Assembly: GCF_034424625.1 (NCBI RefSeq)
Contig: NZ_CP139976.1
Coordinates: forward strand, 1,674,001 to 1,738,000
Direction: 5' to 3'
Origin: Janthinobacterium lividum
GTDB taxonomy: Bacteria > Pseudomonadota > Gammaproteobacteria > Burkholderiales > Burkholderiaceae_D
Length of the DNA stretch: 64,000 nucleotides
Positions 1 to 64,000 of the stretch are shown piece after piece. Below the pieces are notes generated by a model. It was not told the origin of the DNA. It saw only the letters and a program-made list of their open reading frames with translations, and searched no databases. The translations under genes were made by a program, and so were the position numbers. How positions within the stretch are numbered: position 1 is the first letter of the stretch; each line of letters opens with the position of its first letter.

Positions 1-2
1 CG

Positions 3-242
3 CAGCAGGGCAAGCCGGTGCAGGCGGATGCGGACCGCGATTTCTTCACGGGTTATGGCGTCAGCTGGCGCAGCAAGGCACGCGAAGCGGCGGCGCGCCA
101 GCAAATCCTCACGGATGGCCATGCGCCGGCGCAATACCGGGCCGCCACCGTGCGCAACCTCGACGCCTGGTACCCGGCCTTCGACGTCCAGCCGGGGCAG
201 CAGCTGTATCTGGCGCCGGAACAGCGCGTGCGCGTCTGGTAG
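3..242 (+). CDS. M13-family metallopeptidase, C-terminal fragment
   Basis: Only the last 79 codons are inside the window; the gene enters from the left edge. The reading frame ends in a tail with the pattern DGHAPAQYRAATVRNLDAWY, then AFDVQPGQQLYLAPEQRVRVW-type residues. This is the conserved C-terminus of M13 (neprilysin/PepO-like) zinc endopeptidases, which in proteobacteria are normally secreted and about 680 residues long. The catalytic HExxH and downstream Glu would lie outside the window, so activity cannot be judged. The assignment rests on recognising the terminal motif. Confidence 0.8.
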   Translation, partial: QQGKPVQADADRDFFTGYGVSWRSKAREAAARQQILTDGHAPAQYRAATVRNLDAWYPAFDVQPGQQLYLAPEQRVRVW

Positions 243-311
243 GTTATAAAGCGGTGCCAGCGCGCAGTGCGCTGGCACCGTAAAATGGCGGCACATATCG
301 ACAGGACCGCC

Positions 312-953
312 ATGAAGCCAACCCCACCGCAAGACCCCATCCACGCCATCACCCATCGCACCCTGGCTCATTACGACGCCAGTGCCGAGCAGTTTTTCGA
401 AGGCACGCGCGACCACGACGTCAGCCAGAACATCGCCGCGCTGCTGGGGGCCATCGGCAAGCCGGCGCCCCTGGATATTCTCGACCTCGGTTGCGGCCCT
501 GGCCGCGACCTGAAGGCGTTCACGGCCATGGGCCACCATGCCACTGGCGTCGATGGCTGCCCCCGCTTCGTCGAGATGGCGCGCGCCTACAGCGGCTGCA
601 CCGTCTGGCAGCAGGATTTCGTCGACCTCGATCTGCCCGCCGCGCATTTCGACGGCGTGTTCGCCAATGCCGTGCTGTTCCACGTGCCCAGCGCCGCCTT
701 GCCCGGCGTGCTGCGGGCTTTGTACGCGTGCCTGAAGCCCGGTGGCGTGCTGTTCAGCTCGAACCCGCGCGGGCAGAACCAGGAAGGCTGGAATGGCGCG
801 CGCTATGGCAGCTATCACGACGAAGCGACGTGGGCCGCCTACGTGCAGGCGGCCGGTTTTATCTTGATCGAGCAGTACTATCGCCCCCCCGGCTTGCCGC
901 GCGACCAGCAGCCGTGGCTGGCGACGGTCTGGCGCAAGGGTGCGCAGGCGTAA
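312..953 (+). CDS. class I SAM-dependent methyltransferase
   Basis: A 213-residue protein with the SAM-binding motif I ILDLGCGPGRDLKAF near residues 55-69, an acidic post-I motif (GVDGCP), and a late LKPGGVLFSSNPRG segment. This is the usual order of a Rossmann-fold class I methyltransferase. The start is taken at ATG 312 because the upstream in-frame codons look like non-coding leader. The acceptor substrate cannot be told from the sequence; the compact size and lack of extra domains suggest a small-molecule methylase. It stands alone between the M13 peptidase and csbD. Confidence 0.8.
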   Translation: MKPTPPQDPIHAITHRTLAHYDASAEQFFEGTRDHDVSQNIAALLGAIGKPAPLDILDLGCGPGRDLKAFTAMGHHATGVDGCPRFVEMARAYSGCTVWQQDFVDLDLPAAHFDGVFANAVLFHVPSAALPGVLRALYACLKPGGVLFSSNPRGQNQEGWNGARYGSYHDEATWAAYVQAAGFILIEQYYRPPGLPRDQQPWLATVWRKGAQA

Positions 954-1108
954 TTGACGATGTCGGCGCTGTGTTAGGAACCGTACAGAGCCTTTGATCC
1001 CCACTGCGTACTATGGATACATCGACACGCAACAAGCAGCGTGTGAGCCGCAGTACCGGCCCTTGTCGGGCTGGACAACAGATGTACCAACTACAGTGAG
1101 GATCCATC

Positions 1109-1294
1109 ATGAACAAAGATCAAGTCGAAGGTAAACTGAAGGAAGTCGGCGGTAAAATCCAGGAAGCCGCTGGCAAAGTCGTCGGCAGCGAAGAACAGCA
1201 AGCCAAGGGCCTGGCAAACCAGGTCGAAGGCAAAGTGCAGAAGAAGGTTGGCGATGTGAAAGACGCGGTGGAAACCGTCACGCGCAAGCCATAA
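1109..1294 (+). CDS. CsbD family stress-associated protein
   Basis: A 61-residue, highly charged protein beginning MNKDQVEGKLKEVGGKIQEA and repeating the GK-x-Q/V-x-x motif (residues 8-20, 21-31, 39-52), which is the signature of CsbD-like proteins. Members are small, largely helical or disordered and stress-induced in many bacteria; their molecular role is unsettled. A GGAT-type ribosome site (GAGGATCC) sits 4-10 bases before ATG. The gene is monocistronic and is closed by a strong bidirectional hairpin at 1312-1349. Confidence 0.88.
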   Translation: MNKDQVEGKLKEVGGKIQEAAGKVVGSEEQQAKGLANQVEGKVQKKVGDVKDAVETVTRKP

Positions 1295-1311
1295 TTTTTG
1301 CTCCAGCATAA

Positions 1312-1349
1312 AAAAACCGCCGCCTGTCGCGAGACAGGCGGCGGTTTTT
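1312..1349. terminator. bidirectional intrinsic terminator
   Basis: Perfect inverted repeat: arm 1 at 1312-1328 (five A then CCGCCGCCTGTC), a four-base loop GCGA, arm 2 at 1333-1349 ending in five T. The A-run on the left and T-run on the right let it serve both csbD (plus strand) and the convergent S9 peptidase gene (minus strand). Confidence 0.93.
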
Positions 1350-1364
1350 ATTTGTGGGCGCGCT

Positions 1365-3572
1365 TTACTTCGCTACGCCCAGGTTCTGCTTGAAGAACAT
1401 CTCGATTTTCTTGTACACGTGGCGCTGGCCCGCGCGCGACGAGATGCCGTGCTTGGCGCCCGGATACGTCATCAGGTCGAACTGCACGCCGCGGTTCACC
1501 AGCGCGTCGATCAATCGCGTGCTGTTGCTGAACAGGACGTTGTCGTCGGCCATGCCGTGCACCAGCAGCAGCGGCGACTTCAGGCCGTCGAGGTGGGCGA
1601 ACACGGTACTGGCCTTGTAGCCATCGACGTTTTCCTTCGGCATGCCGAGGAATTGCTCCGTGTAGTGGGTGTCGTACAGCGACCAGTCGGTGACGGGCGC
1701 CACCGAGACGCCCATGGCGATCTTGTCGGAGGCCGCCGACAGCAGGCGCAGGGTCATGAAGCCGCCGTAGCTCCAGCCGAACACGCCGATGCGTTTTGCA
1801 TCGACGAAGCTTTGCTTGCCCAGCCAGTCGATGCCGACCAGCTGGTCCGCCACTTCGGCCGCGCCCAGGTTGTGGTAGATGGCGTCCGTGAATGCGCGCT
1901 CGCGGCGCGACGAACCGCGGTTATCGAGGCGGAAGACGACAAAGCCCTGCTGCGCCATGTACTGGTCGAAGTTGTTGCCCCAGCGGCGAGCCACGTGCTG
2001 CGAGTGCGGGCCGCCATACGTCGACAGGTAGACGGGGTAGCGTTTGGCAGCGTCGAAGTTCGACGGCTTGACGATGGAGTAATACAGCGTCTGGCCATCG
2101 TTGGCTTTCAGGGTGCCGTACTCCGTCGGCAGGTGGTCGGCCTTGTATTTCGCGTACGGGTGGCTGGCGTTCAGCGCGTTTTCTTCCAGCCAGCCCACCA
2201 TGGCGCCGTCCGGGCGGCGGATGCTTACTTGCGGCGGCGTGGCCGGGTCGGAATACGTGTCGACAAACACTTCGCCATTGCGCGAGAACGTCGTGTCGTG
2301 CCAGCCATCGGTTTTCGTCACGCGCTGCGGCTTGTCGGCCGTGCTGCCATCGAGGGCCAGCGCGTAGGTCTGCTTGTCGATCACCGCGTCGCGGTTCGAC
2401 GAGACGAACACCTTGCCCGTCTTCTGGTTCACGGCCAGCACGCTGTCGATGCCCCATGCGCCGGAAGTGACCGGGTGCAGCAGCTTGCCGCCCATGTCGT
2501 ACAGGTACAGATGGTTGCGGCCCGTGCGTTCGGACGACCAGAGGAAGGTGCCGTTCGACAGGAAGCGCAGGTCGTCATGGATGCTGACCCAGGTTGTCGA
2601 CGTTTCCGTCAGCAGGGTGCGCTGCGCCAACGTCGTGGCATCAACGGCGACCAGGTCGAGGGTCTTCTGGTCGCGCGACTGGCGCTGGTACACGAGCGAC
2701 TTGCTGTCCGCGCTCCAGTCGGCGCGCACCAGGTAGATGTCCGGGTTCGTGCCCAGGTCCACCTGGCGCTGCGCGCCCGTTTCCGGCGAGACGATCAGCA
2801 GTTGCACCAGCACGTTCGGGTCGCCGGCAGCCGGGTAGCGCTGCTCGACGACGTCGGTGCGGTCGGCGAAGATTTCAAAGCGGCGCACGACGGGCACCGG
2901 TGTTTCGTCATAGCGTTTATACGCGATGGCGGAATCGTCGGGGGCCCAGTAGTAGCCGGTGCGCTGGCCCATTTCTTCCTGCGCCACGAATTCGGCTTCG
3001 CCGTTGCGGATGGTGCCCTTGCCGTCCGTCGTCAGCTGGCGTTCCTTGTTTGTTTTGAGGTCGATGACATAGATGTTCTGGTCGCGCACGAACGACACAT
3101 AGCGGCCTTTCGGCGAGATTTTCGGGTCGAGCACGTTGCCCTTGGCGACCAGGCGCGCCTTGTCCGGGTGGGCCGCGTCGACCAGGTACAGATTGCCGGC
3201 CAGCGGCACCAGCAGCTGCTTGCCGTCCGGCGACCAGCTGTAGCTGAGAATGCCGTTCAGGCTGGCCGTGCGCTCGCGTTCGCGGCGCGCCTGCTCTTCG
3301 GGCGAAATCGTTTCATTCGGCACCAGCGCCTTCGAGTCGACCAGGCGGTGCGTGCTCTTGTCCTTCAGCTTGAATTCCCACAGGTCGAGCTGGAACTGGT
3401 TGTCGGCGCGGCCGCGCAGGAACGTGACGCGCTCGCCATCGGGCGAGACCTTCAGGTTGCGCACGCCGGGGCCGGCCAGCGCCGGATCGGCGTGGATGCG
3501 TTCCAGGGTCAGCTTTTCAGCCGATGCGGGAACGCTGGCCATCGCGGCCAGGAAACAAAGAATAAAACGCAT
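1365..3572 (-). CDS. secreted S9-family (DPP IV-like) prolyl oligopeptidase
   Basis: A 735-residue serine peptidase. Residues 1-18 form a signal peptide (MRFILCFLAAMASVPASA). The N-terminal half carries WD/beta-propeller-like repeats (SPDGERV, SWSPDGKQL, SPKGRYVSF, APDDSAIAY). The C-terminal alpha/beta-hydrolase has the nucleophile motif GWSYGGF with Ser601, the acid in HGMADDN (about Asp676) and His708 in AKHG. The order Ser-Asp-His and GWSYGG are typical of the DPP IV/acylaminoacyl-peptidase branch. The longer open frame up to 3737 is rejected because the signal peptide begins at 3572. Probably digests proline-containing peptides in the periplasm. Confidence 0.93.
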   Translation of the reverse strand: MRFILCFLAAMASVPASAEKLTLERIHADPALAGPGVRNLKVSPDGERVTFLRGRADNQFQLDLWEFKLKDKSTHRLVDSKALVPNETISPEEQARRERERTASLNGILSYSWSPDGKQLLVPLAGNLYLVDAAHPDKARLVAKGNVLDPKISPKGRYVSFVRDQNIYVIDLKTNKERQLTTDGKGTIRNGEAEFVAQEEMGQRTGYYWAPDDSAIAYKRYDETPVPVVRRFEIFADRTDVVEQRYPAAGDPNVLVQLLIVSPETGAQRQVDLGTNPDIYLVRADWSADSKSLVYQRQSRDQKTLDLVAVDATTLAQRTLLTETSTTWVSIHDDLRFLSNGTFLWSSERTGRNHLYLYDMGGKLLHPVTSGAWGIDSVLAVNQKTGKVFVSSNRDAVIDKQTYALALDGSTADKPQRVTKTDGWHDTTFSRNGEVFVDTYSDPATPPQVSIRRPDGAMVGWLEENALNASHPYAKYKADHLPTEYGTLKANDGQTLYYSIVKPSNFDAAKRYPVYLSTYGGPHSQHVARRWGNNFDQYMAQQGFVVFRLDNRGSSRRERAFTDAIYHNLGAAEVADQLVGIDWLGKQSFVDAKRIGVFGWSYGGFMTLRLLSAASDKIAMGVSVAPVTDWSLYDTHYTEQFLGMPKENVDGYKASTVFAHLDGLKSPLLLVHGMADDNVLFSNSTRLIDALVNRGVQFDLMTYPGAKHGISSRAGQRHVYKKIEMFFKQNLGVAK

Positions 3573-3760
3573 GGATGTCTCGGTAGTTGGAAGGGAAGGG
3601 CACTGCATGTTAAGGCGAGCTTGAGCGTTGCCTAAGCGTAAGACGATACCAGAGCGTGCCTGTTTATGCGATAGCTCCGGCCACGGAATAAGGCGTTCCT
3701 GGCCGTATTTCCTTCGATGGAAATATCCGATCGCCACTCATTCCATGGCGCTTTGCCTGG

Positions 3761-4600
3761 TCAGGCCAATATCGACCCTGCGACCACGGTCAGGCATGCG
3801 CCGCCTATCCAGGCGTGGCCATCGCGGAAGATCACGGACACGCGGCCGTCGCGCTGCAGGCACGTGCCCTGGCGGACCGTGTAGTCGGCGCCCGCCAGCA
3901 GATGCGCGATGCAGGCGTTGGCGCTGCCCGTGACGGGATCCTCGACCAGTGCGCCGTGCTCGCTGAGCAGCGCGCGCACTTCGTAGTCGGCCGGCCCGCC
4001 TGCGCCGTGCGGGCCGTACAGCGCCAGGCCGTCGGCGCCGGCGGCGGCCAGCAATGGCGTCAGCGCGGCGATGTCGGCGCGCACGGCCAGGCAGGCGGCG
4101 GCGCTGGCCAGCGGCACGCACAGCCAGCGGATGCCCATGTCGACGACGGTGGCGCCAGCGGCGGGTGTGCCGCCCAGCGCTGTTTGCAGCAGCGGCAGCA
4201 GCGCGGGATCGAGCGCGCGCGTGGTGCAGGGCGGCGCCTGGAACGCCAGCACGCCGCCGGCGCCGCGTTCTATCGGCACCAGGCCGACGCCGCATTCCTG
4301 CACGATGCGCGCGCCCTTGGGCTGCATGCCCGCATCGAGCAGGGCATGCGCCGTGCCCAGGGTCGGGTGGCCGGCGAACGGGAATTCCATCTCGGGCGAA
4401 AAGATCCGCACGCGGTAATCGGCGGCGGGATCGCGCGGCGCCAGCACGAAGGTGGTTTCCGACAGGCCCGTCCAGCGCGCGATCGCCTGCATCTGCGCGT
4501 CATCGAGGCCATTCGCGTCGAGCACTACGGCCAGCGGATTACCCAGGAAGGGCACTGTGCTGAAGACATCGACTTGCCTGAAGGGGCGTTGTTGCGGCAT
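3761..4600 (-). CDS. PhzF family isomerase/epimerase-like protein
   Basis: A 279-residue protein opening FRQVDVFSTVPFLGNPLAVVLDA, the hallmark start of the PhzF fold, with the conserved catalytic glutamate at Glu48 in GLSETTF, followed by the FPFAGHPTLGTAHAL motif and the C-terminal GSANACIAHLL segment. Family members isomerise or epimerise small metabolites (phenazine precursor, diaminopimelate-like fold). No phenazine genes are nearby, so the substrate is unknown. It ends 18 bases before the MATE exporter start region on the same strand and is probably co-transcribed behind it. Confidence 0.9.
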   Translation of the reverse strand: MPQQRPFRQVDVFSTVPFLGNPLAVVLDANGLDDAQMQAIARWTGLSETTFVLAPRDPAADYRVRIFSPEMEFPFAGHPTLGTAHALLDAGMQPKGARIVQECGVGLVPIERGAGGVLAFQAPPCTTRALDPALLPLLQTALGGTPAAGATVVDMGIRWLCVPLASAAACLAVRADIAALTPLLAAAGADGLALYGPHGAGGPADYEVRALLSEHGALVEDPVTGSANACIAHLLAGADYTVRQGTCLQRDGRVSVIFRDGHAWIGGACLTVVAGSILA

Positions 4601-4618
4601 GGTGGCTTCCTCGCTGGC

Positions 4619-6022
4619 TTATCGGGCTGTGCGCAGGCGCTGCAGCGACAGGCGGTTCAAATACCAGGTCAGCAGCACGGCCGCCACCGTCAGGCCCGTG
4701 ACGAGGCCGATCCAGAAACCGGCGGCGCCCATCGGCTCGGCCGGCGACCAGATGAAGCCTGACGGCGCGAGGCCCAGCACGTAGCCGATCGGCAGCGAGA
4801 AGCCCCAGAAGGCCAGCAGCTGGATCAGCATCGGCTGGCGCGTCACCTTGTAGCCGCGGATGGCGCAGGACGTCGCCACTTGCGTTGCGTCGGACAGCTG
4901 GAACAGGGCGGCAAACAGCAGCAGCTGCGCGCACAGGGCCTGCACCTGCGGGTCGGACGTGTAGGCTTGCGCGATCTGGTGGCGGAACACGGTGATCAGG
5001 GTGGCCGAGACGATGGCCGCCGTCAGCGACATGGCCACGCCCACCCAGGAAATGAAGCGGGCGCGGCGCAGATTGGCTTCGCCCACGGCGTGGCCCACGC
5101 GCGTGACCAGCGCGATGCCGAACGTGAGCGGCACCATGAAGACGACGGACGAGAAATTCAGGGCGATCTGGTGCGCCGACACCTGGATCACGCCGAAGCG
5201 CGCCACCAGCAGGCTGATGACGCCAAACGCACTCACCTCGGCAAAATAGGTCACGCCGATGGGCAGGCCCAGGCGCAGCATGGGGCCGATGGACGACAGC
5301 TGCGGCCCTTCCCAGTGCGTGAACGGATACGTGGCGCGGTAGGCGGGGGCGATCCTGATCCAGGCCAGCATGGCCAGCAGCATCATCCACACGCAGCAGG
5401 TGGTGGCCACGGCGCAGCCCACGCCGCCCATCTTCGGCATGCCCCAGTGGCCGTAGATCAGCAGATAGTTGACAAGGATATTCAAGCCCAGCGCGGCCAG
5501 CGCGATCACCATCACGGGCTTGGTCTGGTTGATGCTGGTACTGTAGCCGTACAGCGCGCGGTAGGCGGCGAACGGCGGCAGCGCGCAGCTGATGATGTGC
5601 ACGAACAGCTTGGCCTTGGCCGCCACGGCGGGTTCCAGCATCAGGTGGTCGAACACCAGCGCCGCCATGTTCGTCAGCAAACAAGCCACCAGGCCCACGA
5701 GCAGCGCCTTCCACAGCGACTGGCGCACGATGTGCGGCACCCGGTCGTGGCGCGCGGCGCCGATTTCATGCGCCACCAGGGTATTGATCGCCATCATGAT
5801 GCCGCTCACGGTGACGAGCACGATGGACCAGATGGCCGCGCCCAGCGACACGGCGGCCAGTTCCTCGGGATTCGTATGGCCCGTCATCGCCACGTCGGCC
5901 GCGCCCATGCCGACGGTGGCCAGCTGGCCGATCAGGATGGGCCAGGCCAGCTTCCACAGAGACGAGACTTCAGTGCGGATGGCGGGCAGGGTGAACGAGG
6001 TAGTGTGTGGCATGGGCGGCAA
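4619..6022 (-). CDS. MATE family multidrug efflux transporter (NorM-like)
   Basis: A 467-residue integral membrane protein with about twelve hydrophobic segments and MATE landmarks: WKLAWPILIGQLATVGMGAADVAMTGH near the N-terminus and the mirrored PIGVTYFAEVSAFGVISLLVARFG half at mid-protein. MATE pumps export cationic drugs and metabolites using Na+ or H+ gradients in the inner membrane. An in-frame ATG three codons in (6013) is an alternative start. The downstream PhzF gene follows by 18 bases, suggesting a two-gene unit. Confidence 0.93.
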   Translation of the reverse strand: MPPMPHTTSFTLPAIRTEVSSLWKLAWPILIGQLATVGMGAADVAMTGHTNPEELAAVSLGAAIWSIVLVTVSGIMMAINTLVAHEIGAARHDRVPHIVRQSLWKALLVGLVACLLTNMAALVFDHLMLEPAVAAKAKLFVHIISCALPPFAAYRALYGYSTSINQTKPVMVIALAALGLNILVNYLLIYGHWGMPKMGGVGCAVATTCCVWMMLLAMLAWIRIAPAYRATYPFTHWEGPQLSSIGPMLRLGLPIGVTYFAEVSAFGVISLLVARFGVIQVSAHQIALNFSSVVFMVPLTFGIALVTRVGHAVGEANLRRARFISWVGVAMSLTAAIVSATLITVFRHQIAQAYTSDPQVQALCAQLLLFAALFQLSDATQVATSCAIRGYKVTRQPMLIQLLAFWGFSLPIGYVLGLAPSGFIWSPAEPMGAAGFWIGLVTGLTVAAVLLTWYLNRLSLQRLRTAR

Positions 6023-6115
6023 GCTTGACTAAACACAAGATTCTACCGGCATTCGCCGTGCTTGTCCGCCGCCGCTCCCGGGAGATGCCCGGAGGGGCGC
6101 CGGGCGCGGTAATCA

Positions 6116-6124
6116 TTTGTTACA
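6116..6124 (+). promoter_or_regulatory. TTTGTTACA element before crystallin gene 1
   Basis: Nine-base element TTTGTTACA, 91 bases before ATG 6216, identical to elements at 6974, 7967 and 9109 before the other three crystallin genes. Read as an extended -10 it would be TGT-TACAGC, but no credible -35 lies 16-18 bases upstream here, so this copy could instead be a regulator half-site (GTTACA). A TAGACT hexamer sits at 6146-6151. Confidence 0.45.
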
Positions 6125-6215
6125 GCTAAGTGGGCCGGTCGCGGATAGACTGCGTGCTCTATTTGGCAAAATGACCAAATAGTCAACCGCAGTACCCTGA
6201 CTATGGAGTAAGACC

Positions 6216-6893
6216 ATGTTGAAGAAAGCCTTGAATTGCGCCCTGTTGCTGGGCGCCGCCATGACGGCCGAACTGGCCGGCGCCGGCGAACTGACCCTGT
6301 ATTCGCGCGACGATTATCACGGCCGCTCACAGACCGTGCGCGATGCCGTCGCCGACCTGGAAGACCTCCGTTTCAACGATACGACGCAAAGCATCCGCGT
6401 GCGCTCGGGCCGCTGGGAAGTATGCGAGGAAGCCGATTTCCGCGGCGCCTGCTTCCTGCTGGAGGCGGGCGAGTATCCCTCGCTCGATGGCCGCGCCAAC
6501 AAAATCACCTCGCTGCGCGAAGTGCGCGGCGGCTGGGGTGGTCATCCGGGCCGCGATCGCGACGGTGATCGTGACCGTGGACGCGACTGGGACGGCCGCC
6601 GGGACCGCGACCGTGAGCACGGCCATTTGCCAGGGCGCTCGCTGGGCGGCGAACTGACCTTCTATACGCGCGACGATTTCGCCGGCCGCAGTTTGACCGT
6701 GCGCAACGCCTCGGCCGATTTGCGCGAGCGCGATTTCAACGACACGGTGCAAAGCGTGCGCGTGCGCTCCGGCTATTGGGAAGTGTGCGAGGACGTGGAT
6801 TTCCGCGGCCGTTGCCGGACACTGGTCCCCGGTGAATACGCAAGCCTGGAACGCATGAGCAACCGCATCTCGTCGGTGCGCGAAGTGCGCTGA
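6216..6893 (+). CDS. secreted beta/gamma-crystallin protein 1 (two domains)
   Basis: A 225-residue protein: signal peptide to about residue 23, crystallin domain about 24-104, an Arg/Asp-rich linker (residues 110-140, repeats of DRDGDRD type), second crystallin domain about 147-225. Each domain has the pattern LYSRDDYHGRS / FNDT..SIRVRSG.WEVCE..DFRGAC..L..GEY..L, with a Cys pair likely to form a disulfide. The calcium-binding consensus (N/D)(N/D)xx(S/T)S is imperfect in both domains (NDTTQS, NDTVQS; second sites ANKITS, SNRISS), so calcium binding may be weak. First of four tandem paralogs. Role is probably extracellular or periplasmic structural/stress; not experimentally defined. Confidence 0.88.
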   Translation: MLKKALNCALLLGAAMTAELAGAGELTLYSRDDYHGRSQTVRDAVADLEDLRFNDTTQSIRVRSGRWEVCEEADFRGACFLLEAGEYPSLDGRANKITSLREVRGGWGGHPGRDRDGDRDRGRDWDGRRDRDREHGHLPGRSLGGELTFYTRDDFAGRSLTVRNASADLRERDFNDTVQSVRVRSGYWEVCEDVDFRGRCRTLVPGEYASLERMSNRISSVREVR

Positions 6894-6913
6894 CGCCAAG
6901 CGGGCAGGAGTGG

Positions 6914-6933
6914 CCGGTCCCTGCCGGGGCCGG
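6914..6933 (+). terminator. weak hairpin after crystallin gene 1
   Basis: CCGGTCCC at 6914-6921 pairs with GGGGCCGG at 6926-6933 (one G-T pair). It is followed by TTATTGCTTTT rather than a pure T-run. Likely a modest terminator between crystallin genes 1 and 2. Confidence 0.5.
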
Positions 6934-6973
6934 TTATTGCTTTTGGTAACAATTTATTGTGCTTTTCCCATAC

Positions 6974-6982
6974 TTTGTTACA
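6974..6982 (+). promoter_or_regulatory. TTTGTTACA element before crystallin gene 2
   Basis: TTTGTTACA followed by CC, 79 bases before ATG 7062. As an extended -10 it reads TGT-TACACC with a weak TTGTGC 16 bases upstream (6957-6962). A reverse-orientation GGTAACA lies at 6945-6951, so this promoter carries an inverted pair of the GTTAC core. Confidence 0.5.
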
Positions 6983-7061
6983 CCGTTTTTTCTACGGATG
7001 GCTACACTGACATCAGTTGTCATGTCGATCACTAAGCTTTGCCGCCACCGGAGACCGCCCC

Positions 7062-7934
7062 ATGAATCGCCCATTCGCCTTTGCACTGCTGTGCGCCAGC
7101 TCGCTGTTTGTCCATCTCGCGGCGCAGGCCGGCGAAATCCGCCTGTACACCGATGATAATTTCAAGGGACGCGTAGTCGTCTTGCGCGATACGACGGATG
7201 ACCTGTCGCGCGTCAGCTTCAATGACACCGTGTCGAGCATCCAGGTCGATGCGGGCAGCTGGGAAGTGTGCACGAACGCCGATTTCAAGGGCGATTGCAA
7301 GACGCTGGAACGGGGCGACTATCGCTCGCTGCCGGGCATGAACGACAAGATCTCGTCCGTGCGCGAAATCGGCGGCGGGCAGGGTAGCGGCGGCAGCGGT
7401 GGCCGCCGCGCGGCGCTGGAACTGTATGCCGACGGCGGCCAGCGCGGCGCCTCGGCCGGCGTGAATGCGGACCGCGACGACCTGGTCGACATCAGTTTCA
7501 ATGACCGCGCCAGCAGCGCGCGCATCGAGCATGGCTACTGGCAGCTGTGCAGCGATTCGAATTACCGTGGCAGCTGCCGCGTGTTCGGACCTGGCAGCCA
7601 CGATGACCTGGGCAGCCTGAACGGGCGCGTATCGTCGGCGCGCCTGGTCGATCCGCGCGAAGAGAACCGGCCGCAAAACGACGAAGGCCTGGTGGTGCTG
7701 TACGGCCGCGCATTCCTGAAGGGCCCGGGGCTGCAGGTGAACCGCGACGTCAGCGACCTGGTGCGCCTGAATTTCAACGACCAGGCCGGCTCCATGACCA
7801 TCAACGAAGGCACCTGGGAAGTGTGCACGGACTCGCAGTTCAACGGCACCTGCGAGCGCATGGGCCCGGGCAAGTATGAAACCCTGGGCACGACGCTGGA
7901 CAAGCGCATTTCCTCGCTGCGCCGCCTGTATTGA
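7062..7934 (+). CDS. secreted beta/gamma-crystallin protein 2 (three domains)
   Basis: A 290-residue protein with signal peptide (residues 1-23, ending HLAAQA) and three crystallin domains at about 24-103, 120-198 and 212-290, joined by a Gly/Ser linker (GGGQGSGGSGG) and an Arg/Asn/Gln linker. Domain 1 keeps both canonical calcium motifs (NDTVSS and NDKISS). Domain 2 keeps the first (NDRASS) with NGRVSS as second; domain 3 has NDQAGS and DKRISS. ATG 7062 is chosen since the signal peptide begins there; the longer frame from 7017 lacks a ribosome site. Second of four tandem paralogs. Confidence 0.88.
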   Translation: MNRPFAFALLCASSLFVHLAAQAGEIRLYTDDNFKGRVVVLRDTTDDLSRVSFNDTVSSIQVDAGSWEVCTNADFKGDCKTLERGDYRSLPGMNDKISSVREIGGGQGSGGSGGRRAALELYADGGQRGASAGVNADRDDLVDISFNDRASSARIEHGYWQLCSDSNYRGSCRVFGPGSHDDLGSLNGRVSSARLVDPREENRPQNDEGLVVLYGRAFLKGPGLQVNRDVSDLVRLNFNDQAGSMTINEGTWEVCTDSQFNGTCERMGPGKYETLGTTLDKRISSLRRLY

Positions 7935-7949
7935 GCGTGTGATCGAGTT

Positions 7950-7978
7950 TTGCCCGTGGCCTTGTATTTGTTACACTA
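7950..7978 (+). promoter_or_regulatory. sigma70-type promoter of crystallin gene 3
   Basis: -35 TTGCCC at 7950-7955, a 17-base spacer, and an extended -10 TGT-TACACT with TACACT at 7973-7978 that overlaps the shared TTTGTTACA element (7967-7975). A perfect palindrome, CCTGGCGC-AA-GCGCCAGG at 7983-8000, begins around the expected start site; it could be an operator or a hairpin at the 5' end of the transcript. Confidence 0.6.
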
Positions 7979-8036
7979 GCATCCTGGCGCAAGCGCCAGG
8001 CAAATCATCACCAAAGAATGAAGAATGGAGTTAATC

Positions 8037-9014
8037 ATGACGGGCCCTTTCAAACATGCTGCGGCATGCACCGCAACCTTGCTGCTGTCGCTGGCGGCCC
8101 ATGCCGGCGCCCATGCGGGCGAGATCACCCTGTTCGAGGATGATAATTTCCGTGGCCGCGCCGTGACCCTGCGCGAAACGACGGACAACCTGTCGCCCGA
8201 GGGCTTCAACGACAAGGCGTCCAGCATCATGGTGCGTTCGGGTACCTGGGATGTGTGCACGGACTCCGGCTTTCGCGGCAATTGCCGCAGCCTGGGGCCA
8301 GGCGAATACCGCTCGTTGCCAGGCATGAACGACGCCATCACCTCGGTGCGCGAAACGGGGCGCGGCGATGGCTACAATCCGGGCCGCCCGGGCCGCGACC
8401 CAGACCGTGGCCATGGCGGCTATGGCCGTGGCGGCAGCCTGGAAGTGTATTCGGGCGCGGGCCAGAATGGCGGCTCGGCGCGCCTGAACCGCGACACGGA
8501 CGATTTCGTCAGCATCGGTTTCAACGACCGCACCACCAGCATCGTCATCTATAACGGCTACTGGCAGCTGTGCAGCGACTCGAACTACCAGGGCACTTGC
8601 CGCATTTTCGGCCCCGGCCGTCACGACGACCTGGGGCGCGGCCTTGACGGGCGCGTCTCCTCGGCGCGCATGGTCGACGAGCGCGAAGCGCGCCGCCAGC
8701 AGCAGTATGAGCGGCCGCAGTACGAGCAGCAGTATCCGCAATACCAGCAGCCGCAGTACCAGCAGCGCGGCGCCGTCCTGCTGTTCCCCGAGGCGGGCAT
8801 GCGCGGCGAACCGCTGACGCTGGATCGCAGCACGGAAGACCTGGTGCGTCTCAATTTCAATGACCGCGCCTCGTCCATCGTCGTCAACGAGGGCCAGTGG
8901 GAAGTGTGCAGCGATTCGAACTTCCGCGGCCGCTGCGAAGTGATCGGGCCGGGCGAATATGGCCGCCTGAACGCCATGGAAAACCAGATTTCCTCGCTGC
9001 GCCGCGTGCGCTGA
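8037..9014 (+). CDS. secreted beta/gamma-crystallin protein 3 (three domains, Gln/Tyr-rich linker)
   Basis: A 325-residue protein. Signal peptide about 1-27, then crystallin domains at about 28-107, 125-205 and 246-325. Domain 1 has both canonical calcium motifs (NDKASS, NDAITS); domain 2 has NDRTTS with DGRVSS; domain 3 has NDRASS with ENQISS. The linker between domains 2 and 3 is a low-complexity Q/Y/P tract (repeated QYQQPQYQQ-like units). The start is ATG 8037 because GGAG at 8028-8031 precedes it by 5 bases; the ATG at 8025 overlaps that ribosome site. Third tandem paralog. Confidence 0.88.
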   Translation: MTGPFKHAAACTATLLLSLAAHAGAHAGEITLFEDDNFRGRAVTLRETTDNLSPEGFNDKASSIMVRSGTWDVCTDSGFRGNCRSLGPGEYRSLPGMNDAITSVRETGRGDGYNPGRPGRDPDRGHGGYGRGGSLEVYSGAGQNGGSARLNRDTDDFVSIGFNDRTTSIVIYNGYWQLCSDSNYQGTCRIFGPGRHDDLGRGLDGRVSSARMVDEREARRQQQYERPQYEQQYPQYQQPQYQQRGAVLLFPEAGMRGEPLTLDRSTEDLVRLNFNDRASSIVVNEGQWEVCSDSNFRGRCEVIGPGEYGRLNAMENQISSLRRVR

Positions 9015-9039
9015 CCGCGTCCTGACGCCGTGCTGACAG

Positions 9040-9074
9040 GCCGCCTGCCGGGAATGCCCCGCCAGGCGGCTTTT
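9040..9074 (+). terminator. intrinsic terminator after crystallin gene 3
   Basis: GCCGCCTG at 9040-9047 pairs with CAGGCGGC at 9063-9070, followed by TTTT at 9071-9074. It separates crystallin genes 3 and 4 into distinct transcripts. Confidence 0.8.
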
Positions 9075-9091
9075 ACATTCCCAGCCGTGTG

Positions 9092-9119
9092 CTGACATTT
9101 GCTTGCCCTTTGTTACACT
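9092..9119 (+). promoter_or_regulatory. sigma70-type promoter of crystallin gene 4
   Basis: -35 CTGACA at 9092-9097, a 16-base spacer, and extended -10 TGT-TACACT with TACACT at 9114-9119 overlapping the shared TTTGTTACA element (9109-9117). ATG follows at 9174 with GGAG about 7 bases before it. Confidence 0.6.
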
Positions 9120-9173
9120 CGCCGCCTGCCGCCTGGACTACACTGGCGAAAATGTCTCAGTATTGGAGTTGTC

Positions 9174-9845
9174 ATGGTTCGATCTTTCCGCCCCGCGCTG
9201 CTGTGCGCCGCCACCTTCCTCGCCCCCCTTGCCGCATCCGCGGGCGAAATCACCCTGTTCGAGGACGCCGGTTTCCGCGGCCGTCCCGTCACCCTGCGTT
9301 CCGATGCGGGAGATTTGTCGCGCATGGGCTTTAACGACAAGACCTCCAGCGTGATCGTGCGCTCAGGCACCTGGGAAGTGTGCAAGGACGCCAATTACCG
9401 GGGCAACTGCCGCACCCTGGGACCGGGCCGCTACAGCAGCATGCCGGGCATGAACGACGCCATTTCCTCGGTGCGCGAAGCGGGCCGCCCGGGCCATGGC
9501 GGCGGTGACCACCGTCCCTACCCGCCGCGCCCTCCGCGTCCGGAGCCGGAGCGTCCTTATCCCGGCCACGGCGGCGGCCACCGTCCCGACATGCATGGCG
9601 CCGTGCTGATGTTCCCTGACGCCGGCATGCGCGGCCGGCCCGTGCGCCTGGACCGTGAAGTGCATGACTTGAACCGCTATGGCTTCAACGACCGCGCCGA
9701 ATCGATCGTCGTCAATTACGGCCGCTGGGAATTCTGCGTCGATGCCAATTTCCGCGGCCGCTGCGTGGTGATGGGGCCAGGCAGCTACGGCCGCCTGCAT
9801 GGAGGCCTGGACCGCCGCATTTCCTCGGTGCGCCGCGTGCGCTAG
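9174..9845 (+). CDS. secreted beta/gamma-crystallin protein 4 (two domains)
   Basis: A 223-residue protein with a signal peptide (1-23, ending LAASA), crystallin domain about 24-104, a His/Pro/Arg-rich linker (about 105-145) and a second crystallin domain to the end. Domain 1 has both canonical calcium motifs (NDKTSS, NDAISS); domain 2 has NDRAES and DRRISS and is probably degenerate. ATG 9174 is chosen on the signal peptide and GGAG ribosome site; the upstream frame to 9099 is leader. Last of the four tandem paralogs; closed by a hairpin at 9866-9899. Confidence 0.88.
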   Translation: MVRSFRPALLCAATFLAPLAASAGEITLFEDAGFRGRPVTLRSDAGDLSRMGFNDKTSSVIVRSGTWEVCKDANYRGNCRTLGPGRYSSMPGMNDAISSVREAGRPGHGGGDHRPYPPRPPRPEPERPYPGHGGGHRPDMHGAVLMFPDAGMRGRPVRLDREVHDLNRYGFNDRAESIVVNYGRWEFCVDANFRGRCVVMGPGSYGRLHGGLDRRISSVRRVR

Positions 9846-9865
9846 GCGCTTTCCGCTGCCATTTT

Positions 9866-9899
9866 CACCGCCCGCGCGCCCCGTGCCCCGCGGGCGGTG
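9866..9899 (+). terminator. hairpin after crystallin cluster
   Basis: An 11-base arm CACCGCCCGCG at 9866-9876 pairs perfectly with CGCGGGCGGTG at 9889-9899. It is followed by TTGTATTGT, a poor T-run, but sits exactly at the end of the cluster. Confidence 0.65.
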
Positions 9900-9977
9900 T
9901 TGTATTGTGCGCACGCGCTGTCGGCGCCAATTCGTGTACTCTTCCCATAGGCAGTTCAACCATGGGGAGCAAGCACG

Positions 9978-10898
9978 GTGGAATACAAGGACTACTACAA
10001 GGAGCTTGGCGTCGAGAAGACGGCGACCGAGGCCGAGATCAAGAAGGCGTACCGCAAGCTGGTGCGCAAATACCATCCCGACGTGAGCAAGGAACCGGAC
10101 GCCGACAAGCGCACCAAGGCCCTGAACGAGGCCTATGGCGTGCTGGGCGACGCGGAAAAGCGCGCCGCCTACGATGAACTGGGCCGTAACCAGGGCGCGC
10201 AGGGCCAGCCCTTCCGTCCGCCGCCGGACTGGGGTTCGGGCTACGAATCGTCGGGCGCCGACGACAGCGATTTCTTTGCCGACCTGTTCGCCCACGTGGG
10301 CGGCCGGCGCCGCGCCAACAGCACCTTCCAGATGCAGGGCGAGGACAGCCACGCGGCCATCACCATCGACCTGCAGGACAGCTACCAGGGCGCCAAGCGG
10401 CACATCGTCATGCGCGTGCCCGAAGCGGATGCGCAAGGCCACGTGGTAACGCGCGAGCGTACCCTGGAAGTGACGATACCGAAAGGCGTCACGGAAGGAC
10501 AGCAGCTGCGCATGAAAGGGCAGGGCAATCCCGGCAGTGGCGGTGCTCCCGCCGGTGATTTGTACCTGGAGATCCGCTTCCGGCCCGATGCGCGCTACAA
10601 GGTGGAAGGGCGCGACGTGTTCGAGACGGTGCCCGTCACGCCATGGGAAGCGGCGCTGGGCGGCGAGATCGACGTGCCCACGCCATCTGGCACGGTGTCC
10701 GTCAGCGTGCCGCCCAATTCGCAGACGGGGCGCAAGCTGCGCCTGAAAGGGCGCGGCATTCCCGCCGCCCAGCCGGGCGACCTGTATCTGCTGCTGGAAG
10801 TGGTGCTGCCGCCGGCGAACGACGACAAGGCGCGGGAACTGTATGCAACCATGGCGCGCGAGATGGCTTTCAATCCGCGCCAGAAGCTGGGAGGGTAA
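9978..10898 (+). CDS. cbpA: curved-DNA-binding / DnaJ-type co-chaperone CbpA
   Basis: A 306-residue protein. The J domain is at residues 5-70 with HPD at 33-35 (KYHPDVSK), followed by a short linker and the two-part DnaJ C-terminal substrate-binding domain (LEVTIPKGVTEGQQLRMKGQG, then PVTPWEAALGGEIDVPT). It lacks the zinc-finger of true DnaJ, as expected for CbpA, which works with DnaK and also binds curved DNA. The start is GTG. It is followed after 3 bases by the CbpM-like modulator, the classic cbpAM pair. Confidence 0.92.
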   Translation: MEYKDYYKELGVEKTATEAEIKKAYRKLVRKYHPDVSKEPDADKRTKALNEAYGVLGDAEKRAAYDELGRNQGAQGQPFRPPPDWGSGYESSGADDSDFFADLFAHVGGRRRANSTFQMQGEDSHAAITIDLQDSYQGAKRHIVMRVPEADAQGHVVTRERTLEVTIPKGVTEGQQLRMKGQGNPGSGGAPAGDLYLEIRFRPDARYKVEGRDVFETVPVTPWEAALGGEIDVPTPSGTVSVSVPPNSQTGRKLRLKGRGIPAAQPGDLYLLLEVVLPPANDDKARELYATMAREMAFNPRQKLGG

Positions 10899-10901
10899 AT
10901 C

Positions 10902-11213
10902 ATGACAAACAAGGTAATTGGCGAATTGCTCGAAGACCGTGCCCTGAGCCTGGAAGAACTGGCGCGCGCCTGCGCCGTGGAGCCGGATTGGGTGGTGCAG
11001 CACGTGCAGACGGGCGTGCTGCTGCAGGACGGCCCGCCGGCGGGGCAACTGACGGCCTGGCGCTTCACCAGCCTGGACCTGGTGCGCGCGCGCCGCCTGC
11101 ACGAAATCGAATCCGTGTTCGACGCGAACGCCGAACTGGCCGCGCTGGTGGTCGACTTGTCGGAAGAAGTGGCGCGTTTGCGCCGCCGCCTGCACGTGCT
11201 GGGCGTGGAGTAG
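10902..11213 (+). CDS. cbpM: CbpM-like chaperone modulator (MerR-type fold)
   Basis: A 103-residue protein, three bases after cbpA. It has a short helix-turn-helix-like N-terminus (LSLEELARACAVEPDWVVQHV), the conserved WRFTSLDLVRARRLHEIE block, and a C-terminal coiled segment (LVVDLSEEVARLRRRLHVL). This matches CbpM, which binds the J domain of CbpA and inhibits its co-chaperone and DNA-binding activity. The genomic pairing with cbpA supports the call strongly. Confidence 0.88.
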   Translation: MTNKVIGELLEDRALSLEELARACAVEPDWVVQHVQTGVLLQDGPPAGQLTAWRFTSLDLVRARRLHEIESVFDANAELAALVVDLSEEVARLRRRLHVLGVE

Positions 11214-11216
11214 TCC

Positions 11217-11444
11217 TTATGCAGGCTCGCCGTGCCGCTGCACCGTGAGTCTGCCGATATAGAATTGCCCATTGACGACGACCCGGTGCGGGATGCCGGC
11301 CACGTCGAAGCCGGGACCGCCGTCTTCCATCCATTCCTGCGCCAGCGAGTCGAACTGCTGCGGCGTCATGCGCAGCATCTGCGCCGTGATGACGAAGCGC
11401 GCGCCAGGTTTTTGCTTGTTGACGAAGTCGTCGATGCCGGCCAT
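11217..11444 (-). CDS. small conserved hypothetical protein
   Basis: A 75-residue soluble protein, start taken at ATG 11444 (MAGIDDFVNKQKPGARFVIT). No transmembrane segment or recognised motif. It contains a plausible folded core (FVITAQMLRMTPQQFDSLAQEW ... GGPGFDVAGIPHRVVVNGQFY). It converges on cbpM with 3 bases between stops. Function unknown; codon usage looks native. Confidence 0.6.
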   Translation of the reverse strand: MAGIDDFVNKQKPGARFVITAQMLRMTPQQFDSLAQEWMEDGGPGFDVAGIPHRVVVNGQFYIGRLTVQRHGEPA

Positions 11445-11481
11445 GTGAATCCTTGTAATTAAAAGTTGACCCAAGTAAAGG

Positions 11482-11549
11482 CCGGGGTCGGACCCTCAGG
11501 GGCAGCCCGTCCCAATGGGACGGGTTGCGATCCCGCAGGGACCGACCCC
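11482..11549. repeat. GGGGTC-type dispersed inverted repeat, copy 1
   Basis: Outer arms GGGGTCGGACCCT (11484-11496) and AGGGACCGACCCC (11537-11549) are inverted with one mismatch, enclosing a second palindrome CCCGTCCCA-A-TGGGACGGG at 11506-11524. The 21 bases at 11482-11502 recur with two differences at 35445-35465. It resembles REP-like intergenic elements; no transposase is attached. Confidence 0.75.
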
Positions 11550-11593
11550 AGTGTCTGCCGTTGGGGGCTAATCATACCTGTGGCCCACTTTTT

Positions 11594-12508
11594 CTAAAAC
11601 CCCTTCACTAGCAACGGCAACTGCTCCGCAAACCGCTCCGTCAGCCACTTGCCCGCCTGGCCAGGCGGCGTGTCGGCGCGCTGGATCAGGTAAATCGGGT
11701 AATTCTCGCCATTGTCGACGGCCAGCGGCAGGTGCACCAGGCGGCCTTCGGCCAGGTCTTCCCGCACCATCGCTTCGGGCATGTTGCCCCAGCCCAGGCC
11801 CGCGCGCAGCAGCGCGTGCTTGGAACCGAGGTCGCCCAGGCGCCAGTTGCGCAATCCCAGTACGCCAAAATCCTGGCCCTCCGTCAGCACGCTGCGGTCG
11901 CTGAGCACCAGTTGCACGTGTTCGCGCGCCACGCTGGAGGCAATCGGCCCTGCCTGCTGCGCCAGCGCGTGGCTGGGGGCGGCCACGGGAATCAGGCGCA
12001 CGTGTCCGACGGCGAGGCGCTCGAAGACACTGGCCGTGGCCGTCATCCAGCCACCGAGGCCGATGTAGCAGCTGCCATCCATCACCAGCTGCGCCACGGC
12101 GCCCATGGCTTCGATGCGCAGGCGCAGGGCGACGGTGGGGAACTGCGCCTGGAACGCTTCCAAGACGCGCACCAGCACGCAGGTGGGAAACATCACGTCC
12201 ACCACGACCGATACTTCCGCTTCCAGTCCGCCGGCCAGCGCCTTGGCGCGCGCGCGCATGCCGTCGACCTTCAGGGCCACGGCGCGCGCGTCGGCCAGCA
12301 GGGCCTTGCCCGCGTCAGTCAGGGTGGGTTTGCGCTTGCCGCGGTCGAGCAGCACCACATTCAGCTGTTCCTCCAGGTTGGCGATGGTGTAGCTGATCAC
12401 CGATTGCGTGCGGTGCAGCTGGCGCGCCGCGTGGGCGAAGCCGCCCGCGTCGATGACGGCGACAAACACGCGCAACTGGTCGAGCGAAGGCTGGCCCGGT
12501 TCTCTCAT
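11594..12508 (-). CDS. LysR family transcriptional regulator
   Basis: A 304-residue regulator with an N-terminal winged HTH (residues 8-66: LDQLRVFVAVIDAGGFAHAA, QSVISYTIANLEEQL) and a LysR substrate-binding domain after residue 95. It is divergent from the azoR-like gene at 12642 with 133 bases between starts. Inverted hexamers TCGATG (12530-12535) and CATCGA (12561-12566) in the gap are a possible binding site. Most likely regulates azoR and itself; the inducer is unknown. Confidence 0.9.
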   Translation of the reverse strand: MREPGQPSLDQLRVFVAVIDAGGFAHAARQLHRTQSVISYTIANLEEQLNVVLLDRGKRKPTLTDAGKALLADARAVALKVDGMRARAKALAGGLEAEVSVVVDVMFPTCVLVRVLEAFQAQFPTVALRLRIEAMGAVAQLVMDGSCYIGLGGWMTATASVFERLAVGHVRLIPVAAPSHALAQQAGPIASSVAREHVQLVLSDRSVLTEGQDFGVLGLRNWRLGDLGSKHALLRAGLGWGNMPEAMVREDLAEGRLVHLPLAVDNGENYPIYLIQRADTPPGQAGKWLTERFAEQLPLLVKGF

Positions 12509-12641
12509 GGTGACTCCATATCTAAAAATTCGATGCTAATCATTTATATTTATACGGTTTCATCGATGGTAGACCCGAACTATGCTGTGTGCAAGGGCCG
12601 CGATGCGGCATTCCAGTCTACCGTTTTCGAAGGAGCATTTC

Positions 12642-13247
12642 ATGAGCAAAGTCTTGTACATCAATAGCAGCGTGCGCAACAGCGGTTCCCTGTCGCGTCA
12701 ATTGTCCGGCGAATTCGTCGACAAACTGGCCGCGCAAGGCGCCAGCGTCGTTGCACGCGACCTGGCGGCGCAGCCCGTGCCGCACCTGACGGAAGAAGTG
12801 ATGGGCGCCTTCTTCACGCCAGTTGAACAGCGCAGCGCGCAGGCGGCAGCGGCCGTGCAATTGTCCGATATCCTGGTCGATGAATTGCTGGCGGCCGACG
12901 TGCTGGTACTGGCCGCGCCCATGTACAACTTTTCCGTGCCGTCGACCCTGAAGGCGTGGATCGACCACGTGGCGCGCGCGGGACGCACGTTCCAGTACAC
13001 GGCGACGGGCCCGGTCGGCCTGGCCACGGGCAAGAAAGCGGTGATTTTCACGGCCAGCGGCGGCGTCTACAGCGAAGGCCCGGGCGCCGCATATGACTAC
13101 CTGAGTACCTATCTGCGCACGGCGCTGGGCTTCATCGGCATCATCGATATCGAGTTCGTGCAAGCCGAAGGCGTGGCCATGGGCGAGGAAGCCGTCAGCA
13201 GCGCGATCGCCAAGGGCCGTGCCTCGATCGAGGCGCTGGCTGCCTGA
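12642..13247 (+). CDS. azoR: FMN-dependent NADH:quinone/azo oxidoreductase
   Basis: A 201-residue flavodoxin-fold protein, the same length as E. coli AzoR. It starts MSKVLYINSSVRNSGSLSRQL (phosphate-binding loop for FMN) and carries the AAPMYNFSVPSTLKAWIDHV FMN-contact motif near residues 93-112 and the TASGG segment near 140. AAGGAG precedes ATG 12642 by 7 bases; the in-frame extension to 12582 is leader. AzoR-type enzymes reduce quinones and azo dyes in the cytoplasm and protect against thiol stress. The divergent LysR gene is the likely regulator. Confidence 0.92.
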   Translation: MSKVLYINSSVRNSGSLSRQLSGEFVDKLAAQGASVVARDLAAQPVPHLTEEVMGAFFTPVEQRSAQAAAAVQLSDILVDELLAADVLVLAAPMYNFSVPSTLKAWIDHVARAGRTFQYTATGPVGLATGKKAVIFTASGGVYSEGPGAAYDYLSTYLRTALGFIGIIDIEFVQAEGVAMGEEAVSSAIAKGRASIEALAA

Positions 13248-13355
13248 GTTCGCCCTAGTTCCAAAGAGGGATTGCCAATCTGCCATGGTTGACATAAGCT
13301 TGCCAGCGGCACGCCCCGTGCCAGCCTGGCGAGCCGTTCGCCATGAAAGTCCCTC

Positions 13356-13901
13356 ATGCACAAGTTGGCAAGCGCGGTATTGTTCGGATGTTCCTTGTTT
13401 TCAGCAGGCATGGCGCTGGCGCAGACCGCGCCCCCTGCGCCGCCTCACGTTGGGCGCCACGCCTCCACGCCCGAGGATATCCGCGCCATCGAAAAAGTCG
13501 TCGCCGACTTCCAGGCGGCCTTGATCGCCAAGGATGTCAAGCTGCTGTCGTCGCTGCTGCTGCATACGAACATCCTGTTCGCCTCGCCGGCCGACGACGG
13601 TTTCATCAAGAAAATGCGCGACACGACGGACGTCCACTTCGACGGCGTCGGGGCGGCCGGCTATGTTGCATTCGCCAACTTCATCAAGCGCGAACCGCAG
13701 CGCACGGAAGAAAAATTCTACAACGTCAAGATCACCCAGGACCGCCATGTGGCGTGGGTCAACTTCGACTACGAATTCCTCGTCGGCGACAAATTGTCCA
13801 ACTATGGCGTGGAAGCGTGGCAGATGGTCAAGCGCGATGGCGAATGGAAAATCCTCAGCGTCGTCTGGTCCATGCATCCCGCGGCCGAGGCGGGAAAATA
13901 G
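13356..13901 (+). CDS. secreted SnoaL/NTF2-like protein
   Basis: A 181-residue protein: signal peptide 1-22 (MHKLASAVLFGCSLFSAGMALA), then an NTF2-like alpha+beta barrel with the pattern EDIRAIEKVVADFQAAL at the start of the fold and DYEFLVGDKLSNYGVEAWQMVKRDGEWKI at its end. SnoaL-like proteins bind or turn over diverse small ligands; several periplasmic ones are uncharacterised. No catalytic residue can be assigned. It is monocistronic. Confidence 0.78.
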   Translation: MHKLASAVLFGCSLFSAGMALAQTAPPAPPHVGRHASTPEDIRAIEKVVADFQAALIAKDVKLLSSLLLHTNILFASPADDGFIKKMRDTTDVHFDGVGAAGYVAFANFIKREPQRTEEKFYNVKITQDRHVAWVNFDYEFLVGDKLSNYGVEAWQMVKRDGEWKILSVVWSMHPAAEAGK

Positions 13902-13918
13902 GCGCCAGACAGGCCGCG

Positions 13919-14218
13919 TCAGTCGCGCGGCAGTTCGCGAATTTCCACCGTTCCCCCTGCGTTCAGTACGGGGTTTCCGATTAACAATTTTTTTGCATCG
14001 TCTATACTTTCAGCTTGCACACGTAGATAGCCTGACAAGTGTGACGTGACCGGCCTCGCCTGGCCGGACTGGTGCACGCAGATACCGGGTCCGATGGAGC
14101 TGCCACCGCAGAAGCGGCCACTGGCCCTGAGCATGGCGAAGTAGTCTTCCCAGGCTGAGGTGGCGACGTCCACCGGTGTTTCCGTGTCGTCGTGCATGAA
14201 GATAATGTAGTCATTCAT
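13919..14218 (-). CDS. YCII-related domain protein
   Basis: A 99-residue protein beginning MNDYIIFMHDDTE, with a ferredoxin-like fold pattern, a conserved HLSGYLRVQAESIDDAKKLL segment and ending in VEIRELP. This is the typical layout of YCII-related (DGPF) proteins. AGGAG lies 5 bases before ATG 14218; the longer frame to 14353 is not supported. It converges on the preceding SnoaL-like gene. Biochemical role unknown; a His/Asp pair characteristic of YciI-like enzymes is present near the N-terminus. Confidence 0.75.
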   Translation of the reverse strand: MNDYIIFMHDDTETPVDVATSAWEDYFAMLRASGRFCGGSSIGPGICVHQSGQARPVTSHLSGYLRVQAESIDDAKKLLIGNPVLNAGGTVEIRELPRD

Positions 14219-14354
14219 CTTTTTCTCCTGTGCCGCGTTATAAAAAGAGAGCTGAATTGAGTATCCTGAGCAATCGCGAGCGCATGGTTTTACCCTCACC
14301 GCGTCAGTCCGTAGAGACAAGCTGTCCGGCCATGTCATTTTTGGAGCGAACATC

Positions 14355-14609
14355 GTGCCGATAAAGTATGTTGATTTTTATGAGGTGAATTACACGGCAG
14401 AGCGCTTGCCGGGCTGCAAGCTATGGGGCGCCTACGTCGCCATCTATGCCCCTTCGCCCAATCCCATGCACCGGATGAATCTGGTTCGCAAGCGCCGGGT
14501 GTCTGCCGACCACCAGTTTACAACGGAAGCGGACGCCATGGCCGAAGCGGGCGAGGTGGCCGTCAAGCTGGTCGAGCGGCGCCAGCGCCGTTACGTCTTC
14601 CATCCCTGA
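14355..14609 (+). CDS. small hypothetical protein
   Basis: An 84-residue protein that appears to start with GTG 14355 (GAGCG lies 6-10 bases upstream). It has no membrane segment. Sequence pattern: an N-terminal beta-rich piece (IKYVDFYEVNYTAERL), a basic stretch (RKRRV) and an acidic/alanine helix (TEADAMAEAGEVAVKL). It is divergent from the YCII gene at 14218. I do not recognise the family. Confidence 0.55.
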   Translation: MPIKYVDFYEVNYTAERLPGCKLWGAYVAIYAPSPNPMHRMNLVRKRRVSADHQFTTEADAMAEAGEVAVKLVERRQRRYVFHP

Positions 14610-14732
14610 ACCGTCGCGTGGCTTGTTCCGGCGCAATTTGTTGCGAATGAGCACAGTCCTGGCGTAGCCGGTGCAGGCGCGCCGGCGAAGTTGCCCGTAT
14701 CATGCGAACTATTGCCACGCCAGAGGACCGCC

Positions 14733-15596
14733 ATGAAACGCCAGTTGCACCTGCTCGTCATCGACCCGCAAAACGATTTTTGCGACTTGCCCGCCGCCTG
14801 GCTGCCGCCGGATACCGCACCGGCGCTGGCCGTGCCTGGCGCCCACGCCGACATGCTGCGCGTGGCGCAACTGATCCGCGAAGGGGGCAGCGGTTTGACG
14901 CAGATCAGCGTGACCCTCGACGCCCACCACCGCTACGATATCGCCCACCCCGCCTTCTGGCGCACGGGCGATGGCGGCGCCGTGCCGCCATTTACGCAGA
15001 TCAGCGCGCAGCAGGTGCGCGACCGCCTGTTCCTGCCCGCCGCCAGCGGCGCCTTGCCGCGCGCGCTGGCTTACCTCGATGCCTTGCAGCAAGCGGGACG
15101 CTATCAATTGATGGTGTGGCCCGTGCATTGCGAGATCGGCAGCTGGGGCCAGAATATCCATGCGGCCGTGCGCGCCGCCTACAACGCCTGGGAGGTGGAT
15201 CACCTGCGAGTGGTGGCCAAGCTGAGCAAGGGTTCCAACCCATGGACCGAGCATTACTCGGCCGTCATGGCGGAAGTGCCTGATCCTCAGGATGCGGCTA
15301 CCCAGCTGAACCTGGATTTCCTTGCCACCTTGTTGCCGGCGCAGCAGATTTATGTCACCGGCGAGGCGGGTAGCCATTGCGTGAAAGCCAGCACCGAGCA
15401 CATCGCCGATTACCTGGAAGCGCAGCAAGGCAAGCCGGCCCTGTCGCGCCTGGTCTTGCTGACGGACTGCATGAGCCCCGTCACGGGCTTTGCATCACAG
15501 CAGCGCGACTTCCTTGCCGCCATGCATGCACGCGGCGCGCGGCTGGCCACCTCCGCCGACGTCTTGCCCGAATTGTTGGCCAACGCGGCTGCCTGA
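14733..15596 (+). CDS. nicotinamidase-like cysteine hydrolase
   Basis: A 287-residue isochorismatase-fold hydrolase. The N-terminal catalytic aspartate is in VIDPQNDFCD, the metal-binding part in TLDAHHRYDIAHP, and the catalytic cysteine in VTGEAGSHCVKAS near residue 218. It is longer than typical PncA (about 210 residues) by insertions in the middle. The next gene is pncB, so conversion of nicotinamide to nicotinate is the best role: the two would form the PncA-PncB NAD salvage pair. The start at ATG 14733 fits the protein family. Confidence 0.8.
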   Translation: MKRQLHLLVIDPQNDFCDLPAAWLPPDTAPALAVPGAHADMLRVAQLIREGGSGLTQISVTLDAHHRYDIAHPAFWRTGDGGAVPPFTQISAQQVRDRLFLPAASGALPRALAYLDALQQAGRYQLMVWPVHCEIGSWGQNIHAAVRAAYNAWEVDHLRVVAKLSKGSNPWTEHYSAVMAEVPDPQDAATQLNLDFLATLLPAQQIYVTGEAGSHCVKASTEHIADYLEAQQGKPALSRLVLLTDCMSPVTGFASQQRDFLAAMHARGARLATSADVLPELLANAAA

Positions 15597-15673
15597 GCCA
15601 TTATTAATCGTGCCCTGCTGAAATGCTTGCGGTGGCGTACTATTCTGGCTTCAGGAAGTTGGAGAAAACACAC

Positions 15674-16864
15674 ATGACCCCGATAGTGCGCAGTTTGCTG
15701 GAAACCGATCTGTATAAATTTACAATGTGGCAAGCGTTGCTGCACGGTCATCCGAATACCCATACCGAATACGAATTTGTCTGCCGCAACGCCACCGCTT
15801 TTCCCCTGGCCGAACTGAAGGGCGAACTGGAGGAACAGCTCGACCACCTGTGCTCGATGTCGTTTGCCGATGACGAGCTGGCCTATCTGCGCACCCTGCG
15901 CTTCATGAAGAGCGATTTCGTCGACTTTTTGACGGTGTTCCGCTTCCAGCGCAAATTCATCGACGTCAGCACGGATGGCGACACCCTGCTCGTGCATGCG
16001 GCCGGGCCGCAGGTGCACGTGATGGGCTTCGAGATTTTCGTGCTGTACATCATCAACGAACTGTATTTCCGCCGCTTCGACCTCGATGCGGCCATGCGCG
16101 AAGGGCGCCACCGCCTGGGCTTGAAAGTGGCGGCCGTCAAGGAATTCGGCAAGCTGCCGCGGCGCAAGCATCCGTTCGAGTTTTCCGACTTCGGCGTGCG
16201 CCGGCGCTTTTCCGGCGCCTGGCATGACGAGGTGGTGCAACGGCTGGCGCGCGAGGTGCCCGAATATTTCAAGGGCACGTCGAATGTCTACCTGGCGAAA
16301 AAGCTGGGCATCGTGCCGATCGGCACCATGGCGCATGAATACATGCAATCGTTCCAGTCCTTCGGCGTGCGCCTGCGCGACTTCCAGAAGGCGGCACTCG
16401 AGGATTGGGTGCAGGAATACCGGGGCGACCTGGGCATCGCCCTGACGGACGTGGTCGGCATGGATGCCTTTTTGGCCGACTTCGACCTGTATTTCGCCAA
16501 GCTGTTCGACGGCTTGCGCCACGATTCGGGCGACCCCGTCGAGTGGGGCGAGAAGGCGCTGGCCCACTACGCGGCCCTGCGCATCGACGCCAATACCAAG
16601 CGCCTCGTGTTTTCCGACGGGCTGGACCTGGACAAGGCGTTTGCGCTGTACCAGCACTTTGCCGACCGCATCATGACGGGCTTTGGCATCGGCACCAATC
16701 TCACCAACGATGTCGGTTTGACGCCGCTCAACATCGTCATGAAACTGGTGCGCTGCAATGGCCAGTCCGTGGCGAAACTGTCTGATTCGCCGGGCAAGAC
16801 CCTGTGCAAGGATGAAACCTTCCTCGCGTATTTACGGCAGGTGTTTCACCACCCGGCAGTGTAG
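15674..16864 (+). CDS. pncB: nicotinate phosphoribosyltransferase
   Basis: A 396-residue enzyme, close to the 400 residues of E. coli PncB. It begins [25 protein letters not shown], the family's conserved substrate-site start, and contains RHDSGDP for PRPP binding and [11 protein letters not shown] for the phosphate. It converts nicotinate and PRPP, with ATP hydrolysis, to nicotinate mononucleotide in the cytoplasm. The start is ATG 15674, with GGAG about 10 bases upstream. It lies 77 bases after the nicotinamidase-like gene. Confidence 0.95.
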
Positions 16865-16872
16865 GTGCCTGT

Positions 16873-17172
16873 CTAGAAGCCCGTCACTACCGTGTTCATG
16901 TGCTCGACCTGGGGCGGGGCGGCAAAGAATTCACCCACCAGGCCGCGCCATGCCTGGAAGTCGTCGCTGCCGCGGAAATGCACGGTATGGTCTTCCAGGG
17001 TCGTCCAGCCCACCACCAGGCGGTAGGCATCGCCGTTTTCGATCGAGCGCTCCAGGCGCATCGATTCGCAGCCGCGTGCGCGCTGGAACAGGGGGATGGC
17101 TTTCGTCACGGCCGCTTCGAAGGCAGCATGCGTGGCCGATTTGATCTGGATGTGGGCAATTTCAAAAATCAT
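16873..17172 (-). CDS. antibiotic biosynthesis monooxygenase (ABM) domain protein
   Basis: A 99-residue protein starting MIFEIAHIQIKSATHAAFEAAV and containing the ABM-type beta-alpha-beta-beta pattern with GCESMRLERSIENGDAYRLVVGWTT and a late FRGSDDFQAWR helix. Small ABM proteins are dimeric, cofactor-free oxygenases or haem-handling proteins; the real substrate here is unknown. It converges on pncB. The longer open frame to 17520 overlaps the next gene and is not used. Confidence 0.75.
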   Translation of the reverse strand: MIFEIAHIQIKSATHAAFEAAVTKAIPLFQRARGCESMRLERSIENGDAYRLVVGWTTLEDHTVHFRGSDDFQAWRGLVGEFFAAPPQVEHMNTVVTGF

Positions 17173-17239
17173 GGCAAGTTCCACTGAGGAATGAAGGAAG
17201 CTTGATCTTGCCATAATTTCGCCGCGCAGGGGGAGGACG

Positions 17240-17578
17240 TCAGCCTGCAAGCGCCTGTGCGCTTGCGCGCTGGCCGCCCGCGTGGCTGGCCGTGCGCTGG
17301 TCGATATCGCAGCCGTGATACGCCTGCACGATGGCGTGCGCCCGTTCCCGTTCCTGCGGGGTGCCGATGGCCACGACGAGGCGGAACATGCCGCGCCATG
17401 CGGCCTTGCCCTGTATGGGGACGGTGGGGACGGCCTCGTCGTCGACCGTGTCGAGCTGCACGGCGTATGCGGGGAACCCATCGTCGAGCAGGGCGCTGCG
17501 GGCCTGCTGCGCATCGGCAAAATGGTCGAAGATACGGATCAGGGCAGATGGGGCAAGGGAATGCGTGGCGGTGCTCAT
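17240..17578 (-). CDS. hypothetical protein
   Basis: A 112-residue protein with a plausible ferredoxin-like fold: LIRIFDHFADAQQARSALLDDGF, then a central beta segment (YAVQLDTVDDEA), and GMFRLVVAIGTPQERERAHAIVQAYHG. This pattern is like proteins that carry one domain of a general-stress type flavour, but I do not recognise the family. The C-terminus is Gln/Ala-rich. It lies 67 bases upstream of the ABM gene on the same strand, a probable unit. Confidence 0.6.
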   Translation of the reverse strand: MSTATHSLAPSALIRIFDHFADAQQARSALLDDGFPAYAVQLDTVDDEAVPTVPIQGKAAWRGMFRLVVAIGTPQERERAHAIVQAYHGCDIDQRTASHAGGQRASAQALAG

Positions 17579-17773
17579 GGTCTGGCTCTCGGAAGGTGTC
17601 GTTTGAATTTGACCGGCAAGCCTGTAAAAAATTCTGCCTCAGCCTGTAAAATCCTCGATCAAGGCGCAAAAGTTTGATAAATATCCAGTATGGCTGCCAA
17701 GTCGCGCTAAGATACGCCTTGCGGTGCATCCTGCAGGCAGGGATGCGGGATCAATCTTTCATAGGAGAACTAA

Positions 17774-18355
17774 ATGGCAGCGAAGAAAATTCTGTTTTTG
17801 ACCGGCGATTTTGCAGAAGATTATGAAACGATGGTGCCCTTCCAGGCCCTGCTGATGCTCGGCCATACCGTGCATGCCGTCTGTCCCGGCAAGAAAAGCG
17901 GCGAGACGATCAAGACGGCCATCCACGATTTCGAGGGCGACCAGACATATACAGAAAAGCCGGGCCATTTGTTCACCCTGAACGCCAGCTTCGACGAGAT
18001 CGACCCGGCCCACTATGACGCCGTGATGATCGCCGGCGGCCGCGCCCCCGAATATCTGCGCCTGAACGAGAAAGTCATCGCCGCCGTGCGCCATTTCGCC
18101 GAGGCGGGCAAGCCTGTCGCGGCCGTCTGCCACGGCGCGCAATTGCTGGCCGCCGCCGACGTCATCCGCGGCAAGCGCATTTCCGCCTATCCCGCCTGCG
18201 CGCCGGAAGTGAAACTGGCGGGCGGCACGTATGCCGACATCGCCGTCACGGACGCCGTCACGGATGGCCAGTTCGTCACGGCCCCCGCCTGGCCTGCGCA
18301 TCCGGCCTGGCTGGCGCAGTTCGTCAAGCTGCTCGGTACCGAGATCCGTTTGTAA
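17774..18355 (+). CDS. DJ-1/PfpI family protein
   Basis: A 193-residue single-domain protein of the type 1 glutamine-amidotransferase-like fold. The nucleophile-elbow cysteine is in [11 protein letters not shown] (about residue 116), and the glutamate/aspartate partner is in the [11 protein letters not shown] start. AGGAGAAC precedes ATG 17774. Members act as deglycases, chaperones or proteases under stress; the actual reaction cannot be decided here. Downstream of it lies the NarX-like kinase, 64 bases on. Confidence 0.85.
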
Positions 18356-18419
18356 CCTTTACCAGCCCGGCAGGCCGCAGCGCTTGCCGGGCGCATCACT
18401 TTTCAGATTCGAGTTCTTC

Positions 18420-19652
18420 ATGCATGCGCTGCGCAGTCAATCTTCCCGCAAACAACTTCCAGCCTCGCGCTGGCGCCAGCGCCGCCTGGCGCAAGCCGCA
18501 TCGGGCCTGAGCGCCGCGCAGGAACGCCAGCTGGCCACCCTGCACGAGATTTCCACCTTGCTGGCGGGGCAGCACGCCATCGATGCGCTGTGCCGTGGCT
18601 TCCTGCGCCACGTGATGCAGTTCGCGCAGGCCGAAGGGGGCACCGTGCGCATCCTCGACCCGCAGCACGATACCGTGCATATCATCGTGCACGAGGGCAT
18701 TTCCGATGCCATGGTGGAAGAGGAACACTGCATCCGCAACAACGATTGCCTGTGCGGCGCGGCCGTGGCGCAGGGCGTGATCCAGATCCGCGATTTCCGC
18801 CAGGTCGATGCGCTGCAGCGCTACCGTTGCCAGGACGAAGGCTTTATTGCCATCGCCGTCTTTCCCATCCTTGCGCGCGAGCAGGTAGTGGGCAGTTTTT
18901 CGCTGCACTTTGCGCAGCCGCAAGCCGTGCAGGCGCAGCAGCAGGGCTGGCTGGAAACCCTGGGTCAGAGCCTGGGTATCGCCATCGAAAACCAGCGCCT
19001 GATTGCGCGCGAAAAGGAATTTGCCGTGGCGCGCGAACGCAGCCTGCTGGCCGAAGGCTTGCACGACAGCATCGCGCAAAGCCTCAATTTCATCAGCCTG
19101 CAAGTGCAGATGCTCGACGATTCCGTGCGCCGGGGGCAGCTCGACGAAGCGGCCGAAGTGTTGCCGCTGATGCGCATGGGCGTCGAGCAAAGCTACCAGG
19201 ACGTGCGCGAATTGCTGGTCAATTTCCGCACGCGCTGGCATGGCAGCGACCTCGAAAGCAAGCTCACGGAAGTGCTGGCCAAGTTCGAGCTGCAGACGGG
19301 CGTCACGGGAACCCTGGAGATGAGCGGCAATGGCGCTCCGCTGGCGCCGGAACAGCAGTTGCAGATCCTGTTCATCGTGCAGGAAGCGCTGTCGAATATC
19401 CGCAAGCACGCGCAAGCGGGCAGCGTGACGCTGCGCGTGGAAAACGGGCGCGATTTTGCGCTGCAGGTGCGCGACGATGGCGAAGGCTTTGCCGCCAACT
19501 TGCGCGACAAGAAAACGGAATTGCAGATCGGCTTGCGTATCATGCAGGAACGGGCCGAGCGGCTCGGTGCGCAATTTGCCATCGACAGCCGGCCCGGCGC
19601 CGGCACGACGATCTCGCTGGCCTTGCCGGCAGCCCGGCGCCAGGCCGCGTAA
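18420..19652 (+). CDS. soluble NarX-like sensor histidine kinase with Cys-cluster GAF domain
   Basis: A 410-residue cytosolic kinase: GAF domain about 40-195, HisKA_3 dimerisation helix with phospho-accepting His215 (EGLHDSIAQSL), and a HATPase_c domain with N-box (EALSNIRKHA) and G-box (RDDGEGF). The GAF part has four cysteines (104, 110, 112, 137), resembling the cysteine cluster of the NarX/NarQ central module, but there is no transmembrane or periplasmic nitrate-sensing part. ATG 18420 is chosen; the earlier in-frame part overlaps the DJ-1 gene. It pairs with the NarL-like gene 3 bases downstream. Confidence 0.87.
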   Translation: MHALRSQSSRKQLPASRWRQRRLAQAASGLSAAQERQLATLHEISTLLAGQHAIDALCRGFLRHVMQFAQAEGGTVRILDPQHDTVHIIVHEGISDAMVEEEHCIRNNDCLCGAAVAQGVIQIRDFRQVDALQRYRCQDEGFIAIAVFPILAREQVVGSFSLHFAQPQAVQAQQQGWLETLGQSLGIAIENQRLIAREKEFAVARERSLLAEGLHDSIAQSLNFISLQVQMLDDSVRRGQLDEAAEVLPLMRMGVEQSYQDVRELLVNFRTRWHGSDLESKLTEVLAKFELQTGVTGTLEMSGNGAPLAPEQQLQILFIVQEALSNIRKHAQAGSVTLRVENGRDFALQVRDDGEGFAANLRDKKTELQIGLRIMQERAERLGAQFAIDSRPGAGTTISLALPAARRQAA

Positions 19653-19655
19653 CAG

Positions 19656-20333
19656 ATGACTTATCCCTATCAGGCAACAAACATAGTGAACGCACCAATC
19701 AAAATCCTGCTGGTCGATGACCACACCTTGCTGCGCAGCGGCGTCAAGCTGCTGTTGCAGCGCAATCCTCAATTCCAGGTGGTGGGCGAGGCTTCGAACG
19801 GGCTTGACGGCGTGCGCCTGACGGCCGAACTGCGGCCCGACGTGGTGCTGATGGATTTGAACATGCCCGGCGTGTCCGGCGTCGAGGCGCTGCAGCTGAT
19901 CTTGCAGGACCTGCCGCAGATGGTCGTGCTGATGCTGACCGTGTCGGAAAACGCGGCCGACCTGGGCGCGGCCCTGCGCGCTGGCGCACGCGGCTACTTG
20001 CTGAAAAATATCGAAGCCGAGCAGCTGGGCCAGGCCATTTGCCGCGCCGCCGCCGGCGAATCCGTGATTGCCGACGCCATGACGGCCAAGCTCGTGTCGC
20101 AGTTCCGCGCGGGGCAGAATGCGCCCCAGGCCGACTATGACAAACTGACGCCGCGCGAACGGGAAGCCATGGCCTGCCTGGCGCAAGGACTGAGCAACAA
20201 GGAAATCGCGCGCCAGCTGGATGTGGCCGAAAGCACGGTGAAAATCCACGTGCAAAACATCCTCAAAAAGCTTAAGCTCAGCAGCCGCGTGCAGATCGCC
20301 GTCTACGCCGTCGAGCGCGAATTGAGTAAATAA
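19656..20333 (+). CDS. NarL/FixJ-type response regulator
   Basis: A 225-residue regulator with a receiver domain (acidic pocket Asp21/Asp22, phospho-acceptor Asp67 in VVLMDLNMPG) and a C-terminal LuxR/NarL helix-turn-helix (KLTPREREAMACLAQGLSNKEIARQLDVAEST...). It begins 3 bases after the NarX-like kinase gene and is its evident partner. Together they probably respond to a redox, oxygen or nitrogen-oxide signal and act on promoters outside this window. Confidence 0.93.
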   Translation: MTYPYQATNIVNAPIKILLVDDHTLLRSGVKLLLQRNPQFQVVGEASNGLDGVRLTAELRPDVVLMDLNMPGVSGVEALQLILQDLPQMVVLMLTVSENAADLGAALRAGARGYLLKNIEAEQLGQAICRAAAGESVIADAMTAKLVSQFRAGQNAPQADYDKLTPREREAMACLAQGLSNKEIARQLDVAESTVKIHVQNILKKLKLSSRVQIAVYAVERELSK

Positions 20334-20384
20334 AGATCAAACAACGCGCAAATAGTGCGCAAGGAATCCGCGATTGTTTGATCT
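20334..20384. repeat. inverted repeat between narL-like and crp/fnr-like genes
   Basis: Perfect 11-base arms AGATCAAACAA (20334-20344) and TTGTTTGATCT (20374-20384), with a smaller GCGCA...TGCGC hairpin inside. It starts right after the stop codon of the response regulator. It may be a terminator-like stem or a binding site; orientation of the TTGAT cores is opposite to an FNR box. Confidence 0.55.
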
Positions 20385-20488
20385 GCATGGCGTTCCGGCC
20401 TAGACAACCCTAGTTCCTTTGACGTATGGCCTTGACCGTGCCTGCGCATTACACTCTTAGTCATTCGCTAATCTAATAAGAGAGTGTC

Positions 20489-21184
20489 ATGCATAAGGTC
20501 AACGTCGATGGCTTGCTATCGAGCCAGGCTCTGTTCCGCCATATTTCCCCTTCGCAATTAGAGCAATTGCGCCAGGATGTCGTGCGCGTCGAAGTGGAAA
20601 AAGGCAAAGTGCTGTTCCGCAAGGGCGAAGTGGCGGAAGGCGCCTATGTGGTGGTCTTCGGCCTCGTCAAGCTGAGCGTGTTTTCCATGGAAGGCACGGA
20701 CAAGGTACTGGAATTGATCCGTCCGGGCCAGAGCTTCGGCGAAGCCATGATTTTCCTCGATGAACCGTACCCATTCTGCGCCGAAGCGCTCGAGCACTGC
20801 CTGCTGCTGCGCATCCCGCCGCACGCGCTGCTGCGCCTGCTGGACCAGTCGCCACGCATCGCGCGCCAGATGATGAACAGCCTGTCGCACCACCTGATGG
20901 GTTTTATCCGCAACGTGGAACGCTGCTCCGTGCAGAACGCCACCCAGCGCGTGGTCGAGTACCTGTTGCAGGCGTCGGACCAGCAGCGTTCGAACGAGGT
21001 CAAACTGGACCTGAAGAAAAGCTTGCTGGCATCGTTTTTGAACCTGGCGCCTGCCACCCTGTCGCGCGTGCTGCACCAGCTGACGGACTTGCACCTGATT
21101 AAAGTCAGCGGTTCGCTGATCCAGATCCAGCCGGACGCCTTGAAAACCTACCGCCATGGTTCTACCGCGGCCATGCTGAACTAA
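20489..21184 (+). CDS. Crp/Fnr family transcriptional regulator (Dnr-like)
   Basis: A 231-residue regulator: cyclic-nucleotide-type sensor fold about 15-130 (HIS...GKVLFRKGEVAEGAYVVVFGLVKLSV), long dimerisation helix about 130-155, winged HTH in the last 80 residues (SLLASFLNLAPATLSRVLHQL). It lacks the N-terminal four-cysteine Fe-S ligand set of FNR, so it groups better with the Dnr/NnrR-type NO-responsive regulators, where haem is the cofactor. Position next to a NarX/NarL pair supports a respiratory role. Its stop overlaps the convergent MFS stop. Confidence 0.8.
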   Translation: MHKVNVDGLLSSQALFRHISPSQLEQLRQDVVRVEVEKGKVLFRKGEVAEGAYVVVFGLVKLSVFSMEGTDKVLELIRPGQSFGEAMIFLDEPYPFCAEALEHCLLLRIPPHALLRLLDQSPRIARQMMNSLSHHLMGFIRNVERCSVQNATQRVVEYLLQASDQQRSNEVKLDLKKSLLASFLNLAPATLSRVLHQLTDLHLIKVSGSLIQIQPDALKTYRHGSTAAMLN

Positions 21185-22371
21185 GCTTTTTCAGCAGGCA
21201 AGGTCAGTCGCCAGAACAGCAGGGCGAGCAAGCTGACCGCCGCGCCCAGCGCGCATACCCCATGCCAGCCCGCCAGCGCATACACGCTGGTGGCGGCAAT
21301 CGCACCGAGTCCGCTTCCCACCGCATAAAACAGCATGTAGCACGCCACCAGACGGCTGTGCGCATCGCTATCCTGCTTGAAAATCAGGCTCTGGTTCGTC
21401 ACGTGGATGGCCTGGCCCGCCAGGTCCAGCGCGATGATGCCGACGATCAAGGGCCACAGGGCCGCGCCCGCAAAGCTCAGCGGCAGCCATGCGGCCAGCA
21501 GCAGCAACAGGGCCGCGCCCGTCGTCCACTGCGCGCGTCCGCCGTCGGCCAGCGCCCCGGCACGCGCCGCGCCCAGCGCGCCGATCACGCCCACCAGGCC
21601 AAACGCGCCGATGGCCGCATGCGAATAGCCTTGCGCCGTCAACGGCAGCACCAGGGCGCTCCAGAAAATATTGAAAACGGCAAACATCAGCAGGGCCAGC
21701 ATGCCCCTTACGCGCAGTACCTTGTGGTGCAGCAGCATGTCCAGCATCGAGGCGAGCAGGGCACCGTAGCCCAGCCGTCGATTGGCCGGCTGCGCCGGCG
21801 GCAGCTTGCGCCACAGCAGCAACAGCAGGGCGCAAGCGATGGCCGCCGAAACAAAATACACGGCGCGCCAGTCGGCGAGATCGGCCACTACGCCGGACAG
21901 GGTGCGCGCCAGCAGCAAGCCGATCACCACGCCGCCCTGCGCCATGCCGACGACTCTGCCCCGCTCATGGCTGGCTGCCGCGCTGGCCGCATAGGCGATC
22001 AAGCCCTGCGTCATGGCCGTGCCCAGCAGACCCACCAGCAGCATGCCGCCCAGCAAACCGGCCGTGGAATGGGCGCAGCCCAGCGCCGCCAAGGTCATGG
22101 CCAGCAAACCCAGCTGGAACAGGGTCAGCCGGCGCCGGTTCAGCATGTCGCCCAGCGGTACGAGCAAGAGCAGGGCCAGCGCGCAGCCGAGTTGCGTGGC
22201 AGTGACGACCATGCCGCTGGCAGCGTCCGTCATGCCGAATTCGTGCGCCAGGGTGGCGAGTAAAGGCTGGGCGTAATACACATTGGCCACGCTGAGGCCG
22301 GCCGCCGTGGCAAATAGCCAGACGAGGGAAGGGGGAAGTGCTGTCGTGATGGGTGGGTTGGTATCGCGCAT
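21181..22371 (-). CDS. MFS transporter
   Basis: A 396-residue major facilitator protein with twelve predicted hydrophobic helices and a motif-A-like loop between helices 2 and 3 (PLGDMLNRRRLTLFQ). The start is placed at ATG 22371 (MRDTNPPITT); the longer frame begins with TTG. It is divergent from the HxlR regulator. An imperfect inverted repeat of AGTAGTTT/AAAACTAGT type lies between the two genes at about 22385-22407 and could be the regulator's operator. Likely an exporter; substrate unknown. Confidence 0.88.
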   Translation of the reverse strand: MRDTNPPITTALPPSLVWLFATAAGLSVANVYYAQPLLATLAHEFGMTDAASGMVVTATQLGCALALLLLVPLGDMLNRRRLTLFQLGLLAMTLAALGCAHSTAGLLGGMLLVGLLGTAMTQGLIAYAASAAASHERGRVVGMAQGGVVIGLLLARTLSGVVADLADWRAVYFVSAAIACALLLLLWRKLPPAQPANRRLGYGALLASMLDMLLHHKVLRVRGMLALLMFAVFNIFWSALVLPLTAQGYSHAAIGAFGLVGVIGALGAARAGALADGGRAQWTTGAALLLLLAAWLPLSFAGAALWPLIVGIIALDLAGQAIHVTNQSLIFKQDSDAHSRLVACYMLFYAVGSGLGAIAATSVYALAGWHGVCALGAAVSLLALLFWRLTLPAEKA

Positions 22372-22462
22372 GGGCTTGTATATAAGTAGTTTCAAATTAA
22401 AACTAGTTGGAGTCTACGCCGAGAAGTTTTAAAATGCAACCAGTCAATCCTGGAGAATGCCC

Positions 22463-22915
22463 GTGGCCAAGCGCAAGAGCCTGAAAACCGACCCCTGTCC
22501 CGTGGCGCGCGCGCTCGACGCGATCGGCGAGCGCTGGTCGCTCCTGATCGTGCGCGACGCCTTCGACGGCATGCGCCGCTTTGGCGAATTCCAGAAAAGC
22601 CTGGGCGTGGCGAAGAACATCCTGGCCGACCGCCTGCACACCCTGGTGGAAGAGGGCATCTTTACGGTTGCCCCCGCCTCGGACGGCACGGCGTACCAGG
22701 AATACGTGCTGACGCAAAAGGGGCTGGCGCTGTTTCCCGTCGTCGTAGGCTTGCGCCAGTGGAGCGAGGAGCAATTGTTCGAGGCGGGCGAGGCGCATTC
22801 CACCTTGCTGCAACGCGGTTCAGGCTTGCCCGTGCGCCGCATGGACGTGCTGGCAGCGGATGGGCACGTGTTGCAGGCGGGCGACACGGTCGTGCACAAG
22901 GTGTTGCCGCAATGA
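22463..22915 (+). CDS. HxlR family transcriptional regulator
   Basis: About 150 residues with the HxlR winged helix: PCPVARALDAIGERWSLLIVRDAF, then LGVAKNILADRLHTLVEEGI. The N-terminal Cys (PCPV, about residue 13) is the usual redox-sensing cysteine position. GTG 22463 has a GGAG at 7 bases; the ATG at 22457 is too close to it. It is divergent from the MFS exporter and overlaps the next gene by 4 bases (ATGA), so it may control both. Confidence 0.88.
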   Translation: MAKRKSLKTDPCPVARALDAIGERWSLLIVRDAFDGMRRFGEFQKSLGVAKNILADRLHTLVEEGIFTVAPASDGTAYQEYVLTQKGLALFPVVVGLRQWSEEQLFEAGEAHSTLLQRGSGLPVRRMDVLAADGHVLQAGDTVVHKVLPQ

Positions 22916-24135
22916 GCCGCGTGGCCGTGCTGGGCGGGGGCATCACGGGCGTGACGACGGCGTATGCGCTGGCGAAACGGGGCGTGGGCGTGACCCTGAT
23001 CGAGCGTCACCGCTATGCCGCCATGGAAACGTCATACGCGAACGGCGGGCAATTGTCGGCCTCGCATGCGGAAGTGTGGAATCACAAGGCAACGATACTC
23101 AACGCCTTGAAATGGATGGCGCGGCGCGATGCGCCGCTGCTGCTGCATCCATGGCCCAGCTGGCACAAGCTGAGCTGGTTTGCGGAGTTTCTTGCCGCCA
23201 TGCCCGCCTACGAGCGCAACACCATCGCCACGGCGCGCATGGCGATCGCCGCGCGCGAACATTTGTTTGCCTGGGCGAAAGAGGAAAATATAGCTTTCGA
23301 TCACCGCCGCGCCGGCATCCTGCATGTGTACCGGGAGCGTGCCGGCTTCGAGCGGGCGGCCGAGGTGTCGCGCCTGCTGGCACAGGGCGGACTGGAGCGG
23401 CGCGCCGTCACGCGGCAGGAAATGCGCGCCATCGAGCCGACCTTGCAGGGCGACTTTTACGGCGGCTACTATACGGACAGCGATTCCACGGGCGACATCC
23501 ACAAGTTCACCAGCGGCCTGGCCGATGCCTGCGTGCGCCTGGGCGTGGCGTGCCGCTATGGTGCACAGGTCACGGCGCTGGTGCGCGAACACGGCAAGGT
23601 GCGCATTAGCGTGGGAGACGGCGTGGGCGAGGACAGCACCCTGTTCGACGCCGTCGTGATTTGCGCGGGCACGGCCAGCCGCGCCCTGGCCGCATCGCTG
23701 GGCGACCATGTGAATGTGTATCCCGTGAAAGGGTACTCGATTACCGTGCAGCTCGGTGACCTTGCCAGCCGCGCGGCGGCGCCGTCCGTCAGCCTGCTCG
23801 ACGATGCCACCAAGCTGGTCAGCAGCCGCCTGGGCGAAGACCGGCTCAGAGTGGCGGGCACGGCCGAATTCAACGGCATCAACCACGATATCCGCGCCGA
23901 CCGCATCCGGCCACTGCTGCGCTGGGTCGAGCAGTGCTTTCCCGGTATCAATACGCGCAAGGTGATCCCTTGGGCGGGCTTGCGCCCCATGCTGCCGGAC
24001 ATGCTGCCGAAAGTAGGGCCGGGAAAGGCGCCGGGCGTGTACTACAACACGGGCCACGGTCACCTGGGCTGGACCCTGGCGGCGGCCACGGCCGAGATGG
24101 TGGCGCAGCAAGTGGCTGCCGTGGCGCGGAATTGA
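22912..24135 (+). CDS. FAD-dependent D-amino-acid dehydrogenase-like oxidoreductase
   Basis: A 407-residue FAD enzyme. The dinucleotide-binding GGGITGVTTAYALAKRG is at residues 8-25, followed by the ERHRYAAMETSYANGGQLSAS motif of DadA-type enzymes, and the C-terminal FAD-binding GHGHLGWTLAAATAEM. These features match the D-amino-acid dehydrogenase small-subunit family, which oxidises D-amino acids at the inner membrane with quinone as acceptor. ATG overlaps the HxlR stop. Without alanine racemase alongside, substrate is uncertain. Confidence 0.87.
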   Translation: MSRVAVLGGGITGVTTAYALAKRGVGVTLIERHRYAAMETSYANGGQLSASHAEVWNHKATILNALKWMARRDAPLLLHPWPSWHKLSWFAEFLAAMPAYERNTIATARMAIAAREHLFAWAKEENIAFDHRRAGILHVYRERAGFERAAEVSRLLAQGGLERRAVTRQEMRAIEPTLQGDFYGGYYTDSDSTGDIHKFTSGLADACVRLGVACRYGAQVTALVREHGKVRISVGDGVGEDSTLFDAVVICAGTASRALAASLGDHVNVYPVKGYSITVQLGDLASRAAAPSVSLLDDATKLVSSRLGEDRLRVAGTAEFNGINHDIRADRIRPLLRWVEQCFPGINTRKVIPWAGLRPMLPDMLPKVGPGKAPGVYYNTGHGHLGWTLAAATAEMVAQQVAAVARN

Positions 24136-24138
24136 GCC

Positions 24139-25116
24139 ATGCCAACGATCGCCATCCTGATTTTTCCCGGCGTGCAGGCGCTCGACGTCAGCGGACCCAT
24201 GGACGTGTTTGCCGAGGCGAACAGCTTTCTGCCGCCAGAACGGCAATACCGGATCGAGGTGCTGGGCACGCAGGAAGGCTTGCTGCGCTGCTCCAACGGC
24301 TTATGCCTGGCCGCGCACCGGCATTATGCGCAGGCGCACGACGCCTATGACCTGTTGCTGGTGGCAGGCGGCCCCGGCTTGCCGGCGCAACCGGTTGACG
24401 CGGACCTGAGCGCCTGGCTGGCCAGTGCGGCCGGCAAGGCGCGCCGCCACGGTTCCATCTGCAATGGCGCGTTTTTGCTGGGCCATGCGGGCTTGCTCGA
24501 TGGTAAAAAAGTGGCCACGCACTGGAACGATGCGGCCGCGCTGGCCGCGCGTTTTCCGCTGGCGCAGGTTGATGCGGACAGTATCTATGTGCATGACGGC
24601 AATCTGGTCAGCTCGGCGGGCGTAACGGCCGGCATCGACCTGTCGCTATCGTTGCTGGCCGAAGCAGGCGGGGTGGGCGGGGCGCAGCTGGCGCTGCAGG
24701 TGGCGCGCCGCCTGGTGGTGTACACGCAGCGCCAGGGCGGGCAGTCGCAGTTCAGTCCGTATCTGACGCCCGTGGTGGTTGCGGCTTCTCCCGTGGCGCA
24801 GGCGCAGCAATACGTGCTGGCACATTTGGGCGAGGTGCTCGACGTGGACACCCTGGCGCGGCTGGTGGCCATGAGTCCGCGCAACTTTGCCCGCGTCTTC
24901 GTGCGAGAGCTGGGTGTGACGCCAGCCCAGTTCATCGAAAGCGCCCGGCTCGATGCGGCGCGCGCCCTGCTCGAAGCGAGTAGCGATCCGCTGAAAACCG
25001 TCGCCTGGCGCTGCGGCTTCGGCACGGCCGACCAGTTGCGCACGGTGTTCCTGCGGCGCCTGGGCGTATCGGCCAAGCAATACCGGCAACATTTCTCCAG
25101 TTACCGGCAAGGATGA
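24139..25116 (+). CDS. GlxA-type AraC family regulator with DJ-1/PfpI domain
   Basis: A 325-residue protein with an N-terminal DJ-1/PfpI-like domain (about 1-190, containing VAGGPGLPAQ and SICNGAFLLGHAG with a cysteine at the elbow) and a C-terminal AraC HTH pair (about 230-320: VDTLARLVAMSPRNFARVF, DPLKTVAWRCGFGTADQLRTVF). It starts 3 bases after the oxidoreductase. GlxA-like regulators respond to small metabolites, often amino-acid or betaine-derived. Target genes are not evident. Confidence 0.9.
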   Translation: MPTIAILIFPGVQALDVSGPMDVFAEANSFLPPERQYRIEVLGTQEGLLRCSNGLCLAAHRHYAQAHDAYDLLLVAGGPGLPAQPVDADLSAWLASAAGKARRHGSICNGAFLLGHAGLLDGKKVATHWNDAAALAARFPLAQVDADSIYVHDGNLVSSAGVTAGIDLSLSLLAEAGGVGGAQLALQVARRLVVYTQRQGGQSQFSPYLTPVVVAASPVAQAQQYVLAHLGEVLDVDTLARLVAMSPRNFARVFVRELGVTPAQFIESARLDAARALLEASSDPLKTVAWRCGFGTADQLRTVFLRRLGVSAKQYRQHFSSYRQG

Positions 25117-25249
25117 CATCGCGCATGGCAGGAATCCCCGCCATGCTGTCCGGAAAGCGCGGCAGCCAGCACCCCCGCTGTGCCGGGCGTAAATCTATAC
25201 TTTTCCTGCTGGCGCGCCACTTCGGCCGTGCCCTTGAGGAAAGTCAAAC

Positions 25250-25939
25250 ATGCACACGACACTGGACGCCGAGCGGGGCGGCCCCGCTTATACCGAGGAC
25301 GGCATGCTGCTGGCGCGCCGCAAGACGCGCGAGGCGATTGCCGCCATCGCCGCGCGCATCCGCCCCGGCATGCTGGAAGAAGACGCCGTCGCCATGGCGA
25401 AGCAGGTGCTGCTGGACATGGGGCTTGCGCTGAGCTGGCACCCCACGCGCGTGCGCTTCGGGCGCAATACCACGAAACCGATGAAACGTGCCTCCGAGCC
25501 CGGCGTGATCCTGCAAGAGAGCGATATTTTCTTCCTCGATATCGCACCGCGTGTGCAGGCGTGGGAAGGCGATGGCGGTGCCTCGTTTACGGTGGGCGCC
25601 AGCGAACAGCAGGCGGACTATGCCCGCTGCGCGCGCGATGCGGAATGCCTGTTCCACCAGGTGCGCGCCGTGTGGCAGCGCGACAGGCTGACGGGGCAAG
25701 CCCTGTATGCCTACGCAGAAGAGGAAGCGCGCAAGCTGGGCTGGGAATTGAACTTTGACCTGGGCGGCCACCGCGTGTCCGACTTCCCGCACGCGACGAT
25801 CTACGCGGGCGCGCTGGCCGACGCGGATTTTTCGCCGTCACCGATGCGCTGGATCCTGGAAATCCATCTGCGCCATCCGACCTTGCCGTATGGCGCTTTT
25901 TTCGAGGACATGCTGCTCGATGACAGCTACTATGCTTAG
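25250..25939 (+). CDS. M24 family metallopeptidase
   Basis: A 229-residue single-domain pita-bread metallopeptidase. Metal ligands of the family are visible: Asp in FFLDIAP and Asp in WEGDGGA, His in FPHATIY, Glu in LEIHLRHP and Glu in AFFEDML. It lacks the N-terminal domain of creatinases and prolidases. A GAGGAAAG ribosome site precedes ATG 25250. Its stop overlaps the convergent hypothetical secreted protein by 4 bases. Substrate unknown. Confidence 0.85.
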   Translation: MHTTLDAERGGPAYTEDGMLLARRKTREAIAAIAARIRPGMLEEDAVAMAKQVLLDMGLALSWHPTRVRFGRNTTKPMKRASEPGVILQESDIFFLDIAPRVQAWEGDGGASFTVGASEQQADYARCARDAECLFHQVRAVWQRDRLTGQALYAYAEEEARKLGWELNFDLGGHRVSDFPHATIYAGALADADFSPSPMRWILEIHLRHPTLPYGAFFEDMLLDDSYYA

Positions 25940-27015
25940 TTCTTCGGCAGCAGATCGCTGAGTGCGGCGCGGCCCTTGACGGTGAGGAAGGGGCCGACCT
26001 TGCTGTAGGGAAGTAAAAAATCGTTTTCACAGCCGCTGCCGTTCGAGTCTTCCCAGAAGGACACGCCTTCGGGTTTCAATGACAGGTGGAAGCGGCCACG
26101 GCCGTCGTAATCCGTGCCCTTGCACTCGGCGTCGATTGTCACATTCTTGAAGAGGGCCTGGCGCAAACGGTCGGGCAATTCGGCCTTGTCGTCGCCATCG
26201 CTGGCGCTGGCGCCAAACCAGTTCCACACGTCCGTTTCCTGGCCCGTCTTCACGTCCCAGGTGCGGAATTTGATGGAGATGCCGCGGGCGCCATAGCCGG
26301 CCGGCCAGCGGTAGAACTTGACCGTTACCCAGCGCGGCGACCAGTAGGTGGGTTCCGCATACACTTCGTCTTCCGTCGTGAAGCCGTTGCGGCCCAGGTA
26401 TTCGCGCCGCGTCGCGTAGAAGTCTTCCAGGTCCTTCTTGTTCCTGGCCAGCACGGCGCGCAGCTGCGCATTGATTTTTGCCACGCCATCGCCGGGCGCG
26501 ATCAATTCCACGGTGATGGTGTCGCCCACTTGCAGGTTGCGGTATTGCTTGCCTTCGAAGGCAATCGGTTTGCTCACCTTGGTGCCGGGAAACGCTTCCA
26601 GCGCCAGGTTGTAGGCATCGCTGGCGCAGGATGGGTGTTCGCGGTCGCCCGCCGCCTCCAGCAGAGTCAAGGCCACGGGCAAGGTCTTGCCGCTTTTCGG
26701 CTCCGTCCAGGTGCCGGTGACCTTGCCGTCTTGCGGGGCATTCAGGGACCAGGTGCCCGTCGTGTCGCCCTTGGCGTTGAGTTCCTGCCACAGCGCCTTG
26801 CCATTCGGCTTGGACAGCATGATCGGCGTCTTGTAGCGCGTGTAGTAATAGTTGCCGCTGCGATCAGACCCTTGCGTGGGACTGGGCTGATTGAAGCAGG
26901 CCACGATATTGGCCTTGCCCACAGTGCCCTGCCACACCCCTTGCACGGGCGGCTCGGCAGCCATGGCGGCATGCAGGGCGGGCAGGGTCAGGCAAGCAAA
27001 CAGAAAGCGGCGCAT
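25936..27015 (-). CDS. hypothetical secreted protein
   Basis: A 359-residue protein, start at ATG 27015 (MRRFLFACLTLPALHAAMAAE, signal peptide 1-20). A domain resembling a periplasmic lipocalin-type or YcfL-like beta-fold is possible (VQGVWQGTVGKANIVACFNQ, then TGTWSLNAPQDGKVTGTW). The C-terminal part from about residue 185 is a separate mixed alpha/beta region with several Trp/Tyr residues. I recognise no catalytic motif. It follows the MerR gene on the same strand after 67 bases and may be under its control. Confidence 0.68.
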   Translation of the reverse strand: MRRFLFACLTLPALHAAMAAEPPVQGVWQGTVGKANIVACFNQPSPTQGSDRSGNYYYTRYKTPIMLSKPNGKALWQELNAKGDTTGTWSLNAPQDGKVTGTWTEPKSGKTLPVALTLLEAAGDREHPSCASDAYNLALEAFPGTKVSKPIAFEGKQYRNLQVGDTITVELIAPGDGVAKINAQLRAVLARNKKDLEDFYATRREYLGRNGFTTEDEVYAEPTYWSPRWVTVKFYRWPAGYGARGISIKFRTWDVKTGQETDVWNWFGASASDGDDKAELPDRLRQALFKNVTIDAECKGTDYDGRGRFHLSLKPEGVSFWEDSNGSGCENDFLLPYSKVGPFLTVKGRAALSDLLPKN

Positions 27016-27082
27016 CGGTTTTTCCTCTCGTGGGCGAAGGCCGATTCTACATGGCCCCGCCCACGAGATGCCACACGTCAAC

Positions 27083-28117
27083 TTATTTGGCGGGACGCTC
27101 CTGCGCCACCACGGCCATCGCCGCGCCCAGGTATTGCAGCATGGTCGCGTCGACAAAGCTGCCTTCCATCAGACGCGGTTCCTGCTGGTGCGCTTGGCGG
27201 AATTTCAGCTGCGTGGCCGGGTTCGTGCCTGCATACGAGCGGAACAGGTCCAGCCACTGCCGCGCCAGCTGGAGCACGGCCGGATCCGTGGGCGGCGTGC
27301 GTGCATCCATGGCGGCGCGCACGGCGGCGATCAGGGCCGGCCACTCGCCCGAACGCTTGCCGTAGTTGGCCACCAGGTGCGCGTATTCCTGCTCGTCGAG
27401 GAAAGGCCGGTACAGCGCCATGCGCGAGGCATTGAAGGCGGTGAGGATGAACTGCATCAGTTGCGCATCGATGCTGGTCGTGGCCTGCATGATGGGCTCC
27501 TGCGCGTGCATGTCGTTCAGGCGCGCGAACAGGCCCGGATGGGCGCCCGTGTCGCGCACCAGCTTGACCATCCATTCCGTGGCCAGCGCCTGCGCCTGCG
27601 CATCGCCGGGGCTGGCGCCTGCCTCCATGGCGGCGCGCACCCGCGCCACCAGTGCTTTCCATTCCTCTTCCACGGCCGCATCGGACAGCAGCGGCAGTTG
27701 TTGCAGTTCTTCGTGACTAAAGTATTTGTCGTACATGGTCATCAACTCCATAGTGGTGAGCCACTCGGCCAGTTCCGGCGCCTGTCCCTGCGCCAGTTGC
27801 GCCTGCAAGCTGCACAGGCGTTCGCGCAAGGTGGAAGCCTGCGCGATCTGGTGTTCCAGCATGGCGATCTGCTGCGCCACGATGGTATGCAAAGGAAGAT
27901 CCGGACCGGCGAGGGCGTTGGCGATATCGGCCAGCGACAGCCCGAACTTGCGCAGCGCCATGATCCGGTGCAGCCGGTCCATGTCGCCGTGCTGGTACAG
28001 GCGGTAGCCAGCTTGCGTGCGCGCCGAAGGCGAGAGCAGGCCGATGCTGTCGTAGTGGTGCAGGGTGCGGATAGTCAGGCCCGTGAGCCTGGCCAGTTCC
28101 CCGATTTTCAACAGCAT
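27083..28117 (-). CDS. MerR family regulator with two TipAS-like domains
   Basis: A 344-residue regulator. The MerR winged helix is at residues 1-70 (KIGELARLTGLTIRTLHHYD), then a coiled linker about 80-110. The effector part is duplicated: one TipAS-like helical unit about 125-215 (YDKYFSHEELQQLPLL ... EEWKALVARVRAAMEAG) and a second about 220-344 (EWPALIAAVRAAMDARTPP). TipAS domains bind hydrophobic or thiopeptide drugs, so this is a probable drug sensor. Start at ATG 28117 with AGGAG at the right distance. Its own MerR-type promoter lies at 28149-28179. Confidence 0.85.
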   Translation of the reverse strand: MLLKIGELARLTGLTIRTLHHYDSIGLLSPSARTQAGYRLYQHGDMDRLHRIMALRKFGLSLADIANALAGPDLPLHTIVAQQIAMLEHQIAQASTLRERLCSLQAQLAQGQAPELAEWLTTMELMTMYDKYFSHEELQQLPLLSDAAVEEEWKALVARVRAAMEAGASPGDAQAQALATEWMVKLVRDTGAHPGLFARLNDMHAQEPIMQATTSIDAQLMQFILTAFNASRMALYRPFLDEQEYAHLVANYGKRSGEWPALIAAVRAAMDARTPPTDPAVLQLARQWLDLFRSYAGTNPATQLKFRQAHQQEPRLMEGSFVDATMLQYLGAAMAVVAQERPAK

Positions 28118-28148
28118 CGCCTTCTCCTTGTCTCCAGTGCGTGCAACC

Positions 28149-28179
28149 ACGATGGCGCCTGACGTAACGTCAGGGTCAA
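28149..28179 (-). promoter_or_regulatory. MerR-type promoter/operator of the TipAS regulator
   Basis: On the minus strand a -35 TTGACC (28179-28174) and a -10-like CATCGT (28154-28149) are separated by 19 bases, the overlong spacer used by MerR activators. The spacer holds most of a perfect palindrome at 28158-28174 (CCTGACGT-A-ACGTCAGG). The transcript would start about 25 bases before ATG 28117. Confidence 0.8.
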
Positions 28180-28224
28180 GCAGAAATGTAGCAGAGGAAC
28201 TGAAAAAGCCGGTAAAAGAATCCG

Positions 28225-28253
28225 TTGACCTTCATTTTTTTGTACGGTATATT
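28225..28253 (+). promoter_or_regulatory. upstream promoter P1 of the sugar-acid locus
   Basis: -35 TTGACC at 28225-28230, 17-base spacer, -10 TATATT at 28248-28253. The spacer contains TTTGTACG (28239-28246), repeated in P2. The leader to ATG 28454 would be about 195 bases and contains GAACG-GTG-CGTTC at 28281-28293. Confidence 0.6.
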
Positions 28254-28385
28254 TATAAAACCGAACGACGACTGCGGCATGAACGGTGCGTTCGAGCCAC
28301 ATGGAATGACGAATGGATCGTTGTGCGGCGCAGCAAGAAGCGCCGTTGGCAGGGCTGGAAAGACAATCCGCACAGACGGATTTTT

Positions 28386-28415
28386 TTCACAGTTGGTTTG
28401 TACGTTAAATATAAT
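28386..28415 (+). promoter_or_regulatory. proximal promoter P2 of the sugar-acid locus
   Basis: -35 TTCACA at 28386-28391, 18-base spacer, consensus -10 TATAAT at 28410-28415. The octamer TTTGTACG sits in the spacer (28397-28404), the same octamer as in P1; a good candidate for a repressor half-site. A GAGAGGG ribosome site at 28441-28447 leads to ATG 28454. Confidence 0.65.
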
Positions 28416-28453
28416 ATGCCACCGGCAAGATCCGGGCGGCGAGAGGGACGACC

Positions 28454-29467
28454 ATGATGAAAAGTATCGTTTGCGATACGCCCGGCAGTTTGCGCATGGA
28501 GCAGCGCCCCGTGCCCGTGCCCGGCGAGGGCGAAGTGCTGCTGCGCATACGCCGCGTTGGCATCTGCGGCACCGACATGCATATCTTCCGCGGCACCCAG
28601 CCTTTCCTCAGCTACCCGCGCGTGATGGGGCATGAACTGTCCGGCCATATCGACAGCGCGCCAGCCGGCTCGCGCCTGGCCGTGGGTGACCAGGTCTACG
28701 TGATGCCCTACCTGTCGTGCGGCAGCTGCGTGGCCTGCCGCCAGGGCAAGACCAACTGCTGCACCCGCATCGAAGTGCTGGGAGTGCACCGCGACGGCGG
28801 CATGACCGAATACCTGGCGCTGCCAGAGCGCTTTGTCTTCAAGACGGAGGGCATCTCGCTCGACGACGCGGCCATGATCGAATTTCTCGCCATCGGCGCG
28901 CACGCCGTCAAGCGCGGCGCGGTCGATGCCGGCAAGCGCGTGCTGGTAGTGGGCGCCGGCCCGATCGGCATGGCCGTGATGCTGTTCGCATCGTTGAAGG
29001 GCGCCGACGTGACGGTGCTCGATGGCCGCGCCGACCGTCTGCAGTTCTGCCGCGACGCGCTGGGCATCGCCCGCACGGTGGCGCTGGGCGAGGGCGACAA
29101 GGAGCAGCTGCTGGACGCCACCGGCGGCGAATTTTTCGACGTGGTGTTTGACGCCACCGGCAATATCGCCGCCATGGAGCGGGGCCTGGACTTCGTCGCC
29201 CATGGCGGGGCCTATGTGCTGGTGTCCATCGTGCGCGACCGCCTGTCCTTTTCCGACCCTGAATTCCACAAGCGCGAAACGACCTTGCTGGGCAGCCGCA
29301 ACGCCACCGTCGACGATTTCGAGGAAGTGGTGGCGGCCATGAAGGCGGGCAAGGTACCCACCGCGCTGCTCAATACCCACCGCACCACGCTCGACGAATT
29401 TACCGGCGTGCTCGATCGCTGGATGCAGCCGGAAGCGGGCGTCATCAAGGCCATCGTCGAGGTCTGA
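28454..29467 (+). CDS. zinc-dependent L-galactonate 5-dehydrogenase-like enzyme
   Basis: A 337-residue medium-chain dehydrogenase. Catalytic zinc site in VGICGTDMH with GHE at about residue 59; four structural-zinc cysteines in YLSCGSCVACRQGKTNCC; NAD-binding VVGAGPIG about 169-176. The segments SYPRVMGHE, EVLGVHRDGG and FSDPEFHKRETTLLGSRNAT closely match E. coli LgoD (YjjN), which oxidises L-galactonate to D-tagaturonate. First gene of the locus; the next gene follows by one base. An alternative ATG is one codon downstream. Confidence 0.82.
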   Translation: MMKSIVCDTPGSLRMEQRPVPVPGEGEVLLRIRRVGICGTDMHIFRGTQPFLSYPRVMGHELSGHIDSAPAGSRLAVGDQVYVMPYLSCGSCVACRQGKTNCCTRIEVLGVHRDGGMTEYLALPERFVFKTEGISLDDAAMIEFLAIGAHAVKRGAVDAGKRVLVVGAGPIGMAVMLFASLKGADVTVLDGRADRLQFCRDALGIARTVALGEGDKEQLLDATGGEFFDVVFDATGNIAAMERGLDFVAHGGAYVLVSIVRDRLSFSDPEFHKRETTLLGSRNATVDDFEEVVAAMKAGKVPTALLNTHRTTLDEFTGVLDRWMQPEAGVIKAIVEV

Positions 29468-29468
29468 G

Positions 29469-30605
29469 ATGAGCGACATCAACCCGATACTTCAATTTGG
29501 CACCAGCCGCTTCCTGCAGGCGCACGCCGACCTGTTCGTCAGCGAAGCGGCCAAGACAGGCGAGGCGCTGGGCAATATCACCATCGTACAGACCACGCAC
29601 AGCGCGCAGGGCGCGGCGAGGGTGGCGGCGTTTCGCCGCAGCGACGGCTACCCCGTGCGCATCCGCGGCTGGCAGGACGGCGCGCAAGTCGATGAAGAGC
29701 GCCGTGCCGACGCCGTCACGCAGGCGTGGCAAGCCGGCAGCGACTGGCGGCAGGTGCGCGATGCGGCCGTGGCCGCGCGCGTGATCATCTCGAATACGGG
29801 CGACACGGGCTACCAGCTCGATGGCGCCGACCACGCGGGCATGCTCGACGGCGCGGCCGTTCCCGCCAGCTTTCCCGCCAAGCTGCTGGTGCTGCTGCAC
29901 GGGCGCTTCCTGGCCGGCGCCGCGCCCATCTCGATTTTTCCGTGCGAACTGGTGGCCGACAACGGCCATGTACTGCGCCAGGTGATCGTGACATTGGCGC
30001 GGCAGTGGGGTTGCGCTGCCGCGTTCATCGGCTACCTGGAAACGGGCTGCCTGTGGATCAATTCCCTGGTCGACCGCATCGTTTCCGAACCGATCGAACC
30101 GATAGGCGCGGTGGCCGAGCCCTATGCCCTGTGGGCCATCGAGGCGCAGGAAGGCATGCTGCTGCCGTGCCGCCACCCGCAAGTGGTGGTGACGGGCAGC
30201 CTGCGCGAATATGAACAGCGCAAGCTGTTTTTGCTCAACCTGGGCCACACCTATCTGGCGCAGCTGTGGATGGAGCGGGGCAGCCCGGCCGGCATGACGG
30301 TGCGCGAGGCGATGGACGACGGCGCCATGCGCGCCGCGCTGGAAGCGGTATGGCACGAGGAAGTGCTGCCCGTGTTTGCCGCCATGGGGGCGCAGCACGG
30401 TGACGCCGCGCTGGCCTACGTGGCGCAGGTCAGGGAGCGCTTCGGCAATCCCTTCCTCGCACACCGCCTGGCCGACATCGCCCAGCACCACGCCGGCAAG
30501 ATCGCGCGCCGCATGGCGCCCGTGGCATCGCTGGCGCGGCAGCTCTGTCCCTCCCTGGCGCAGCCGCGCCTGCGCGCCATGCTGGCGCCGGGAGCGCTGC
30601 CATGA
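29469..30605 (+). CDS. mannitol dehydrogenase family (tagaturonate/fructuronate reductase-like) protein
   Basis: A 378-residue member of the long-chain mannitol dehydrogenase/UxaB/UxuB family: N-terminal Rossmann part starting ILQFGTSRFLQAHADLF, the FPCELVADNG segment in the middle, and the C-terminal catalytic stretch starting RKLFLLNLGHTYLAQL with conserved Lys/Asn/His. It is about 100 residues shorter than E. coli UxaB. Since it follows an LgoD-like gene and precedes a UxaA-type dehydratase, reduction of D-tagaturonate to D-altronate is the best inference. Confidence 0.78.
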   Translation: MSDINPILQFGTSRFLQAHADLFVSEAAKTGEALGNITIVQTTHSAQGAARVAAFRRSDGYPVRIRGWQDGAQVDEERRADAVTQAWQAGSDWRQVRDAAVAARVIISNTGDTGYQLDGADHAGMLDGAAVPASFPAKLLVLLHGRFLAGAAPISIFPCELVADNGHVLRQVIVTLARQWGCAAAFIGYLETGCLWINSLVDRIVSEPIEPIGAVAEPYALWAIEAQEGMLLPCRHPQVVVTGSLREYEQRKLFLLNLGHTYLAQLWMERGSPAGMTVREAMDDGAMRAALEAVWHEEVLPVFAAMGAQHGDAALAYVAQVRERFGNPFLAHRLADIAQHHAGKIARRMAPVASLARQLCPSLAQPRLRAMLAPGALP

Positions 30606-30719
30606 ACGCCCCGGTCAACGCAGTTGTTTCTTTTTCGGCATGCCGATCCAATCCGATATCGACTAAAATGGCCCACTCATCCACTTTCCCCTTCGCTGGC
30701 ATAGCGCGTTCATTCATCC

Positions 30720-31637
30720 ATGTCCAAACCCGCCACCGTCTTCAAGCGCAGTACCAATCTGCTGTTGCAATTTCTCGCCGAGAATGCCGCAGTGGGCGAG
30801 ATGCTGCCGACGGAGCAGTTCCTGACCACCATCTGCCAGGGCAGCCGCACGGCGATCCGCAGCGCGATCGCCTACCTGTCGACGCGGCGGCTGATCGCCA
30901 GCCCGGCGGACCGGCGCTTGCTGAGGAAGCCCATACCGGGCGACTACTTCGATATCTCCGAATTGCAGTCGGGGGCGGAGCGCATCCAGCAAGTGCTGAT
31001 GGAACGCGTGTACCAGCGCGACATGCCGCCCGGCGCGGAATTCTCGGAAGCGGAGCTGGCGCGCGAGGCGGGCGCCAGTACCGTCAGCGTGCGCGAATTC
31101 CTGATCGGCTTTTCGCGCTTCGGCCTGATCGAAAAGAAACCGCGCGGTGGCTGGCGCCTGTGCGCGTTCGACCGCTCGTTTGCCACCGAACTGGCGGATA
31201 TGCGGCGCATGTTCGAGATGGCGGCCGTGGAGCAGTTTGCGCACCTGCCGCACGGCGATCCGGCGTATGCGGAACTGGCGCGGCTGATCAAGCAGCACGA
31301 GAAGCTGGCGGCCAGGATCGACACGCGCCACAACGCGTTTCCGGCGCTGGACCGCGAGTTCCACACCTTTCTGATCGGCTTGCTGAACAACCGCTTCGCG
31401 CAGGGCTTCTACGATATCGTCTCGTTTGTCTTCCACTACCACTACCAGTGGGACAAGGGCGAGGAAAAAGGCCGCAACCAGTACGCGGTGCAGGAGCACC
31501 TGGCGATCCTGCGCGCCTTGGCGGAGCACGACATACCGAAGGCGCTCGAGGGCATGCGCTCGCACCTGGATTCCTCGCGCCGCACCATGCTGTCCTCAAT
31601 CGGCACGCGCGAAAAACTGAGCCAGCCGGACGCCTAG
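30720..31637 (+). CDS. GntR family regulator with two winged helices and FCD domain
   Basis: A 305-residue regulator, longer than the 230-250 residues usual for FadR-type GntR proteins. The N-terminal part (about 8-70: LLLQFLAENAAVGEMLPTEQ, SRTAIRSAIAYLSTRRLI) reads as one GntR-like winged helix; a second follows at about 78-145 (ERIQQVLMERVYQRDMPPG, ASTVSVREFLIGFSRFGLI). The FCD ligand domain with its metal-binding His residues occupies about 150-285. It is inside the catabolic locus, so it is its presumed repressor. No clear ribosome site is seen before ATG 30720. Confidence 0.83.
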   Translation: MSKPATVFKRSTNLLLQFLAENAAVGEMLPTEQFLTTICQGSRTAIRSAIAYLSTRRLIASPADRRLLRKPIPGDYFDISELQSGAERIQQVLMERVYQRDMPPGAEFSEAELAREAGASTVSVREFLIGFSRFGLIEKKPRGGWRLCAFDRSFATELADMRRMFEMAAVEQFAHLPHGDPAYAELARLIKQHEKLAARIDTRHNAFPALDREFHTFLIGLLNNRFAQGFYDIVSFVFHYHYQWDKGEEKGRNQYAVQEHLAILRALAEHDIPKALEGMRSHLDSSRRTMLSSIGTREKLSQPDA

Positions 31638-31662
31638 CCATCCTTGCCGGGGAGGGTGCGCC

Positions 31663-31998
31663 ATGAGCCTCGCTTCCCAGCCTGCCAGCCTGCTGCTGAT
31701 GTCGCCCGAGGATAACTGCCTGATCGCCAGGACGGCATTGGCCTGCGGCGACGTCGTCGCCATCGATGGCTTGCCCGTCACCCTGGCGCAAGACATCCAC
31801 ATCGGCCACAAGGTGGCGCGCCGCGCGCTGGCCGTGGGCGACAAGGTGCTGCGCTACGGCGCCCTGATCGGCAGCATCACGGCCCCCGTCGCCATCGGTG
31901 AGCATATCCACACCCACAACCTGGCAAGCGATTACATCCCCACGTTTACCCTGGGCCAGGACGGCCACCATTTCCTGGACAAGGACGACCAAGCATGA
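31663..31998 (+). CDS. UxaA-type hydro-lyase small subunit (SAF domain)
   Basis: A 111-residue SAF-domain protein corresponding to the N-terminal segment of altronate/galactarate dehydratases: ARTALACGDVVAIDG, HKVARRALAVGDKVLRYGALIG and the hallmark GEHIHTHNL at about 85-93. GGGAGG precedes ATG 31663. Its TGA overlaps the ATG of the large subunit (ATGA). In E. coli UxaA both parts are in one chain; here they are split. Confidence 0.88.
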   Translation: MSLASQPASLLLMSPEDNCLIARTALACGDVVAIDGLPVTLAQDIHIGHKVARRALAVGDKVLRYGALIGSITAPVAIGEHIHTHNLASDYIPTFTLGQDGHHFLDKDDQA

Positions 31999-33218
31999 AC
32001 GCTCCCGTAACGACACCGGCCCTGTCGGGCTATCTGCGCGCCGATGGCCGCAAGGGCATCCGCAATATCGTGGTGGTGGCCTATATGGTCGAATGCGCGC
32101 ACCACGTGGCGCGCCTGATGGTCAACGCCTTTCCCGGCCAGCCCGTGCACCTGATCGGCTTTACGGGCTGCTTCCCCAATGAATACGCGGACCAGGTGAT
32201 GCGCCGCCTGCTGACGCATCCGAACGTGGGCGCCGTGCTGCTGGTGTCCCTGGGCTGCGAAGGCTTCAACAAATATGGCCTCTCCAGCGCCGTGGCCGAC
32301 AGCGACCGCCCCGTGCATACGATTACCATCCAGGAAAACAGCGGCACGCGCCCCAGCGTGAGCAGCGGCGTCGAGTGGATCAGCTGGGCCCTCGAGCACC
32401 TGGCGCAGCAGGAGCGCGTGCCGATGGGCATCGATGAACTGGTGGTGGCCACCATCTGCGGCGGCTCCGACAGCACCAGCGGCATCAGCGCCAACCCGGC
32501 CGTCGGCGTGGCGTTCGACACGCTGATCGCGGCCGGCAGCCCCTGCATCTTCGAGGAGACGGGTGAACTGGTCGGCTGCGAATACCACATGCAGCGGCGC
32601 GCCGTCAGCCCGGACCTGGGCAACGCCATCGTCGACACCGTGGCCAAGGCGGCCCGCTACTACACCATCATGGGCCATGGCAGCTTCTCGCCGGGGAATG
32701 CCGACGGCGGCCTCACCACGCAGGAAGAAAAGTCGCTGGGCGCCTACGCCAAGAGCGGTTCCTCGCCCATCGTCGGCATTCTGAAACCGGGCGATCAGCC
32801 GGCCGGCGGCGGCCTGTACCTGCTCGACGTGGTGCCGGACGGCGAGCCGCGCTTCGGTTTCCCTAACGTGTCGGACAACGCGGAAATCGTCGAACTCATT
32901 TCCTGCGGCGCCCACATCACCTTGTTCACGACGGGCCGCGGCTCCGTGGTGGGCTCGGCGATTTCGCCCGTCATCAAGGTGTGCGCCAATCCGCAGACCT
33001 TCGAGCGCCTGGCCGACGACATGGATATCAACGCCGGCAAGATCCTCACGGGCGAGGCCACGCTGGAAGAAGTGGGTGCGGAGATCGTCGCCGCCGTGCT
33101 GAACGTGGCCAATGGAGCACTGAGCCGCTCGGAAGACCTGGGCCACCAGGAATTCGTGCTGACCTATAAACAATTCGAGGCGGTGGGGCCAGGCTGCTTC
33201 CCGCTGCGCGCAGCATGA
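31995..33218 (+). CDS. UxaA-type hydro-lyase large (catalytic) subunit
   Basis: A 407-residue protein of the UxaA/GarD C-terminal family. Seen: GYLRADGRKGIRNIVVVAYMVECAHHVA start, a conserved CEGFN (residues about 91-95), TICGGSDSTSGISANPAVG, and the C-terminal TGRGSVVGSAISPVIKVCANPQTF. Cysteines at these motifs probably ligate the iron needed for dehydration. With the small subunit the total length (518) equals UxaA. Best substrate is D-altronate (to KDG); L-fuconate or D-arabinonate is also possible in this context. It overlaps both neighbours by 4 bases. Confidence 0.85.
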   Translation: MNAPVTTPALSGYLRADGRKGIRNIVVVAYMVECAHHVARLMVNAFPGQPVHLIGFTGCFPNEYADQVMRRLLTHPNVGAVLLVSLGCEGFNKYGLSSAVADSDRPVHTITIQENSGTRPSVSSGVEWISWALEHLAQQERVPMGIDELVVATICGGSDSTSGISANPAVGVAFDTLIAAGSPCIFEETGELVGCEYHMQRRAVSPDLGNAIVDTVAKAARYYTIMGHGSFSPGNADGGLTTQEEKSLGAYAKSGSSPIVGILKPGDQPAGGGLYLLDVVPDGEPRFGFPNVSDNAEIVELISCGAHITLFTTGRGSVVGSAISPVIKVCANPQTFERLADDMDINAGKILTGEATLEEVGAEIVAAVLNVANGALSRSEDLGHQEFVLTYKQFEAVGPGCFPLRAA

Positions 33219-34258
33219 GGGCCACGGCGATGGATGTCATGGATACCACGCGCCGCCGTACCCTGCCGCGCGGCGGCCTCTCGCTGCCCTGCATCGGCAT
33301 GGGTTGCGCGCCGCTGGGCGGCCTGTACCAGCCGGTCAGCGACGCGCAGGCGCGCGCCACCCTCGATGGCGCCTGGGATGCCGGCGTGCGTTTCTTCGAC
33401 ACGGCGCCGTTCTACGGCTACACCCGGTCCGAACACCGTCTCGGCGCGGCGCTGCGCGGGCGGCCTCGCGATCATTTTGTTGTCAGCACCAAGGTGGGAC
33501 GGCTGATGCGGCCCGACGCCTCCGTGCGCCCAGGCGATGACGGTTTTGCCGCGCCGCTGCCGTTCCGCCCCCATTACGACTACACGTATGACGGCGTGCT
33601 GCGTTCGCACGACGACAGCCTGCAGCGGCTGGGGCTCGATCGCATCGACATCCTGTTCGTGCACGATATCGGCAAGGCCACGCATGGCGAACGCGATCAG
33701 CACTACTGGCGCCAGCTGACGGATGGCGGCGGCTTTCGCGCCCTCGATGAACTGCGCGCCAGCGGCCAGGTGAAAGCCGTGGGCCTCGGTGTCAACGAAT
33801 GCGAGATCGTGCTGCGCGCGATGGTGGAATTCGACCTCGATTGCACCCTGCTGGCCGGCCGCTACACCTTGCTGGAACAGGCCTCGCTGTCGCCATTGCT
33901 GGACGTCTGCGTGGAGCGCGGCAACGCCATCGTGATCGGCGGCCCGTTCAACTCGGGCGTGCTGGCCGGGAACGGCAAATTCAATTACGCCGATGCGCCG
34001 GCCGCGATACTCAAGAGCGTGGCGCGCCTGGACGCCGTCTGCCGTGACTTTGGCGTGCCTTTGCAAGCTGCCGCCCTGCAGTTTCCGCTCGCCCATCCCG
34101 CCGTCGCTTCCTGCATCCCGGGCGGCCAGGACCTGGCGCAGCTGCGGCAAAATCTGGACTGGTTCGCCACGCCGCTGCCTGACGCCCTGTGGCTGGCGCT
34201 GCGGGACGCGGACTTGCTCGATGCGCGCGCGCCGCTGCCTGCGGGAGTGGCCGCATGA
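33215..34258 (+). CDS. aldo/keto reductase, L-fucose/L-galactose dehydrogenase-like
   Basis: A 347-residue aldo/keto reductase. Catalytic tetrad visible: Asp and Tyr in FFDTAPFYGYT, Lys in VVSTKVGRL, His in ILFVHDIG. The family includes bacterial D-threo-aldose (L-fucose) 1-dehydrogenase and plant L-galactose dehydrogenase, which oxidise the anomeric carbon to a lactone. ATGA overlaps with both neighbours and the following lactonase gene support that reaction as the first step of this pathway. ATG 33230 is an alternative start. Confidence 0.85.
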   Translation: MRATAMDVMDTTRRRTLPRGGLSLPCIGMGCAPLGGLYQPVSDAQARATLDGAWDAGVRFFDTAPFYGYTRSEHRLGAALRGRPRDHFVVSTKVGRLMRPDASVRPGDDGFAAPLPFRPHYDYTYDGVLRSHDDSLQRLGLDRIDILFVHDIGKATHGERDQHYWRQLTDGGGFRALDELRASGQVKAVGLGVNECEIVLRAMVEFDLDCTLLAGRYTLLEQASLSPLLDVCVERGNAIVIGGPFNSGVLAGNGKFNYADAPAAILKSVARLDAVCRDFGVPLQAAALQFPLAHPAVASCIPGGQDLAQLRQNLDWFATPLPDALWLALRDADLLDARAPLPAGVAA

Positions 34259-35097
34259 TGCGCATCGACGCCCACCAGCACTTCTGGCAGCTGGCCGCGC
34301 GTGCCGGCAGCTGGCCGCCGCCGTCCCTGGCCGCCATCCACCGCGATTTTGCGCCCGCCGACCTGGCGCCCCTGCTGGCTGCGCACGGCATCGCCGGCAC
34401 AGTGCTGGTGCAGTCGCTGCCGTCCGAAGACGATACGCACTGGCTGCTGGCGCTCTCCGAAGAAAGCGGCTTTATCCGCGCCGTCGTGGGCTGGACGGAG
34501 CTGCGGGCGCTTGACGCGCCGGCCAATATCGCCCGCCTGGCGTCGCATGGCAAGCTCAAAGGCTTGCGTCCCATGCTGCAGGATCTCGATGACGATGCAT
34601 GGATCGCCGATCCCGCGCTGGCGCCAGCTTTGAACGCCATGGTGGAACACGGTTTGCGGCTGGACGCGCTGGTGCTGCCGCGCCACCTGCCCGCACTGCG
34701 GCAATGCGCGCACGACTATCCGCGGCTTCCCATCGTGATCGACCATGCGGCCAAGCCGCCGATAGCCGATGCCGCCTTCGGCACCTGGCGCGAAGACATG
34801 GCGCAGCTGGCCGCGCTGCCGAACGTGCATTGCAAGCTGTCCGGGCTGGTGACGGAAGCGCGGCCCGGCTGGTGCGTGGACGATTTGCATCCCTATGCCG
34901 CACATGTGCTGCAAGTATTCGGCCCCCGGCGCGTGATTTGGGGCAGCGACTGGCCCGTGGTGGACCTGGCCGGCGGCTATGCGGCGTGGCTGGCCGCCAG
35001 CGAAGCGCTGCTGGCGCATCTGGGGCAAGCGGACAGGAACGATATCTTCGGCCTCAACGCACAGCGCTTTTACGGTATCAACGAGGAAACGCCATGA
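34255..35097 (+). CDS. COG3618 amidohydrolase, sugar lactonase (L-fuconolactonase-like)
   Basis: A 280-residue TIM-barrel amidohydrolase. It begins MMRIDAHQHFWQL (HxH metal site), and has the RPMLQDLDDDAWI loop, the beta-5/6 HAAKPP motif and the C-terminal WGSDWPV with the catalytic Asp. This pattern is diagnostic of the COG3618 group, which includes L-fucono-1,5-lactonase and L-rhamnono-lactonase. It hydrolyses the lactone made by the upstream aldo/keto reductase. Coupled by ATGA to both neighbours; ATG 34258 is a near-identical alternative start. Confidence 0.87.
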   Translation: MMRIDAHQHFWQLAARAGSWPPPSLAAIHRDFAPADLAPLLAAHGIAGTVLVQSLPSEDDTHWLLALSEESGFIRAVVGWTELRALDAPANIARLASHGKLKGLRPMLQDLDDDAWIADPALAPALNAMVEHGLRLDALVLPRHLPALRQCAHDYPRLPIVIDHAAKPPIADAAFGTWREDMAQLAALPNVHCKLSGLVTEARPGWCVDDLHPYAAHVLQVFGPRRVIWGSDWPVVDLAGGYAAWLAASEALLAHLGQADRNDIFGLNAQRFYGINEETP

Positions 35098-35423
35098 AAA
35101 GAATGGGCATGCTCATCGGCATCGCGCCGGAGCGTATCGCCGAATACAAAACCCTGCACGCCGTTGTCTGGCCGCAGGTGCTGGCCAAACTGGCAGCCGC
35201 GCATGTCAGCAATTATTCGATCTTCCTGCGCCAGCCGGAAAACCTGCTGTTCGGTTACTGGGAATACCACGGCGAGGACTTCGAAGCCGACATGGCGGCC
35301 ATCGCCGACGACCCCGAAACGCAGCGCTGGTGGACCTTTTGCGCCCCGTGCCAGCAGCCGCTGGCCTCGCGCGCCGAAGGCGAGCACTGGGCGATGATGG
35401 AACAGGTTTTTCATATGGATTAG
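35094..35423 (+). CDS. RhaM/FucU-like sugar mutarotase
   Basis: A 109-residue protein of the L-rhamnose mutarotase (RhaM) dimeric alpha/beta-barrel family: MLIGIAPERIAEYKTLHAVVWPQVL, YSIFLRQPENLLFGYWEYHG and EQVFHMD at the end, with His22 and Trp-rich active-site residues. It interconverts anomers of a 6-deoxy-L-sugar so that the dehydrogenase gets its preferred form. It overlaps the lactonase stop by 4 bases. Symbol withheld since the sugar (rhamnose, fucose, galactose) is not certain. Confidence 0.85.
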   Translation: MKRMGMLIGIAPERIAEYKTLHAVVWPQVLAKLAAAHVSNYSIFLRQPENLLFGYWEYHGEDFEADMAAIADDPETQRWWTFCAPCQQPLASRAEGEHWAMMEQVFHMD

Positions 35424-35444
35424 TCGTAGACCCCAAAGCGAAGA

Positions 35445-35500
35445 CCGGGGTCAGACCCTGAGGGGCTGCCCCCGGCAGTTCAGGTGTTGGGGTAATAAAT
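35445..35500. repeat. GGGGTC-type dispersed repeat, copy 2
   Basis: CCGGGGTCAGACCCTGAGGGG-type sequence at 35445-35465, differing at two positions from 11482-11502, followed by GGGGCTGCCCCCGGCAG. It interrupts the operon in the 96-base gap between the mutarotase and the SDR genes, where it could attenuate or stabilise the transcript. Confidence 0.75.
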
Positions 35501-35519
35501 ATAAAACAAAGGAGACAAC

Positions 35520-36275
35520 ATGACCGCCAGACTACAAGGCAAAATCGCCCTGCTCACCGCCGCCGGCCAGGGCATCGGCCGCGCCACGGCCGAAGCGTTC
35601 GTGCGCGAAGGCGCCACCGTGATCGCCACCGATATCAACCAGTCCCAGCTCGACGCGCTGAAGGAGGCGACTGGTTGCGCCATCCGCCGGCTCGACGTGA
35701 CCGATGGCGCGGCGATCACCGCGCTGGCCGACGAGATCGGCTCCGTCGATATCCTGTTCAACTGCGCCGGCTTCGTCGACGGCGGCACCATCCTCGACTG
35801 CGACGATGCGGCCTGGGACCGGTCCTTCGACATCAACGCCCGCTCCATGTACCGGCTGATGCGCGCCGTGCTGCCCGGCATGCTGGCCAGGGGCGCCGGC
35901 TCCATCGTCAATATGTCGTCCGTGGCGTCCAGCGTGAAGGGCGCGCCGAACCGCTTTATCTACGGTACCTCGAAGGCGGCCGTGGTGGGCATGACGAAAT
36001 CGGTGGCGGCGGACTTTGTCACGCGCGGCATCCGCTGCAATGCGATCTGCCCCGGCACCATCGAGTCGCCTTCGCTGAAGGAACGCATTGCCGCGCAGGC
36101 GGTAGCGACGGGCGTGAGCATCGATGAAGTGCAAGCCGCTTTCGTGGCACGCCAGCCGATGGGAAGAGTGGGCAGGGCAGAGGAAATCGCCGCCCTGGCC
36201 GTCTACCTGGCTTCCGATGAATCCGCCTTTACCACCGGCATGGTCCATGTGATCGACGGCGGCTGGTCAAATTAA
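35520..36275 (+). CDS. SDR, 2-keto-3-deoxy-L-fuconate dehydrogenase-like
   Basis: A 251-residue classical short-chain dehydrogenase: cofactor motif TAAGQGIG at 13-20, NCAG, catalytic Ser in NMSSVAS and YGTSK (YxxxK), with the family's LARLQGKIALLTAAGQGIG start. The sequence and length match 2-keto-3-deoxy-L-fuconate dehydrogenases (the DHRS6-like group), which oxidise C4 to give 2,4-diketo-3-deoxy-L-fuconate. AAGGAG precedes ATG 35520. It is followed by the FAH-family hydrolase that would cleave that product. Confidence 0.85.
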   Translation: MTARLQGKIALLTAAGQGIGRATAEAFVREGATVIATDINQSQLDALKEATGCAIRRLDVTDGAAITALADEIGSVDILFNCAGFVDGGTILDCDDAAWDRSFDINARSMYRLMRAVLPGMLARGAGSIVNMSSVASSVKGAPNRFIYGTSKAAVVGMTKSVAADFVTRGIRCNAICPGTIESPSLKERIAAQAVATGVSIDEVQAAFVARQPMGRVGRAEEIAALAVYLASDESAFTTGMVHVIDGGWSN

Positions 36276-36296
36276 TCACTACAACGAGAGAACCCC

Positions 36297-37163
36297 ATGA
36301 AACTGATGCGTTATGGCGCCAAGGGCGCTGAAAAACCTGCCTTGATCGATGCTGACGGCGCCGTGCGCGACCTCTCCGGCGTGCTGTCGGATATCACGGG
36401 CGCGACCCTGGGCAAGGATGGCCTGGCGACCCTGGCCGCCATCGATATCGCCAGCCTGCCGGTGGTGGACCATCCCGGCCGCATCGCGCCGCCGTGGAAA
36501 GGCGTGGGCAAATTTTTGTGCGTGGGCTTGAACTATGCCGACCATGCTGCCGAATCGGGCATGGCCGTGCCGTTTGAACCGGTGCTGTTCATGAAAGCCA
36601 CCAGCGCCATCATCGGCGCCAACGATGCCGTGGTGATGCCGCAGGACTCGAAGAAAAGCGACTGGGAAGTGGAACTGGGCGTGGTGATCGGCACCACCGC
36701 CCGCTATGTGAGCGAAGCGGATGCGCTGTCGCACGTGGCCGGCTACTGCGTCGTCAATGACTTGTCCGAACGCGAGTATCAACTGGAGCGTGGCGGCCAG
36801 TGGGACAAGGGCAAGGGCTGCGATACCTTCGGCCCGATCGGCCCCTGGCTGGTGACGGCCGACGAAGTGGCGGACCCGCAAAACCTGGGCCTGTGGCTGG
36901 AAGTCAACGGCAAGCGTGTGCAGGACGGCAATACCAGGACGATGGTCTTCGGCGTGGCCAATCTGGTCAGCTATATCAGCCGCTTCATCACCCTGTACCC
37001 GGGCGACATCATCAGCACCGGCACGCCACCGGGCGTGGGCATGGGCCAGAAACCGTCGGCCGTGTACCTGAAGCCGGGCGACACCATGCGTCTGGGGATC
37101 AACGGCCTGGGGGAACAGCGGCAGACCGTGCATGCCTGGAATCCGCAGCTGATCGACGGTTAA
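36297..37163 (+). CDS. FAH-family 2,4-diketo-3-deoxy-L-fuconate hydrolase-like
   Basis: A 288-residue fumarylacetoacetate-hydrolase-fold protein. Metal-binding acidic residues lie in SDWEVELGVVIG and VVNDLSEREYQ; the substrate loop GKGCDTFGPIGPWL and the TGTPPGVGMGQKP motif are present. Members in L-fucose and pentose diketo pathways cleave acylpyruvates to pyruvate plus L-lactate or glycolate. Coming 21 bases after the SDR, it completes that route. An alternative ATG is 3 codons in. Confidence 0.87.
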   Translation: MKLMRYGAKGAEKPALIDADGAVRDLSGVLSDITGATLGKDGLATLAAIDIASLPVVDHPGRIAPPWKGVGKFLCVGLNYADHAAESGMAVPFEPVLFMKATSAIIGANDAVVMPQDSKKSDWEVELGVVIGTTARYVSEADALSHVAGYCVVNDLSEREYQLERGGQWDKGKGCDTFGPIGPWLVTADEVADPQNLGLWLEVNGKRVQDGNTRTMVFGVANLVSYISRFITLYPGDIISTGTPPGVGMGQKPSAVYLKPGDTMRLGINGLGEQRQTVHAWNPQLIDG

Positions 37164-37244
37164 TGAAGTAGCAGACCGGCGTGCCGCCAAGGTGCTCAGA
37201 CATCGGCGCGCCGGCCTATGGCAGTGGAGTGGAGGAGACACACC

Positions 37245-38777
37245 ATGAATGAATCCGAAGAGATACTGGCGCTGAACAAGGTCAGCAAGCGCTTTCCCGG
37301 CGTGCTGGCGCTCGACAACGTCAGTTTCAGCCTGCGCAAGGGCGAGGCGCATGCGCTGTGCGGCGAAAACGGCGCCGGCAAGTCCACCCTGATGAAGGTG
37401 ATGAGCGGCGTGTACCAGGCTGACGAGGGGGAACTGGTCTACAAGGGCAAGGTATGCAGTTTTGCCTGCAGCGTGGATGCGGAGGCGGCAGGCATCGCCA
37501 TCATCCACCAGGAACTGAATTTGATCCCGCACCTGAGCGTGGCGGAGAATATTTTCCTCGCGCGCGAACCGGTGCGCGGCATTTTTATCGACCGCAAAAA
37601 AATGCGTGCCGACGCGCAGGCGCTTCTGGACCGTTTGAAGCTGCGCATCGACCCGCGCCAGCTGGTCAAGAACCTGTCGTGCGCGCAGCAGCAGATGGTG
37701 GAAATCGCCAAGGCCCTGTCGCTCAATACGGAAGTGCTGATCATGGACGAACCCACGTCGTCGCTGACGGAAAGCGAGACGGGCCAGCTGTTCGACATCA
37801 TCAATGAACTCAAGCGCAATGGCGTGAGCGTGGTCTACATCTCGCACCGCCTGGAAGAGATGCAGCACATCATCGACAGGGTGACGGTGCTGCGCGACGG
37901 GAAATTCGTCTGCACCGACGATTTTGCCGCCACCACCCTGGATGCCATCGTGGCCAAGATGGTGGGCCGCACCCTCGATGAAAAATTTCCCGATCGCGTC
38001 TCGACGCCGACCGCTGACGTGCTGCTGCGCGTGACCGATTTGCACCGCAAGGATGTCTTCGGCCCGCTGAGCTTTGATTTGCGGCGCGGCGAGATCCTCG
38101 GCTTTTCCGGCCTGATGGGCGCGGGACGCACGGAAGTGGCGCGCGCCATCTTCGGCGCCGATCCCCTCACCGGCGGCGCGATCCACCTGGGCGACATGGC
38201 GGTGACGATCGCCAGCCCCATCGACGCCATCGGACACGGCATCGCCTACCTGTCGGAAGACCGCAAGAGCCACGGCCTGGCGATCCGCATGTCGGTGGCG
38301 GCCAATCTGACCCTGACGAATGTATCGGGGCTGGCGAACCGATTCGGCTTCATCGATTTCGCCAGGGAAGAAGCGGTGGCGCAGCAGTACATCGCGGCGC
38401 TGGGCATCAAGACGCCGACCTCGAAACAGATCGCGCGCAACCTCTCGGGCGGCAACCAGCAAAAGATCGTCATCAGCAAATGGCTGTACCGCGAATCGAA
38501 AATCATCTTCTTCGACGAACCCACGCGCGGCATCGACGTGGGGGCCAAGTTCGCCATCTACCAGCTGCTCGACAAGCTTGCGTCGGAAGGCATCGGCGTG
38601 GTGCTGATCACGTCCGAGCTGCCCGAGATTATGGGCATGACGGACCGGGTGGCCGTGTTCCATGAAGGGCGCATCAGCGGCATCGTCAATACGCGCGAGT
38701 CGTCGCAGGAAGAGATCATGCAACTGGCGTCGGGGCGCGTAGCCAGTCCCGCACCTGGCCAGGCGGCAGCCCATTAA
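37245..38777 (+). CDS. sugar ABC transporter ATPase (RbsA/XylG/AraG type)
   Basis: A 510-residue protein with two ABC modules. First: Walker A GENGAGKSTLMK about 43-54, signature NLSCAQQQMVEIAK (a degenerate LSGGQ), Walker B EVLIMDEPTSSLT. Second: a GLMGAGRTEVAR Walker A-like loop, signature NLSGGNQQK, FFDEPTRGIDVG. That is the usual CUT2 arrangement, where one chain supplies both sites. GGAGGAGA precedes ATG 37245. Works with the permease and binding protein downstream to import a monosaccharide, presumably L-fucose/L-galactose. Confidence 0.94.
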   Translation: MNESEEILALNKVSKRFPGVLALDNVSFSLRKGEAHALCGENGAGKSTLMKVMSGVYQADEGELVYKGKVCSFACSVDAEAAGIAIIHQELNLIPHLSVAENIFLAREPVRGIFIDRKKMRADAQALLDRLKLRIDPRQLVKNLSCAQQQMVEIAKALSLNTEVLIMDEPTSSLTESETGQLFDIINELKRNGVSVVYISHRLEEMQHIIDRVTVLRDGKFVCTDDFAATTLDAIVAKMVGRTLDEKFPDRVSTPTADVLLRVTDLHRKDVFGPLSFDLRRGEILGFSGLMGAGRTEVARAIFGADPLTGGAIHLGDMAVTIASPIDAIGHGIAYLSEDRKSHGLAIRMSVAANLTLTNVSGLANRFGFIDFAREEAVAQQYIAALGIKTPTSKQIARNLSGGNQQKIVISKWLYRESKIIFFDEPTRGIDVGAKFAIYQLLDKLASEGIGVVLITSELPEIMGMTDRVAVFHEGRISGIVNTRESSQEEIMQLASGRVASPAPGQAAAH

Positions 38778-38796
38778 AAACAGAAAGCTTAAAAAA

Positions 38797-39771
38797 ATGA
38801 ATAAAGAACTGATACAAAAATTCGCCGCGCTGGGCAGCCTGTCGCTGTTGCTGCTGGTGTTTTCCCTGACCAGCAACGCCTTTTTCTCCGTCAGCAACGG
38901 CATGAGCGTGGCCTTGCAGGTGACGTCGATCGCCTACCTGGGCATTGCCGCCACCTGCGTCATCATCACGGGCGGCATCGACCTGAGTTCCGGCTCCGTG
39001 CTGGCGCTGGCCGGCGTGGCCGCCGCGCTGCTCGTCAAGAGCGGCGTGCCCGTGCCGGTCGCCATGCTGGGCGGCGTCGTGGTGGGCGCCATGTGCGGCG
39101 CCGTCAACGGCTTTTGCATCACGCAATTGAAACTGCCTCCTTTCATCGCCACCCTGGGCATGATGCTGATCGCCCGTGGCCTGGCGCTGCAGGTGACGGG
39201 CGCGCGCGCCATTTCCGGCCTGGGCGACTCGTTCGGCGAACTGGGCAACGGCGTGCTGTGGCGCATCGAGCGCGACACGGGAGGCACCTTTCCCGAAGTC
39301 GTCTTCCCTGGCATTCCGTATCCGGTGGTGCTGATGGTGGTGATCGCCGTGGCCGTGTCCATCATGCTCAGCCGCACCACCTTTGGCCGGCATATCTATG
39401 CCGTCGGTTCGAATGCGGAAGCGGCGCGCCTGTCTGGCGTGAAGGTGGGGCGCGTGACCCTGCTGGTGTACACCTTGTCCGGCGCCCTGTCGGGCCTGAC
39501 GGGCTGCGTGCTGATGTCGCGCCTGGTGACAGCGCAGCCGAACGAGGGTGTGATGTACGAACTCGATGCGATCGCCAGCGCCGTGATCGGCGGCGCCTCG
39601 CTGATCGGCGGCATCGGCACCATTTCCGGCACCGTCATCGGCTCCTTCGTCATCGGCATCCTGCGCAATGGCTTGAACATGAACGGGGTATCGAGCTTTA
39701 TCCAGCAAATCATTATCGGACTGGTCATCTTGCTGACCGTCTGGATCGATCAGAAGCGCAACCGCGCCTGA
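38797..39771 (+). CDS. sugar ABC transporter permease (RbsC type)
   Basis: A 324-residue inner-membrane protein with about 8-10 hydrophobic helices and CUT2 permease landmarks: ITGGIDLSSGSVLAL, QLKLPPFIATLGMMLIARG, GRHIYAVGSNAEAARLSGV and the EAA-like loop thereafter. It forms the channel with two copies of itself. It starts 19 bases after the ATPase stop, with only a weak ribosome site (AGAAAGC). Confidence 0.94.
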   Translation: MNKELIQKFAALGSLSLLLLVFSLTSNAFFSVSNGMSVALQVTSIAYLGIAATCVIITGGIDLSSGSVLALAGVAAALLVKSGVPVPVAMLGGVVVGAMCGAVNGFCITQLKLPPFIATLGMMLIARGLALQVTGARAISGLGDSFGELGNGVLWRIERDTGGTFPEVVFPGIPYPVVLMVVIAVAVSIMLSRTTFGRHIYAVGSNAEAARLSGVKVGRVTLLVYTLSGALSGLTGCVLMSRLVTAQPNEGVMYELDAIASAVIGGASLIGGIGTISGTVIGSFVIGILRNGLNMNGVSSFIQQIIIGLVILLTVWIDQKRNRA

Positions 39772-39825
39772 GGCAGTGCAGCAACGCAGTCTTACCTATA
39801 AATCTATAATTAAATGAGGACGACA

Positions 39826-40788
39826 ATGAAAACCATCCAAGCCTTCAACACCATCCTGTTCGGTCTGTCGACCGCAGTATTTGCCCTGAGCTCCAGCGCC
39901 GCCTTCGCCGCCCCGGGCGAAATCGCCGTGATCGTCAAGACGACCAATTCCAACTACTGGCAAAACGTCAAGAAGGGCGCCACGGCCAGCGCCGCCGATG
40001 CCAAGGGCTACAGCCTGACCTTCCAGGGTCCGGCCTCGGAATCGGCCATCGCCGACCAGGTCAGCATGGTGGAAAATGCCGTCACGCGCAAAGTGGCCGG
40101 CATCGTGCTGGCCGCGTCCGACCCGGACGCGCTGGTGCCGGCCCTGAAGAAGGCGTGGGAAGCGAAGATTCCCGTGGTGCTGATCGATTCGCTGGTGGCC
40201 GACAGCGGCAAGCGCTATTACCAGTCCTTCCTCTCGACCGACAATGAAGCGGCCGGCGAGCAAAGCGCCAAGGCCCTCATTTCGCAGGTCGGCAAGACGG
40301 GCAAGATCGCCGTGATGTCGTATGTGGCGGGCGCCGGTTCCGAAACGGGCAGGGTGGGCGGCTTCAAGCGCTATATCGAAAAGAACTCGCAGCTGCAGAT
40401 CGTCGGCACGTATTACTCGCAGTCGCAGATGGCCACGGCGCTGAACCAGACGACCGACGTGCTGGCCTCGAATCCGGACTTGAAGGGCATCTTCGGCGCC
40501 AATGAACCGACGGCCGTGGGCATGGGCCGCGCCATCGCGCAGGCGGGCAAGGCCGGCAAGGTGATCGCCGTGGGCTTCGACGGCAATGAAGACCTGAAAA
40601 ACTTCGTCAAGGACGGCACCCTGTATGCGACCGCCGTGCAAGGCTCGTACTCGATGGGCGCGCTGGGCGTGAAAACCCTCGTCAGCCTGATCGAAGGCAA
40701 GAAGGTCGCGCCGTTCGTCAACACGGGCGTGGTGATCGTCACCAAGGCCAATGTCGAACTGCCGGAAGCGAAGAACGTGTTGTACTGA
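39826..40788 (+). CDS. sugar-binding periplasmic protein (RbsB-like)
   Basis: A 320-residue type I periplasmic binding protein. Signal peptide 1-31 (ends SAAFA), then AVIVKTTNSNYWQNVKKGATASA, a hinge region, and GIFGANEPTAVGMGRAIAQAGKAGKV with a late ATAVQGSYSMGALGVKTL. This is the ribose/fucose/arabinose binding clade. TGAGGA precedes ATG 39826. It is the last gene of the locus. No strong hairpin terminator is visible before the convergent LysR gene. Confidence 0.93.
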   Translation: MKTIQAFNTILFGLSTAVFALSSSAAFAAPGEIAVIVKTTNSNYWQNVKKGATASAADAKGYSLTFQGPASESAIADQVSMVENAVTRKVAGIVLAASDPDALVPALKKAWEAKIPVVLIDSLVADSGKRYYQSFLSTDNEAAGEQSAKALISQVGKTGKIAVMSYVAGAGSETGRVGGFKRYIEKNSQLQIVGTYYSQSQMATALNQTTDVLASNPDLKGIFGANEPTAVGMGRAIAQAGKAGKVIAVGFDGNEDLKNFVKDGTLYATAVQGSYSMGALGVKTLVSLIEGKKVAPFVNTGVVIVTKANVELPEAKNVLY

Positions 40789-40808
40789 TTTTTCACGTCT
40801 TCAGATCC

Positions 40809-41720
40809 TCAGATCGTCAGGCGCTGGCGCAACTCCTGCAGCAGGGTGCCCGTCTTCGGCGTCAACTGGCGCGCCAGCGGCCATGCCAGATACAACGGCA
40901 GGCCTGGCGTGGCCAGCTGCGGCAGCACGGCGACGATGGCGCCTGACGCCAGGTGTTCTTCCACCAGCCACGTGGCCAGCTGCGCCACGCCCAGGCCCGC
41001 CAGCACGGCGGCGGTGCGCGCCTCGGCGTCGCCCACCGTCATGCGCGGCGCGGCCACGCGGTATTCCAGCTGGCCGCCCTTGTCCTCATCCGGGAACAGC
41101 CACGGCATGGGCGAACCGTCGCCACGGCCATAGGCGATGCAGTCGTGCCGCTCCAGTTCTCCGATGGCGGCGGGCGTGCCGCGTCGCGCCAGGTAGGCGG
41201 GCGCCGCGCACAGGATCAGGCGTTCCGCTCCCAGCTGCATCTGGCCCAGCGCGGCGGGCCAGTGCGATGGCGTGCCGATGCGCACGGCGATATCGATGCG
41301 CTCTTCGAACAGGTCGACGAAGCGGTCGCTGAAGGCGATCGATGGCTGCAGCCCGGGATACTGCGCGCACAGGGCCAGCAGCGCCGGCATGACGCGCAGG
41401 CGGCCGTACGAGGCGGGCACGCCGATGCGCACCTTGCCCGCCAGTTCCGTCGCGTGTTCGGCCAGGATGTCTTCCGCATCGGCCAGTTCCTGCAGCACGC
41501 GCTTGCAGGTGGCGTAGTAGGCGCGGCCCGCCTCGCTCAATTTCAGGCGGCGCGTGCTGCGCTCGAACAGGATCACGCCCAGCCGCTCCTCCAGCCGCGC
41601 CACGCTCTTGCTGACGGCTGAACTGCTCAGGTGCAGGTGCTCGGCCGCCCTCGTAAAGCTGCCAGCATCCGCGGTGGCGAGAAAGGGCGTGATGCCCTTC
41701 AAATGTTCCGATGAAAACAT
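40809..41720 (-). CDS. LysR family transcriptional regulator
   Basis: A 303-residue LysR protein: HTH at about 5-63 (LATADAGSFTRAAEHLHLSSSAVSKSVARLEERLG) and substrate-binding domain from about 90. It is divergent from the PRISE-type reductase gene (101-base gap), which it very likely controls. A TTCAC-N7-GTGAA dyad lies at 41736-41752. Its end converges on the sugar ABC locus. Confidence 0.9.
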   Translation of the reverse strand: MFSSEHLKGITPFLATADAGSFTRAAEHLHLSSSAVSKSVARLEERLGVILFERSTRRLKLSEAGRAYYATCKRVLQELADAEDILAEHATELAGKVRIGVPASYGRLRVMPALLALCAQYPGLQPSIAFSDRFVDLFEERIDIAVRIGTPSHWPAALGQMQLGAERLILCAAPAYLARRGTPAAIGELERHDCIAYGRGDGSPMPWLFPDEDKGGQLEYRVAAPRMTVGDAEARTAAVLAGLGVAQLATWLVEEHLASGAIVAVLPQLATPGLPLYLAWPLARQLTPKTGTLLQELRQRLTI

Positions 41721-41735
41721 GATTGAGGAATTTTA

Positions 41736-41752
41736 TTCACGAATAGGGTGAA
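41736..41752. promoter_or_regulatory. candidate LysR-box dyad
   Basis: Perfect inverted repeat TTCAC-GAATAGG-GTGAA of the T-N11-A class, 16 bases upstream of the LysR start and 69 bases before the divergent reductase start. The placement fits LysR autoregulation. Confidence 0.6.
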
Positions 41753-41820
41753 ATACTATCGCGGATAAGAATTTCTGTCCGATATATCATGGTTTTTTTT
41801 ACACAGGCATGGGAGTACGC

Positions 41821-42888
41821 ATGAACAAGCACGCATTGATTATCGGCGCCAGCGGCGTTATCGGCAGCAGCCTGGCCACGCATTTGCTGGCGCAGGGCTG
41901 GCAGGTGACGGGCGTCTCGCGCGGCCGCACGCCAGTCCCCGCAGGCTGCGCATGCTTGCCGCTCGATGCCACGGATGGCGCGGCGGTCAGCGCCGCCCTG
42001 GCGGGCTTTGACGCCAGCCACGTCTTTTTCACGGCCTGGGCACGCCAGGCAAACGAGCAGGAAAACATCCGCGTCAATGGCGCCATGGTGGCCAATGTGC
42101 TGGCTGCCCTGGGCCCCACTGGCCACTTGCGCCATGCGGCGCTGGTGACGGGTCTCAAGCATTACCTGGGACCGTTCGATGCCTATGGCAAGGGCAGCGT
42201 TCCCGTCACGCCGTTCCGTGAAGAGCAGGGCCGCCAGGATGTTGACAATTTTTACTATGAGCAGGAAGACCGGCTGTTCGACGCGGCCGCGCAGTACGGT
42301 TTTACGTGGAGCGTGCACCGCCCGCACACCATCATCGGCTACGCGCTGGGCAATGCCATGAACATGGGATTAACTTTGGCCGTGTATGCCAGCCTGTGCA
42401 AGGCCGGCGGCCAGCCTTTCGTCTTTCCCGGTTCAAGCGCCCAATGGCACGGCTTGTCCGACATGACGGACGCGGGCCAGATCGCGCGCCACCTGGCATG
42501 GGCGGCCGACAGCCCCGCCGCGCGCAACGAGGACTTCAATATCGTCAATGGCGACGTGTTCCGCTGGAAGTGGCTGTGGCCGCGCCTGGCCGCCTACTTT
42601 GGCGTCGAGGCGGCGGACTTGCCCGGGACGATGGCGCCGCTGGCCGGGCGCATGCAGGACGGGCCCGCGCAGTGGCGCGCCATCGCGCAGCAGCACGGCC
42701 TGGTGGAAGCCGACATCAGCCGCCTCGCTTCCTGGTGGCATACGGATGCCGACCTGGGACGGCCGATGGAAGTGATGACGGACATGGGCAAGAGCCGCAA
42801 GGCGGGTTTTCTCGATTACCAGGATACGCAGGATGCCTTCATCGCCCTGTTCGAGCGCCTGAAGGCGGAGCGCGTCATTCCGCGCTGA
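41821..42888 (+). CDS. PRISE-family NAD(P)-dependent enone reductase-like SDR
   Basis: A 355-residue atypical SDR. Its start MNKHALIIGASGVIGSSLATHLL is the Rossmann GxxGxxG. The segment ALVTGLKHYLGPF, the WSVHRPHTIIGYALGNAMN block and NIVNGDVFRWKWLWPRLAAYFGVE are hallmarks of the progesterone 5-beta-reductase/iridoid synthase-like (PRISE) family, which reduces activated C=C bonds of enones. GGGAG precedes ATG 41821. It pairs with the divergent LysR gene. The convergent lipoprotein gene overlaps it by 14 bases. Confidence 0.85.
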   Translation: MNKHALIIGASGVIGSSLATHLLAQGWQVTGVSRGRTPVPAGCACLPLDATDGAAVSAALAGFDASHVFFTAWARQANEQENIRVNGAMVANVLAALGPTGHLRHAALVTGLKHYLGPFDAYGKGSVPVTPFREEQGRQDVDNFYYEQEDRLFDAAAQYGFTWSVHRPHTIIGYALGNAMNMGLTLAVYASLCKAGGQPFVFPGSSAQWHGLSDMTDAGQIARHLAWAADSPAARNEDFNIVNGDVFRWKWLWPRLAAYFGVEAADLPGTMAPLAGRMQDGPAQWRAIAQQHGLVEADISRLASWWHTDADLGRPMEVMTDMGKSRKAGFLDYQDTQDAFIALFERLKAERVIPR

Positions 42889-43870
42889 CCTGCTCCGCTG
42901 CGGCCGGTGGCGCGGCTGCCGCTGCCGCCGCATTACTCTTGTGCTGCTGCGCCCGCTGCCACTCAAGCCCCGGGCGGTCGACGCGAAATTGCAGCAGCCG
43001 TCCCTGCACCACTTCCGTCACGTACGCCGTGCGGCCATCGGGGCCGCCGAAGGTGATGTTGCTGGGCTTGGCGCCGGGCACGCTGATCTCGCGCAGGATG
43101 CGTCCCTGTGGCGACAGTTTCACCACGCTGCCCTTGCCGTAGCGCGTCACGTACAGGTTGCCGTCGACATCCACGCGCATGCCATCCATGCCGAAATCGT
43201 CGAACTTGATCAGCAGGCGCTTGCCGCTCAGGCTGCCGTCCGCGCCGATGTCATACATCCAGATGTTGCGCTGCACACTTTCATTTACATACAAGATCTT
43301 GCCGTCGGGGCTGACTTCGATGCCATTGGCCGTACCCATGGTGTCGAGCGCCAGGGTCACCGTGCCATCGGCCGCGATGCGCCACACGCGGCCCGTGTTT
43401 TCTTTCCAGTTCGGGTCGCTCGCATACAGCACGTCGTCCTGCGTGATGGCGATATCGTTCGGCTGCGTCATGCGCGGCTCGCGCGCGTGGATGGTCAGCG
43501 CGCGCGTGGCCGGATCGACCAGGTAGATCGTGTGTTCCATGTAGTCGGCCAGGTACATCTGCCCACGGCTGCCGAAGCGGATGCCGTTGGCGATGCTGGT
43601 GCCGGGCAGGCTCAGGTACACCTCGCCCATGCCGCCGGGGCTGACCTTGCCGATAGTCTGCTGGCGCGCAAAGTTGACGGCATAGATATTGCCATCCGCA
43701 TCCACGGCCGGGCCTTCGATGCCCTTGGTGAAGGAATGCGGGGCCGTCAAGGTGGTGGCGAGGAACAGCGTTTCGTGCGCGGGGGGACTGGCACAGGCGG
43801 ACAGGTTGGCCAGCGCGGCGGCCAGCACGGCCGTGCGCAGCGACGGCAGGGCGTATCGGGAATGGGGCAT
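42875..43870 (-). CDS. SMP-30/gluconolactonase-like lipoprotein
   Basis: A 331-residue beta-propeller: signal peptide with a lipobox LSAC at about residue 26, repeated blade motifs (GPAVDADGNIYAVNF, GIRFGSRGQMYLADY, NDIAITQDDVLYASD, GIEVSPDGKILYVNE, GMRVDVDGNLYVTR). The SMP-30/gluconolactonase family cleaves sugar or aryl lactones using a metal in the propeller centre. An Ala-rich tail (about 310-328) follows the fold. Its closeness to the sugar-lactone locus hints at a related role, but it is on its own transcript. Confidence 0.85.
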   Translation of the reverse strand: MPHSRYALPSLRTAVLAAALANLSACASPPAHETLFLATTLTAPHSFTKGIEGPAVDADGNIYAVNFARQQTIGKVSPGGMGEVYLSLPGTSIANGIRFGSRGQMYLADYMEHTIYLVDPATRALTIHAREPRMTQPNDIAITQDDVLYASDPNWKENTGRVWRIAADGTVTLALDTMGTANGIEVSPDGKILYVNESVQRNIWMYDIGADGSLSGKRLLIKFDDFGMDGMRVDVDGNLYVTRYGKGSVVKLSPQGRILREISVPGAKPSNITFGGPDGRTAYVTEVVQGRLLQFRVDRPGLEWQRAQQHKSNAAAAAAAPPAAAEQVSAE

Positions 43871-43946
43871 CGAGTGTTCTCTGTATGGCAAAGGTGGCGT
43901 ATGTTACCCGACGCGCGCCAGCCGGGGCGCCATTCTAAGCCTCACC

Positions 43947-44189
43947 TCAGGCCGCTACCACGACGAGGTCGGGGAAGTTAGCCTGCCAGCCGTCCCATTC
44001 GTCTTGCAGATGGGCGTGCATGCCGGCCCGGTCTTGCGCCTGATCAAAGGTGTCCGCGCTGGCCAGCAGGAAGTGGGCGATGGCGCGCAGGGTGGCCGGG
44101 TCGGCCTGTATGGTGACGTCGGAACAGCGTTTGGGGCGTTCTGCGGCTTCGTCCTGCAGATAGCAGTGCAGCGATAAATGTGTGGTCAT
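43947..44189 (-). CDS. small hypothetical protein
   Basis: An 80-residue soluble protein starting MTTHLSLHCYLQDEAAERPKR, 5 bases after the stop of the upstream gene (44195), so coupled to it. It has Asp/Ala/His-rich helical segments (PATLRAIAHFLLASADTFDQA) and a C-terminal WDGWQANFPDLVVV. Family not recognised. With the upstream gene it may form a two-gene cassette of unknown function. Confidence 0.6.
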   Translation of the reverse strand: MTTHLSLHCYLQDEAAERPKRCSDVTIQADPATLRAIAHFLLASADTFDQAQDRAGMHAHLQDEWDGWQANFPDLVVVAA

Positions 44190-44194
44190 GGGTA

Positions 44195-44944
44195 TCAATT
44201 GTTGATGTAGGCGCCCAGCATGGCGTGTGCGTTCAGTACGGCGCGGGCGGCGTCCAGTTCCTCGTTCGATAAAAACCAGTGGATCCGCCCATGCTTCTCT
44301 TCGCTGCGGCCATGGGCTTGCATGCTCTGGCGCAATGCCTGCAGTCTTGGCGGCGGCAGCGCAGCCAGTTTTCCGTGGTTGAAGATATTGACGGGATATA
44401 CATCGCGCAGGTGCGAAGCTTGCAACCCGCGTCGCTTGATGGCGGCCCAGTTATTTGCGGGGCAAGGAGTGCCAAAGGTCATCGGATGGGCTGCATCGAG
44501 CTGCCGGTAGCCGCGTGCGTAGCCGGTGCCGTAGCCCAGGGTTTCACTATAGCCGTACACATACTCGCAATGATCCAGCAAGCCGGGTATGCTTGCCGCG
44601 CCGTCGAACAGCTGTTGCAACGGCAGCTTGCTGGCGCGCATCGCTAGCAGCAGCGAAACTGTCGGCTCATACACGGCGAGCGCGTCGCAGTTCGTGACCT
44701 CGTCGGCCTCGTCGGGCGGCAAGATCCGAGGTGAAAACAACTCGATGCTGCTGGTATCGGGCGCCAACAGGGTTTTCTCGTAGTTTCGCTGCGAAAACTT
44801 GACGACCTTGCCGCTCTTGCTGCCGTAGCGCTCGACGGGTTCGCCGATGTGCGCGAACCAGGCGAACAGCTGCGCGCTGGCCGCGGCGGGAATGAAGGGA
44901 CTATCCTTGGTGAATTCGCCGACGAGGAAATGGTATTGGTCCAT
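44195..44944 (-). CDS. hypothetical protein
   Basis: A protein of about 249 residues, start uncertain (ATG 44944, MDQYHFLVGEF, with TTG 45007 and ATG 44977 as alternatives; none has a good ribosome site). No signal peptide or membrane helix. Mixed alpha/beta with segments like GEPVERYGSKSGKVVKFSQRNYEKTLL and LGYGTGYARGYRQLD. Not recognised. The following small gene is translationally close. Composition is slightly less GC than neighbours, as for a later-acquired gene. Confidence 0.6.
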   Translation of the reverse strand: MDQYHFLVGEFTKDSPFIPAAASAQLFAWFAHIGEPVERYGSKSGKVVKFSQRNYEKTLLAPDTSSIELFSPRILPPDEADEVTNCDALAVYEPTVSLLLAMRASKLPLQQLFDGAASIPGLLDHCEYVYGYSETLGYGTGYARGYRQLDAAHPMTFGTPCPANNWAAIKRRGLQASHLRDVYPVNIFNHGKLAALPPPRLQALRQSMQAHGRSEEKHGRIHWFLSNEELDAARAVLNAHAMLGAYINN

Positions 44945-45163
44945 AGGGCAATGCGGGGGGAGGGTATCGAAGCACATATTTTTGCACGGGATGCCAAACG
45001 CTGCCAATGCGTGCGTGCGGACCCTCCCTTGAGACGAACTGATGCGTATGTATTTGATTTAAATGAAATTCGGGCCGCATTGCGGTTAGACTAAGTCTGG
45101 CTATACTGCAATGACAGCCGTGGTTCTTGTTCTCGGCGGCGCTGGCAATCCCACGGAGACCTC

Positions 45164-45400
45164 ATGTCTTATGCGAATCCCACCACCCATAACGGGTTCC
45201 TGATCTCGGCCTACGCTTGCGAACTGCCCGAGGGGTGCTGGCAGGGACAGTTGGTGCTGAGCAAGTGCGGCTTTGAAGATGTCAGGCAAGCCAATCTGGA
45301 AAATCGTGAGACGCAGCACGAAGCGGAGCAATCTGCCTTGGCCATGGGCTGGCAGCTGGCCAATTACGTGCTACCCCTGCGCACTGTTGACGATAAGTAA
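45164..45400 (+). CDS. small hypothetical protein
   Basis: A 78-residue protein, MSYANPTTHNGFLISAYACEL, ending LRTVDDK. The pattern (two Cys, Gln-rich middle, amphipathic helix QHEAEQSALAMGWQLANYVL) suggests a small soluble fold. GAGACC lies 3-8 bases before ATG. No recognised motif. It precedes the hybrid kinase by 100 bases on the same strand. Confidence 0.55.
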   Translation: MSYANPTTHNGFLISAYACELPEGCWQGQLVLSKCGFEDVRQANLENRETQHEAEQSALAMGWQLANYVLPLRTVDDK

Positions 45401-45500
45401 TCTAATGCTTTCATTTGGTAAGGGAAATAGAGTATCGTGTTCGGATAGAAAGCAATACACCGTATGCAGCAATAGAGCTGGCGTGCGCGGCGATGTCTGA

Positions 45501-46937
45501 GTGAACGCCGCGGAGCGAAGAGTTGTCCTTGAGGCCGGCCCCCACAGGCCGTACACCGTCACCATGCACTACACAGCACTCTCGCCGGATCCTGAGGATG
45601 CGTCCGCCCAGCAGTTGCCCCCCCCCGAGCACAATCTGCATGCCTTGCATAGCCGCGAAGTCAAGCTGCTGCGGGAGACGATCAATCAATTGTTGATCAT
45701 GGCCAAGATGCAGGTGCAGGAAAAGGATAAATCCGACGCCTTCGGCCTGCTGATCATGCAGTTGCGCGAAGCCAATCAAAACCTCGTGCTGGCAACGTTT
45801 GGCGCGCAGGACATGCAAGCGTCCGCCGAGGCGACGACCTTGCGCCAGACGGAATTCCTGGCCATGCTCGCGCATGAGTTGCGCAATCCCCTCCAGCCAC
45901 TGGCGATGGCCAATGACTTGCTGGCCAAGAAGGTCGACCTCGATCCCCAACTGGCGCACGTGCATGGCGTGATCGGCCGCCAGGTGGCGCACATGGCGCG
46001 GCTGATCGACGACTTGCTCGATGCTTCGCGCGTCAGCAGCGGGAAGATTACCTTGCAGCTGGCGCCCATCCTGCTGAGCGACATCCTCGCCAGCGCCATG
46101 GAAGTTGGCCAGGCCAGCATCAGCCAACGCCAGCAAGTGCTGAGCGTGAGCCTGCCGGACGAACCGCTGGTGATCGAAGGGGACCTGGTACGTCTGACAC
46201 AGGTATTTGCCAACTTGCTCATCAATGCCAGCAAATTCACGCACGAGTTTGGCCACATCGACATCGTCGTCAGGCGCCACGATAATCTGGTGGAAATTGC
46301 CGTCACCGACGATGGCGCCGGTATCGCCCTCGATATCCAGCCCTTCATTTTTGACCTGTTTACGCAGGGATTCCGCTCGCTGGAACGGGCGCAGGGCGGC
46401 CTGGGTATCGGCCTGTCGCTGGTGCGGATAATTACCCAGCTGCATGGGGGAACCGTGGATGTGTTCAGTGCCGGGGTCGGCTTCGGCAGCCAGTTTGTCT
46501 TGCAGCTGCCCCTGTCGTCGCTGGCGCCGCCGTCGCAGGACTTGCAAGTGGAGCATGCGGCGCATGCATCGCCACGCCGCATATTGTTGATCGAGGATAA
46601 TACCGATGCGGCGGAACTGTTGGCGCTGCTGCTGACGCAGGATGGCCACCATGTCGACGTGCGCAATGACGGTCCCAGTGGCTTGCGCGCCGCGCTCGAT
46701 GCACCCTACGATGTGATCGTATGCGATATCGGCTTGCCGGGCATGGATGGCTTTCAAGTCATCAGTTCTGCACGCGCGGCCTTGCCGCCGCCGCTGCCGT
46801 GCTTTGTCGCCGCGTCCGGATACAGCCAGCTTGGCGAGTTCGACCGTGCTGGCCAGGCAGGGTTTGACCATTACCTGGTAAAACCCATCAATATCGACGC
46901 CTTGTCGAAAATAATCACGGCAAAGGTTACCCGCTGA
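45501..46937 (+). CDS. hybrid sensor histidine kinase with C-terminal receiver
   Basis: A 478-residue (from GTG 45501) or 457-residue (from ATG 45564) kinase. N-terminal helical region (about 50-110), DHp helix with phospho-accepting His in LAMLAHELRNPLQPL, HATPase_c with N-box NLLINASKFT and G-boxes DDGAGI and GGLGIGLSLV, and a receiver with LLIEDN, Asp in VIVCDIGLPGMDGF and Lys in YLVKPIN. No membrane or periplasmic sensor is visible, so the input must be intracellular. It stands just upstream of a small gene and kaiC-like gene on the same strand; start choice is unsettled as no ribosome site stands out. Confidence 0.85.
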   Translation: MNAAERRVVLEAGPHRPYTVTMHYTALSPDPEDASAQQLPPPEHNLHALHSREVKLLRETINQLLIMAKMQVQEKDKSDAFGLLIMQLREANQNLVLATFGAQDMQASAEATTLRQTEFLAMLAHELRNPLQPLAMANDLLAKKVDLDPQLAHVHGVIGRQVAHMARLIDDLLDASRVSSGKITLQLAPILLSDILASAMEVGQASISQRQQVLSVSLPDEPLVIEGDLVRLTQVFANLLINASKFTHEFGHIDIVVRRHDNLVEIAVTDDGAGIALDIQPFIFDLFTQGFRSLERAQGGLGIGLSLVRIITQLHGGTVDVFSAGVGFGSQFVLQLPLSSLAPPSQDLQVEHAAHASPRRILLIEDNTDAAELLALLLTQDGHHVDVRNDGPSGLRAALDAPYDVIVCDIGLPGMDGFQVISSARAALPPPLPCFVAASGYSQLGEFDRAGQAGFDHYLVKPINIDALSKIITAKVTR

Positions 46938-47009
46938 CGGGCGAAGGAGTCCTGATGCTTTTTTTTAACATGGTCCATGCACCGAAAACCGCAGAGAAAA
47001 GATCCGATT

Positions 47010-47426
47010 ATGGCCACAGTCCATGAACAGCGGCAGCGCAGGATAGAGCACGCGCTGTTACGCGACCCAGGTGCGGTGGTAGACGTCAGTATTCGCCTTT
47101 GGGAGCAGCTGGCCACTGAGTTGAATCAGATCATTGGTGAGCGGGGCGTGGAGTCGATGTATGCCCGCAGCCTGCACCAGAGTCAGAAACAGTTCAACTG
47201 GCTGACGCCCCATCCGCCGCAAGCGCTGGAAGCTGCCATGAGAGCCTTGCGCGCCAGCTTGCAGGGACAGGCAGAGACCGCCGCCTGCGCGGCGAGCACG
47301 GCGATGATGATGCACTTCATCAACACCCTTATTTTATTAATTGGCGAACTCTTAACGAATAGCATCCTCCTCAAGGCCTGGGGTGATGACGTTGTGAATA
47401 ATGCTGGAACGGAGCCGAACGAATGA
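47010..47426 (+). CDS. small helical protein preceding kaiC-like gene
   Basis: A 138-residue, almost wholly helical protein (MATVHEQRQRRIEHALLRDPGAVVDVS..., then LEAAMRALRASLQGQAETAACAASTAMMMHF). The C-terminal part has a hydrophobic stretch (INTLILLIGELLTNSILL). ATG 47010 is picked after a weak GAGAAAAG; the earlier in-frame ATG 46977 is an alternative. The stop overlaps the kaiC-like start by 4 bases (ATGA), so it is translationally coupled. No known family recognised; possibly an adaptor between kinase and KaiC. Confidence 0.65.
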   Translation: MATVHEQRQRRIEHALLRDPGAVVDVSIRLWEQLATELNQIIGERGVESMYARSLHQSQKQFNWLTPHPPQALEAAMRALRASLQGQAETAACAASTAMMMHFINTLILLIGELLTNSILLKAWGDDVVNNAGTEPNE

Positions 47427-48868
47427 ACAAAGTCACCATCCAACGCCTGGCCACTGGCGTGCCGGGGCTGGACGAACTGCTGGGCGGCGGAATACCGGAG
47501 TTTTCCTTCAATCTGGTAGCGGGCACGCCCGGCAGCGGCAAGACGACGCTGGCGCACCAGATCATGTTTTCCCTCGCCGCGCCGGAGCGCAAGGCGCTGT
47601 TTTTCACGGTACTGGGCGAACCACCGCTGAAGATGCTGCGCTATCAGCAGCAGTTTCCTTTCTTCGACGTGGACAAGATCAACCAGTCGATCAAGTTCGT
47701 CAATCTGTCGGCTGACTTGCTGGAGGGCGATTTCGACCGCGTGCTGGCGCGCATCGCCGAAGAGGTCGAGGCGTTCTCGCCCAGCCTCGTCTTCGTCGAC
47801 TCCTTCCGCTCCGTGGTGCAGTCGGCAAAGTCCATGGACACGGGCGCTGCCGGCCTGCAGAATTTTGTGCAGCAGCTGGGCGCGCAAATGACCAGCTGGC
47901 TGGCCACGACTTTCCTGATCGGCGAATACCTGGCACCCGAGGCTGAGTCCAGCGCCGTGTTCACGGTCGCCGATGGCATCCTGTGGCTGTCGCAGCTCGT
48001 GCACCGCGACGCCATGGTGCGCAAGATCCAGGTGGTCAAGATGCGCGGCCAGTCACAAAGCCTGGGCGCGCATACCTTCCGCATCAATGACGATGGCGTG
48101 GAAATCTTTTCCCGCGCCGTGCTGAAGGCCAGTGGCACGGGAAAGGTCAGCATTTCCGGTAATGAGCGCCTGTCGCTGGGCGTGCCGGAGCTCGACCAGA
48201 TGATGGGGGGCGGCTTGCCGGCCGGCTATTCGCTGCTGCTGGTGGGACCGTCAGGTTCCGGCAAGACCGTGCTGGCCACCCAATTTCTCGCGGAAGGCGT
48301 GCGCTGCGGCGAGCCCGGCGTGATCGCCGCCTTCGAGAAAAGCCCGAACCAGCTGCTCAGCCATCAGCTGAATGCCCTCGTCGATTCCGGCCAGATCGGC
48401 GTGATCAACACGCGTACGCTCGACCTGTCGCTCGATGAAATCCTGCACGACCTGCTGAGCATGATCACGCGCATGAGGGCCAAGCGCGTGGTCATCGACT
48501 CGCTATCCGGCTTTGAAATGGCGCTGGCGTCCATGTTCCGCGAGGATTTCCGCGAATCGCTGTATCGCCTAGTGGCGGCCTTGACGGACATGGGCGTGTC
48601 CGTGCTGATGACGGCCGAGCTGGAAGACCAGTACACCATGCTGCGATTCAGTTCCTATGGCAACGCTTTCCTGGCCGACGCCATCGTCATGCAGCGCTAC
48701 ATCGAACTCGAAGGCCAGTTCAAGCGCGTCGTATCGGTGGTGAAGGTGCGCGGAAGCGGCCACAGCAAGGATATCCGCTTCTACGATATCGACGCCGAGG
48801 GCATGAAGATCGGTGCGACTCTCAGCCAGTACCAGGGCATCCTGTCGGGCGAGCCTTACCGGGCCTAG
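47423..48868 (+). CDS. KaiC-like RecA-fold ATPase (two domains)
   Basis: A 481-residue protein of two RecA/KaiC modules. First Walker A GTPGSGKTT at 34-42, Walker B-like SLVFVDSF; second Walker A GPSGSGKTV at 275-283, with VVIDSLSG. Each module has the family PGLDELLGGGIPE / PELDQMMGGGLPAG entry motif. The paired catalytic glutamates of circadian KaiC are altered: module 1 reads LGEPP (first Glu replaced by Gly), module 2 reads FEKSP (second Glu replaced by Lys305-306 region). No kaiA or kaiB is nearby, so a non-clock, stress or signalling KaiC is likely. Confidence 0.88.
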   Translation: MNKVTIQRLATGVPGLDELLGGGIPEFSFNLVAGTPGSGKTTLAHQIMFSLAAPERKALFFTVLGEPPLKMLRYQQQFPFFDVDKINQSIKFVNLSADLLEGDFDRVLARIAEEVEAFSPSLVFVDSFRSVVQSAKSMDTGAAGLQNFVQQLGAQMTSWLATTFLIGEYLAPEAESSAVFTVADGILWLSQLVHRDAMVRKIQVVKMRGQSQSLGAHTFRINDDGVEIFSRAVLKASGTGKVSISGNERLSLGVPELDQMMGGGLPAGYSLLLVGPSGSGKTVLATQFLAEGVRCGEPGVIAAFEKSPNQLLSHQLNALVDSGQIGVINTRTLDLSLDEILHDLLSMITRMRAKRVVIDSLSGFEMALASMFREDFRESLYRLVAALTDMGVSVLMTAELEDQYTMLRFSSYGNAFLADAIVMQRYIELEGQFKRVVSVVKVRGSGHSKDIRFYDIDAEGMKIGATLSQYQGILSGEPYRA

Positions 48869-48998
48869 GTGCGCGCTGTTGGTGACAGCTGAGTTGAGGC
48901 GTATGATGGAAGTGCGGCCATGCTGGCGGTGATGGCTGTACGCAGAGCAGACGAATGCTGCGTCTGCTGTGTTTCCGAGCCGATCAAGAGGAGATATG

Positions 48999-49241
48999 AT
49001 GGACAAACCCGAATTCATCCTGGCCGCGAAAGCCATGGAAACGCTGGAGATGTATCAGACCTTCTATGGCCATTCGCAGGAATACCAGGCGCACCAGCAG
49101 GAAGTATTGAAACTGCTGCGCCACAAGGGCGCCTCGCTGCTCGTTTCCGAGCATGGCCCGGCGAAGTTTTTGCTGGCGTTTGCCGATGCGCTGGAAGCGG
49201 CCAGCTTGCCGGGGGAGTATGTGCCGTTGAGCCGGCGGTAG
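48999..49241 (+). CDS. small hypothetical protein
   Basis: An 80-residue protein, MDKPEFILAAKAMETLEMYQ, with AAGAGGAG 5 bases before ATG 48999 (an adjacent ATG 48996 is too close to it). Mostly helical, containing a repeated Gln/His patch (GHSQEYQAHQQEVLKLL) and a basic tail. Family not recognised. Its stop is directly followed by the (GCT)11 tract. It lies downstream of the kaiC-like gene, 130 bases away, and may belong to that module. Confidence 0.58.
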   Translation: MDKPEFILAAKAMETLEMYQTFYGHSQEYQAHQQEVLKLLRHKGASLLVSEHGPAKFLLAFADALEAASLPGEYVPLSRR

Positions 49242-49242
49242 G

Positions 49243-49281
<39 letters not shown>

Positions 49282-49327
49282 GTCATGTGCCTGGCCTTGG
49301 TTTTACCAACGCCAGGCAGCGTTCAGG

Positions 49328-49711
49328 CTAGCAGATCGCTCCAGACGTCCCTTTTCCCGTACGCAGGTCCAGTCCGAAATAGCATTCGTATTCTGCCCCT
49401 TTTGTATGAACACAGGCAATATCTCCCCTGCACCGCTCCCGGTAGTCCGCCGAAAAACTGCATGCCTGCTCCTGTTTCACATCGGGGCCAATCTGGGTAA
49501 ACAGTTCCCTTGCCAATTCCCCTATGACCATGATTGCCACTTTCCGGTCGTTTCGCGTGGGCGGTAGCATTTCGGACAACATTCCACCATAGATCTGATA
49601 GTCACCCCGCATGGGCCGGGGTTCGCCAGTCCATACCGGCTGCTTGGCAGCGGCTTGCGACGGTGAGAATAGAACGAGCGCCATGGCGCAGCATGCAAGG
49701 TGAATATTCAT
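49328..49711 (-). CDS. small secreted protein, candidate immunity factor
   Basis: A 127-residue protein with a signal peptide (1-22, MNIHLACCAMALVLFSPSQAAA) and a mature part rich in cysteines (five: in QEQAC, RERC, DIAC, EYEC, GAIC). It is coupled to the upstream endopeptidase-like gene: its ATG overlaps that gene's TGA (TGATG). A secreted, disulfide-stabilised small protein directly after a peptidoglycan hydrolase without a signal peptide is the layout of effector-immunity pairs. No specific family is recognised. Confidence 0.62.
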   Translation of the reverse strand: MNIHLACCAMALVLFSPSQAAAKQPVWTGEPRPMRGDYQIYGGMLSEMLPPTRNDRKVAIMVIGELARELFTQIGPDVKQEQACSFSADYRERCRGDIACVHTKGAEYECYFGLDLRTGKGTSGAIC

Positions 49712-50220
49712 CAGTGTTCTCTGATTTCAAGCTGAAGATGGTCGTCGTGCCCTTTCAGAGACCGGACGGGCCCACCGGCTATCATCTTTTGCACCTCGCC
49801 ATCGTTAAAGAATACCGTGGTGGCCATTGGGTGCTGCAGAAACAGGCGTATCAATTTGATGGTGGCGTTCCGGTCATGCACGTCATCAAAGCGCGACACG
49901 CGTGCGGACTGGCCTTCCAGCTTGTCCTTCCGCATGGGGCGTAAATCCATTTCAATGCCCTTTCGGTGGCTGACATGCTTGTCGTACCCTAACCCTCCGG
50001 CGATACTGATATTGCCGATGTCAAATTTCCCATCATCAATGGCCTGCCATTCACGTGCGATGTAAAAGATTAGGGATAGCATGCTGGGGTACGCATACTG
50101 GGCCAGATGACCAGAGCTTGGCATGTGGTGCAGATTGCCATAGACGTAGTAGCCTGCACCTTCCGAAGCCTGGGGCAGGATGAAGAAGCCGCGCTTATCC
50201 CTGGACTGAACTTCAAGCAT
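49711..50220 (-). CDS. MepA/M74-like murein endopeptidase-like protein, candidate T6SS effector
   Basis: A 169-residue protein of LAS/M74-like type: HRKGIEMDLRP (H85, D92: HxxxxxxD zinc-site pattern) and GHDDHLQLEI at the C-terminus, corresponding to the DDHxHV motif of MepA where the second His is here a Gln (Q163). No signal peptide is visible. Such short cytosolic-looking endopeptidases adjacent to a secreted small protein are known as Type VI effectors. Start at ATG 50220; the frame to 50259 has an alternative ATG. Confidence 0.65.
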   Translation of the reverse strand: MLEVQSRDKRGFFILPQASEGAGYYVYGNLHHMPSSGHLAQYAYPSMLSLIFYIAREWQAIDDGKFDIGNISIAGGLGYDKHVSHRKGIEMDLRPMRKDKLEGQSARVSRFDDVHDRNATIKLIRLFLQHPMATTVFFNDGEVQKMIAGGPVRSLKGHDDHLQLEIREH

Positions 50221-50462
50221 GGTCAACTCCGCTAGGCGAAACGGTGGGAGAGCTGGCATTGTTTCGCATTCCGTTCAATATGGGATTGCTCTACCGCAAA
50301 CAATTGCGAACTGGCGCTGGGGGCAGCGATGCCATAGCCGAGAGGACACGTTGCGCAGCAAGTGTGGCAGTAACTTTTTTATATCTTGCTTGTTACGATG
50401 TGTGAGTATGTTGCTACCTATTTGGTGCACACTTTGCCGGATATCAAACCGGGAGTGTATCC

Positions 50463-52064
50463 ATGATCAGGTCACGCAGCTTGCCGCCACGATTGCTGGG
50501 AGCTGGCTTCCGTGGTTTTTCCTTGCTGCCGCTGGCTATCTCATTTGTCGTGCTGGTGTGCCTGTCGCTCCTGGCGATCCAGTTATGGATGACCTTGCGC
50601 GCACGGGAAGTGCAGCTGAATGAAGCGGCCCGTGAAAGCGCCAACCTGGCGCAATCCGTTGCACAGCATGCCTATGACACCATCAAGGAGGCCGATACGG
50701 TGCTGGTCGGACTGGTGGAGCGGGTGGAGACAGACGGCGTGTCCGAGCTTGAACTGGCCCGTATCCATAAATTGCTGGTCACCCGTGTTGCCGAGCTGCC
50801 GCAGCTGCATGGCATCTTCATCTACGCCAAGGATGGCAGCTGGCTGGTGAACTCCCAGAAAGCGCTGTTGAGCAATCTGAATAATTCCGATCGAGATTAT
50901 TTCAATTACCATCTAACGCATGAGGATCGGGGACCCTATGTCGGACCTCCCGTGCGCAGCAAATCGACGGGACACTGGATAGTCACGGTGTCGCGGCGGA
51001 TCAATATGCCTGATGGAAGTTTCGGCGGGGTGGTGCTGGCGACCCTCAATATGAATTATTTCAGGCTGTTTTATGAACGTTTTTCGATAGGGGAAAAGGG
51101 CGCCATCTTCATCGCAAATGGAGCGGGTATTCTTTTATTGCGCAGGCCATTCGATGAAAGTTTGCTGGGGCGCGATATTTCACAATTCCCCGTGTTTCAT
51201 GATTATTTACCCAAAAGTCCCGTTGGCACTGCCGTGATCAAGTCGGGAGTCGATGGCGTGACGCGCATCAATAGCTACCGAAGAATCGAGGAGTACCCGC
51301 TGGTGGTCTCTGCCGCCTTGTCACAGGATGAGGTGCTTGCCGAATGGCGTCTCGATACGATTTTACAGAACGCGGTGGGCGGCGTATTGGTACTGCTGAT
51401 TGCCTTCATCGGATACCGCGTGGTGCGGCAAATCGATTTGCGGGTCAAGAGCGAGGCGGGACTGCTCGCGGCGCGCAATGAGCTGGAATTGATCAATGAA
51501 ACCCTGGCCCGTCTTGCCAGCCAGGATGGGCTGACGGGGTTGGCAAACCGGCGCCACTTCGATCAGTCGCTGCTTGCCGAGTTCAGCCGTGCGCAGCGTG
51601 AAAAAAGCGTTCTGGGACTGGTCTTGATCGATGTCGACTTCTTCAAACAATACAACGATATCTATGGCCATGTGGCCGGCGACGAGTGCCTGCGAAAAAT
51701 TGGCAAAGTGGTGGCCTACAGCATGCGCAGACCGGGCGACCTTGCAGCGCGCTATGGTGGCGAGGAACTGGTCATTTTATTGCCCGGTACGGATCTGCCG
51801 GGCGCGTTGGCGGTGGCGGAAGGCGTTCGCGATGCCGTGCAATCGCTGGGCATCGAGCATCGGGGCAATCCCCTTGGCGTGGTGACGGCCAGCGTCGGCG
51901 TGGCGGCTTTCATGCCGACACACCTGGAAAACCAGGCGGTCGAGCTGGTTGAACTCGCTGACAAGGCCTTGTACAAGGCCAAGGCATCCGGCAGAAATCA
52001 GGTCTGTTATGCATCGTCTCGCGAACCTGCCGAACAGGCCACGACGGCTTTTGCGTTTCGATAG
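50463..52064 (+). CDS. diguanylate cyclase with dCache sensor
   Basis: A 533-residue membrane protein: TM helix about 20-45, a periplasmic dCache-like domain about 46-295, second TM about 300-325, HAMP-like/coiled linker, then GGDEF about 360-520. The active-site motif is GGEEL, with the I-site RxxD (RPGD) five residues before it, so product feedback inhibition is likely. It makes c-di-GMP from GTP in response to a periplasmic ligand. GGGAG precedes ATG 50463. It stands alone. Confidence 0.93.
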   Translation: MIRSRSLPPRLLGAGFRGFSLLPLAISFVVLVCLSLLAIQLWMTLRAREVQLNEAARESANLAQSVAQHAYDTIKEADTVLVGLVERVETDGVSELELARIHKLLVTRVAELPQLHGIFIYAKDGSWLVNSQKALLSNLNNSDRDYFNYHLTHEDRGPYVGPPVRSKSTGHWIVTVSRRINMPDGSFGGVVLATLNMNYFRLFYERFSIGEKGAIFIANGAGILLLRRPFDESLLGRDISQFPVFHDYLPKSPVGTAVIKSGVDGVTRINSYRRIEEYPLVVSAALSQDEVLAEWRLDTILQNAVGGVLVLLIAFIGYRVVRQIDLRVKSEAGLLAARNELELINETLARLASQDGLTGLANRRHFDQSLLAEFSRAQREKSVLGLVLIDVDFFKQYNDIYGHVAGDECLRKIGKVVAYSMRRPGDLAARYGGEELVILLPGTDLPGALAVAEGVRDAVQSLGIEHRGNPLGVVTASVGVAAFMPTHLENQAVELVELADKALYKAKASGRNQVCYASSREPAEQATTAFAFR

Positions 52065-52195
52065 CAATTTTTGAAGACGCAGCAGGGCCGGTGCCGGCTT
52101 TGCGCTGTGTCCAGGGCGGCGCGTGCGCCAGTCTGATCCATGTACAATCGGCAACATACGGATCGACGTATCCGCTCCTTCCCTGCGGAGTACGC

Positions 52196-53041
52196 TTGAG
52201 CGTGACACAAATATTGCAAACCTGGCTGCTGGCCTGGCGGGAAGCCTTCATGTGCGTTGGCCTGGGACTGCGCGATGCGCGTCATGCGGGGCTGTGGTGG
52301 CGCTCCGCGCTGTGGTGCATGGCGGTCGTGGCTCTGTGGCTGGGACTGTATGGCTACTTCGGCCGCTTCTTTGTCGAGCTGAGCGCCATGCTGGCGCTGG
52401 TGTCGGTTACCGGATTGCTGGGGCTGGGCGTGATGGATGGCGTCGGGACACTGGCCAACGGGCCTGCCACGCTTTCGCAGATGGGCAATATCGCCGGTGG
52501 CCTGGGCAGCGCCGCCAAGGCCCTGCTGTCGATCGGCCAGATCGCCCTGGTCTTGCTGGCGCTGGCTGCCTTTTTCTATGGGATGGTTTTTATCGTCGGC
52601 GCCATCGGCACGGCGCGCTTGCCGCTGCGCTGGTTGTTGCTGGAGCGCGCCAAGGCTGTGGCGGCGCGCCGCTATGTCGCGTGGCAGGCACCGGCCGGCC
52701 TGGAGCGGTCCGCCGCGCCCCCCGCCTGGCGGCGGCGTCTGCTGCTGTTGCTTTCCCTGCTGATCCCCGTGTGGGCCATGTGCGTGCTGATCTCGTACTT
52801 GCTGGCCTGGAATGTCCAGATGGTCTACGGCGCGGCAGCTGAAGATGTGCTCGGCGCGGAACAGCAAGCGGCGTTGCGCAGCGAACAGCGTCCGGTGATT
52901 TTTGCCCTGGGCCTGCTGTTGTGCTTGCTGATGCTCGTACCGGTCCTCAATTTATTGTTGCCAGCCGTGCTGTGCACCAGCGTTTGCCATTTGCAGCGCC
53001 GCGGCTGGCGCGCAACGAACGCATCAATCAACGTGGAGTGA
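52196..53041 (+). CDS. EI24/CysZ-like multi-TM membrane protein
   Basis: A 281-residue integral membrane protein with about four to six long hydrophobic segments and the family's amphipathic pattern (WLLAWREAFMCVGLGLRDARHAG, WWRSALWCMAVVALWLGLYGYFG, then a central charged loop). TTG 52196 is likely the start: CGGAG lies 6-10 bases upstream; the open frame to 52091 has no ribosome site. EI24-like proteins include CysZ, a sulfate permease, but specificity cannot be assigned. The next gene starts 14 bases beyond the stop. Confidence 0.75.
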   Translation: MSVTQILQTWLLAWREAFMCVGLGLRDARHAGLWWRSALWCMAVVALWLGLYGYFGRFFVELSAMLALVSVTGLLGLGVMDGVGTLANGPATLSQMGNIAGGLGSAAKALLSIGQIALVLLALAAFFYGMVFIVGAIGTARLPLRWLLLERAKAVAARRYVAWQAPAGLERSAAPPAWRRRLLLLLSLLIPVWAMCVLISYLLAWNVQMVYGAAAEDVLGAEQQAALRSEQRPVIFALGLLLCLLMLVPVLNLLLPAVLCTSVCHLQRRGWRATNASINVE

Positions 53042-53054
53042 ACAAGGAGTGAAC

Positions 53055-53504
53055 ATGAGTGAACACGCAAGACGCGACACCCTGGAGCGCGCGATTGAAA
53101 TCGCCGCCGCCACCCATGCCGGCCAGACGGACAAGGGCGGCGCGCCGTACATTCTCCACCCCTTGCGCGTCATGCTGCGCGTCGCCCCCGGCGCCCAGCA
53201 GATTGTCGCCGTGCTGCATGATGTGGTGGAAGACAGCGACGGCAAAGTCACCTTTGACGACCTGGCACGCGAAGGGTTCTCGCAGGAAGTCATCGACGGC
53301 GTGCGCGCCGTGACCAAGATCGAAGGCGAGTCCTACGATGCGTTCATCGCCCGCGCAGCATTGAACCCCGTCGGCAAGGCCGTCAAGCTGGCTGATCTGG
53401 CAGAGAATAGCGACTTGTCGAGGATAGAGAATCCGACGCAGAAGGATTTGGAGCGGGTGGCAAAGTATCGGAGGGCTATTCAGCAACTCATATCGCAGCA
53501 ATGA
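53055..53504 (+). CDS. HD-domain phosphohydrolase, SpoT hydrolase-like
   Basis: A 149-residue stand-alone HD domain. Metal site: ERAIEIAAATHAGQTDKGGAPYILHPLRV (H...HP), HD doublet in LHDVVEDSD and Asp in VKLADLAEN, as in the hydrolase half of RelA/SpoT and in small alarmone hydrolases such as MESH1. It probably degrades (p)ppGpp or another nucleotide. AAGGAG precedes ATG 53055 by 5 bases. It is the second gene of a pair with the EI24-like gene. Confidence 0.83.
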   Translation: MSEHARRDTLERAIEIAAATHAGQTDKGGAPYILHPLRVMLRVAPGAQQIVAVLHDVVEDSDGKVTFDDLAREGFSQEVIDGVRAVTKIEGESYDAFIARAALNPVGKAVKLADLAENSDLSRIENPTQKDLERVAKYRRAIQQLISQQ

Positions 53505-53549
53505 TTCTTTCATGCCGAGAGCGTATCCGAGTGGCTCTGGCCCCCGAGA

Positions 53550-53969
53550 TCACGGGGTACGGGCAAGAGCCTTGCGGATGGCCTGCTCGACGGGACGGTC
53601 TATCAGCGCCAGGACGATGACCACGACAGCGGTAACAATCAGTCCCTCCAGTAAAGCTGGATCAGGGAAAAGTTGCTGATTGGCGATAGGAGCGGGCACT
53701 GTTGCACGCTTCCAGACAAGCAGCACCAGGGCGGCGCCAGCGGCGAGCAGCATGGCCGGTCGACGATGGTGCAAGCGGGCGATTTGCCCCATCAGCAGCA
53801 GCGCGATACCCCACGCAAAAGGATAGAAGCCGTGATCGAACAAGATCATGCGTTCATCATAGTATGCGCCGGTGTACCAGGCAAAACGGGAGAAGCCGAA
53901 AAGACCATAAGCGACGAGGGCCACCGCCAGCACAAGGAAACTGGAGGAAAGCAGGCGAGCAATTTTCAT
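53550..53969 (-). CDS. membrane protein of unknown function
   Basis: A 139-residue protein with three to four hydrophobic helices (FLVLAVALVAYGLFGF, YPFAWGIALLLMGQIA, AMLLAAGAALVLLVW, LIVTAVVVIVLALI). The start overlaps the stop of an upstream 5'-truncated remnant by 4 bases (ATGA), so it was translated in coupling with that gene. No family recognised. Composition begins to drop in GC upstream of it. Confidence 0.7.
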   Translation of the reverse strand: MKIARLLSSSFLVLAVALVAYGLFGFSRFAWYTGAYYDERMILFDHGFYPFAWGIALLLMGQIARLHHRRPAMLLAAGAALVLLVWKRATVPAPIANQQLFPDPALLEGLIVTAVVVIVLALIDRPVEQAIRKALARTP

Positions 53970-54178
53970 GGTTGGGATTTCTTTGCCAATGCTTCGAGAT
54001 CGCGTTCGGCCAGATGGCGCTTCTGCTTGGTGACTTGGATAATCTTGCCTTTGCTGAAGATAACTCGCTGGCCATGCCTGTAATCCTGCTCGCTATTTTT
54101 TTCGCCGCCGCCATTGATGTTCGGGTTGGCCTGGTCGGCGTGACCGATAACAACGGACGCGGACGTGAGTCTAGATTT
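53966..54178 (-). pseudogene. 5'-truncated gene remnant
   Basis: An open frame of 70 codons ending in TGA that overlaps the next ATG (ATGA). The encoded tail is hydrophilic and codon-like (IGHADQANPNINGGGEKN, GQRVIFSKGKIIQVTKQKR, LAERDLEALAKKSQP). Upstream it runs into an in-frame TAA at 54179-54181 with no ATG, GTG or TTG start before the coding-like part. This suggests that the first part of a gene was lost at a breakpoint around 54165-54185. Confidence 0.55.
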
Positions 54179-54432
54179 TTAGTATTAGTAAATATGGCAT
54201 ATTTATTAATTGCATTAGCGTTATGCTGGTGCTCGGGTATGGCTGGTTTTAATTCTGGGGGGGAGCCGCCGCGCTGCAGCGCATTAGGCGTCTTGAAAGT
54301 TTTGCTGGCAAAGTGCAGACAATTAACCGGCCAAGAGCGGATGTGGAATAAGCTTGCGCTGCTTCTTGCATTCCGTTACGGGCCAGAATACAAGTTGTTT
54401 AATTCAGGGCGTGCAGTCGCCTATTTCTAAAT

Positions 54433-54882
54433 ATGGAATCAATCACAGTGATGGCAAAAAAGTGGAAGAACCAAGAGGTGCGAAGCTACAATGGCCTCGT
54501 GTGCACCAACGGTGATATCTACGAAGTGCACGAAACCTGGATGGCCAAAGTACATGAAGAACAGGAGCTTGGCAGTTGGCTCAATGTCGCGATTCTGGCA
54601 CAAGAAGAGCTGTATGGTGGACAGTACATAGTCAAGTGCGGAGAGGCTATGGAACACGGCTCAATCGGCGTAGTCGTTTTGGAATCGCTGCAAAATCATG
54701 AACCTGTTTGGACGTTTGTTTCGGATCAATCCAATCCATTTGATCAAATAACAATCAAGGCTGGCTGGGTTGTGGTGCTGTCAACGTCAGGTGCCGTATT
54801 TCGGTTTGGTACTCCAATAAGGGAGGCAAGGCTTCTGCTTGCGAGTCCTTCGACCCATGGCGCTAAGGACGGGAATTTGTAA
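54433..54882 (+). CDS. hypothetical protein
   Basis: A 149-residue soluble protein (MESITVMAKKWKNQEVRSYN, with ATG 54451 as an alternative). It has a beta-rich pattern (YIVKCGEAMEHGSIGVVVLESLQ, PVWTFVSDQSNPF, AGWVVVLSTSGAVFRFG). No family recognised. It is distinctly AT-richer than the flanking core genes and has no clear ribosome site, signs of a later-acquired gene. No neighbour suggests a function. Confidence 0.6.
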   Translation: MESITVMAKKWKNQEVRSYNGLVCTNGDIYEVHETWMAKVHEEQELGSWLNVAILAQEELYGGQYIVKCGEAMEHGSIGVVVLESLQNHEPVWTFVSDQSNPFDQITIKAGWVVVLSTSGAVFRFGTPIREARLLLASPSTHGAKDGNL

Positions 54883-55036
54883 AGTGAACGCTGCGCCTCC
54901 GCTCTCTGGCCGCACGGGTTCCGTAGTGCAGACTCAAGCCGGCGATGTAGTGGCAAGCGATAATTGGCTGCTGGATTTAAGCCCTCGATCTTTTAATCTC
55001 TGGGCCCGCTGGCTCAACTACAAGTCAGGTTGCGAC

Positions 55037-55336
55037 ATGGAGCATTCGTTTTCACGCTTGATAATTGCGGCTGGTGTGGCTTGTTTAGTCATGGGCATGG
55101 CCGCTATTCAACAAATGCGGCTGAATCGTCCCACCGGTAAAGTAAAATATTTTCTGCTTAAATTAGCGGTGTTAGTCTGGCTGGTGAGTGGACTATTTGT
55201 CGGAACGCTCTACAGTCACGGAGTCGATGTGGCGTGGTACATTTTTGGTGTCGCCGTTAGCCTGGCCGGATGTGTCGTTGCAGGCATTGTGGTGTTTGCC
55301 TGGCCGTTTTTCACAGGGCGCAAGCCGGACAGTTAA
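55037..55336 (+). CDS. small membrane protein of unknown function
   Basis: A 99-residue protein, start at ATG 55037 (MEHSFSRLIIAAGVACLVMG), with three hydrophobic segments (11-30, 45-65, 70-93) and a basic Arg/Lys tail (FTGRKPDS). No family recognised. It is part of the AT-rich patch between the truncated remnant and ssrA. Confidence 0.58.
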   Translation: MEHSFSRLIIAAGVACLVMGMAAIQQMRLNRPTGKVKYFLLKLAVLVWLVSGLFVGTLYSHGVDVAWYIFGVAVSLAGCVVAGIVVFAWPFFTGRKPDS

Positions 55337-55411
55337 TATACTTTATGAAGTTGCATTACTTACGGATTTAGTTGCAGACCGACATCTTTACGATATATGT
55401 AATCCGATTCT

Positions 55412-55924
55412 ATGAACCAAATTCTTGGCTTTGCCTCACTAATTGGCTTTGCAACCGCACTGATTGTGCACATTGCGGCATTGATGGGAGTCAATGTATC
55501 TGATAATTTTCCTGCGATCTGGTGGCTGCACGGCGGCATTTTCATTGTGTTCATTCCGTTTGTCTTCTCCAGTCGAAAGTCACTCGGCCCCAAACCAACG
55601 TTCGCTGAACTACGCGCAGCTTTTCCGAAGTGGGTGGTCGGACTGGGACTCTGTATAGCTGCTTACGCATTGGTGAATTTTGCACTCTTCATGATGAATG
55701 CGGCGGGCGGTAATCCTTCGATCGTTGACGGAAAATTTGTGCTATTGAACCGTGGAAATTTCATTCGCGAACTGACCGCCGTGGAGTATTCCACTTTCAA
55801 GATAAATCAAGTGCGTGGTTTCTCCGGGCACTGGCTAGTGTTCTACTTTGTGCCATTTGCGTATTTCATGTTCCATAAGAGATCTCAGCCGTTCAATTCG
55901 ACGCCTTCGGCGCGGCTGCATTGA
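55412..55924 (+). CDS. membrane protein of unknown function
   Basis: A 170-residue protein with four hydrophobic helices (5-25, 36-55, 78-102, 143-158). It starts MNQILGFASLIGFATALIVH. The central loop (RKSLGPKPTFAELRAAFPKW) is basic, suggesting it faces the cytoplasm. No family recognised. AT-rich relative to the core genes. Confidence 0.62.
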   Translation: MNQILGFASLIGFATALIVHIAALMGVNVSDNFPAIWWLHGGIFIVFIPFVFSSRKSLGPKPTFAELRAAFPKWVVGLGLCIAAYALVNFALFMMNAAGGNPSIVDGKFVLLNRGNFIRELTAVEYSTFKINQVRGFSGHWLVFYFVPFAYFMFHKRSQPFNSTPSARLH

Positions 55925-56165
55925 TGCATGGGGTTTTTCTGTCCAAGTGGCCGTATCAAGCAATACTGATGGCGGTAACGACGCTGAAACTGTCGCAGTC
56001 CAGGCGGCATCAATCGTCATGACCCAAAAACACAATGAGACTGGGCTACCGAGGTCGCTGTTATGAAACCCGGCCTGCTCGGACGCTCCATGTCCGCTGT
56101 GGGGCGGACGCGGACGGAGCCGATTAGCGCTGCGAATCGCCATCAGTAGCCTAAGGCCGCGATTC

Positions 56166-56468
56166 TCAGCGCGGGAATTTATACCGTACCAGGAGCGTAG
56201 GTCCTTTGCCGCCGGGTGGTGTCAGCAGTATCTCGTCACCCGGCTGCATCTCTTCATACATTACCGTGCAACAGGTCGGCATCGAGTGGCCGCGCGCCGG
56301 ATAAACGCCAACGTCGGTGTGCAGGTTCGCAGCGCGTACGTCCACGCTGGACTTGCCGGCCTTTCCTTCTTCTTGCAGCAGCTTGCGCAGTGCAGTGACG
56401 AAGTCCCCTTTGCTGAGCCTGGCAGGTGCTTGGGTTGCTTGCGGGCGAGCGTTTGTGTCGTTTTTCAT
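56166..56468 (-). CDS. hypothetical protein
   Basis: A 100-residue protein (start ATG 56468, MKNDTNARPQATQAPARLSKG). After a disordered N-terminus there is a helical segment (FVTALRKLLQEEGKAGKSSVDVRAANL) and a beta-rich end (GDEILLTPPGGKGPTLLVRYKF). The pattern recalls a small toxin-antitoxin or inhibitor-type protein, but no family is recognised. The in-frame ATG at 56501 is an alternative start. Confidence 0.55.
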   Translation of the reverse strand: MKNDTNARPQATQAPARLSKGDFVTALRKLLQEEGKAGKSSVDVRAANLHTDVGVYPARGHSMPTCCTVMYEEMQPGDEILLTPPGGKGPTLLVRYKFPR

Positions 56469-56938
56469 GGCAGTTTTCTTCAGTGAGTACATTTCCGCCA
56501 CTATATCATTGGCCCCTGATGTTGCAGGACAGACAGCCGCTGGATTTAATCAGTAAAGACCGAACACAATTTCCGCTGTTCTTCCGGCCGCCTGATCTGC
56601 ATACGGTATCCAACGCCCGTATATTCTGGCAATCATCGTCCAGCATGCCTTATCTGTTTTGCTTCCCACATAGAGGGGCAGGTCCGTCATTGGCACATGG
56701 CCTGAGCAGCTGATGTTGTTGCTAGGAAACCGCCTGCGGCGCAAGAGCTAGTCAGAGGAATCGGAGAGGGTTGCGCTTGCAAGCGCAACCCGGTTTTGCG
56801 GCACCGAGCTGCGCTCGCCGAAGTCCCGCAAAACCCCCGCGCCCGTACCGGACGCGGACGCGACGTCCGTGTTCTGCATGCATGGAATAAATAAAAAGGG
56901 CCTCCCCGCCAAAACGGGGAAGCCCTTTTATTTATTCA
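56469..56938. other. intergenic stretch with palindromes before the ssrA 3' end
   Basis: About 470 bases with no convincing gene. Two inverted structures are seen: a perfect 24-base palindrome at 56768-56791 (arm GGGTTGCGCTTG), and GGTTTTGCGG (56792-56801) pairing with CCGCAAAACC (56826-56835). A short open frame on the minus strand at 56550-56693 (MTDLPLYVGSKTD...) is possible but unsupported. Confidence 0.6.
56897..56925 (-). terminator. terminator of ssrA
   Basis: On the minus strand, GGGCTTCCCCG and CGGGGAGGCCC form a near-perfect stem around TTTTGG, then TTTTTATTTATT. It sits about 15 bases past the CCA end of the tmRNA. Confidence 0.85.
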
Positions 56939-56939
56939 G

Positions 56940-57300
56940 TGGTGGAGACGGCGGGAATCGAACCCGCGTCCGCAAGCACTCTACAGACAGTTCTACATAC
57001 TTAGCACTATCATTTAATTTAACTCAGCCAGCACGGATGTGCACGTTATGGGCAAGCGAGTTACCTATTATTTAGTCGGACGCTAAGTAACCCAGCATAC
57101 GACGAGTCCCTGTAAATGACTCTAGAGCTTTTGACGGCCCACCCCAGGGACGAGGTGTTCTAGAGCTAACAGCGATTAAGCTGCCAGTGCGTACGAGTTA
57201 TCGTTTGCAGTTAAGTTTTTTCAGGTTGTATTTACGAGGTAGCCCGCCCTCGGTATGCCCTGCGCTGCTTTGCAACCCACGTCGAAACCAGGTCGTCCCC
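56940..57300 (-). ncRNA. ssrA: transfer-messenger RNA (one-piece tmRNA)
   Basis: A 361-base RNA gene. The 5' end reads GGGGACGACCTGGTTTCGACG and the 3' end closes with a T-arm GGTTCGATTCCCGCC and CCACCA, so 5' and 3' ends form the alanine-tRNA-like acceptor. The tag-coding frame at 57208-57176 reads ANDNSYALAA before TAA. It frees stalled ribosomes and tags incomplete peptides. It is not permuted. The gene is between the AT-rich patch and gph. Confidence 0.97.
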
Positions 57301-57382
57301 ACAGAACCTTCATTGTAGCGCAATCTGCCCACTCTTGCATGATGCATTCGCTTGCCGTCGTGCCAGATCAAGCGCAGGCCAT

Positions 57383-58087
57383 TTATGCCGCCAGCTGCCG
57401 CGCCTGCGCCGCCTTCACCACGGCGCTGACCAGCTCAAGCAACGCTTGCGGCGTGTCCAGCAAATGGTCGGCGTTCCAGTGCTGCGGCTCGACGGGGCCA
57501 CAGTAGCCCCAGGCGCAGGCGACCGTGCGCATGCCGGCGGCGCGGCCGGCCTGGATGTCGCGCAGGTCGTCGCCCACGTACCAGCAGTCTTCCGGCGCCA
57601 GCTCCAGGCGACGCGCCGCTTCCAGCAGGGGGGCTGGGTGGGGTTTCGGGTGCGCCATGGTGTCGCCCGAGATCACGCAGCCGGCGGCGCCCAGGCCGAT
57701 CTGGCCGACCAGCGGGTCGGTGAAGCGGGCGGCCTTGTTGGTGACCACGCCCCAGGCCAGGCCCAGGGCTTGCAGGCCTTCCAGCAGTGCGGGGATGCCG
57801 TCGAATAAGCGGCTTTCCACGGCCAGGGCCGCTTCGTAATTGTTCAGGAAGCCGTCTTTCAGGGCTTCGTAGCCGCTTTCGCCCGGTTGGACGCCATACG
57901 ACGCGCCTATCATGCCGCGCGCGCCGGCCGAAGCCGTGGGGCGCAGGATGTCATACGGGGTCGGCGCCAGGCCGGCGCGCGCGCGCAGCAGGTTGATGGC
58001 CGCTGCCAGGTCGGGCGCGGTGTCGGCCAGGGTGCCGTCGAGGTCGAACAGGATGGCGCGCGGTGCTGGCAGATGGTCTGTGATCAT
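57383..58087 (-). CDS. gph: phosphoglycolate phosphatase (HAD family)
   Basis: A 234-residue HAD hydrolase. Nucleophile Asp in ILFDLDGTLADTAPDL (motif I), VTNK (motif II), HPKPHPAPLL (motif III Lys) and YVGDDLRDI (motif IV). Length and the ubiG neighbour match Gph of betaproteobacteria, which removes phosphate from 2-phosphoglycolate formed in DNA repair or photorespiration-like reactions. ATG 58087 is chosen over the 3-codon longer frame. It lies 68 bases after ubiG. Confidence 0.9.
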   Translation of the reverse strand: MITDHLPAPRAILFDLDGTLADTAPDLAAAINLLRARAGLAPTPYDILRPTASAGARGMIGASYGVQPGESGYEALKDGFLNNYEAALAVESRLFDGIPALLEGLQALGLAWGVVTNKAARFTDPLVGQIGLGAAGCVISGDTMAHPKPHPAPLLEAARRLELAPEDCWYVGDDLRDIQAGRAAGMRTVACAWGYCGPVEPQHWNADHLLDTPQALLELVSAVVKAAQARQLAA

Positions 58088-58155
58088 GGCGGGCAAAGTG
58101 TGTCAAGTGGGAATGAAAAATGGCGGCCGCAGCCGCCTTGTATTGTGCGTGATGG

Positions 58156-58851
58156 TTACAGCGGCCGGGTGCAGGCCACCAGGTAATTGACGCTGGTATC
58201 GCTATTAAGTGAGTAAATCTTGGTCAATGGATTGTAGCCCATGCCGCGCATGCTGTTGACGTCCAGCCCGGCGCTGCGCAGGTATTGCGACAGTTCCGCC
58301 GGGGTGATGAATTTGTCATAGTCGTGCGTGCCTTTCGGCAACAGACGCAGCAGGTATTCGGCGCCCAGGATGGCGAACAGATACGCTTTCGGGTTGCGGT
58401 TCAGGGTCGACAGGAACACGTGGCCGCCCGGTTTCACCAGTGCGGCGCAGGCCTTGACGATGGCGGCGGGGTCCGGCACGTGCTCGAGCATTTCCATGCA
58501 GGTCACGACGTCGTACTGGCCCGGCTCTTCCTCGGCCATGGCTTCGGCGGCGATCAGCTTGTAGCGCACCTTGGCGCCCGATTCCAGGCTGTGCAGGTCG
58601 GCAACTTTCAATGCCTTGTCGGACAGGTCGATGCCCGTCACGTCGGCGCCCTTGCGGGCCATCGATTCGGCCAGGATGCCGCCGCCGCAGCCGATGTCGA
58701 TCACGCGCTTGCCGGCCAGCGGCACTTTCGCGTTGATCCATTCCAGGCGCAGGGGGTTAATTTCGTGCAGGGGACGAAACTCGGAAGTGGGGTCCCACCA
58801 GCGGTGGGCCAGCTCACTGAATTTTTGGATTTCAAGAGGGTCGGCGTTCAT
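58156..58851 (-). CDS. ubiG: ubiquinone biosynthesis O-methyltransferase
   Basis: A 231-residue SAM methyltransferase. It begins with the UbiG-specific [27 protein letters not shown] and has motif [17 protein letters not shown], then EMLEHVPDP. UbiG carries out both O-methylations of the ubiquinone ring. Operon order ompA - ubiG - gph with a terminator between ompA and ubiG is standard in the family. Confidence 0.96.
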
Positions 58852-58904
58852 AGGTCGAATAATAGCGGCAATTTTACAATTGGGCAGCCACGGACGAAAA
58901 AAAA

Positions 58905-58925
58905 CCCCGCCGTAGCGGGGTTTTT
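58905..58925 (-). terminator. terminator of ompA
   Basis: CCCCGC-CGTA-GCGGGG stem at 58905-58920, flanked by eight A on the left and five T on the right. Bases 58897-58904 give the T-run on the minus strand, making it the end of the ompA transcript; it may also work in the other direction. Confidence 0.9.
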
Positions 58926-58978
58926 CATGCTGTTCTTGACTTGCGCGATGACTTGCAGCAAGTCCAGGGAATCAGCTA

Positions 58979-59689
58979 TTACTTGTTGCGGGTACCAACA
59001 ACTTCGATTTCCACGCGACGGTTTTTCGCACGGCCTTCGGCAGTTTTGTTATCAGCAACAGGTTGTTTCTCGCCTTTGCCTTCGGTGTACACGCGGTTGC
59101 TTTCAACGCCTTTGGTGACCAGGTAGGCTTTGACAGCATCAGCACGACGTACCGACAGTTTTTGGTTGTAAGCATCGGTGCCGACGGAGTCGGTGTGACC
59201 CACAGCGATGATGACTTCCAGGTTGATGCCGCCCAGTTGTGCGGACAGTTCGTCCAGCTTGGCTTTGCCTTCTGGCTTCAGCGTAGCTTTGTCGAAATCG
59301 AAGAATGCATCAGCAGCGAAGCTGACTTTTTCCGAGGTAGGAGCAACGACGACTGGTACTGGTACGACAACGACTGGTGCCGGTGCTGGTACGACTGGTG
59401 CTGGAGGAGCCACGCATTTGCCGTCTTGCAGGGTTTCTGGCTCTACGCACAGTGGCACGTCGCAACCTGGCACTGCGTCAGCAGGTGTCCAGTAGCCGGT
59501 ACGCCAGCACAGGCCGAATGGGTCACGCACGATTACGCCGCGGGCATCTTGCACGTAAGCGCTTTTTGGGCTTGGTGCTTTGATGTCAGTGGTAACTGGC
59601 GCGAATGGTGGGGAGGTTGGGGTTTGGGCCGAAGCCGAGCCAGCAATCACTGCGGATGCAGCGAAAAACAGCGTTACAAATTTATTCAT
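58979..59689 (-). CDS. ompA: OmpA-family outer membrane protein
   Basis: A 236-residue protein. Signal peptide 1-21 (MNKFVTLFFAASAVIAGSASA), a short N-terminal domain with a Cys pair, a Pro/Val/Ala-rich hinge (about 98-122, PAPVVVVPVPVV), and a C-terminal OmpA peptidoglycan-binding domain with AFFDFDKATLKPEGKAKLDEL, VGHTDSVGTDAYNQKLSVRRADAV and RRVEIEV. The Asp and Arg that grip diaminopimelate are present. It lacks the eight-strand beta-barrel, so it is an OmpA-like anchor. ATG 59689 is preceded by a GAAAGGAAAA-type site. Confidence 0.93.
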   Translation of the reverse strand: MNKFVTLFFAASAVIAGSASAQTPTSPPFAPVTTDIKAPSPKSAYVQDARGVIVRDPFGLCWRTGYWTPADAVPGCDVPLCVEPETLQDGKCVAPPAPVVPAPAPVVVVPVPVVVAPTSEKVSFAADAFFDFDKATLKPEGKAKLDELSAQLGGINLEVIIAVGHTDSVGTDAYNQKLSVRRADAVKAYLVTKGVESNRVYTEGKGEKQPVADNKTAEGRAKNRRVEIEVVGTRNK

Positions 59690-59872
59690 TCTTTTTTCCT
59701 TTCGGGGGGTGATATCCGCAGAACAACACTGCGCTACTGGTGCTACGTGCCAAGATTTTATCATGTAGACCATATGCGCTCGTTTCAGATTGCGAAACTA
59801 GCAATTAACTTCCCAGTCATTTTGCCACACGCATCAGGGGCACACGACCGTGGTTAAATCAAAGCTTGCCCG

Positions 59873-59901
59873 ATTTTAGACCGTGCGTTGTTTTTGCGCA
59901 A
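59873..59901 (-). promoter_or_regulatory. ompA promoter
   Basis: Minus strand: -35 TTGCGC (59901-59896), 17-base spacer, -10 TAAAAT (59878-59873). It predicts a leader of about 175 bases before ATG 59689, typical of long, stable ompA mRNAs. Confidence 0.75.
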
Positions 59902-59913
59902 CGAAAATGCCCA

Positions 59914-59933
59914 TTTGTAACGCGCCTGTAACA
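59914..59933 (-). promoter_or_regulatory. GTTACA direct repeat upstream of ompA promoter
   Basis: On the minus strand two TGTTACA/CGTTACA units are spaced 11 bases apart (GTTACA-N5-GTTACA). They lie about 15 bases upstream of the -35, a fitting place for an OmpR/RstA-class activator, whose family half-sites carry GTTACA. The same core occurs in TTTGTTACA before each crystallin gene. Confidence 0.6.
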
Positions 59934-60080
59934 ATTGATCGCTTTTTTTGCCTCTTTTAAGGGCAGGTATCTTGAACTGATATTGCCATTGTGCATTATC
60001 GACAGGTCAACGTGCACGTCCCCGGTGCAAACTGCCAATCTTGTTGGTATGGCCAATTTGTACAGGTAGCTGGGCGCGCA

Positions 60081-60089
60081 TGCTAAAAT
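60081..60089 (+). promoter_or_regulatory. extended -10 promoter, probably of gyrA
   Basis: TGC-TAAAAT on the plus strand with start expected near 60096, giving a leader of about 250 bases to gyrA. A TTGACT at 60097-60102 lies just after it but has no matching -10. The rest of the 650-base ompA-gyrA gap contains no credible gene. Confidence 0.5.
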
Positions 60090-60344
60090 CGTGCGCTTGA
60101 CTGTTAAGAGTGTCGAGCAAATGCCCACGGCGGCACTGCATGGCCAGGACGTACCCTTGCGGTACCCGTACTGGCCGTGCCGCCAGCCCGCCGATTTGTC
60201 TGGCACTCTGCGACATGGAAGCCGGGCCGCGCCAGCAGCGCGCGGCGCGGCGTCCACGACGACAGCCACCCAGGATATGCAGTATTGCGTCATACATTGC
60301 GTAACAGATAAGTTAACCACAGCCTGAGATCAGTCGAACCGCCA

Positions 60345-63023
60345 ATGGATCAATTCGCAAAAGAAACAATTCCTATTTCCCTCGAAGAAGAGATGCGCAA
60401 GAGCTACCTCGATTACGCCATGAGCGTGATCGTCGGTCGCGCCTTGCCCGATGCGCGCGATGGCTTGAAGCCAGTGCACCGCCGCGTCTTGTTCGCGATG
60501 CATGAAATGAATAACGTGTGGAACCGCCCTTACGTCAAGTGCGCCCGCGTGGTCGGCGAAACCATGGGTAAATACCATCCCCACGGCGATGCCTCGATCT
60601 ATGACACGCTGGTGCGCATGGCGCAAGATTTTTCGCTGCGCTACATGCTCGTCGATGGCCAGGGCAACTTCGGTTCCGTCGACGGCGACGGCGCCGCGGC
60701 GATGCGTTACACCGAGTGCCGCCTGGACAAGATCGCCGGCGAACTGCTGGCCGATATCGACAAGGATACCGTCGACTTCCAGCCCAACTACGATGGCAAG
60801 GAAAAGGAACCGACGGTCTTGCCGACGCGTATCCCGAACCTGCTGATCAATGGCTCGTCCGGTATCGCCGTCGGCATGGCGACGAACATTCCGCCACACA
60901 ACATCACCGAAGTCATCGACGGCGCGCTGCACGTGCTGCGCAACCCCGATTGCACGATCGATGAATTGATCGAGCTGATCCCGGCGCCGGACTTCCCGAC
61001 GGCCGGCATCATCTATGGCGTGTCCGGCGTGCGCGACGGCTACCGCACGGGCCGCGGCCGCGTGGTCATGCGCGCCAAGACCCACTTCGAAGAATACGGC
61101 AAGGACGGCGGCCGCATCGCCATCATCGTCGACGAACTGCCATTCCAGGTCAACAAGAAGTCCTTGCTGGAACGCATCGCTGAAAACGTGCGCGACAAGA
61201 AGCTCGACGGCATTTCCGACATCCGCGACGAATCCGACAAGTCGGGCATGCGCGTGGTGATCGAGCTGAAACGGGGCGAAGTGCCGGAAGTGGTGCTGAA
61301 CAATCTGTACAAGCAGACCCAGTTGCAGGATACCTTCGGCATGAACATGGTGGCCCTGGTCGATGGACAGCCGAAGCTGCTGAACCTCAAGCAGATGCTG
61401 CAGTGCTTCCTGTCGCACCGCCGCGAAGTGGTGACGCGCCGTACCGTGTTCGAACTGCGCAAGGCGCGCGAACGCGGCCACGTGCTCGAAGGCCTGGCTG
61501 TCGCGCTGGCCAACATCGATGACTTCATCGCCATCATCAAGGCTGCGCCGACGCCGCCGATCGCCAAGGTCGAGCTGATGGCCAAGGCCTGGGATTCGTC
61601 CGTCGTGCGCGAAATGCTGGCCCGCACGGGCGACGGCACGACGCCAGGCGGCATCGATGCCTACCGTCCGGAAAACCTGCCGAAACACTATGGCATGCAA
61701 ACGGATGGCCTGTACAAGCTGTCGGACGACCAGGCGCAGGAAATTCTGCAAATGCGCCTGCAGCGCCTGACCGGCCTGGAGCAGGACAAGATCGTCAACG
61801 AGTACAAGGACGTGATGGAGCATATCGCCGACTTGCTCGACATCCTGGCCAAGCCTGAACGCGTGACCGTCATCATCACCGATGAAATGACGGCGGCGAA
61901 GAACGAATACGGCATTGGCAACAAGGACGCGCGCCGCTCGCAGATCGAGTTGAACGCGACCGACCTGGAAACGGAAGACCTGATCACGCCGCAGGACATG
62001 GTCGTGACCCTGTCGCACACCGGCTACATGAAGGCCCAGCCGATCACCGAATACCGCGCGCAGAAGCGCGGTGGCCGCGGCAAGCAAGCCATGGCGACGA
62101 AAGAGGAAGACTGGATCGACCAGCTGTTCATCGCCAACACGCACGACTACATCCTGTGCTTCTCGGATCGTGGCCGCATGTACTGGCTGAAGGTGTGGGA
62201 AGTGCCGCAAGGCTCGCGCAATTCGCGCGGCAAGCCGATCGTCAACATGTTCCCGCTGCAGGACAACGAAAAGATCACCGTGATCCTGCCGCTGTCGGGC
62301 GAGAACCGCACGTTCCCGGAAGACCATTACGTGTTCATGTCGACCAGCCTCGGTACCGTCAAGAAAACGCCGCTGAAGGACTTCAGCAATCCACGCAAGG
62401 CCGGCATCATCGCGGTCGACCTGGACGACGGCGACTTCCTGATCGGCGCGGCGCTGACCGATGGCCAGCACGACGTGATGCTGTTCTCCGATTCGGGCAA
62501 GGCAGTGCGCTTCGATGAAAACGATGTGCGTCCGATGGGCCGTACGGCGCGCGGCGTGCGCGGCATGAACCTGGAAGAAGGCCAGCACGTGATCGCCCTG
62601 CTGGTGGCCGAGAACGAGCAGCAATCGGTGCTGACGGCAACGGAAAACGGCTACGGCAAGCGTACGCCGATCACCGAGTACACGCGCCATGGCCGTGGCA
62701 CGAAAGGCATGATCGCCATCCAGACCAGCGAGCGCAACGGTAAAGTGGTTGCCGCGACCCTGGTCGATACCAGCGATGAAATCATGCTGATCACCACCGG
62801 TGGCGTATTGATCCGCACCCGCGTGTCGGAAATCCGCGAGATGGGCCGCGCGACGCAGGGCGTGACCCTGATCGCCGTGGAAGACGGCACCAAGCTGTCC
62901 GGCCTGCAGCGCGTGGTGGAAACGGATATCGACGAAGTCGAACTGACGACGGAGGCGGGCACGGAGGCCGCGCCGGCGGCGGCCGACCCGGTTGATCCTG
63001 TCGATCCGGCCCAGCCGGAGTAA
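60345..63023 (+). CDS. gyrA: DNA gyrase subunit A
   Basis: An 892-residue gyrase A: N-terminal breakage-reunion domain with the active-site Tyr122 in [10 protein letters not shown], and a C-terminal six-blade DNA-wrapping domain including the GyrA-box QKRGGRG. Residues 81-87 read GDASIYD, so the position equal to E. coli Ser83 is Ala and 87 is Asp. The tail is Ala/Pro-rich with DPVDP repeats. It passes DNA through a double-strand break with GyrB. Followed by a DUF2059 gene and serC, an order common in Burkholderiales. Confidence 0.97.
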
Positions 63024-63027
63024 GATG

Positions 63028-63053
63028 ATTGGGGCTCTTTCGGGAGCCCCAAT
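63028..63053 (+). terminator. hairpin after gyrA
   Basis: ATTGGGGCTC (63028-63037) and GAGCCCCAAT (63044-63053) form a perfect 10-base stem with loop TTTCGG. The T-run after it is poor, so it may be a partial terminator before the DUF2059 gene. Confidence 0.7.
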
Positions 63054-63128
63054 TGCTATTGGCGCGCCAGTTGCGGCGCCAGCCTGCGTGTCCCATTTGT
63101 TCCCCGCTTTTATAAAGTCCCGCATGCC

Positions 63129-63713
63129 ATGAGAAAAATCGTTGCCACCTTCTTTGCCGCGTTTTCGCTGGCTTTCCTTGCGACCCTGCCGGCCCTGGCC
63201 CAGAGCACGCAAGCCACGCCTTCGCGCCAGGCGGCGCCCAGCCCCGCCATGAAAGTGGCCGTGCGGCGTATGCTCGACGCGATGCAGTTCCCGCAACTGA
63301 CGCGCAATATCTTCGACCAGATGCTGCAATCGGTGCCCGCCATGATCCGCCAGTCGGCGCAGCAGCAAATCAATGGCAACCCGAAGCTGGACGAGCAGCG
63401 CAAGGCGCGCGCGCTGGCCAGCGCCGAAGAGGAAATTCCCCTGGCCATCGCCACTCTGACGCAGGTGCTGGCCGATCCGACCCTGATCGATGAACTGGGC
63501 GATGAAATGGTGCCCCTGTACGCGCGCTTTTACACGGTGCCGGAAGTCGAGCAGCTGACCGCCTTCTACAAGACGCCGCTGGGCCGCAAGATGCTGGCCA
63601 CCATGCCGCAACTGTCCGCCGAATCGATGGCCATCAGCCAGCGCGTGCTGATCCCCCGCGTGAACGCCGTGCTTGACCAGGTTATGCGGGCGGCCACGCA
63701 GTCGCCCCAATAA
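63129..63713 (+). CDS. DUF2059 family exported protein
   Basis: A 194-residue secreted protein. Signal peptide 1-24 (ends LPALAQS), then the DUF2059 core: RRMLDAMQFPQLTRNIFDQM, a central helix, and ARFYTVPEVEQLTAFYKTPLGRKML with the conserved Tyr-Lys-Thr-Pro. The family is widespread in proteobacteria; its function is undefined. Its position between gyrA and serC is typical for the Burkholderiales. Confidence 0.88.
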   Translation: MRKIVATFFAAFSLAFLATLPALAQSTQATPSRQAAPSPAMKVAVRRMLDAMQFPQLTRNIFDQMLQSVPAMIRQSAQQQINGNPKLDEQRKARALASAEEEIPLAIATLTQVLADPTLIDELGDEMVPLYARFYTVPEVEQLTAFYKTPLGRKMLATMPQLSAESMAISQRVLIPRVNAVLDQVMRAATQSPQ

Positions 63714-63737
63714 TTTCATTTTACTAAGGACCGTATC

Positions 63738-64000
63738 GTGACCCATATCTACAACTTCTCCGCCGGCCCCGCCGTCCTGCCCAAGGAAGTGCTGGCGCAA
63801 GCGGCCGCCGAGATGCAGGACTGGCATGGCAGTGGCATGTCGGTGATGGAAATGAGCCACCGTGGTCCCGAATTCATTTCCATCTACAAGCAGGCGGTGG
63901 CCGACCTGCGCGAGCTGCTGGCCGTGCCCGCGAACTACAAAATCCTGTTCCTGCAGGGCGGTGGACTGGGCGAGAACGCCATCATCCCGATGAACCTGGC
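63738..64000 (+). CDS. serC: phosphoserine aminotransferase, N-terminal part
   Basis: Starts with GTG 63738 after AAGGACC. The first 87 residues read [19 protein letters not shown], then [18 protein letters not shown] and [13 protein letters not shown], the conserved beginning of SerC, where the SAGP and SHRG residues bind PLP and substrate. The gene runs off the right edge, and the PLP lysine is outside the window. It makes 3-phosphoserine for serine biosynthesis. Confidence 0.95.

Follow-up and report, generated by a model that had tools for sequence, protein, structure and literature searches.

A composite Janthinobacterium locus predicted to merge L-galactose and L-fucose catabolism around one split UxaA-type dehydratase

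Results

Gene content and control region of the locus

The window, a 64,000-nucleotide stretch of a Janthinobacterium lividum genome, holds a tightly packed set of genes, all on one strand, at positions 28454-40788 (Table 1). A sequence-only reading of this DNA had proposed a composite L-galactose/L-fucose catabolic locus here, and all of the enzymes that it named are present where it placed them, with homology and genomic context in agreement. Four adjacent gene pairs between the SAF-domain subunit and the mutarotase overlap by 4 bp. The same genes are found together in other genera, though arranged differently, which argues that the grouping is not due to chance. Relatives of the three importer genes are found in many L-galactose-type loci together with the aldo/keto reductase (AKR) and the LgoD-like/UxaB-like pair (hereafter the C5 pair). 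When eight locus proteins were compared to NCBIfam, none reached a curated cut-off among the matches listed.

Table 1. Features of the locus, with positions numbered within the window
Feature	Coordinates	Strand	Family or best match
Control region	28216..28453	+	20-bp motif TTTGTACGKTAWATWTAWWA x2 (28239, 28397), overlying promoter-like sequences
Zn-dependent MDR dehydrogenase, LgoD-like; proposed L-galactonate 5-dehydrogenase	28454..29467	+	PF08240/PF00107
UxaB-like short mannitol-dehydrogenase-family reductase; proposed tagaturonate reductase	29469..30605	+	PF01232/PF08125
GntR/FCD regulator, LgoR-like	30720..31637	+	PF00392 + PF07729
Small (SAF-domain) subunit, split UxaA-type dehydratase	31663..31998	+	PF08666 25.4 bits
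Large (GD_AH) subunit; proposed L-fuconate/D-altronate (D-arabinonate) dehydratase	31995..33218	+	PF04295 + PF20629 264.6 bits
Aldo/keto reductase; proposed L-galactose/L-fucose 1-dehydrogenase	33215..34258	+	PF00248
COG3618-type aldonolactonase (L-fucono-/L-galactono-lactone)	34255..35097	+	PF04909 172.6 bits
RhaM-family mutarotase	35094..35423	+	PF05336 110.2 bits
SDR, L-2-keto-3-deoxyfuconate 4-dehydrogenase type 1	35520..36275	+	365 bits to 8y11/8xwk
FAH-family 2,4-diketo-3-deoxy-acid hydrolase	36297..37163	+	8gsr 366 bits
Sugar ABC importer ATPase	37218..38777	+	two ABC_tran stretches, RbsA/XylG-like
Sugar ABC importer permease	38797..39771	+	PF02653
Sugar ABC importer binding protein	39814..40788	+	PF13407 201.8 bits

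The promoter-like sequences of the control region comprise TTGACC-17-TATATT at 28225 and TATAAT ahead of the MDR start. Both motif copies were present in all nine upstream regions from Janthinobacterium, that of the window among them, and in none of the 11 regions from other genera, and we regard the repeats as a putative operator. A genome scan returned these two sites as its only exact matches; as the search pattern had itself been built from them and loose hits were equally frequent in a reversed control (7 vs 7), the scan was discarded as decisive evidence. The GntR/FCD protein, a part of the locus absent from the sequence-only reading, is 34% identical to E. coli LgoR over 295 aa and is likely the regulator of the locus. 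An overlapping 354-aa open reading frame in another frame (30602-31666) was rejected as a gene, having no family and low third-position GC; the gene at this place is that of the GntR protein.

Sugar oxidation and the C5 pair

The five best PDB matches of the AKR are each named L-galactose dehydrogenase (8scc, 111.6 bits). The lactonase scored 207 bits against the L-fucono-1,5-lactonase model NF052480, below its cut-off of 400, and matched 4dlf/4dnm, both deposited as Amidohydrolase 2; the fuconolactonase and mutarotase expected of Route III, the non-phosphorylative L-fucose pathway, are thus represented at family level (PF04909, PF05336). Homology and context support the proposal that oxidation is shared between L-galactose and L-fucose. 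For comparison, Campylobacter jejuni FucX is described as weakly active on L-galactose in an organism that does not grow on this sugar (PMC6946681).

We then placed the AKR and lactonase in quick trees with many open forks (60 and 50 rows, window included, from 64 and 53 hits, after removal of rows below 80% of length, true duplicates and L042). In these trees neither protein of the window belongs to the clade formed by its counterparts in the fucose-type loci L135-L140; support for that clade was starred at 100 for the AKR and was 92 and 88 for the lactonase.

The MDR protein is 43% identical to E. coli LgoD over 335 aa, and other MDR models also score, all below cut-off. The best NCBIfam model for its partner is tagaturonate reductase (202.6 bits vs a cut-off of 359), and K252, N257 and H260, which we take to be the catalytic motif, are unchanged in all 13 aligned rows (window included). 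These similarities and the gene context favor epimerization of L-galactonate at C5 by the pair, as had been suggested.

A single split dehydratase that probably serves two acids

The large subunit belongs to the UxaA/GarD superfamily by virtue of its GD_AH domains and of iron-site cysteines 34, 59, 88 and 155, which are present in 11/11 split and fused rows; by family models, the parts of the split enzyme resemble only galactarate/altronate dehydratase. The large subunit is the sole PF20629 protein of the genome (6/6 candidates scored). The enolase-type L-fuconate dehydratase (FucD), already reported as missing from the locus, was not found anywhere in the genome, which encodes two enolase-superfamily proteins: one is a muconate cycloisomerase, and the other, of 389 aa, has 24% identity to a FucD. 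Because FucD is missing and no second GD_AH protein is encoded, L-fuconate and D-altronate are most likely both dehydrated by the split enzyme, a dual role that had been offered as one option from sequence and that homology and context now support.

A UxaA-family enzyme of Herbaspirillum huttiense is described as active on D-arabinonate and as weakly active on D-altronate (12%), L-fuconate (5.6%) and L-galactonate (2.4%), with an approximately 6,700-fold poorer performance on D-altronate than on D-arabinonate (PMC6336799), so that promiscuity in vitro need not equal physiological use. The heteromeric enzyme of Paraburkholderia mimosarum was called an L-fuconate dehydratase from its context (PMC6336799); its subunits are 59% (SAF) and 68% (GD_AH) identical to those of the window. 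We equated its genes, A19U_RS0100650/655, with our locus L135 by their description in that source. P. mimosarum NBRC 106338 has two loci, two AKRs and two dehydratases where the window has one merged locus: L133 reads ABC-AKR-MDR-UxaB-fused dehydratase, with the fused enzyme adjoining the C5 pair, and L135 reads SAF-GD_AH-AKR-lactonase-SDR-FAH, which is the order of the window minus the mutarotase. The window proteins are 55-76% identical to their counterparts in L133 and 47-71% identical to those in L135.

To place this arrangement among its relatives, we classified 124 de-duplicated loci using identity thresholds set for this analysis, on stretches of approximately 7-21 kb in which "absent" means absent from the stretch. 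Repeats (L043, L046, L048, L141, L144 and L145) were left out, and further overlap among genomes is possible. L059 was counted as lacking a split dehydratase, because that gene is found in another stretch from its genome (G794), namely L141. In the family of Acidovorax sp. HMWF029, with four candidates per genome scored, a UxaB-like gene was detected in 28/399 genomes, 19 of which were taken as 20 loci. The C5 pair occurs in 92 of the 124 loci, accompanied in the stretch by a split dehydratase in 19, a fused one in 43 and neither in 30. FucD accompanies the fused altronate-type enzyme in 18/43 loci, although three of these calls reach just 53-54% identity to a reference FucD, and neither FucD nor a fused enzyme was detected in any of the 19 split-type stretches. 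Since all 19 belong to the family of the window, this exclusion may reflect a single event. Moreover, 22 of 40 scanned genomes hold a split-type gene and every one of these has another GD_AH match elsewhere, so the description "only such dehydratase" holds for the genome of the window alone.

This last observation also bears on a reading in which the split enzyme acts on L-fuconate and D-arabinonate only and an unlinked enzyme, for example of the IlvD/EDD type, takes D-altronate. Six IlvD/EDD proteins, possible aldonate dehydratases, are encoded elsewhere in the genome, and in P. mimosarum the orthologue sits in the L-fucose-type operon with the fused enzyme in the L-galactose-type locus. We nevertheless consider this reading unlikely, given that the genome of the window has no second GD_AH protein and that split enzyme and C5 pair were never accompanied by a fused enzyme in the stretches surveyed.

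A predicted diketo exit and the possible fates of KDG

The SDR is nearest to L-2-keto-3-deoxyfuconate (L-KDF) dehydrogenase and retains, at one constant offset, the counterparts of H. huttiense R148, T183, R192, R214 and W252, thereby including the R148/R192/R214 carboxylate cluster and the tryptophan of the Route III 4-dehydrogenase. The FAH protein, of the hydrolase family expected in Route III, is nearest to diketo-deoxyrhamnonate hydrolase, shares the DHxxE motif of 8gsr, and scored 469.8 bits against NF053535, under the curated cut-off of 500. Homology and context agree that these enzymes could provide the anticipated diketo exit for L-fucose.

The H. huttiense L-KDF dehydrogenase (L-KDFDH) is described as preferring L-KDF over D-KDG by 105-fold, KDG being accepted weakly by an enzyme of this type, and as taking L-2-keto-3-deoxygalactonate (L-KDGal) at 1480 per min per mM, compared with 75 for D-KDG (PMC11199699). 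The latter comparison suits a direct route in which the split enzyme dehydrates L-galactonate to L-KDGal, the SDR and hydrolase yield pyruvate and L-glycerate, and the MDR/UxaB-like pair serves another acid; L-galactonate also has the same configuration as D-arabinonate at C2-C4, and is the weak H. huttiense substrate noted above (PMC6336799). Many loci without SDR and FAH genes, however, keep the MDR/UxaB-like pair beside the AKR, lactonase and importer, and the LgoD-like and LgoR-like character of the MDR protein and regulator likewise speaks against this route, which we judge distinctly improbable. Very improbable is an operon for L-galactose only, with L-fucose handled elsewhere and the SDR and hydrolase as a KDG exit alone: the AKR affinities, the AKR and lactonase trees and the LgoR-like regulator would fit, but the SDR carries type-1 L-KDFDH residues, including the tryptophan in contact with the methyl group at C6 of L-KDF, and the SAF-to-FAH order is that of the P. 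mimosarum fucose-type operon.

No KDG kinase was found among the genes of the locus, and among relatives with the C5 pair one is linked in 8/43 fused-type and 2/19 split-type loci. A search of the genome with E. coli KdgK gave three weak hits (24-35% identity), yet the conclusion that the genome lacks such a kinase is countered by an unlinked PfkB protein (4.016 Mb; L154/L161), one of these hits. When it was compared with six PfkB proteins encoded beside fused dehydratases, identity was 53-65% for five of them and 34% for the sixth. In view of this resemblance, KDG could depart through the unlinked kinase-like enzyme or, alternatively, through the local SDR and hydrolase.

Discussion

We propose, as the probable reading, that this locus is an operon in which the catabolism of L-galactose and of L-fucose, and probably also of D-arabinose, has been merged. 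The data show the gene identities, the synteny and the absence from this genome of a second GD_AH protein or of FucD; operon status, every substrate assignment and the direction of flux are what we infer. One ABC importer would bring in the sugar, which would undergo mutarotation and oxidation by the AKR, after which the COG3618 enzyme would open the lactone. L-fuconate would pass directly to the split dehydratase, the SDR and the FAH hydrolase to give pyruvate and L-lactate, whereas L-galactonate would first be converted to D-tagaturonate by the LgoD-like enzyme and to D-altronate by the UxaB-like reductase, and then be dehydrated to KDG by the same split enzyme. KDG might then be consumed by the kinase-like enzyme together with a KDPG aldolase encoded at 5.191 Mb; alternatively, the local SDR and hydrolase might turn it into pyruvate and D-glycerate.

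While much of the pathway interpretation of the sequence-only reading is supported, its claim that such a layout was unfamiliar is not. The relatives surveyed include composite loci from Ralstonia, Agrobacterium, Elstera and other Oxalobacteraceae, those of the first two genera carrying two dehydratases.

In Acidovorax avenae (ACAV_RS08155), a pair of dehydrogenases reportedly inverts C5 of L-galactonate to give D-altronate, in a route overlapping L-fucose Route III (Watanabe et al. 2019). ACAV_RS08210 is the A. avenae L-KDFDH (PMC11199699), and the dehydratase of this species is described as a single gene, named L-galactonate dehydratase on unpublished data (PMC6336799), in contrast to the two-subunit, fuconate-type enzyme of the window. 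A composite layout was likewise described in 2017 for Halomonas: in both species studied, genes for L-fucose, L-fuconate and L-galactonate share one locus, with lgoD, uxaA and uxaB (or uxaF) alongside L-fuconate-route genes (COG1028, COG0179), a co-localization on which the authors comment; a TRAP transporter was proposed there for both acids, whereas the window has a sugar ABC importer (PMC5507952). The lguABCDEF genes of Luteolibacter LG18 follow the same course of oxidation, 5-dehydrogenation, reduction and altronate dehydration to KDG, but end in a KDG kinase and aldolase and have no L-fucose branch as described; the authors place most enzymes of this dual L-glucose/L-galactose pathway far from those of E. 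coli (PMC12632266). The E. coli lgo genes lack an AKR, lactonase, SDR and FAH in a 10-kb stretch, while the window has all four. Compared with the known composite loci, that of the window looks to be set apart by its economy, with one split dehydratase apparently in charge of a task that is often divided between two enzymes elsewhere.

A complete funnel, in which the two sugars would depend in vivo on a single set of heteromeric dehydratase, SDR and hydrolase while the C5 pair ensured that L-galactose gives D-glycerate rather than the less usable L-glycerate, is a more doubtful extension that we put forward tentatively. If true, the operon would be an L-galactose locus (importer, AKR, lactonase and C5 pair) fused with a fucose-type dehydratase, SDR and hydrolase, and the fused altronate dehydratase, FucD and a linked KDG kinase would become dispensable. 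The locus suggests that a promiscuous dehydratase could let two sugar pathways compress into one operon, with related genomes displaying the alternatives of separate loci (P. mimosarum) and two-dehydratase composites (Ralstonia, Agrobacterium). The split UxaA-type enzyme may offer a small test case for the way in which a single enzyme comes to act on two substrates.

Organization and surroundings of the locus

The gene set proposed by the sequence-only reading was borne out, as all of the enzymes it named and the importer are present on the forward strand, joined by a GntR/FCD regulator that it had not listed. The source genome comprises 6.76 Mb on two contigs. Within the locus, the genes for the two subunits of the split dehydratase, SAF and GD_AH, overlap by 4 bp. 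Two AT-rich copies of a 20-bp motif precede the locus, each lying over promoter-like sequence; the two-copy arrangement recurs in 9/9 Janthinobacterium upstream regions, and the repeats are a possible operator of the GntR regulator. The flanking MerR/TipAS-type and LysR regulators are retained beside the operon in same-genus loci (L041-L047) and none were found in loci of other genera (L048-L054), so they are probably not operon members. The D-amino-acid dehydrogenase further upstream scores 688 bits against NF009074, above the cut-off of 494.

Coordinates of features in the window, the related loci L050 and L052, and the window's genome (G000)
Feature	Position	Strand
D-amino-acid dehydrogenase, AraC/DJ-1 regulator, M24-family protein	22759-25939	
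MerR/TipAS-type regulator	27083-28150	-
20-bp motif, first copy	28239-28258	
20-bp motif, second copy	28397-28416	
Locus, in order: LgoD-like MDR, short UxaB-like reductase, GntR/FCD regulator, SAF, GD_AH, aldo/keto reductase (AKR), COG3618 lactonase, RhaM-family mutarotase, SDR, FAH hydrolase, three ABC importer genes	28454-40788	+
LysR regulator	40809-41720	-
KdgK	L052:6935-7843	
KdgK remnant	L050:7583-7925	
Unlinked kinase neighborhood (L161)	G000:C1:4010001-4022000	
KDPG-aldolase-family gene	G000, 5.191 Mb	

A probable single dehydratase for two branches

Among 124 de-duplicated loci, 92 carry both the LgoD-like MDR and the UxaB-like reductase; 19 of these have the split dehydratase, 43 a fused, one-protein enzyme and 30 neither within the stretch. 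An enolase-type L-fuconate dehydratase (FucD) adjoins 18/43 fused-type loci versus 0/19 split-type loci, and in no locus did split and fused enzymes occur together within the stretch. The reference FucD, from L038, scores 554 bits to solved L-fuconate dehydratases, although its top structure match (4ip4, 687 bits) bears only a generic name; three of the 18 calls (L072, L079 and L089) share only 53-54% identity with it, and the others displayed at full length at least 72%. Because all 19 split-type loci come from the window's family, the absence of FucD and fused enzymes beside the split one may reflect a single evolutionary event.

The window's genome encodes one GD_AH protein and a search of it found no FucD-like enolase, so both the L-fuconate and the D-altronate branch there most likely rely on the split enzyme. 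We consider it likely that the locus is a merged L-galactose/L-fucose operon whose split dehydratase acts on both acids. An improbable alternative is that the split enzyme dehydrates only L-fuconate and D-arabinonate, leaving D-altronate to an unlinked enzyme. The split-type gene occurs in 22/40 genomes, and each of those 22 has one or more additional GD_AH matches at other sites, which slightly strengthens this alternative, slightly weakens the merged-operon reading, and confines the one-dehydratase interpretation to the window's genome, where the single GD_AH protein argues against a second enzyme.

Relation to the two-locus layout of P. mimosarum

In P. mimosarum NBRC 106338 the genes are spread over two loci, L133 (ABC importer, AKR, MDR, UxaB-like reductase and fused dehydratase) and L135 (SAF, GD_AH, AKR, lactonase, SDR and FAH), and the window's locus looks like their sum minus duplicates. 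In quick trees, neither the AKR nor the lactonase of the merged loci groups within the clades formed by the fucose-type loci L135-L140 (AKR clade 100, starred, with L054 also inside; lactonase clades 92 and 88, unstarred). The dehydratase, by contrast, belongs to the fucose type, at 68% identity to L135 versus ~35% to fused enzymes. Together, these observations suggest, with modest support, a hybrid origin.

Enzyme assignments

The MDR and the GntR/FCD regulator share 43% and 34% identity with E. coli LgoD and LgoR, respectively, the best five solved-structure relatives of the AKR are all named L-galactose dehydrogenase, and the FAH protein resembles L-2,4-diketo-3-deoxyrhamnonate hydrolase. 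For the lactonase, the matching structures are 4dlf/4dnm, whose deposited name is 'Amidohydrolase 2' and which we take to be Burkholderia fuconolactonases. The SDR scores 365 bits to 8y11/8xwk, deposited merely as 'SDR family oxidoreductase'; because all five residues named in PMC11199699 are found in the SDR alignment at one constant offset, we take these structures to be the H. huttiense L-2-keto-3-deoxyfuconate (L-KDF) dehydrogenase of that study. Four cysteines of the large dehydratase subunit are conserved in 11/11 split and fused rows, and PMC6336799 describes them for the superfamily, sulfo-lyase excepted. Since none of the eight locus proteins run reached an NCBIfam cut-off among the rows listed, we infer substrate names from relatives and context.

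Distribution among relatives

The UxaB-like protein is 92-93% identical to those of three named Janthinobacterium loci and 77% to a fourth. Its gene is uncommon, occurring in 7/399 genomes of an order-wide sample, its own included (E <= 1e-40), and in 28/399 from the family of Acidovorax sp. HMWF029 (E <= 1e-60). The split dehydratase (at least 70% identity) occurs in 44/392 genomes of the window's family, its own included, and in 17 of the 40 listed same-genus genomes. In other genera of the family the gene set is present again in shuffled order, a pattern that favors selection acting on the set over inherited synteny. L045 and L051 keep the LgoD-like MDR and split dehydratase, and their MDR-GntR gaps of ~130 and ~260 bp, respectively, leave no UxaB-like gene there. 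Related loci are L053 and the L062-L069 group (Duganella, Rugamonas, Pseudoduganella and Massilia), several with an SDR only ~38-41% identical to the window's; an FMN-dependent dehydrogenase is encoded in L053, and L062 has a permease of the major-facilitator type.

Fate of KDG

No KDG kinase is linked within the window's locus. KdgK lies immediately 3' of the UxaB-like gene in L052 and L062, L050 has a shortened remnant made up of the first and last parts of the gene at the position seen in L052, an apparent loss, and in some other relatives a PfkB enzyme adjoins the fused dehydratase. At thresholds of our own setting, 8/43 fused-type versus 2/19 split-type loci have a linked kinase. PMC11199699 gives the H. 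huttiense L-KDF dehydrogenase 75 per min per mM for D-KDG versus 7900 for L-KDF. An unlinked PfkB protein of the window's genome shares 53-65% identity with five of the six linked kinases it was compared with, and the genome also has the KDPG-aldolase-family gene, adjoined by an IlvD/EDD gene, and a glycerate-2-kinase-type gene (226.7 of 550 bits). Exit through the unlinked kinase or through the local SDR and hydrolase are both possible, and we lean slightly toward the kinase. Its neighborhood, with PfkB, a LacI-type protein, an amino-acid-type ABC importer, a xylose-isomerase-like barrel protein and a Gfo/Idh oxidoreductase, is probably another sugar or sugar-acid operon.

Standing of the locus

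A 2019 Mol Microbiol study (doi 10.1111/mmi.14259) reportedly tied L-galactose to L-fucose Route III. The view that the layout is unfamiliar is not supported: according to PMC5507952, both Halomonas species studied carry L-fucose, L-fuconate and L-galactonate genes in one locus, and the authors commented on this co-localization. PMC6336799 names a heteromeric P. mimosarum L-fuconate dehydratase as well as an L-galactose enzyme from A. avenae, and PMC12632266 describes an L-galactose pathway via the same intermediates, backed by mutants. A genus-inclusive literature search, with most subscription papers outside its coverage, found Janthinobacterium named in no paper among the matches listed. 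The cluster is real, conserved and makes sense; it is a leaner variant of a kind already known. The surprise is modest, and its split dehydratase deserves an assay.
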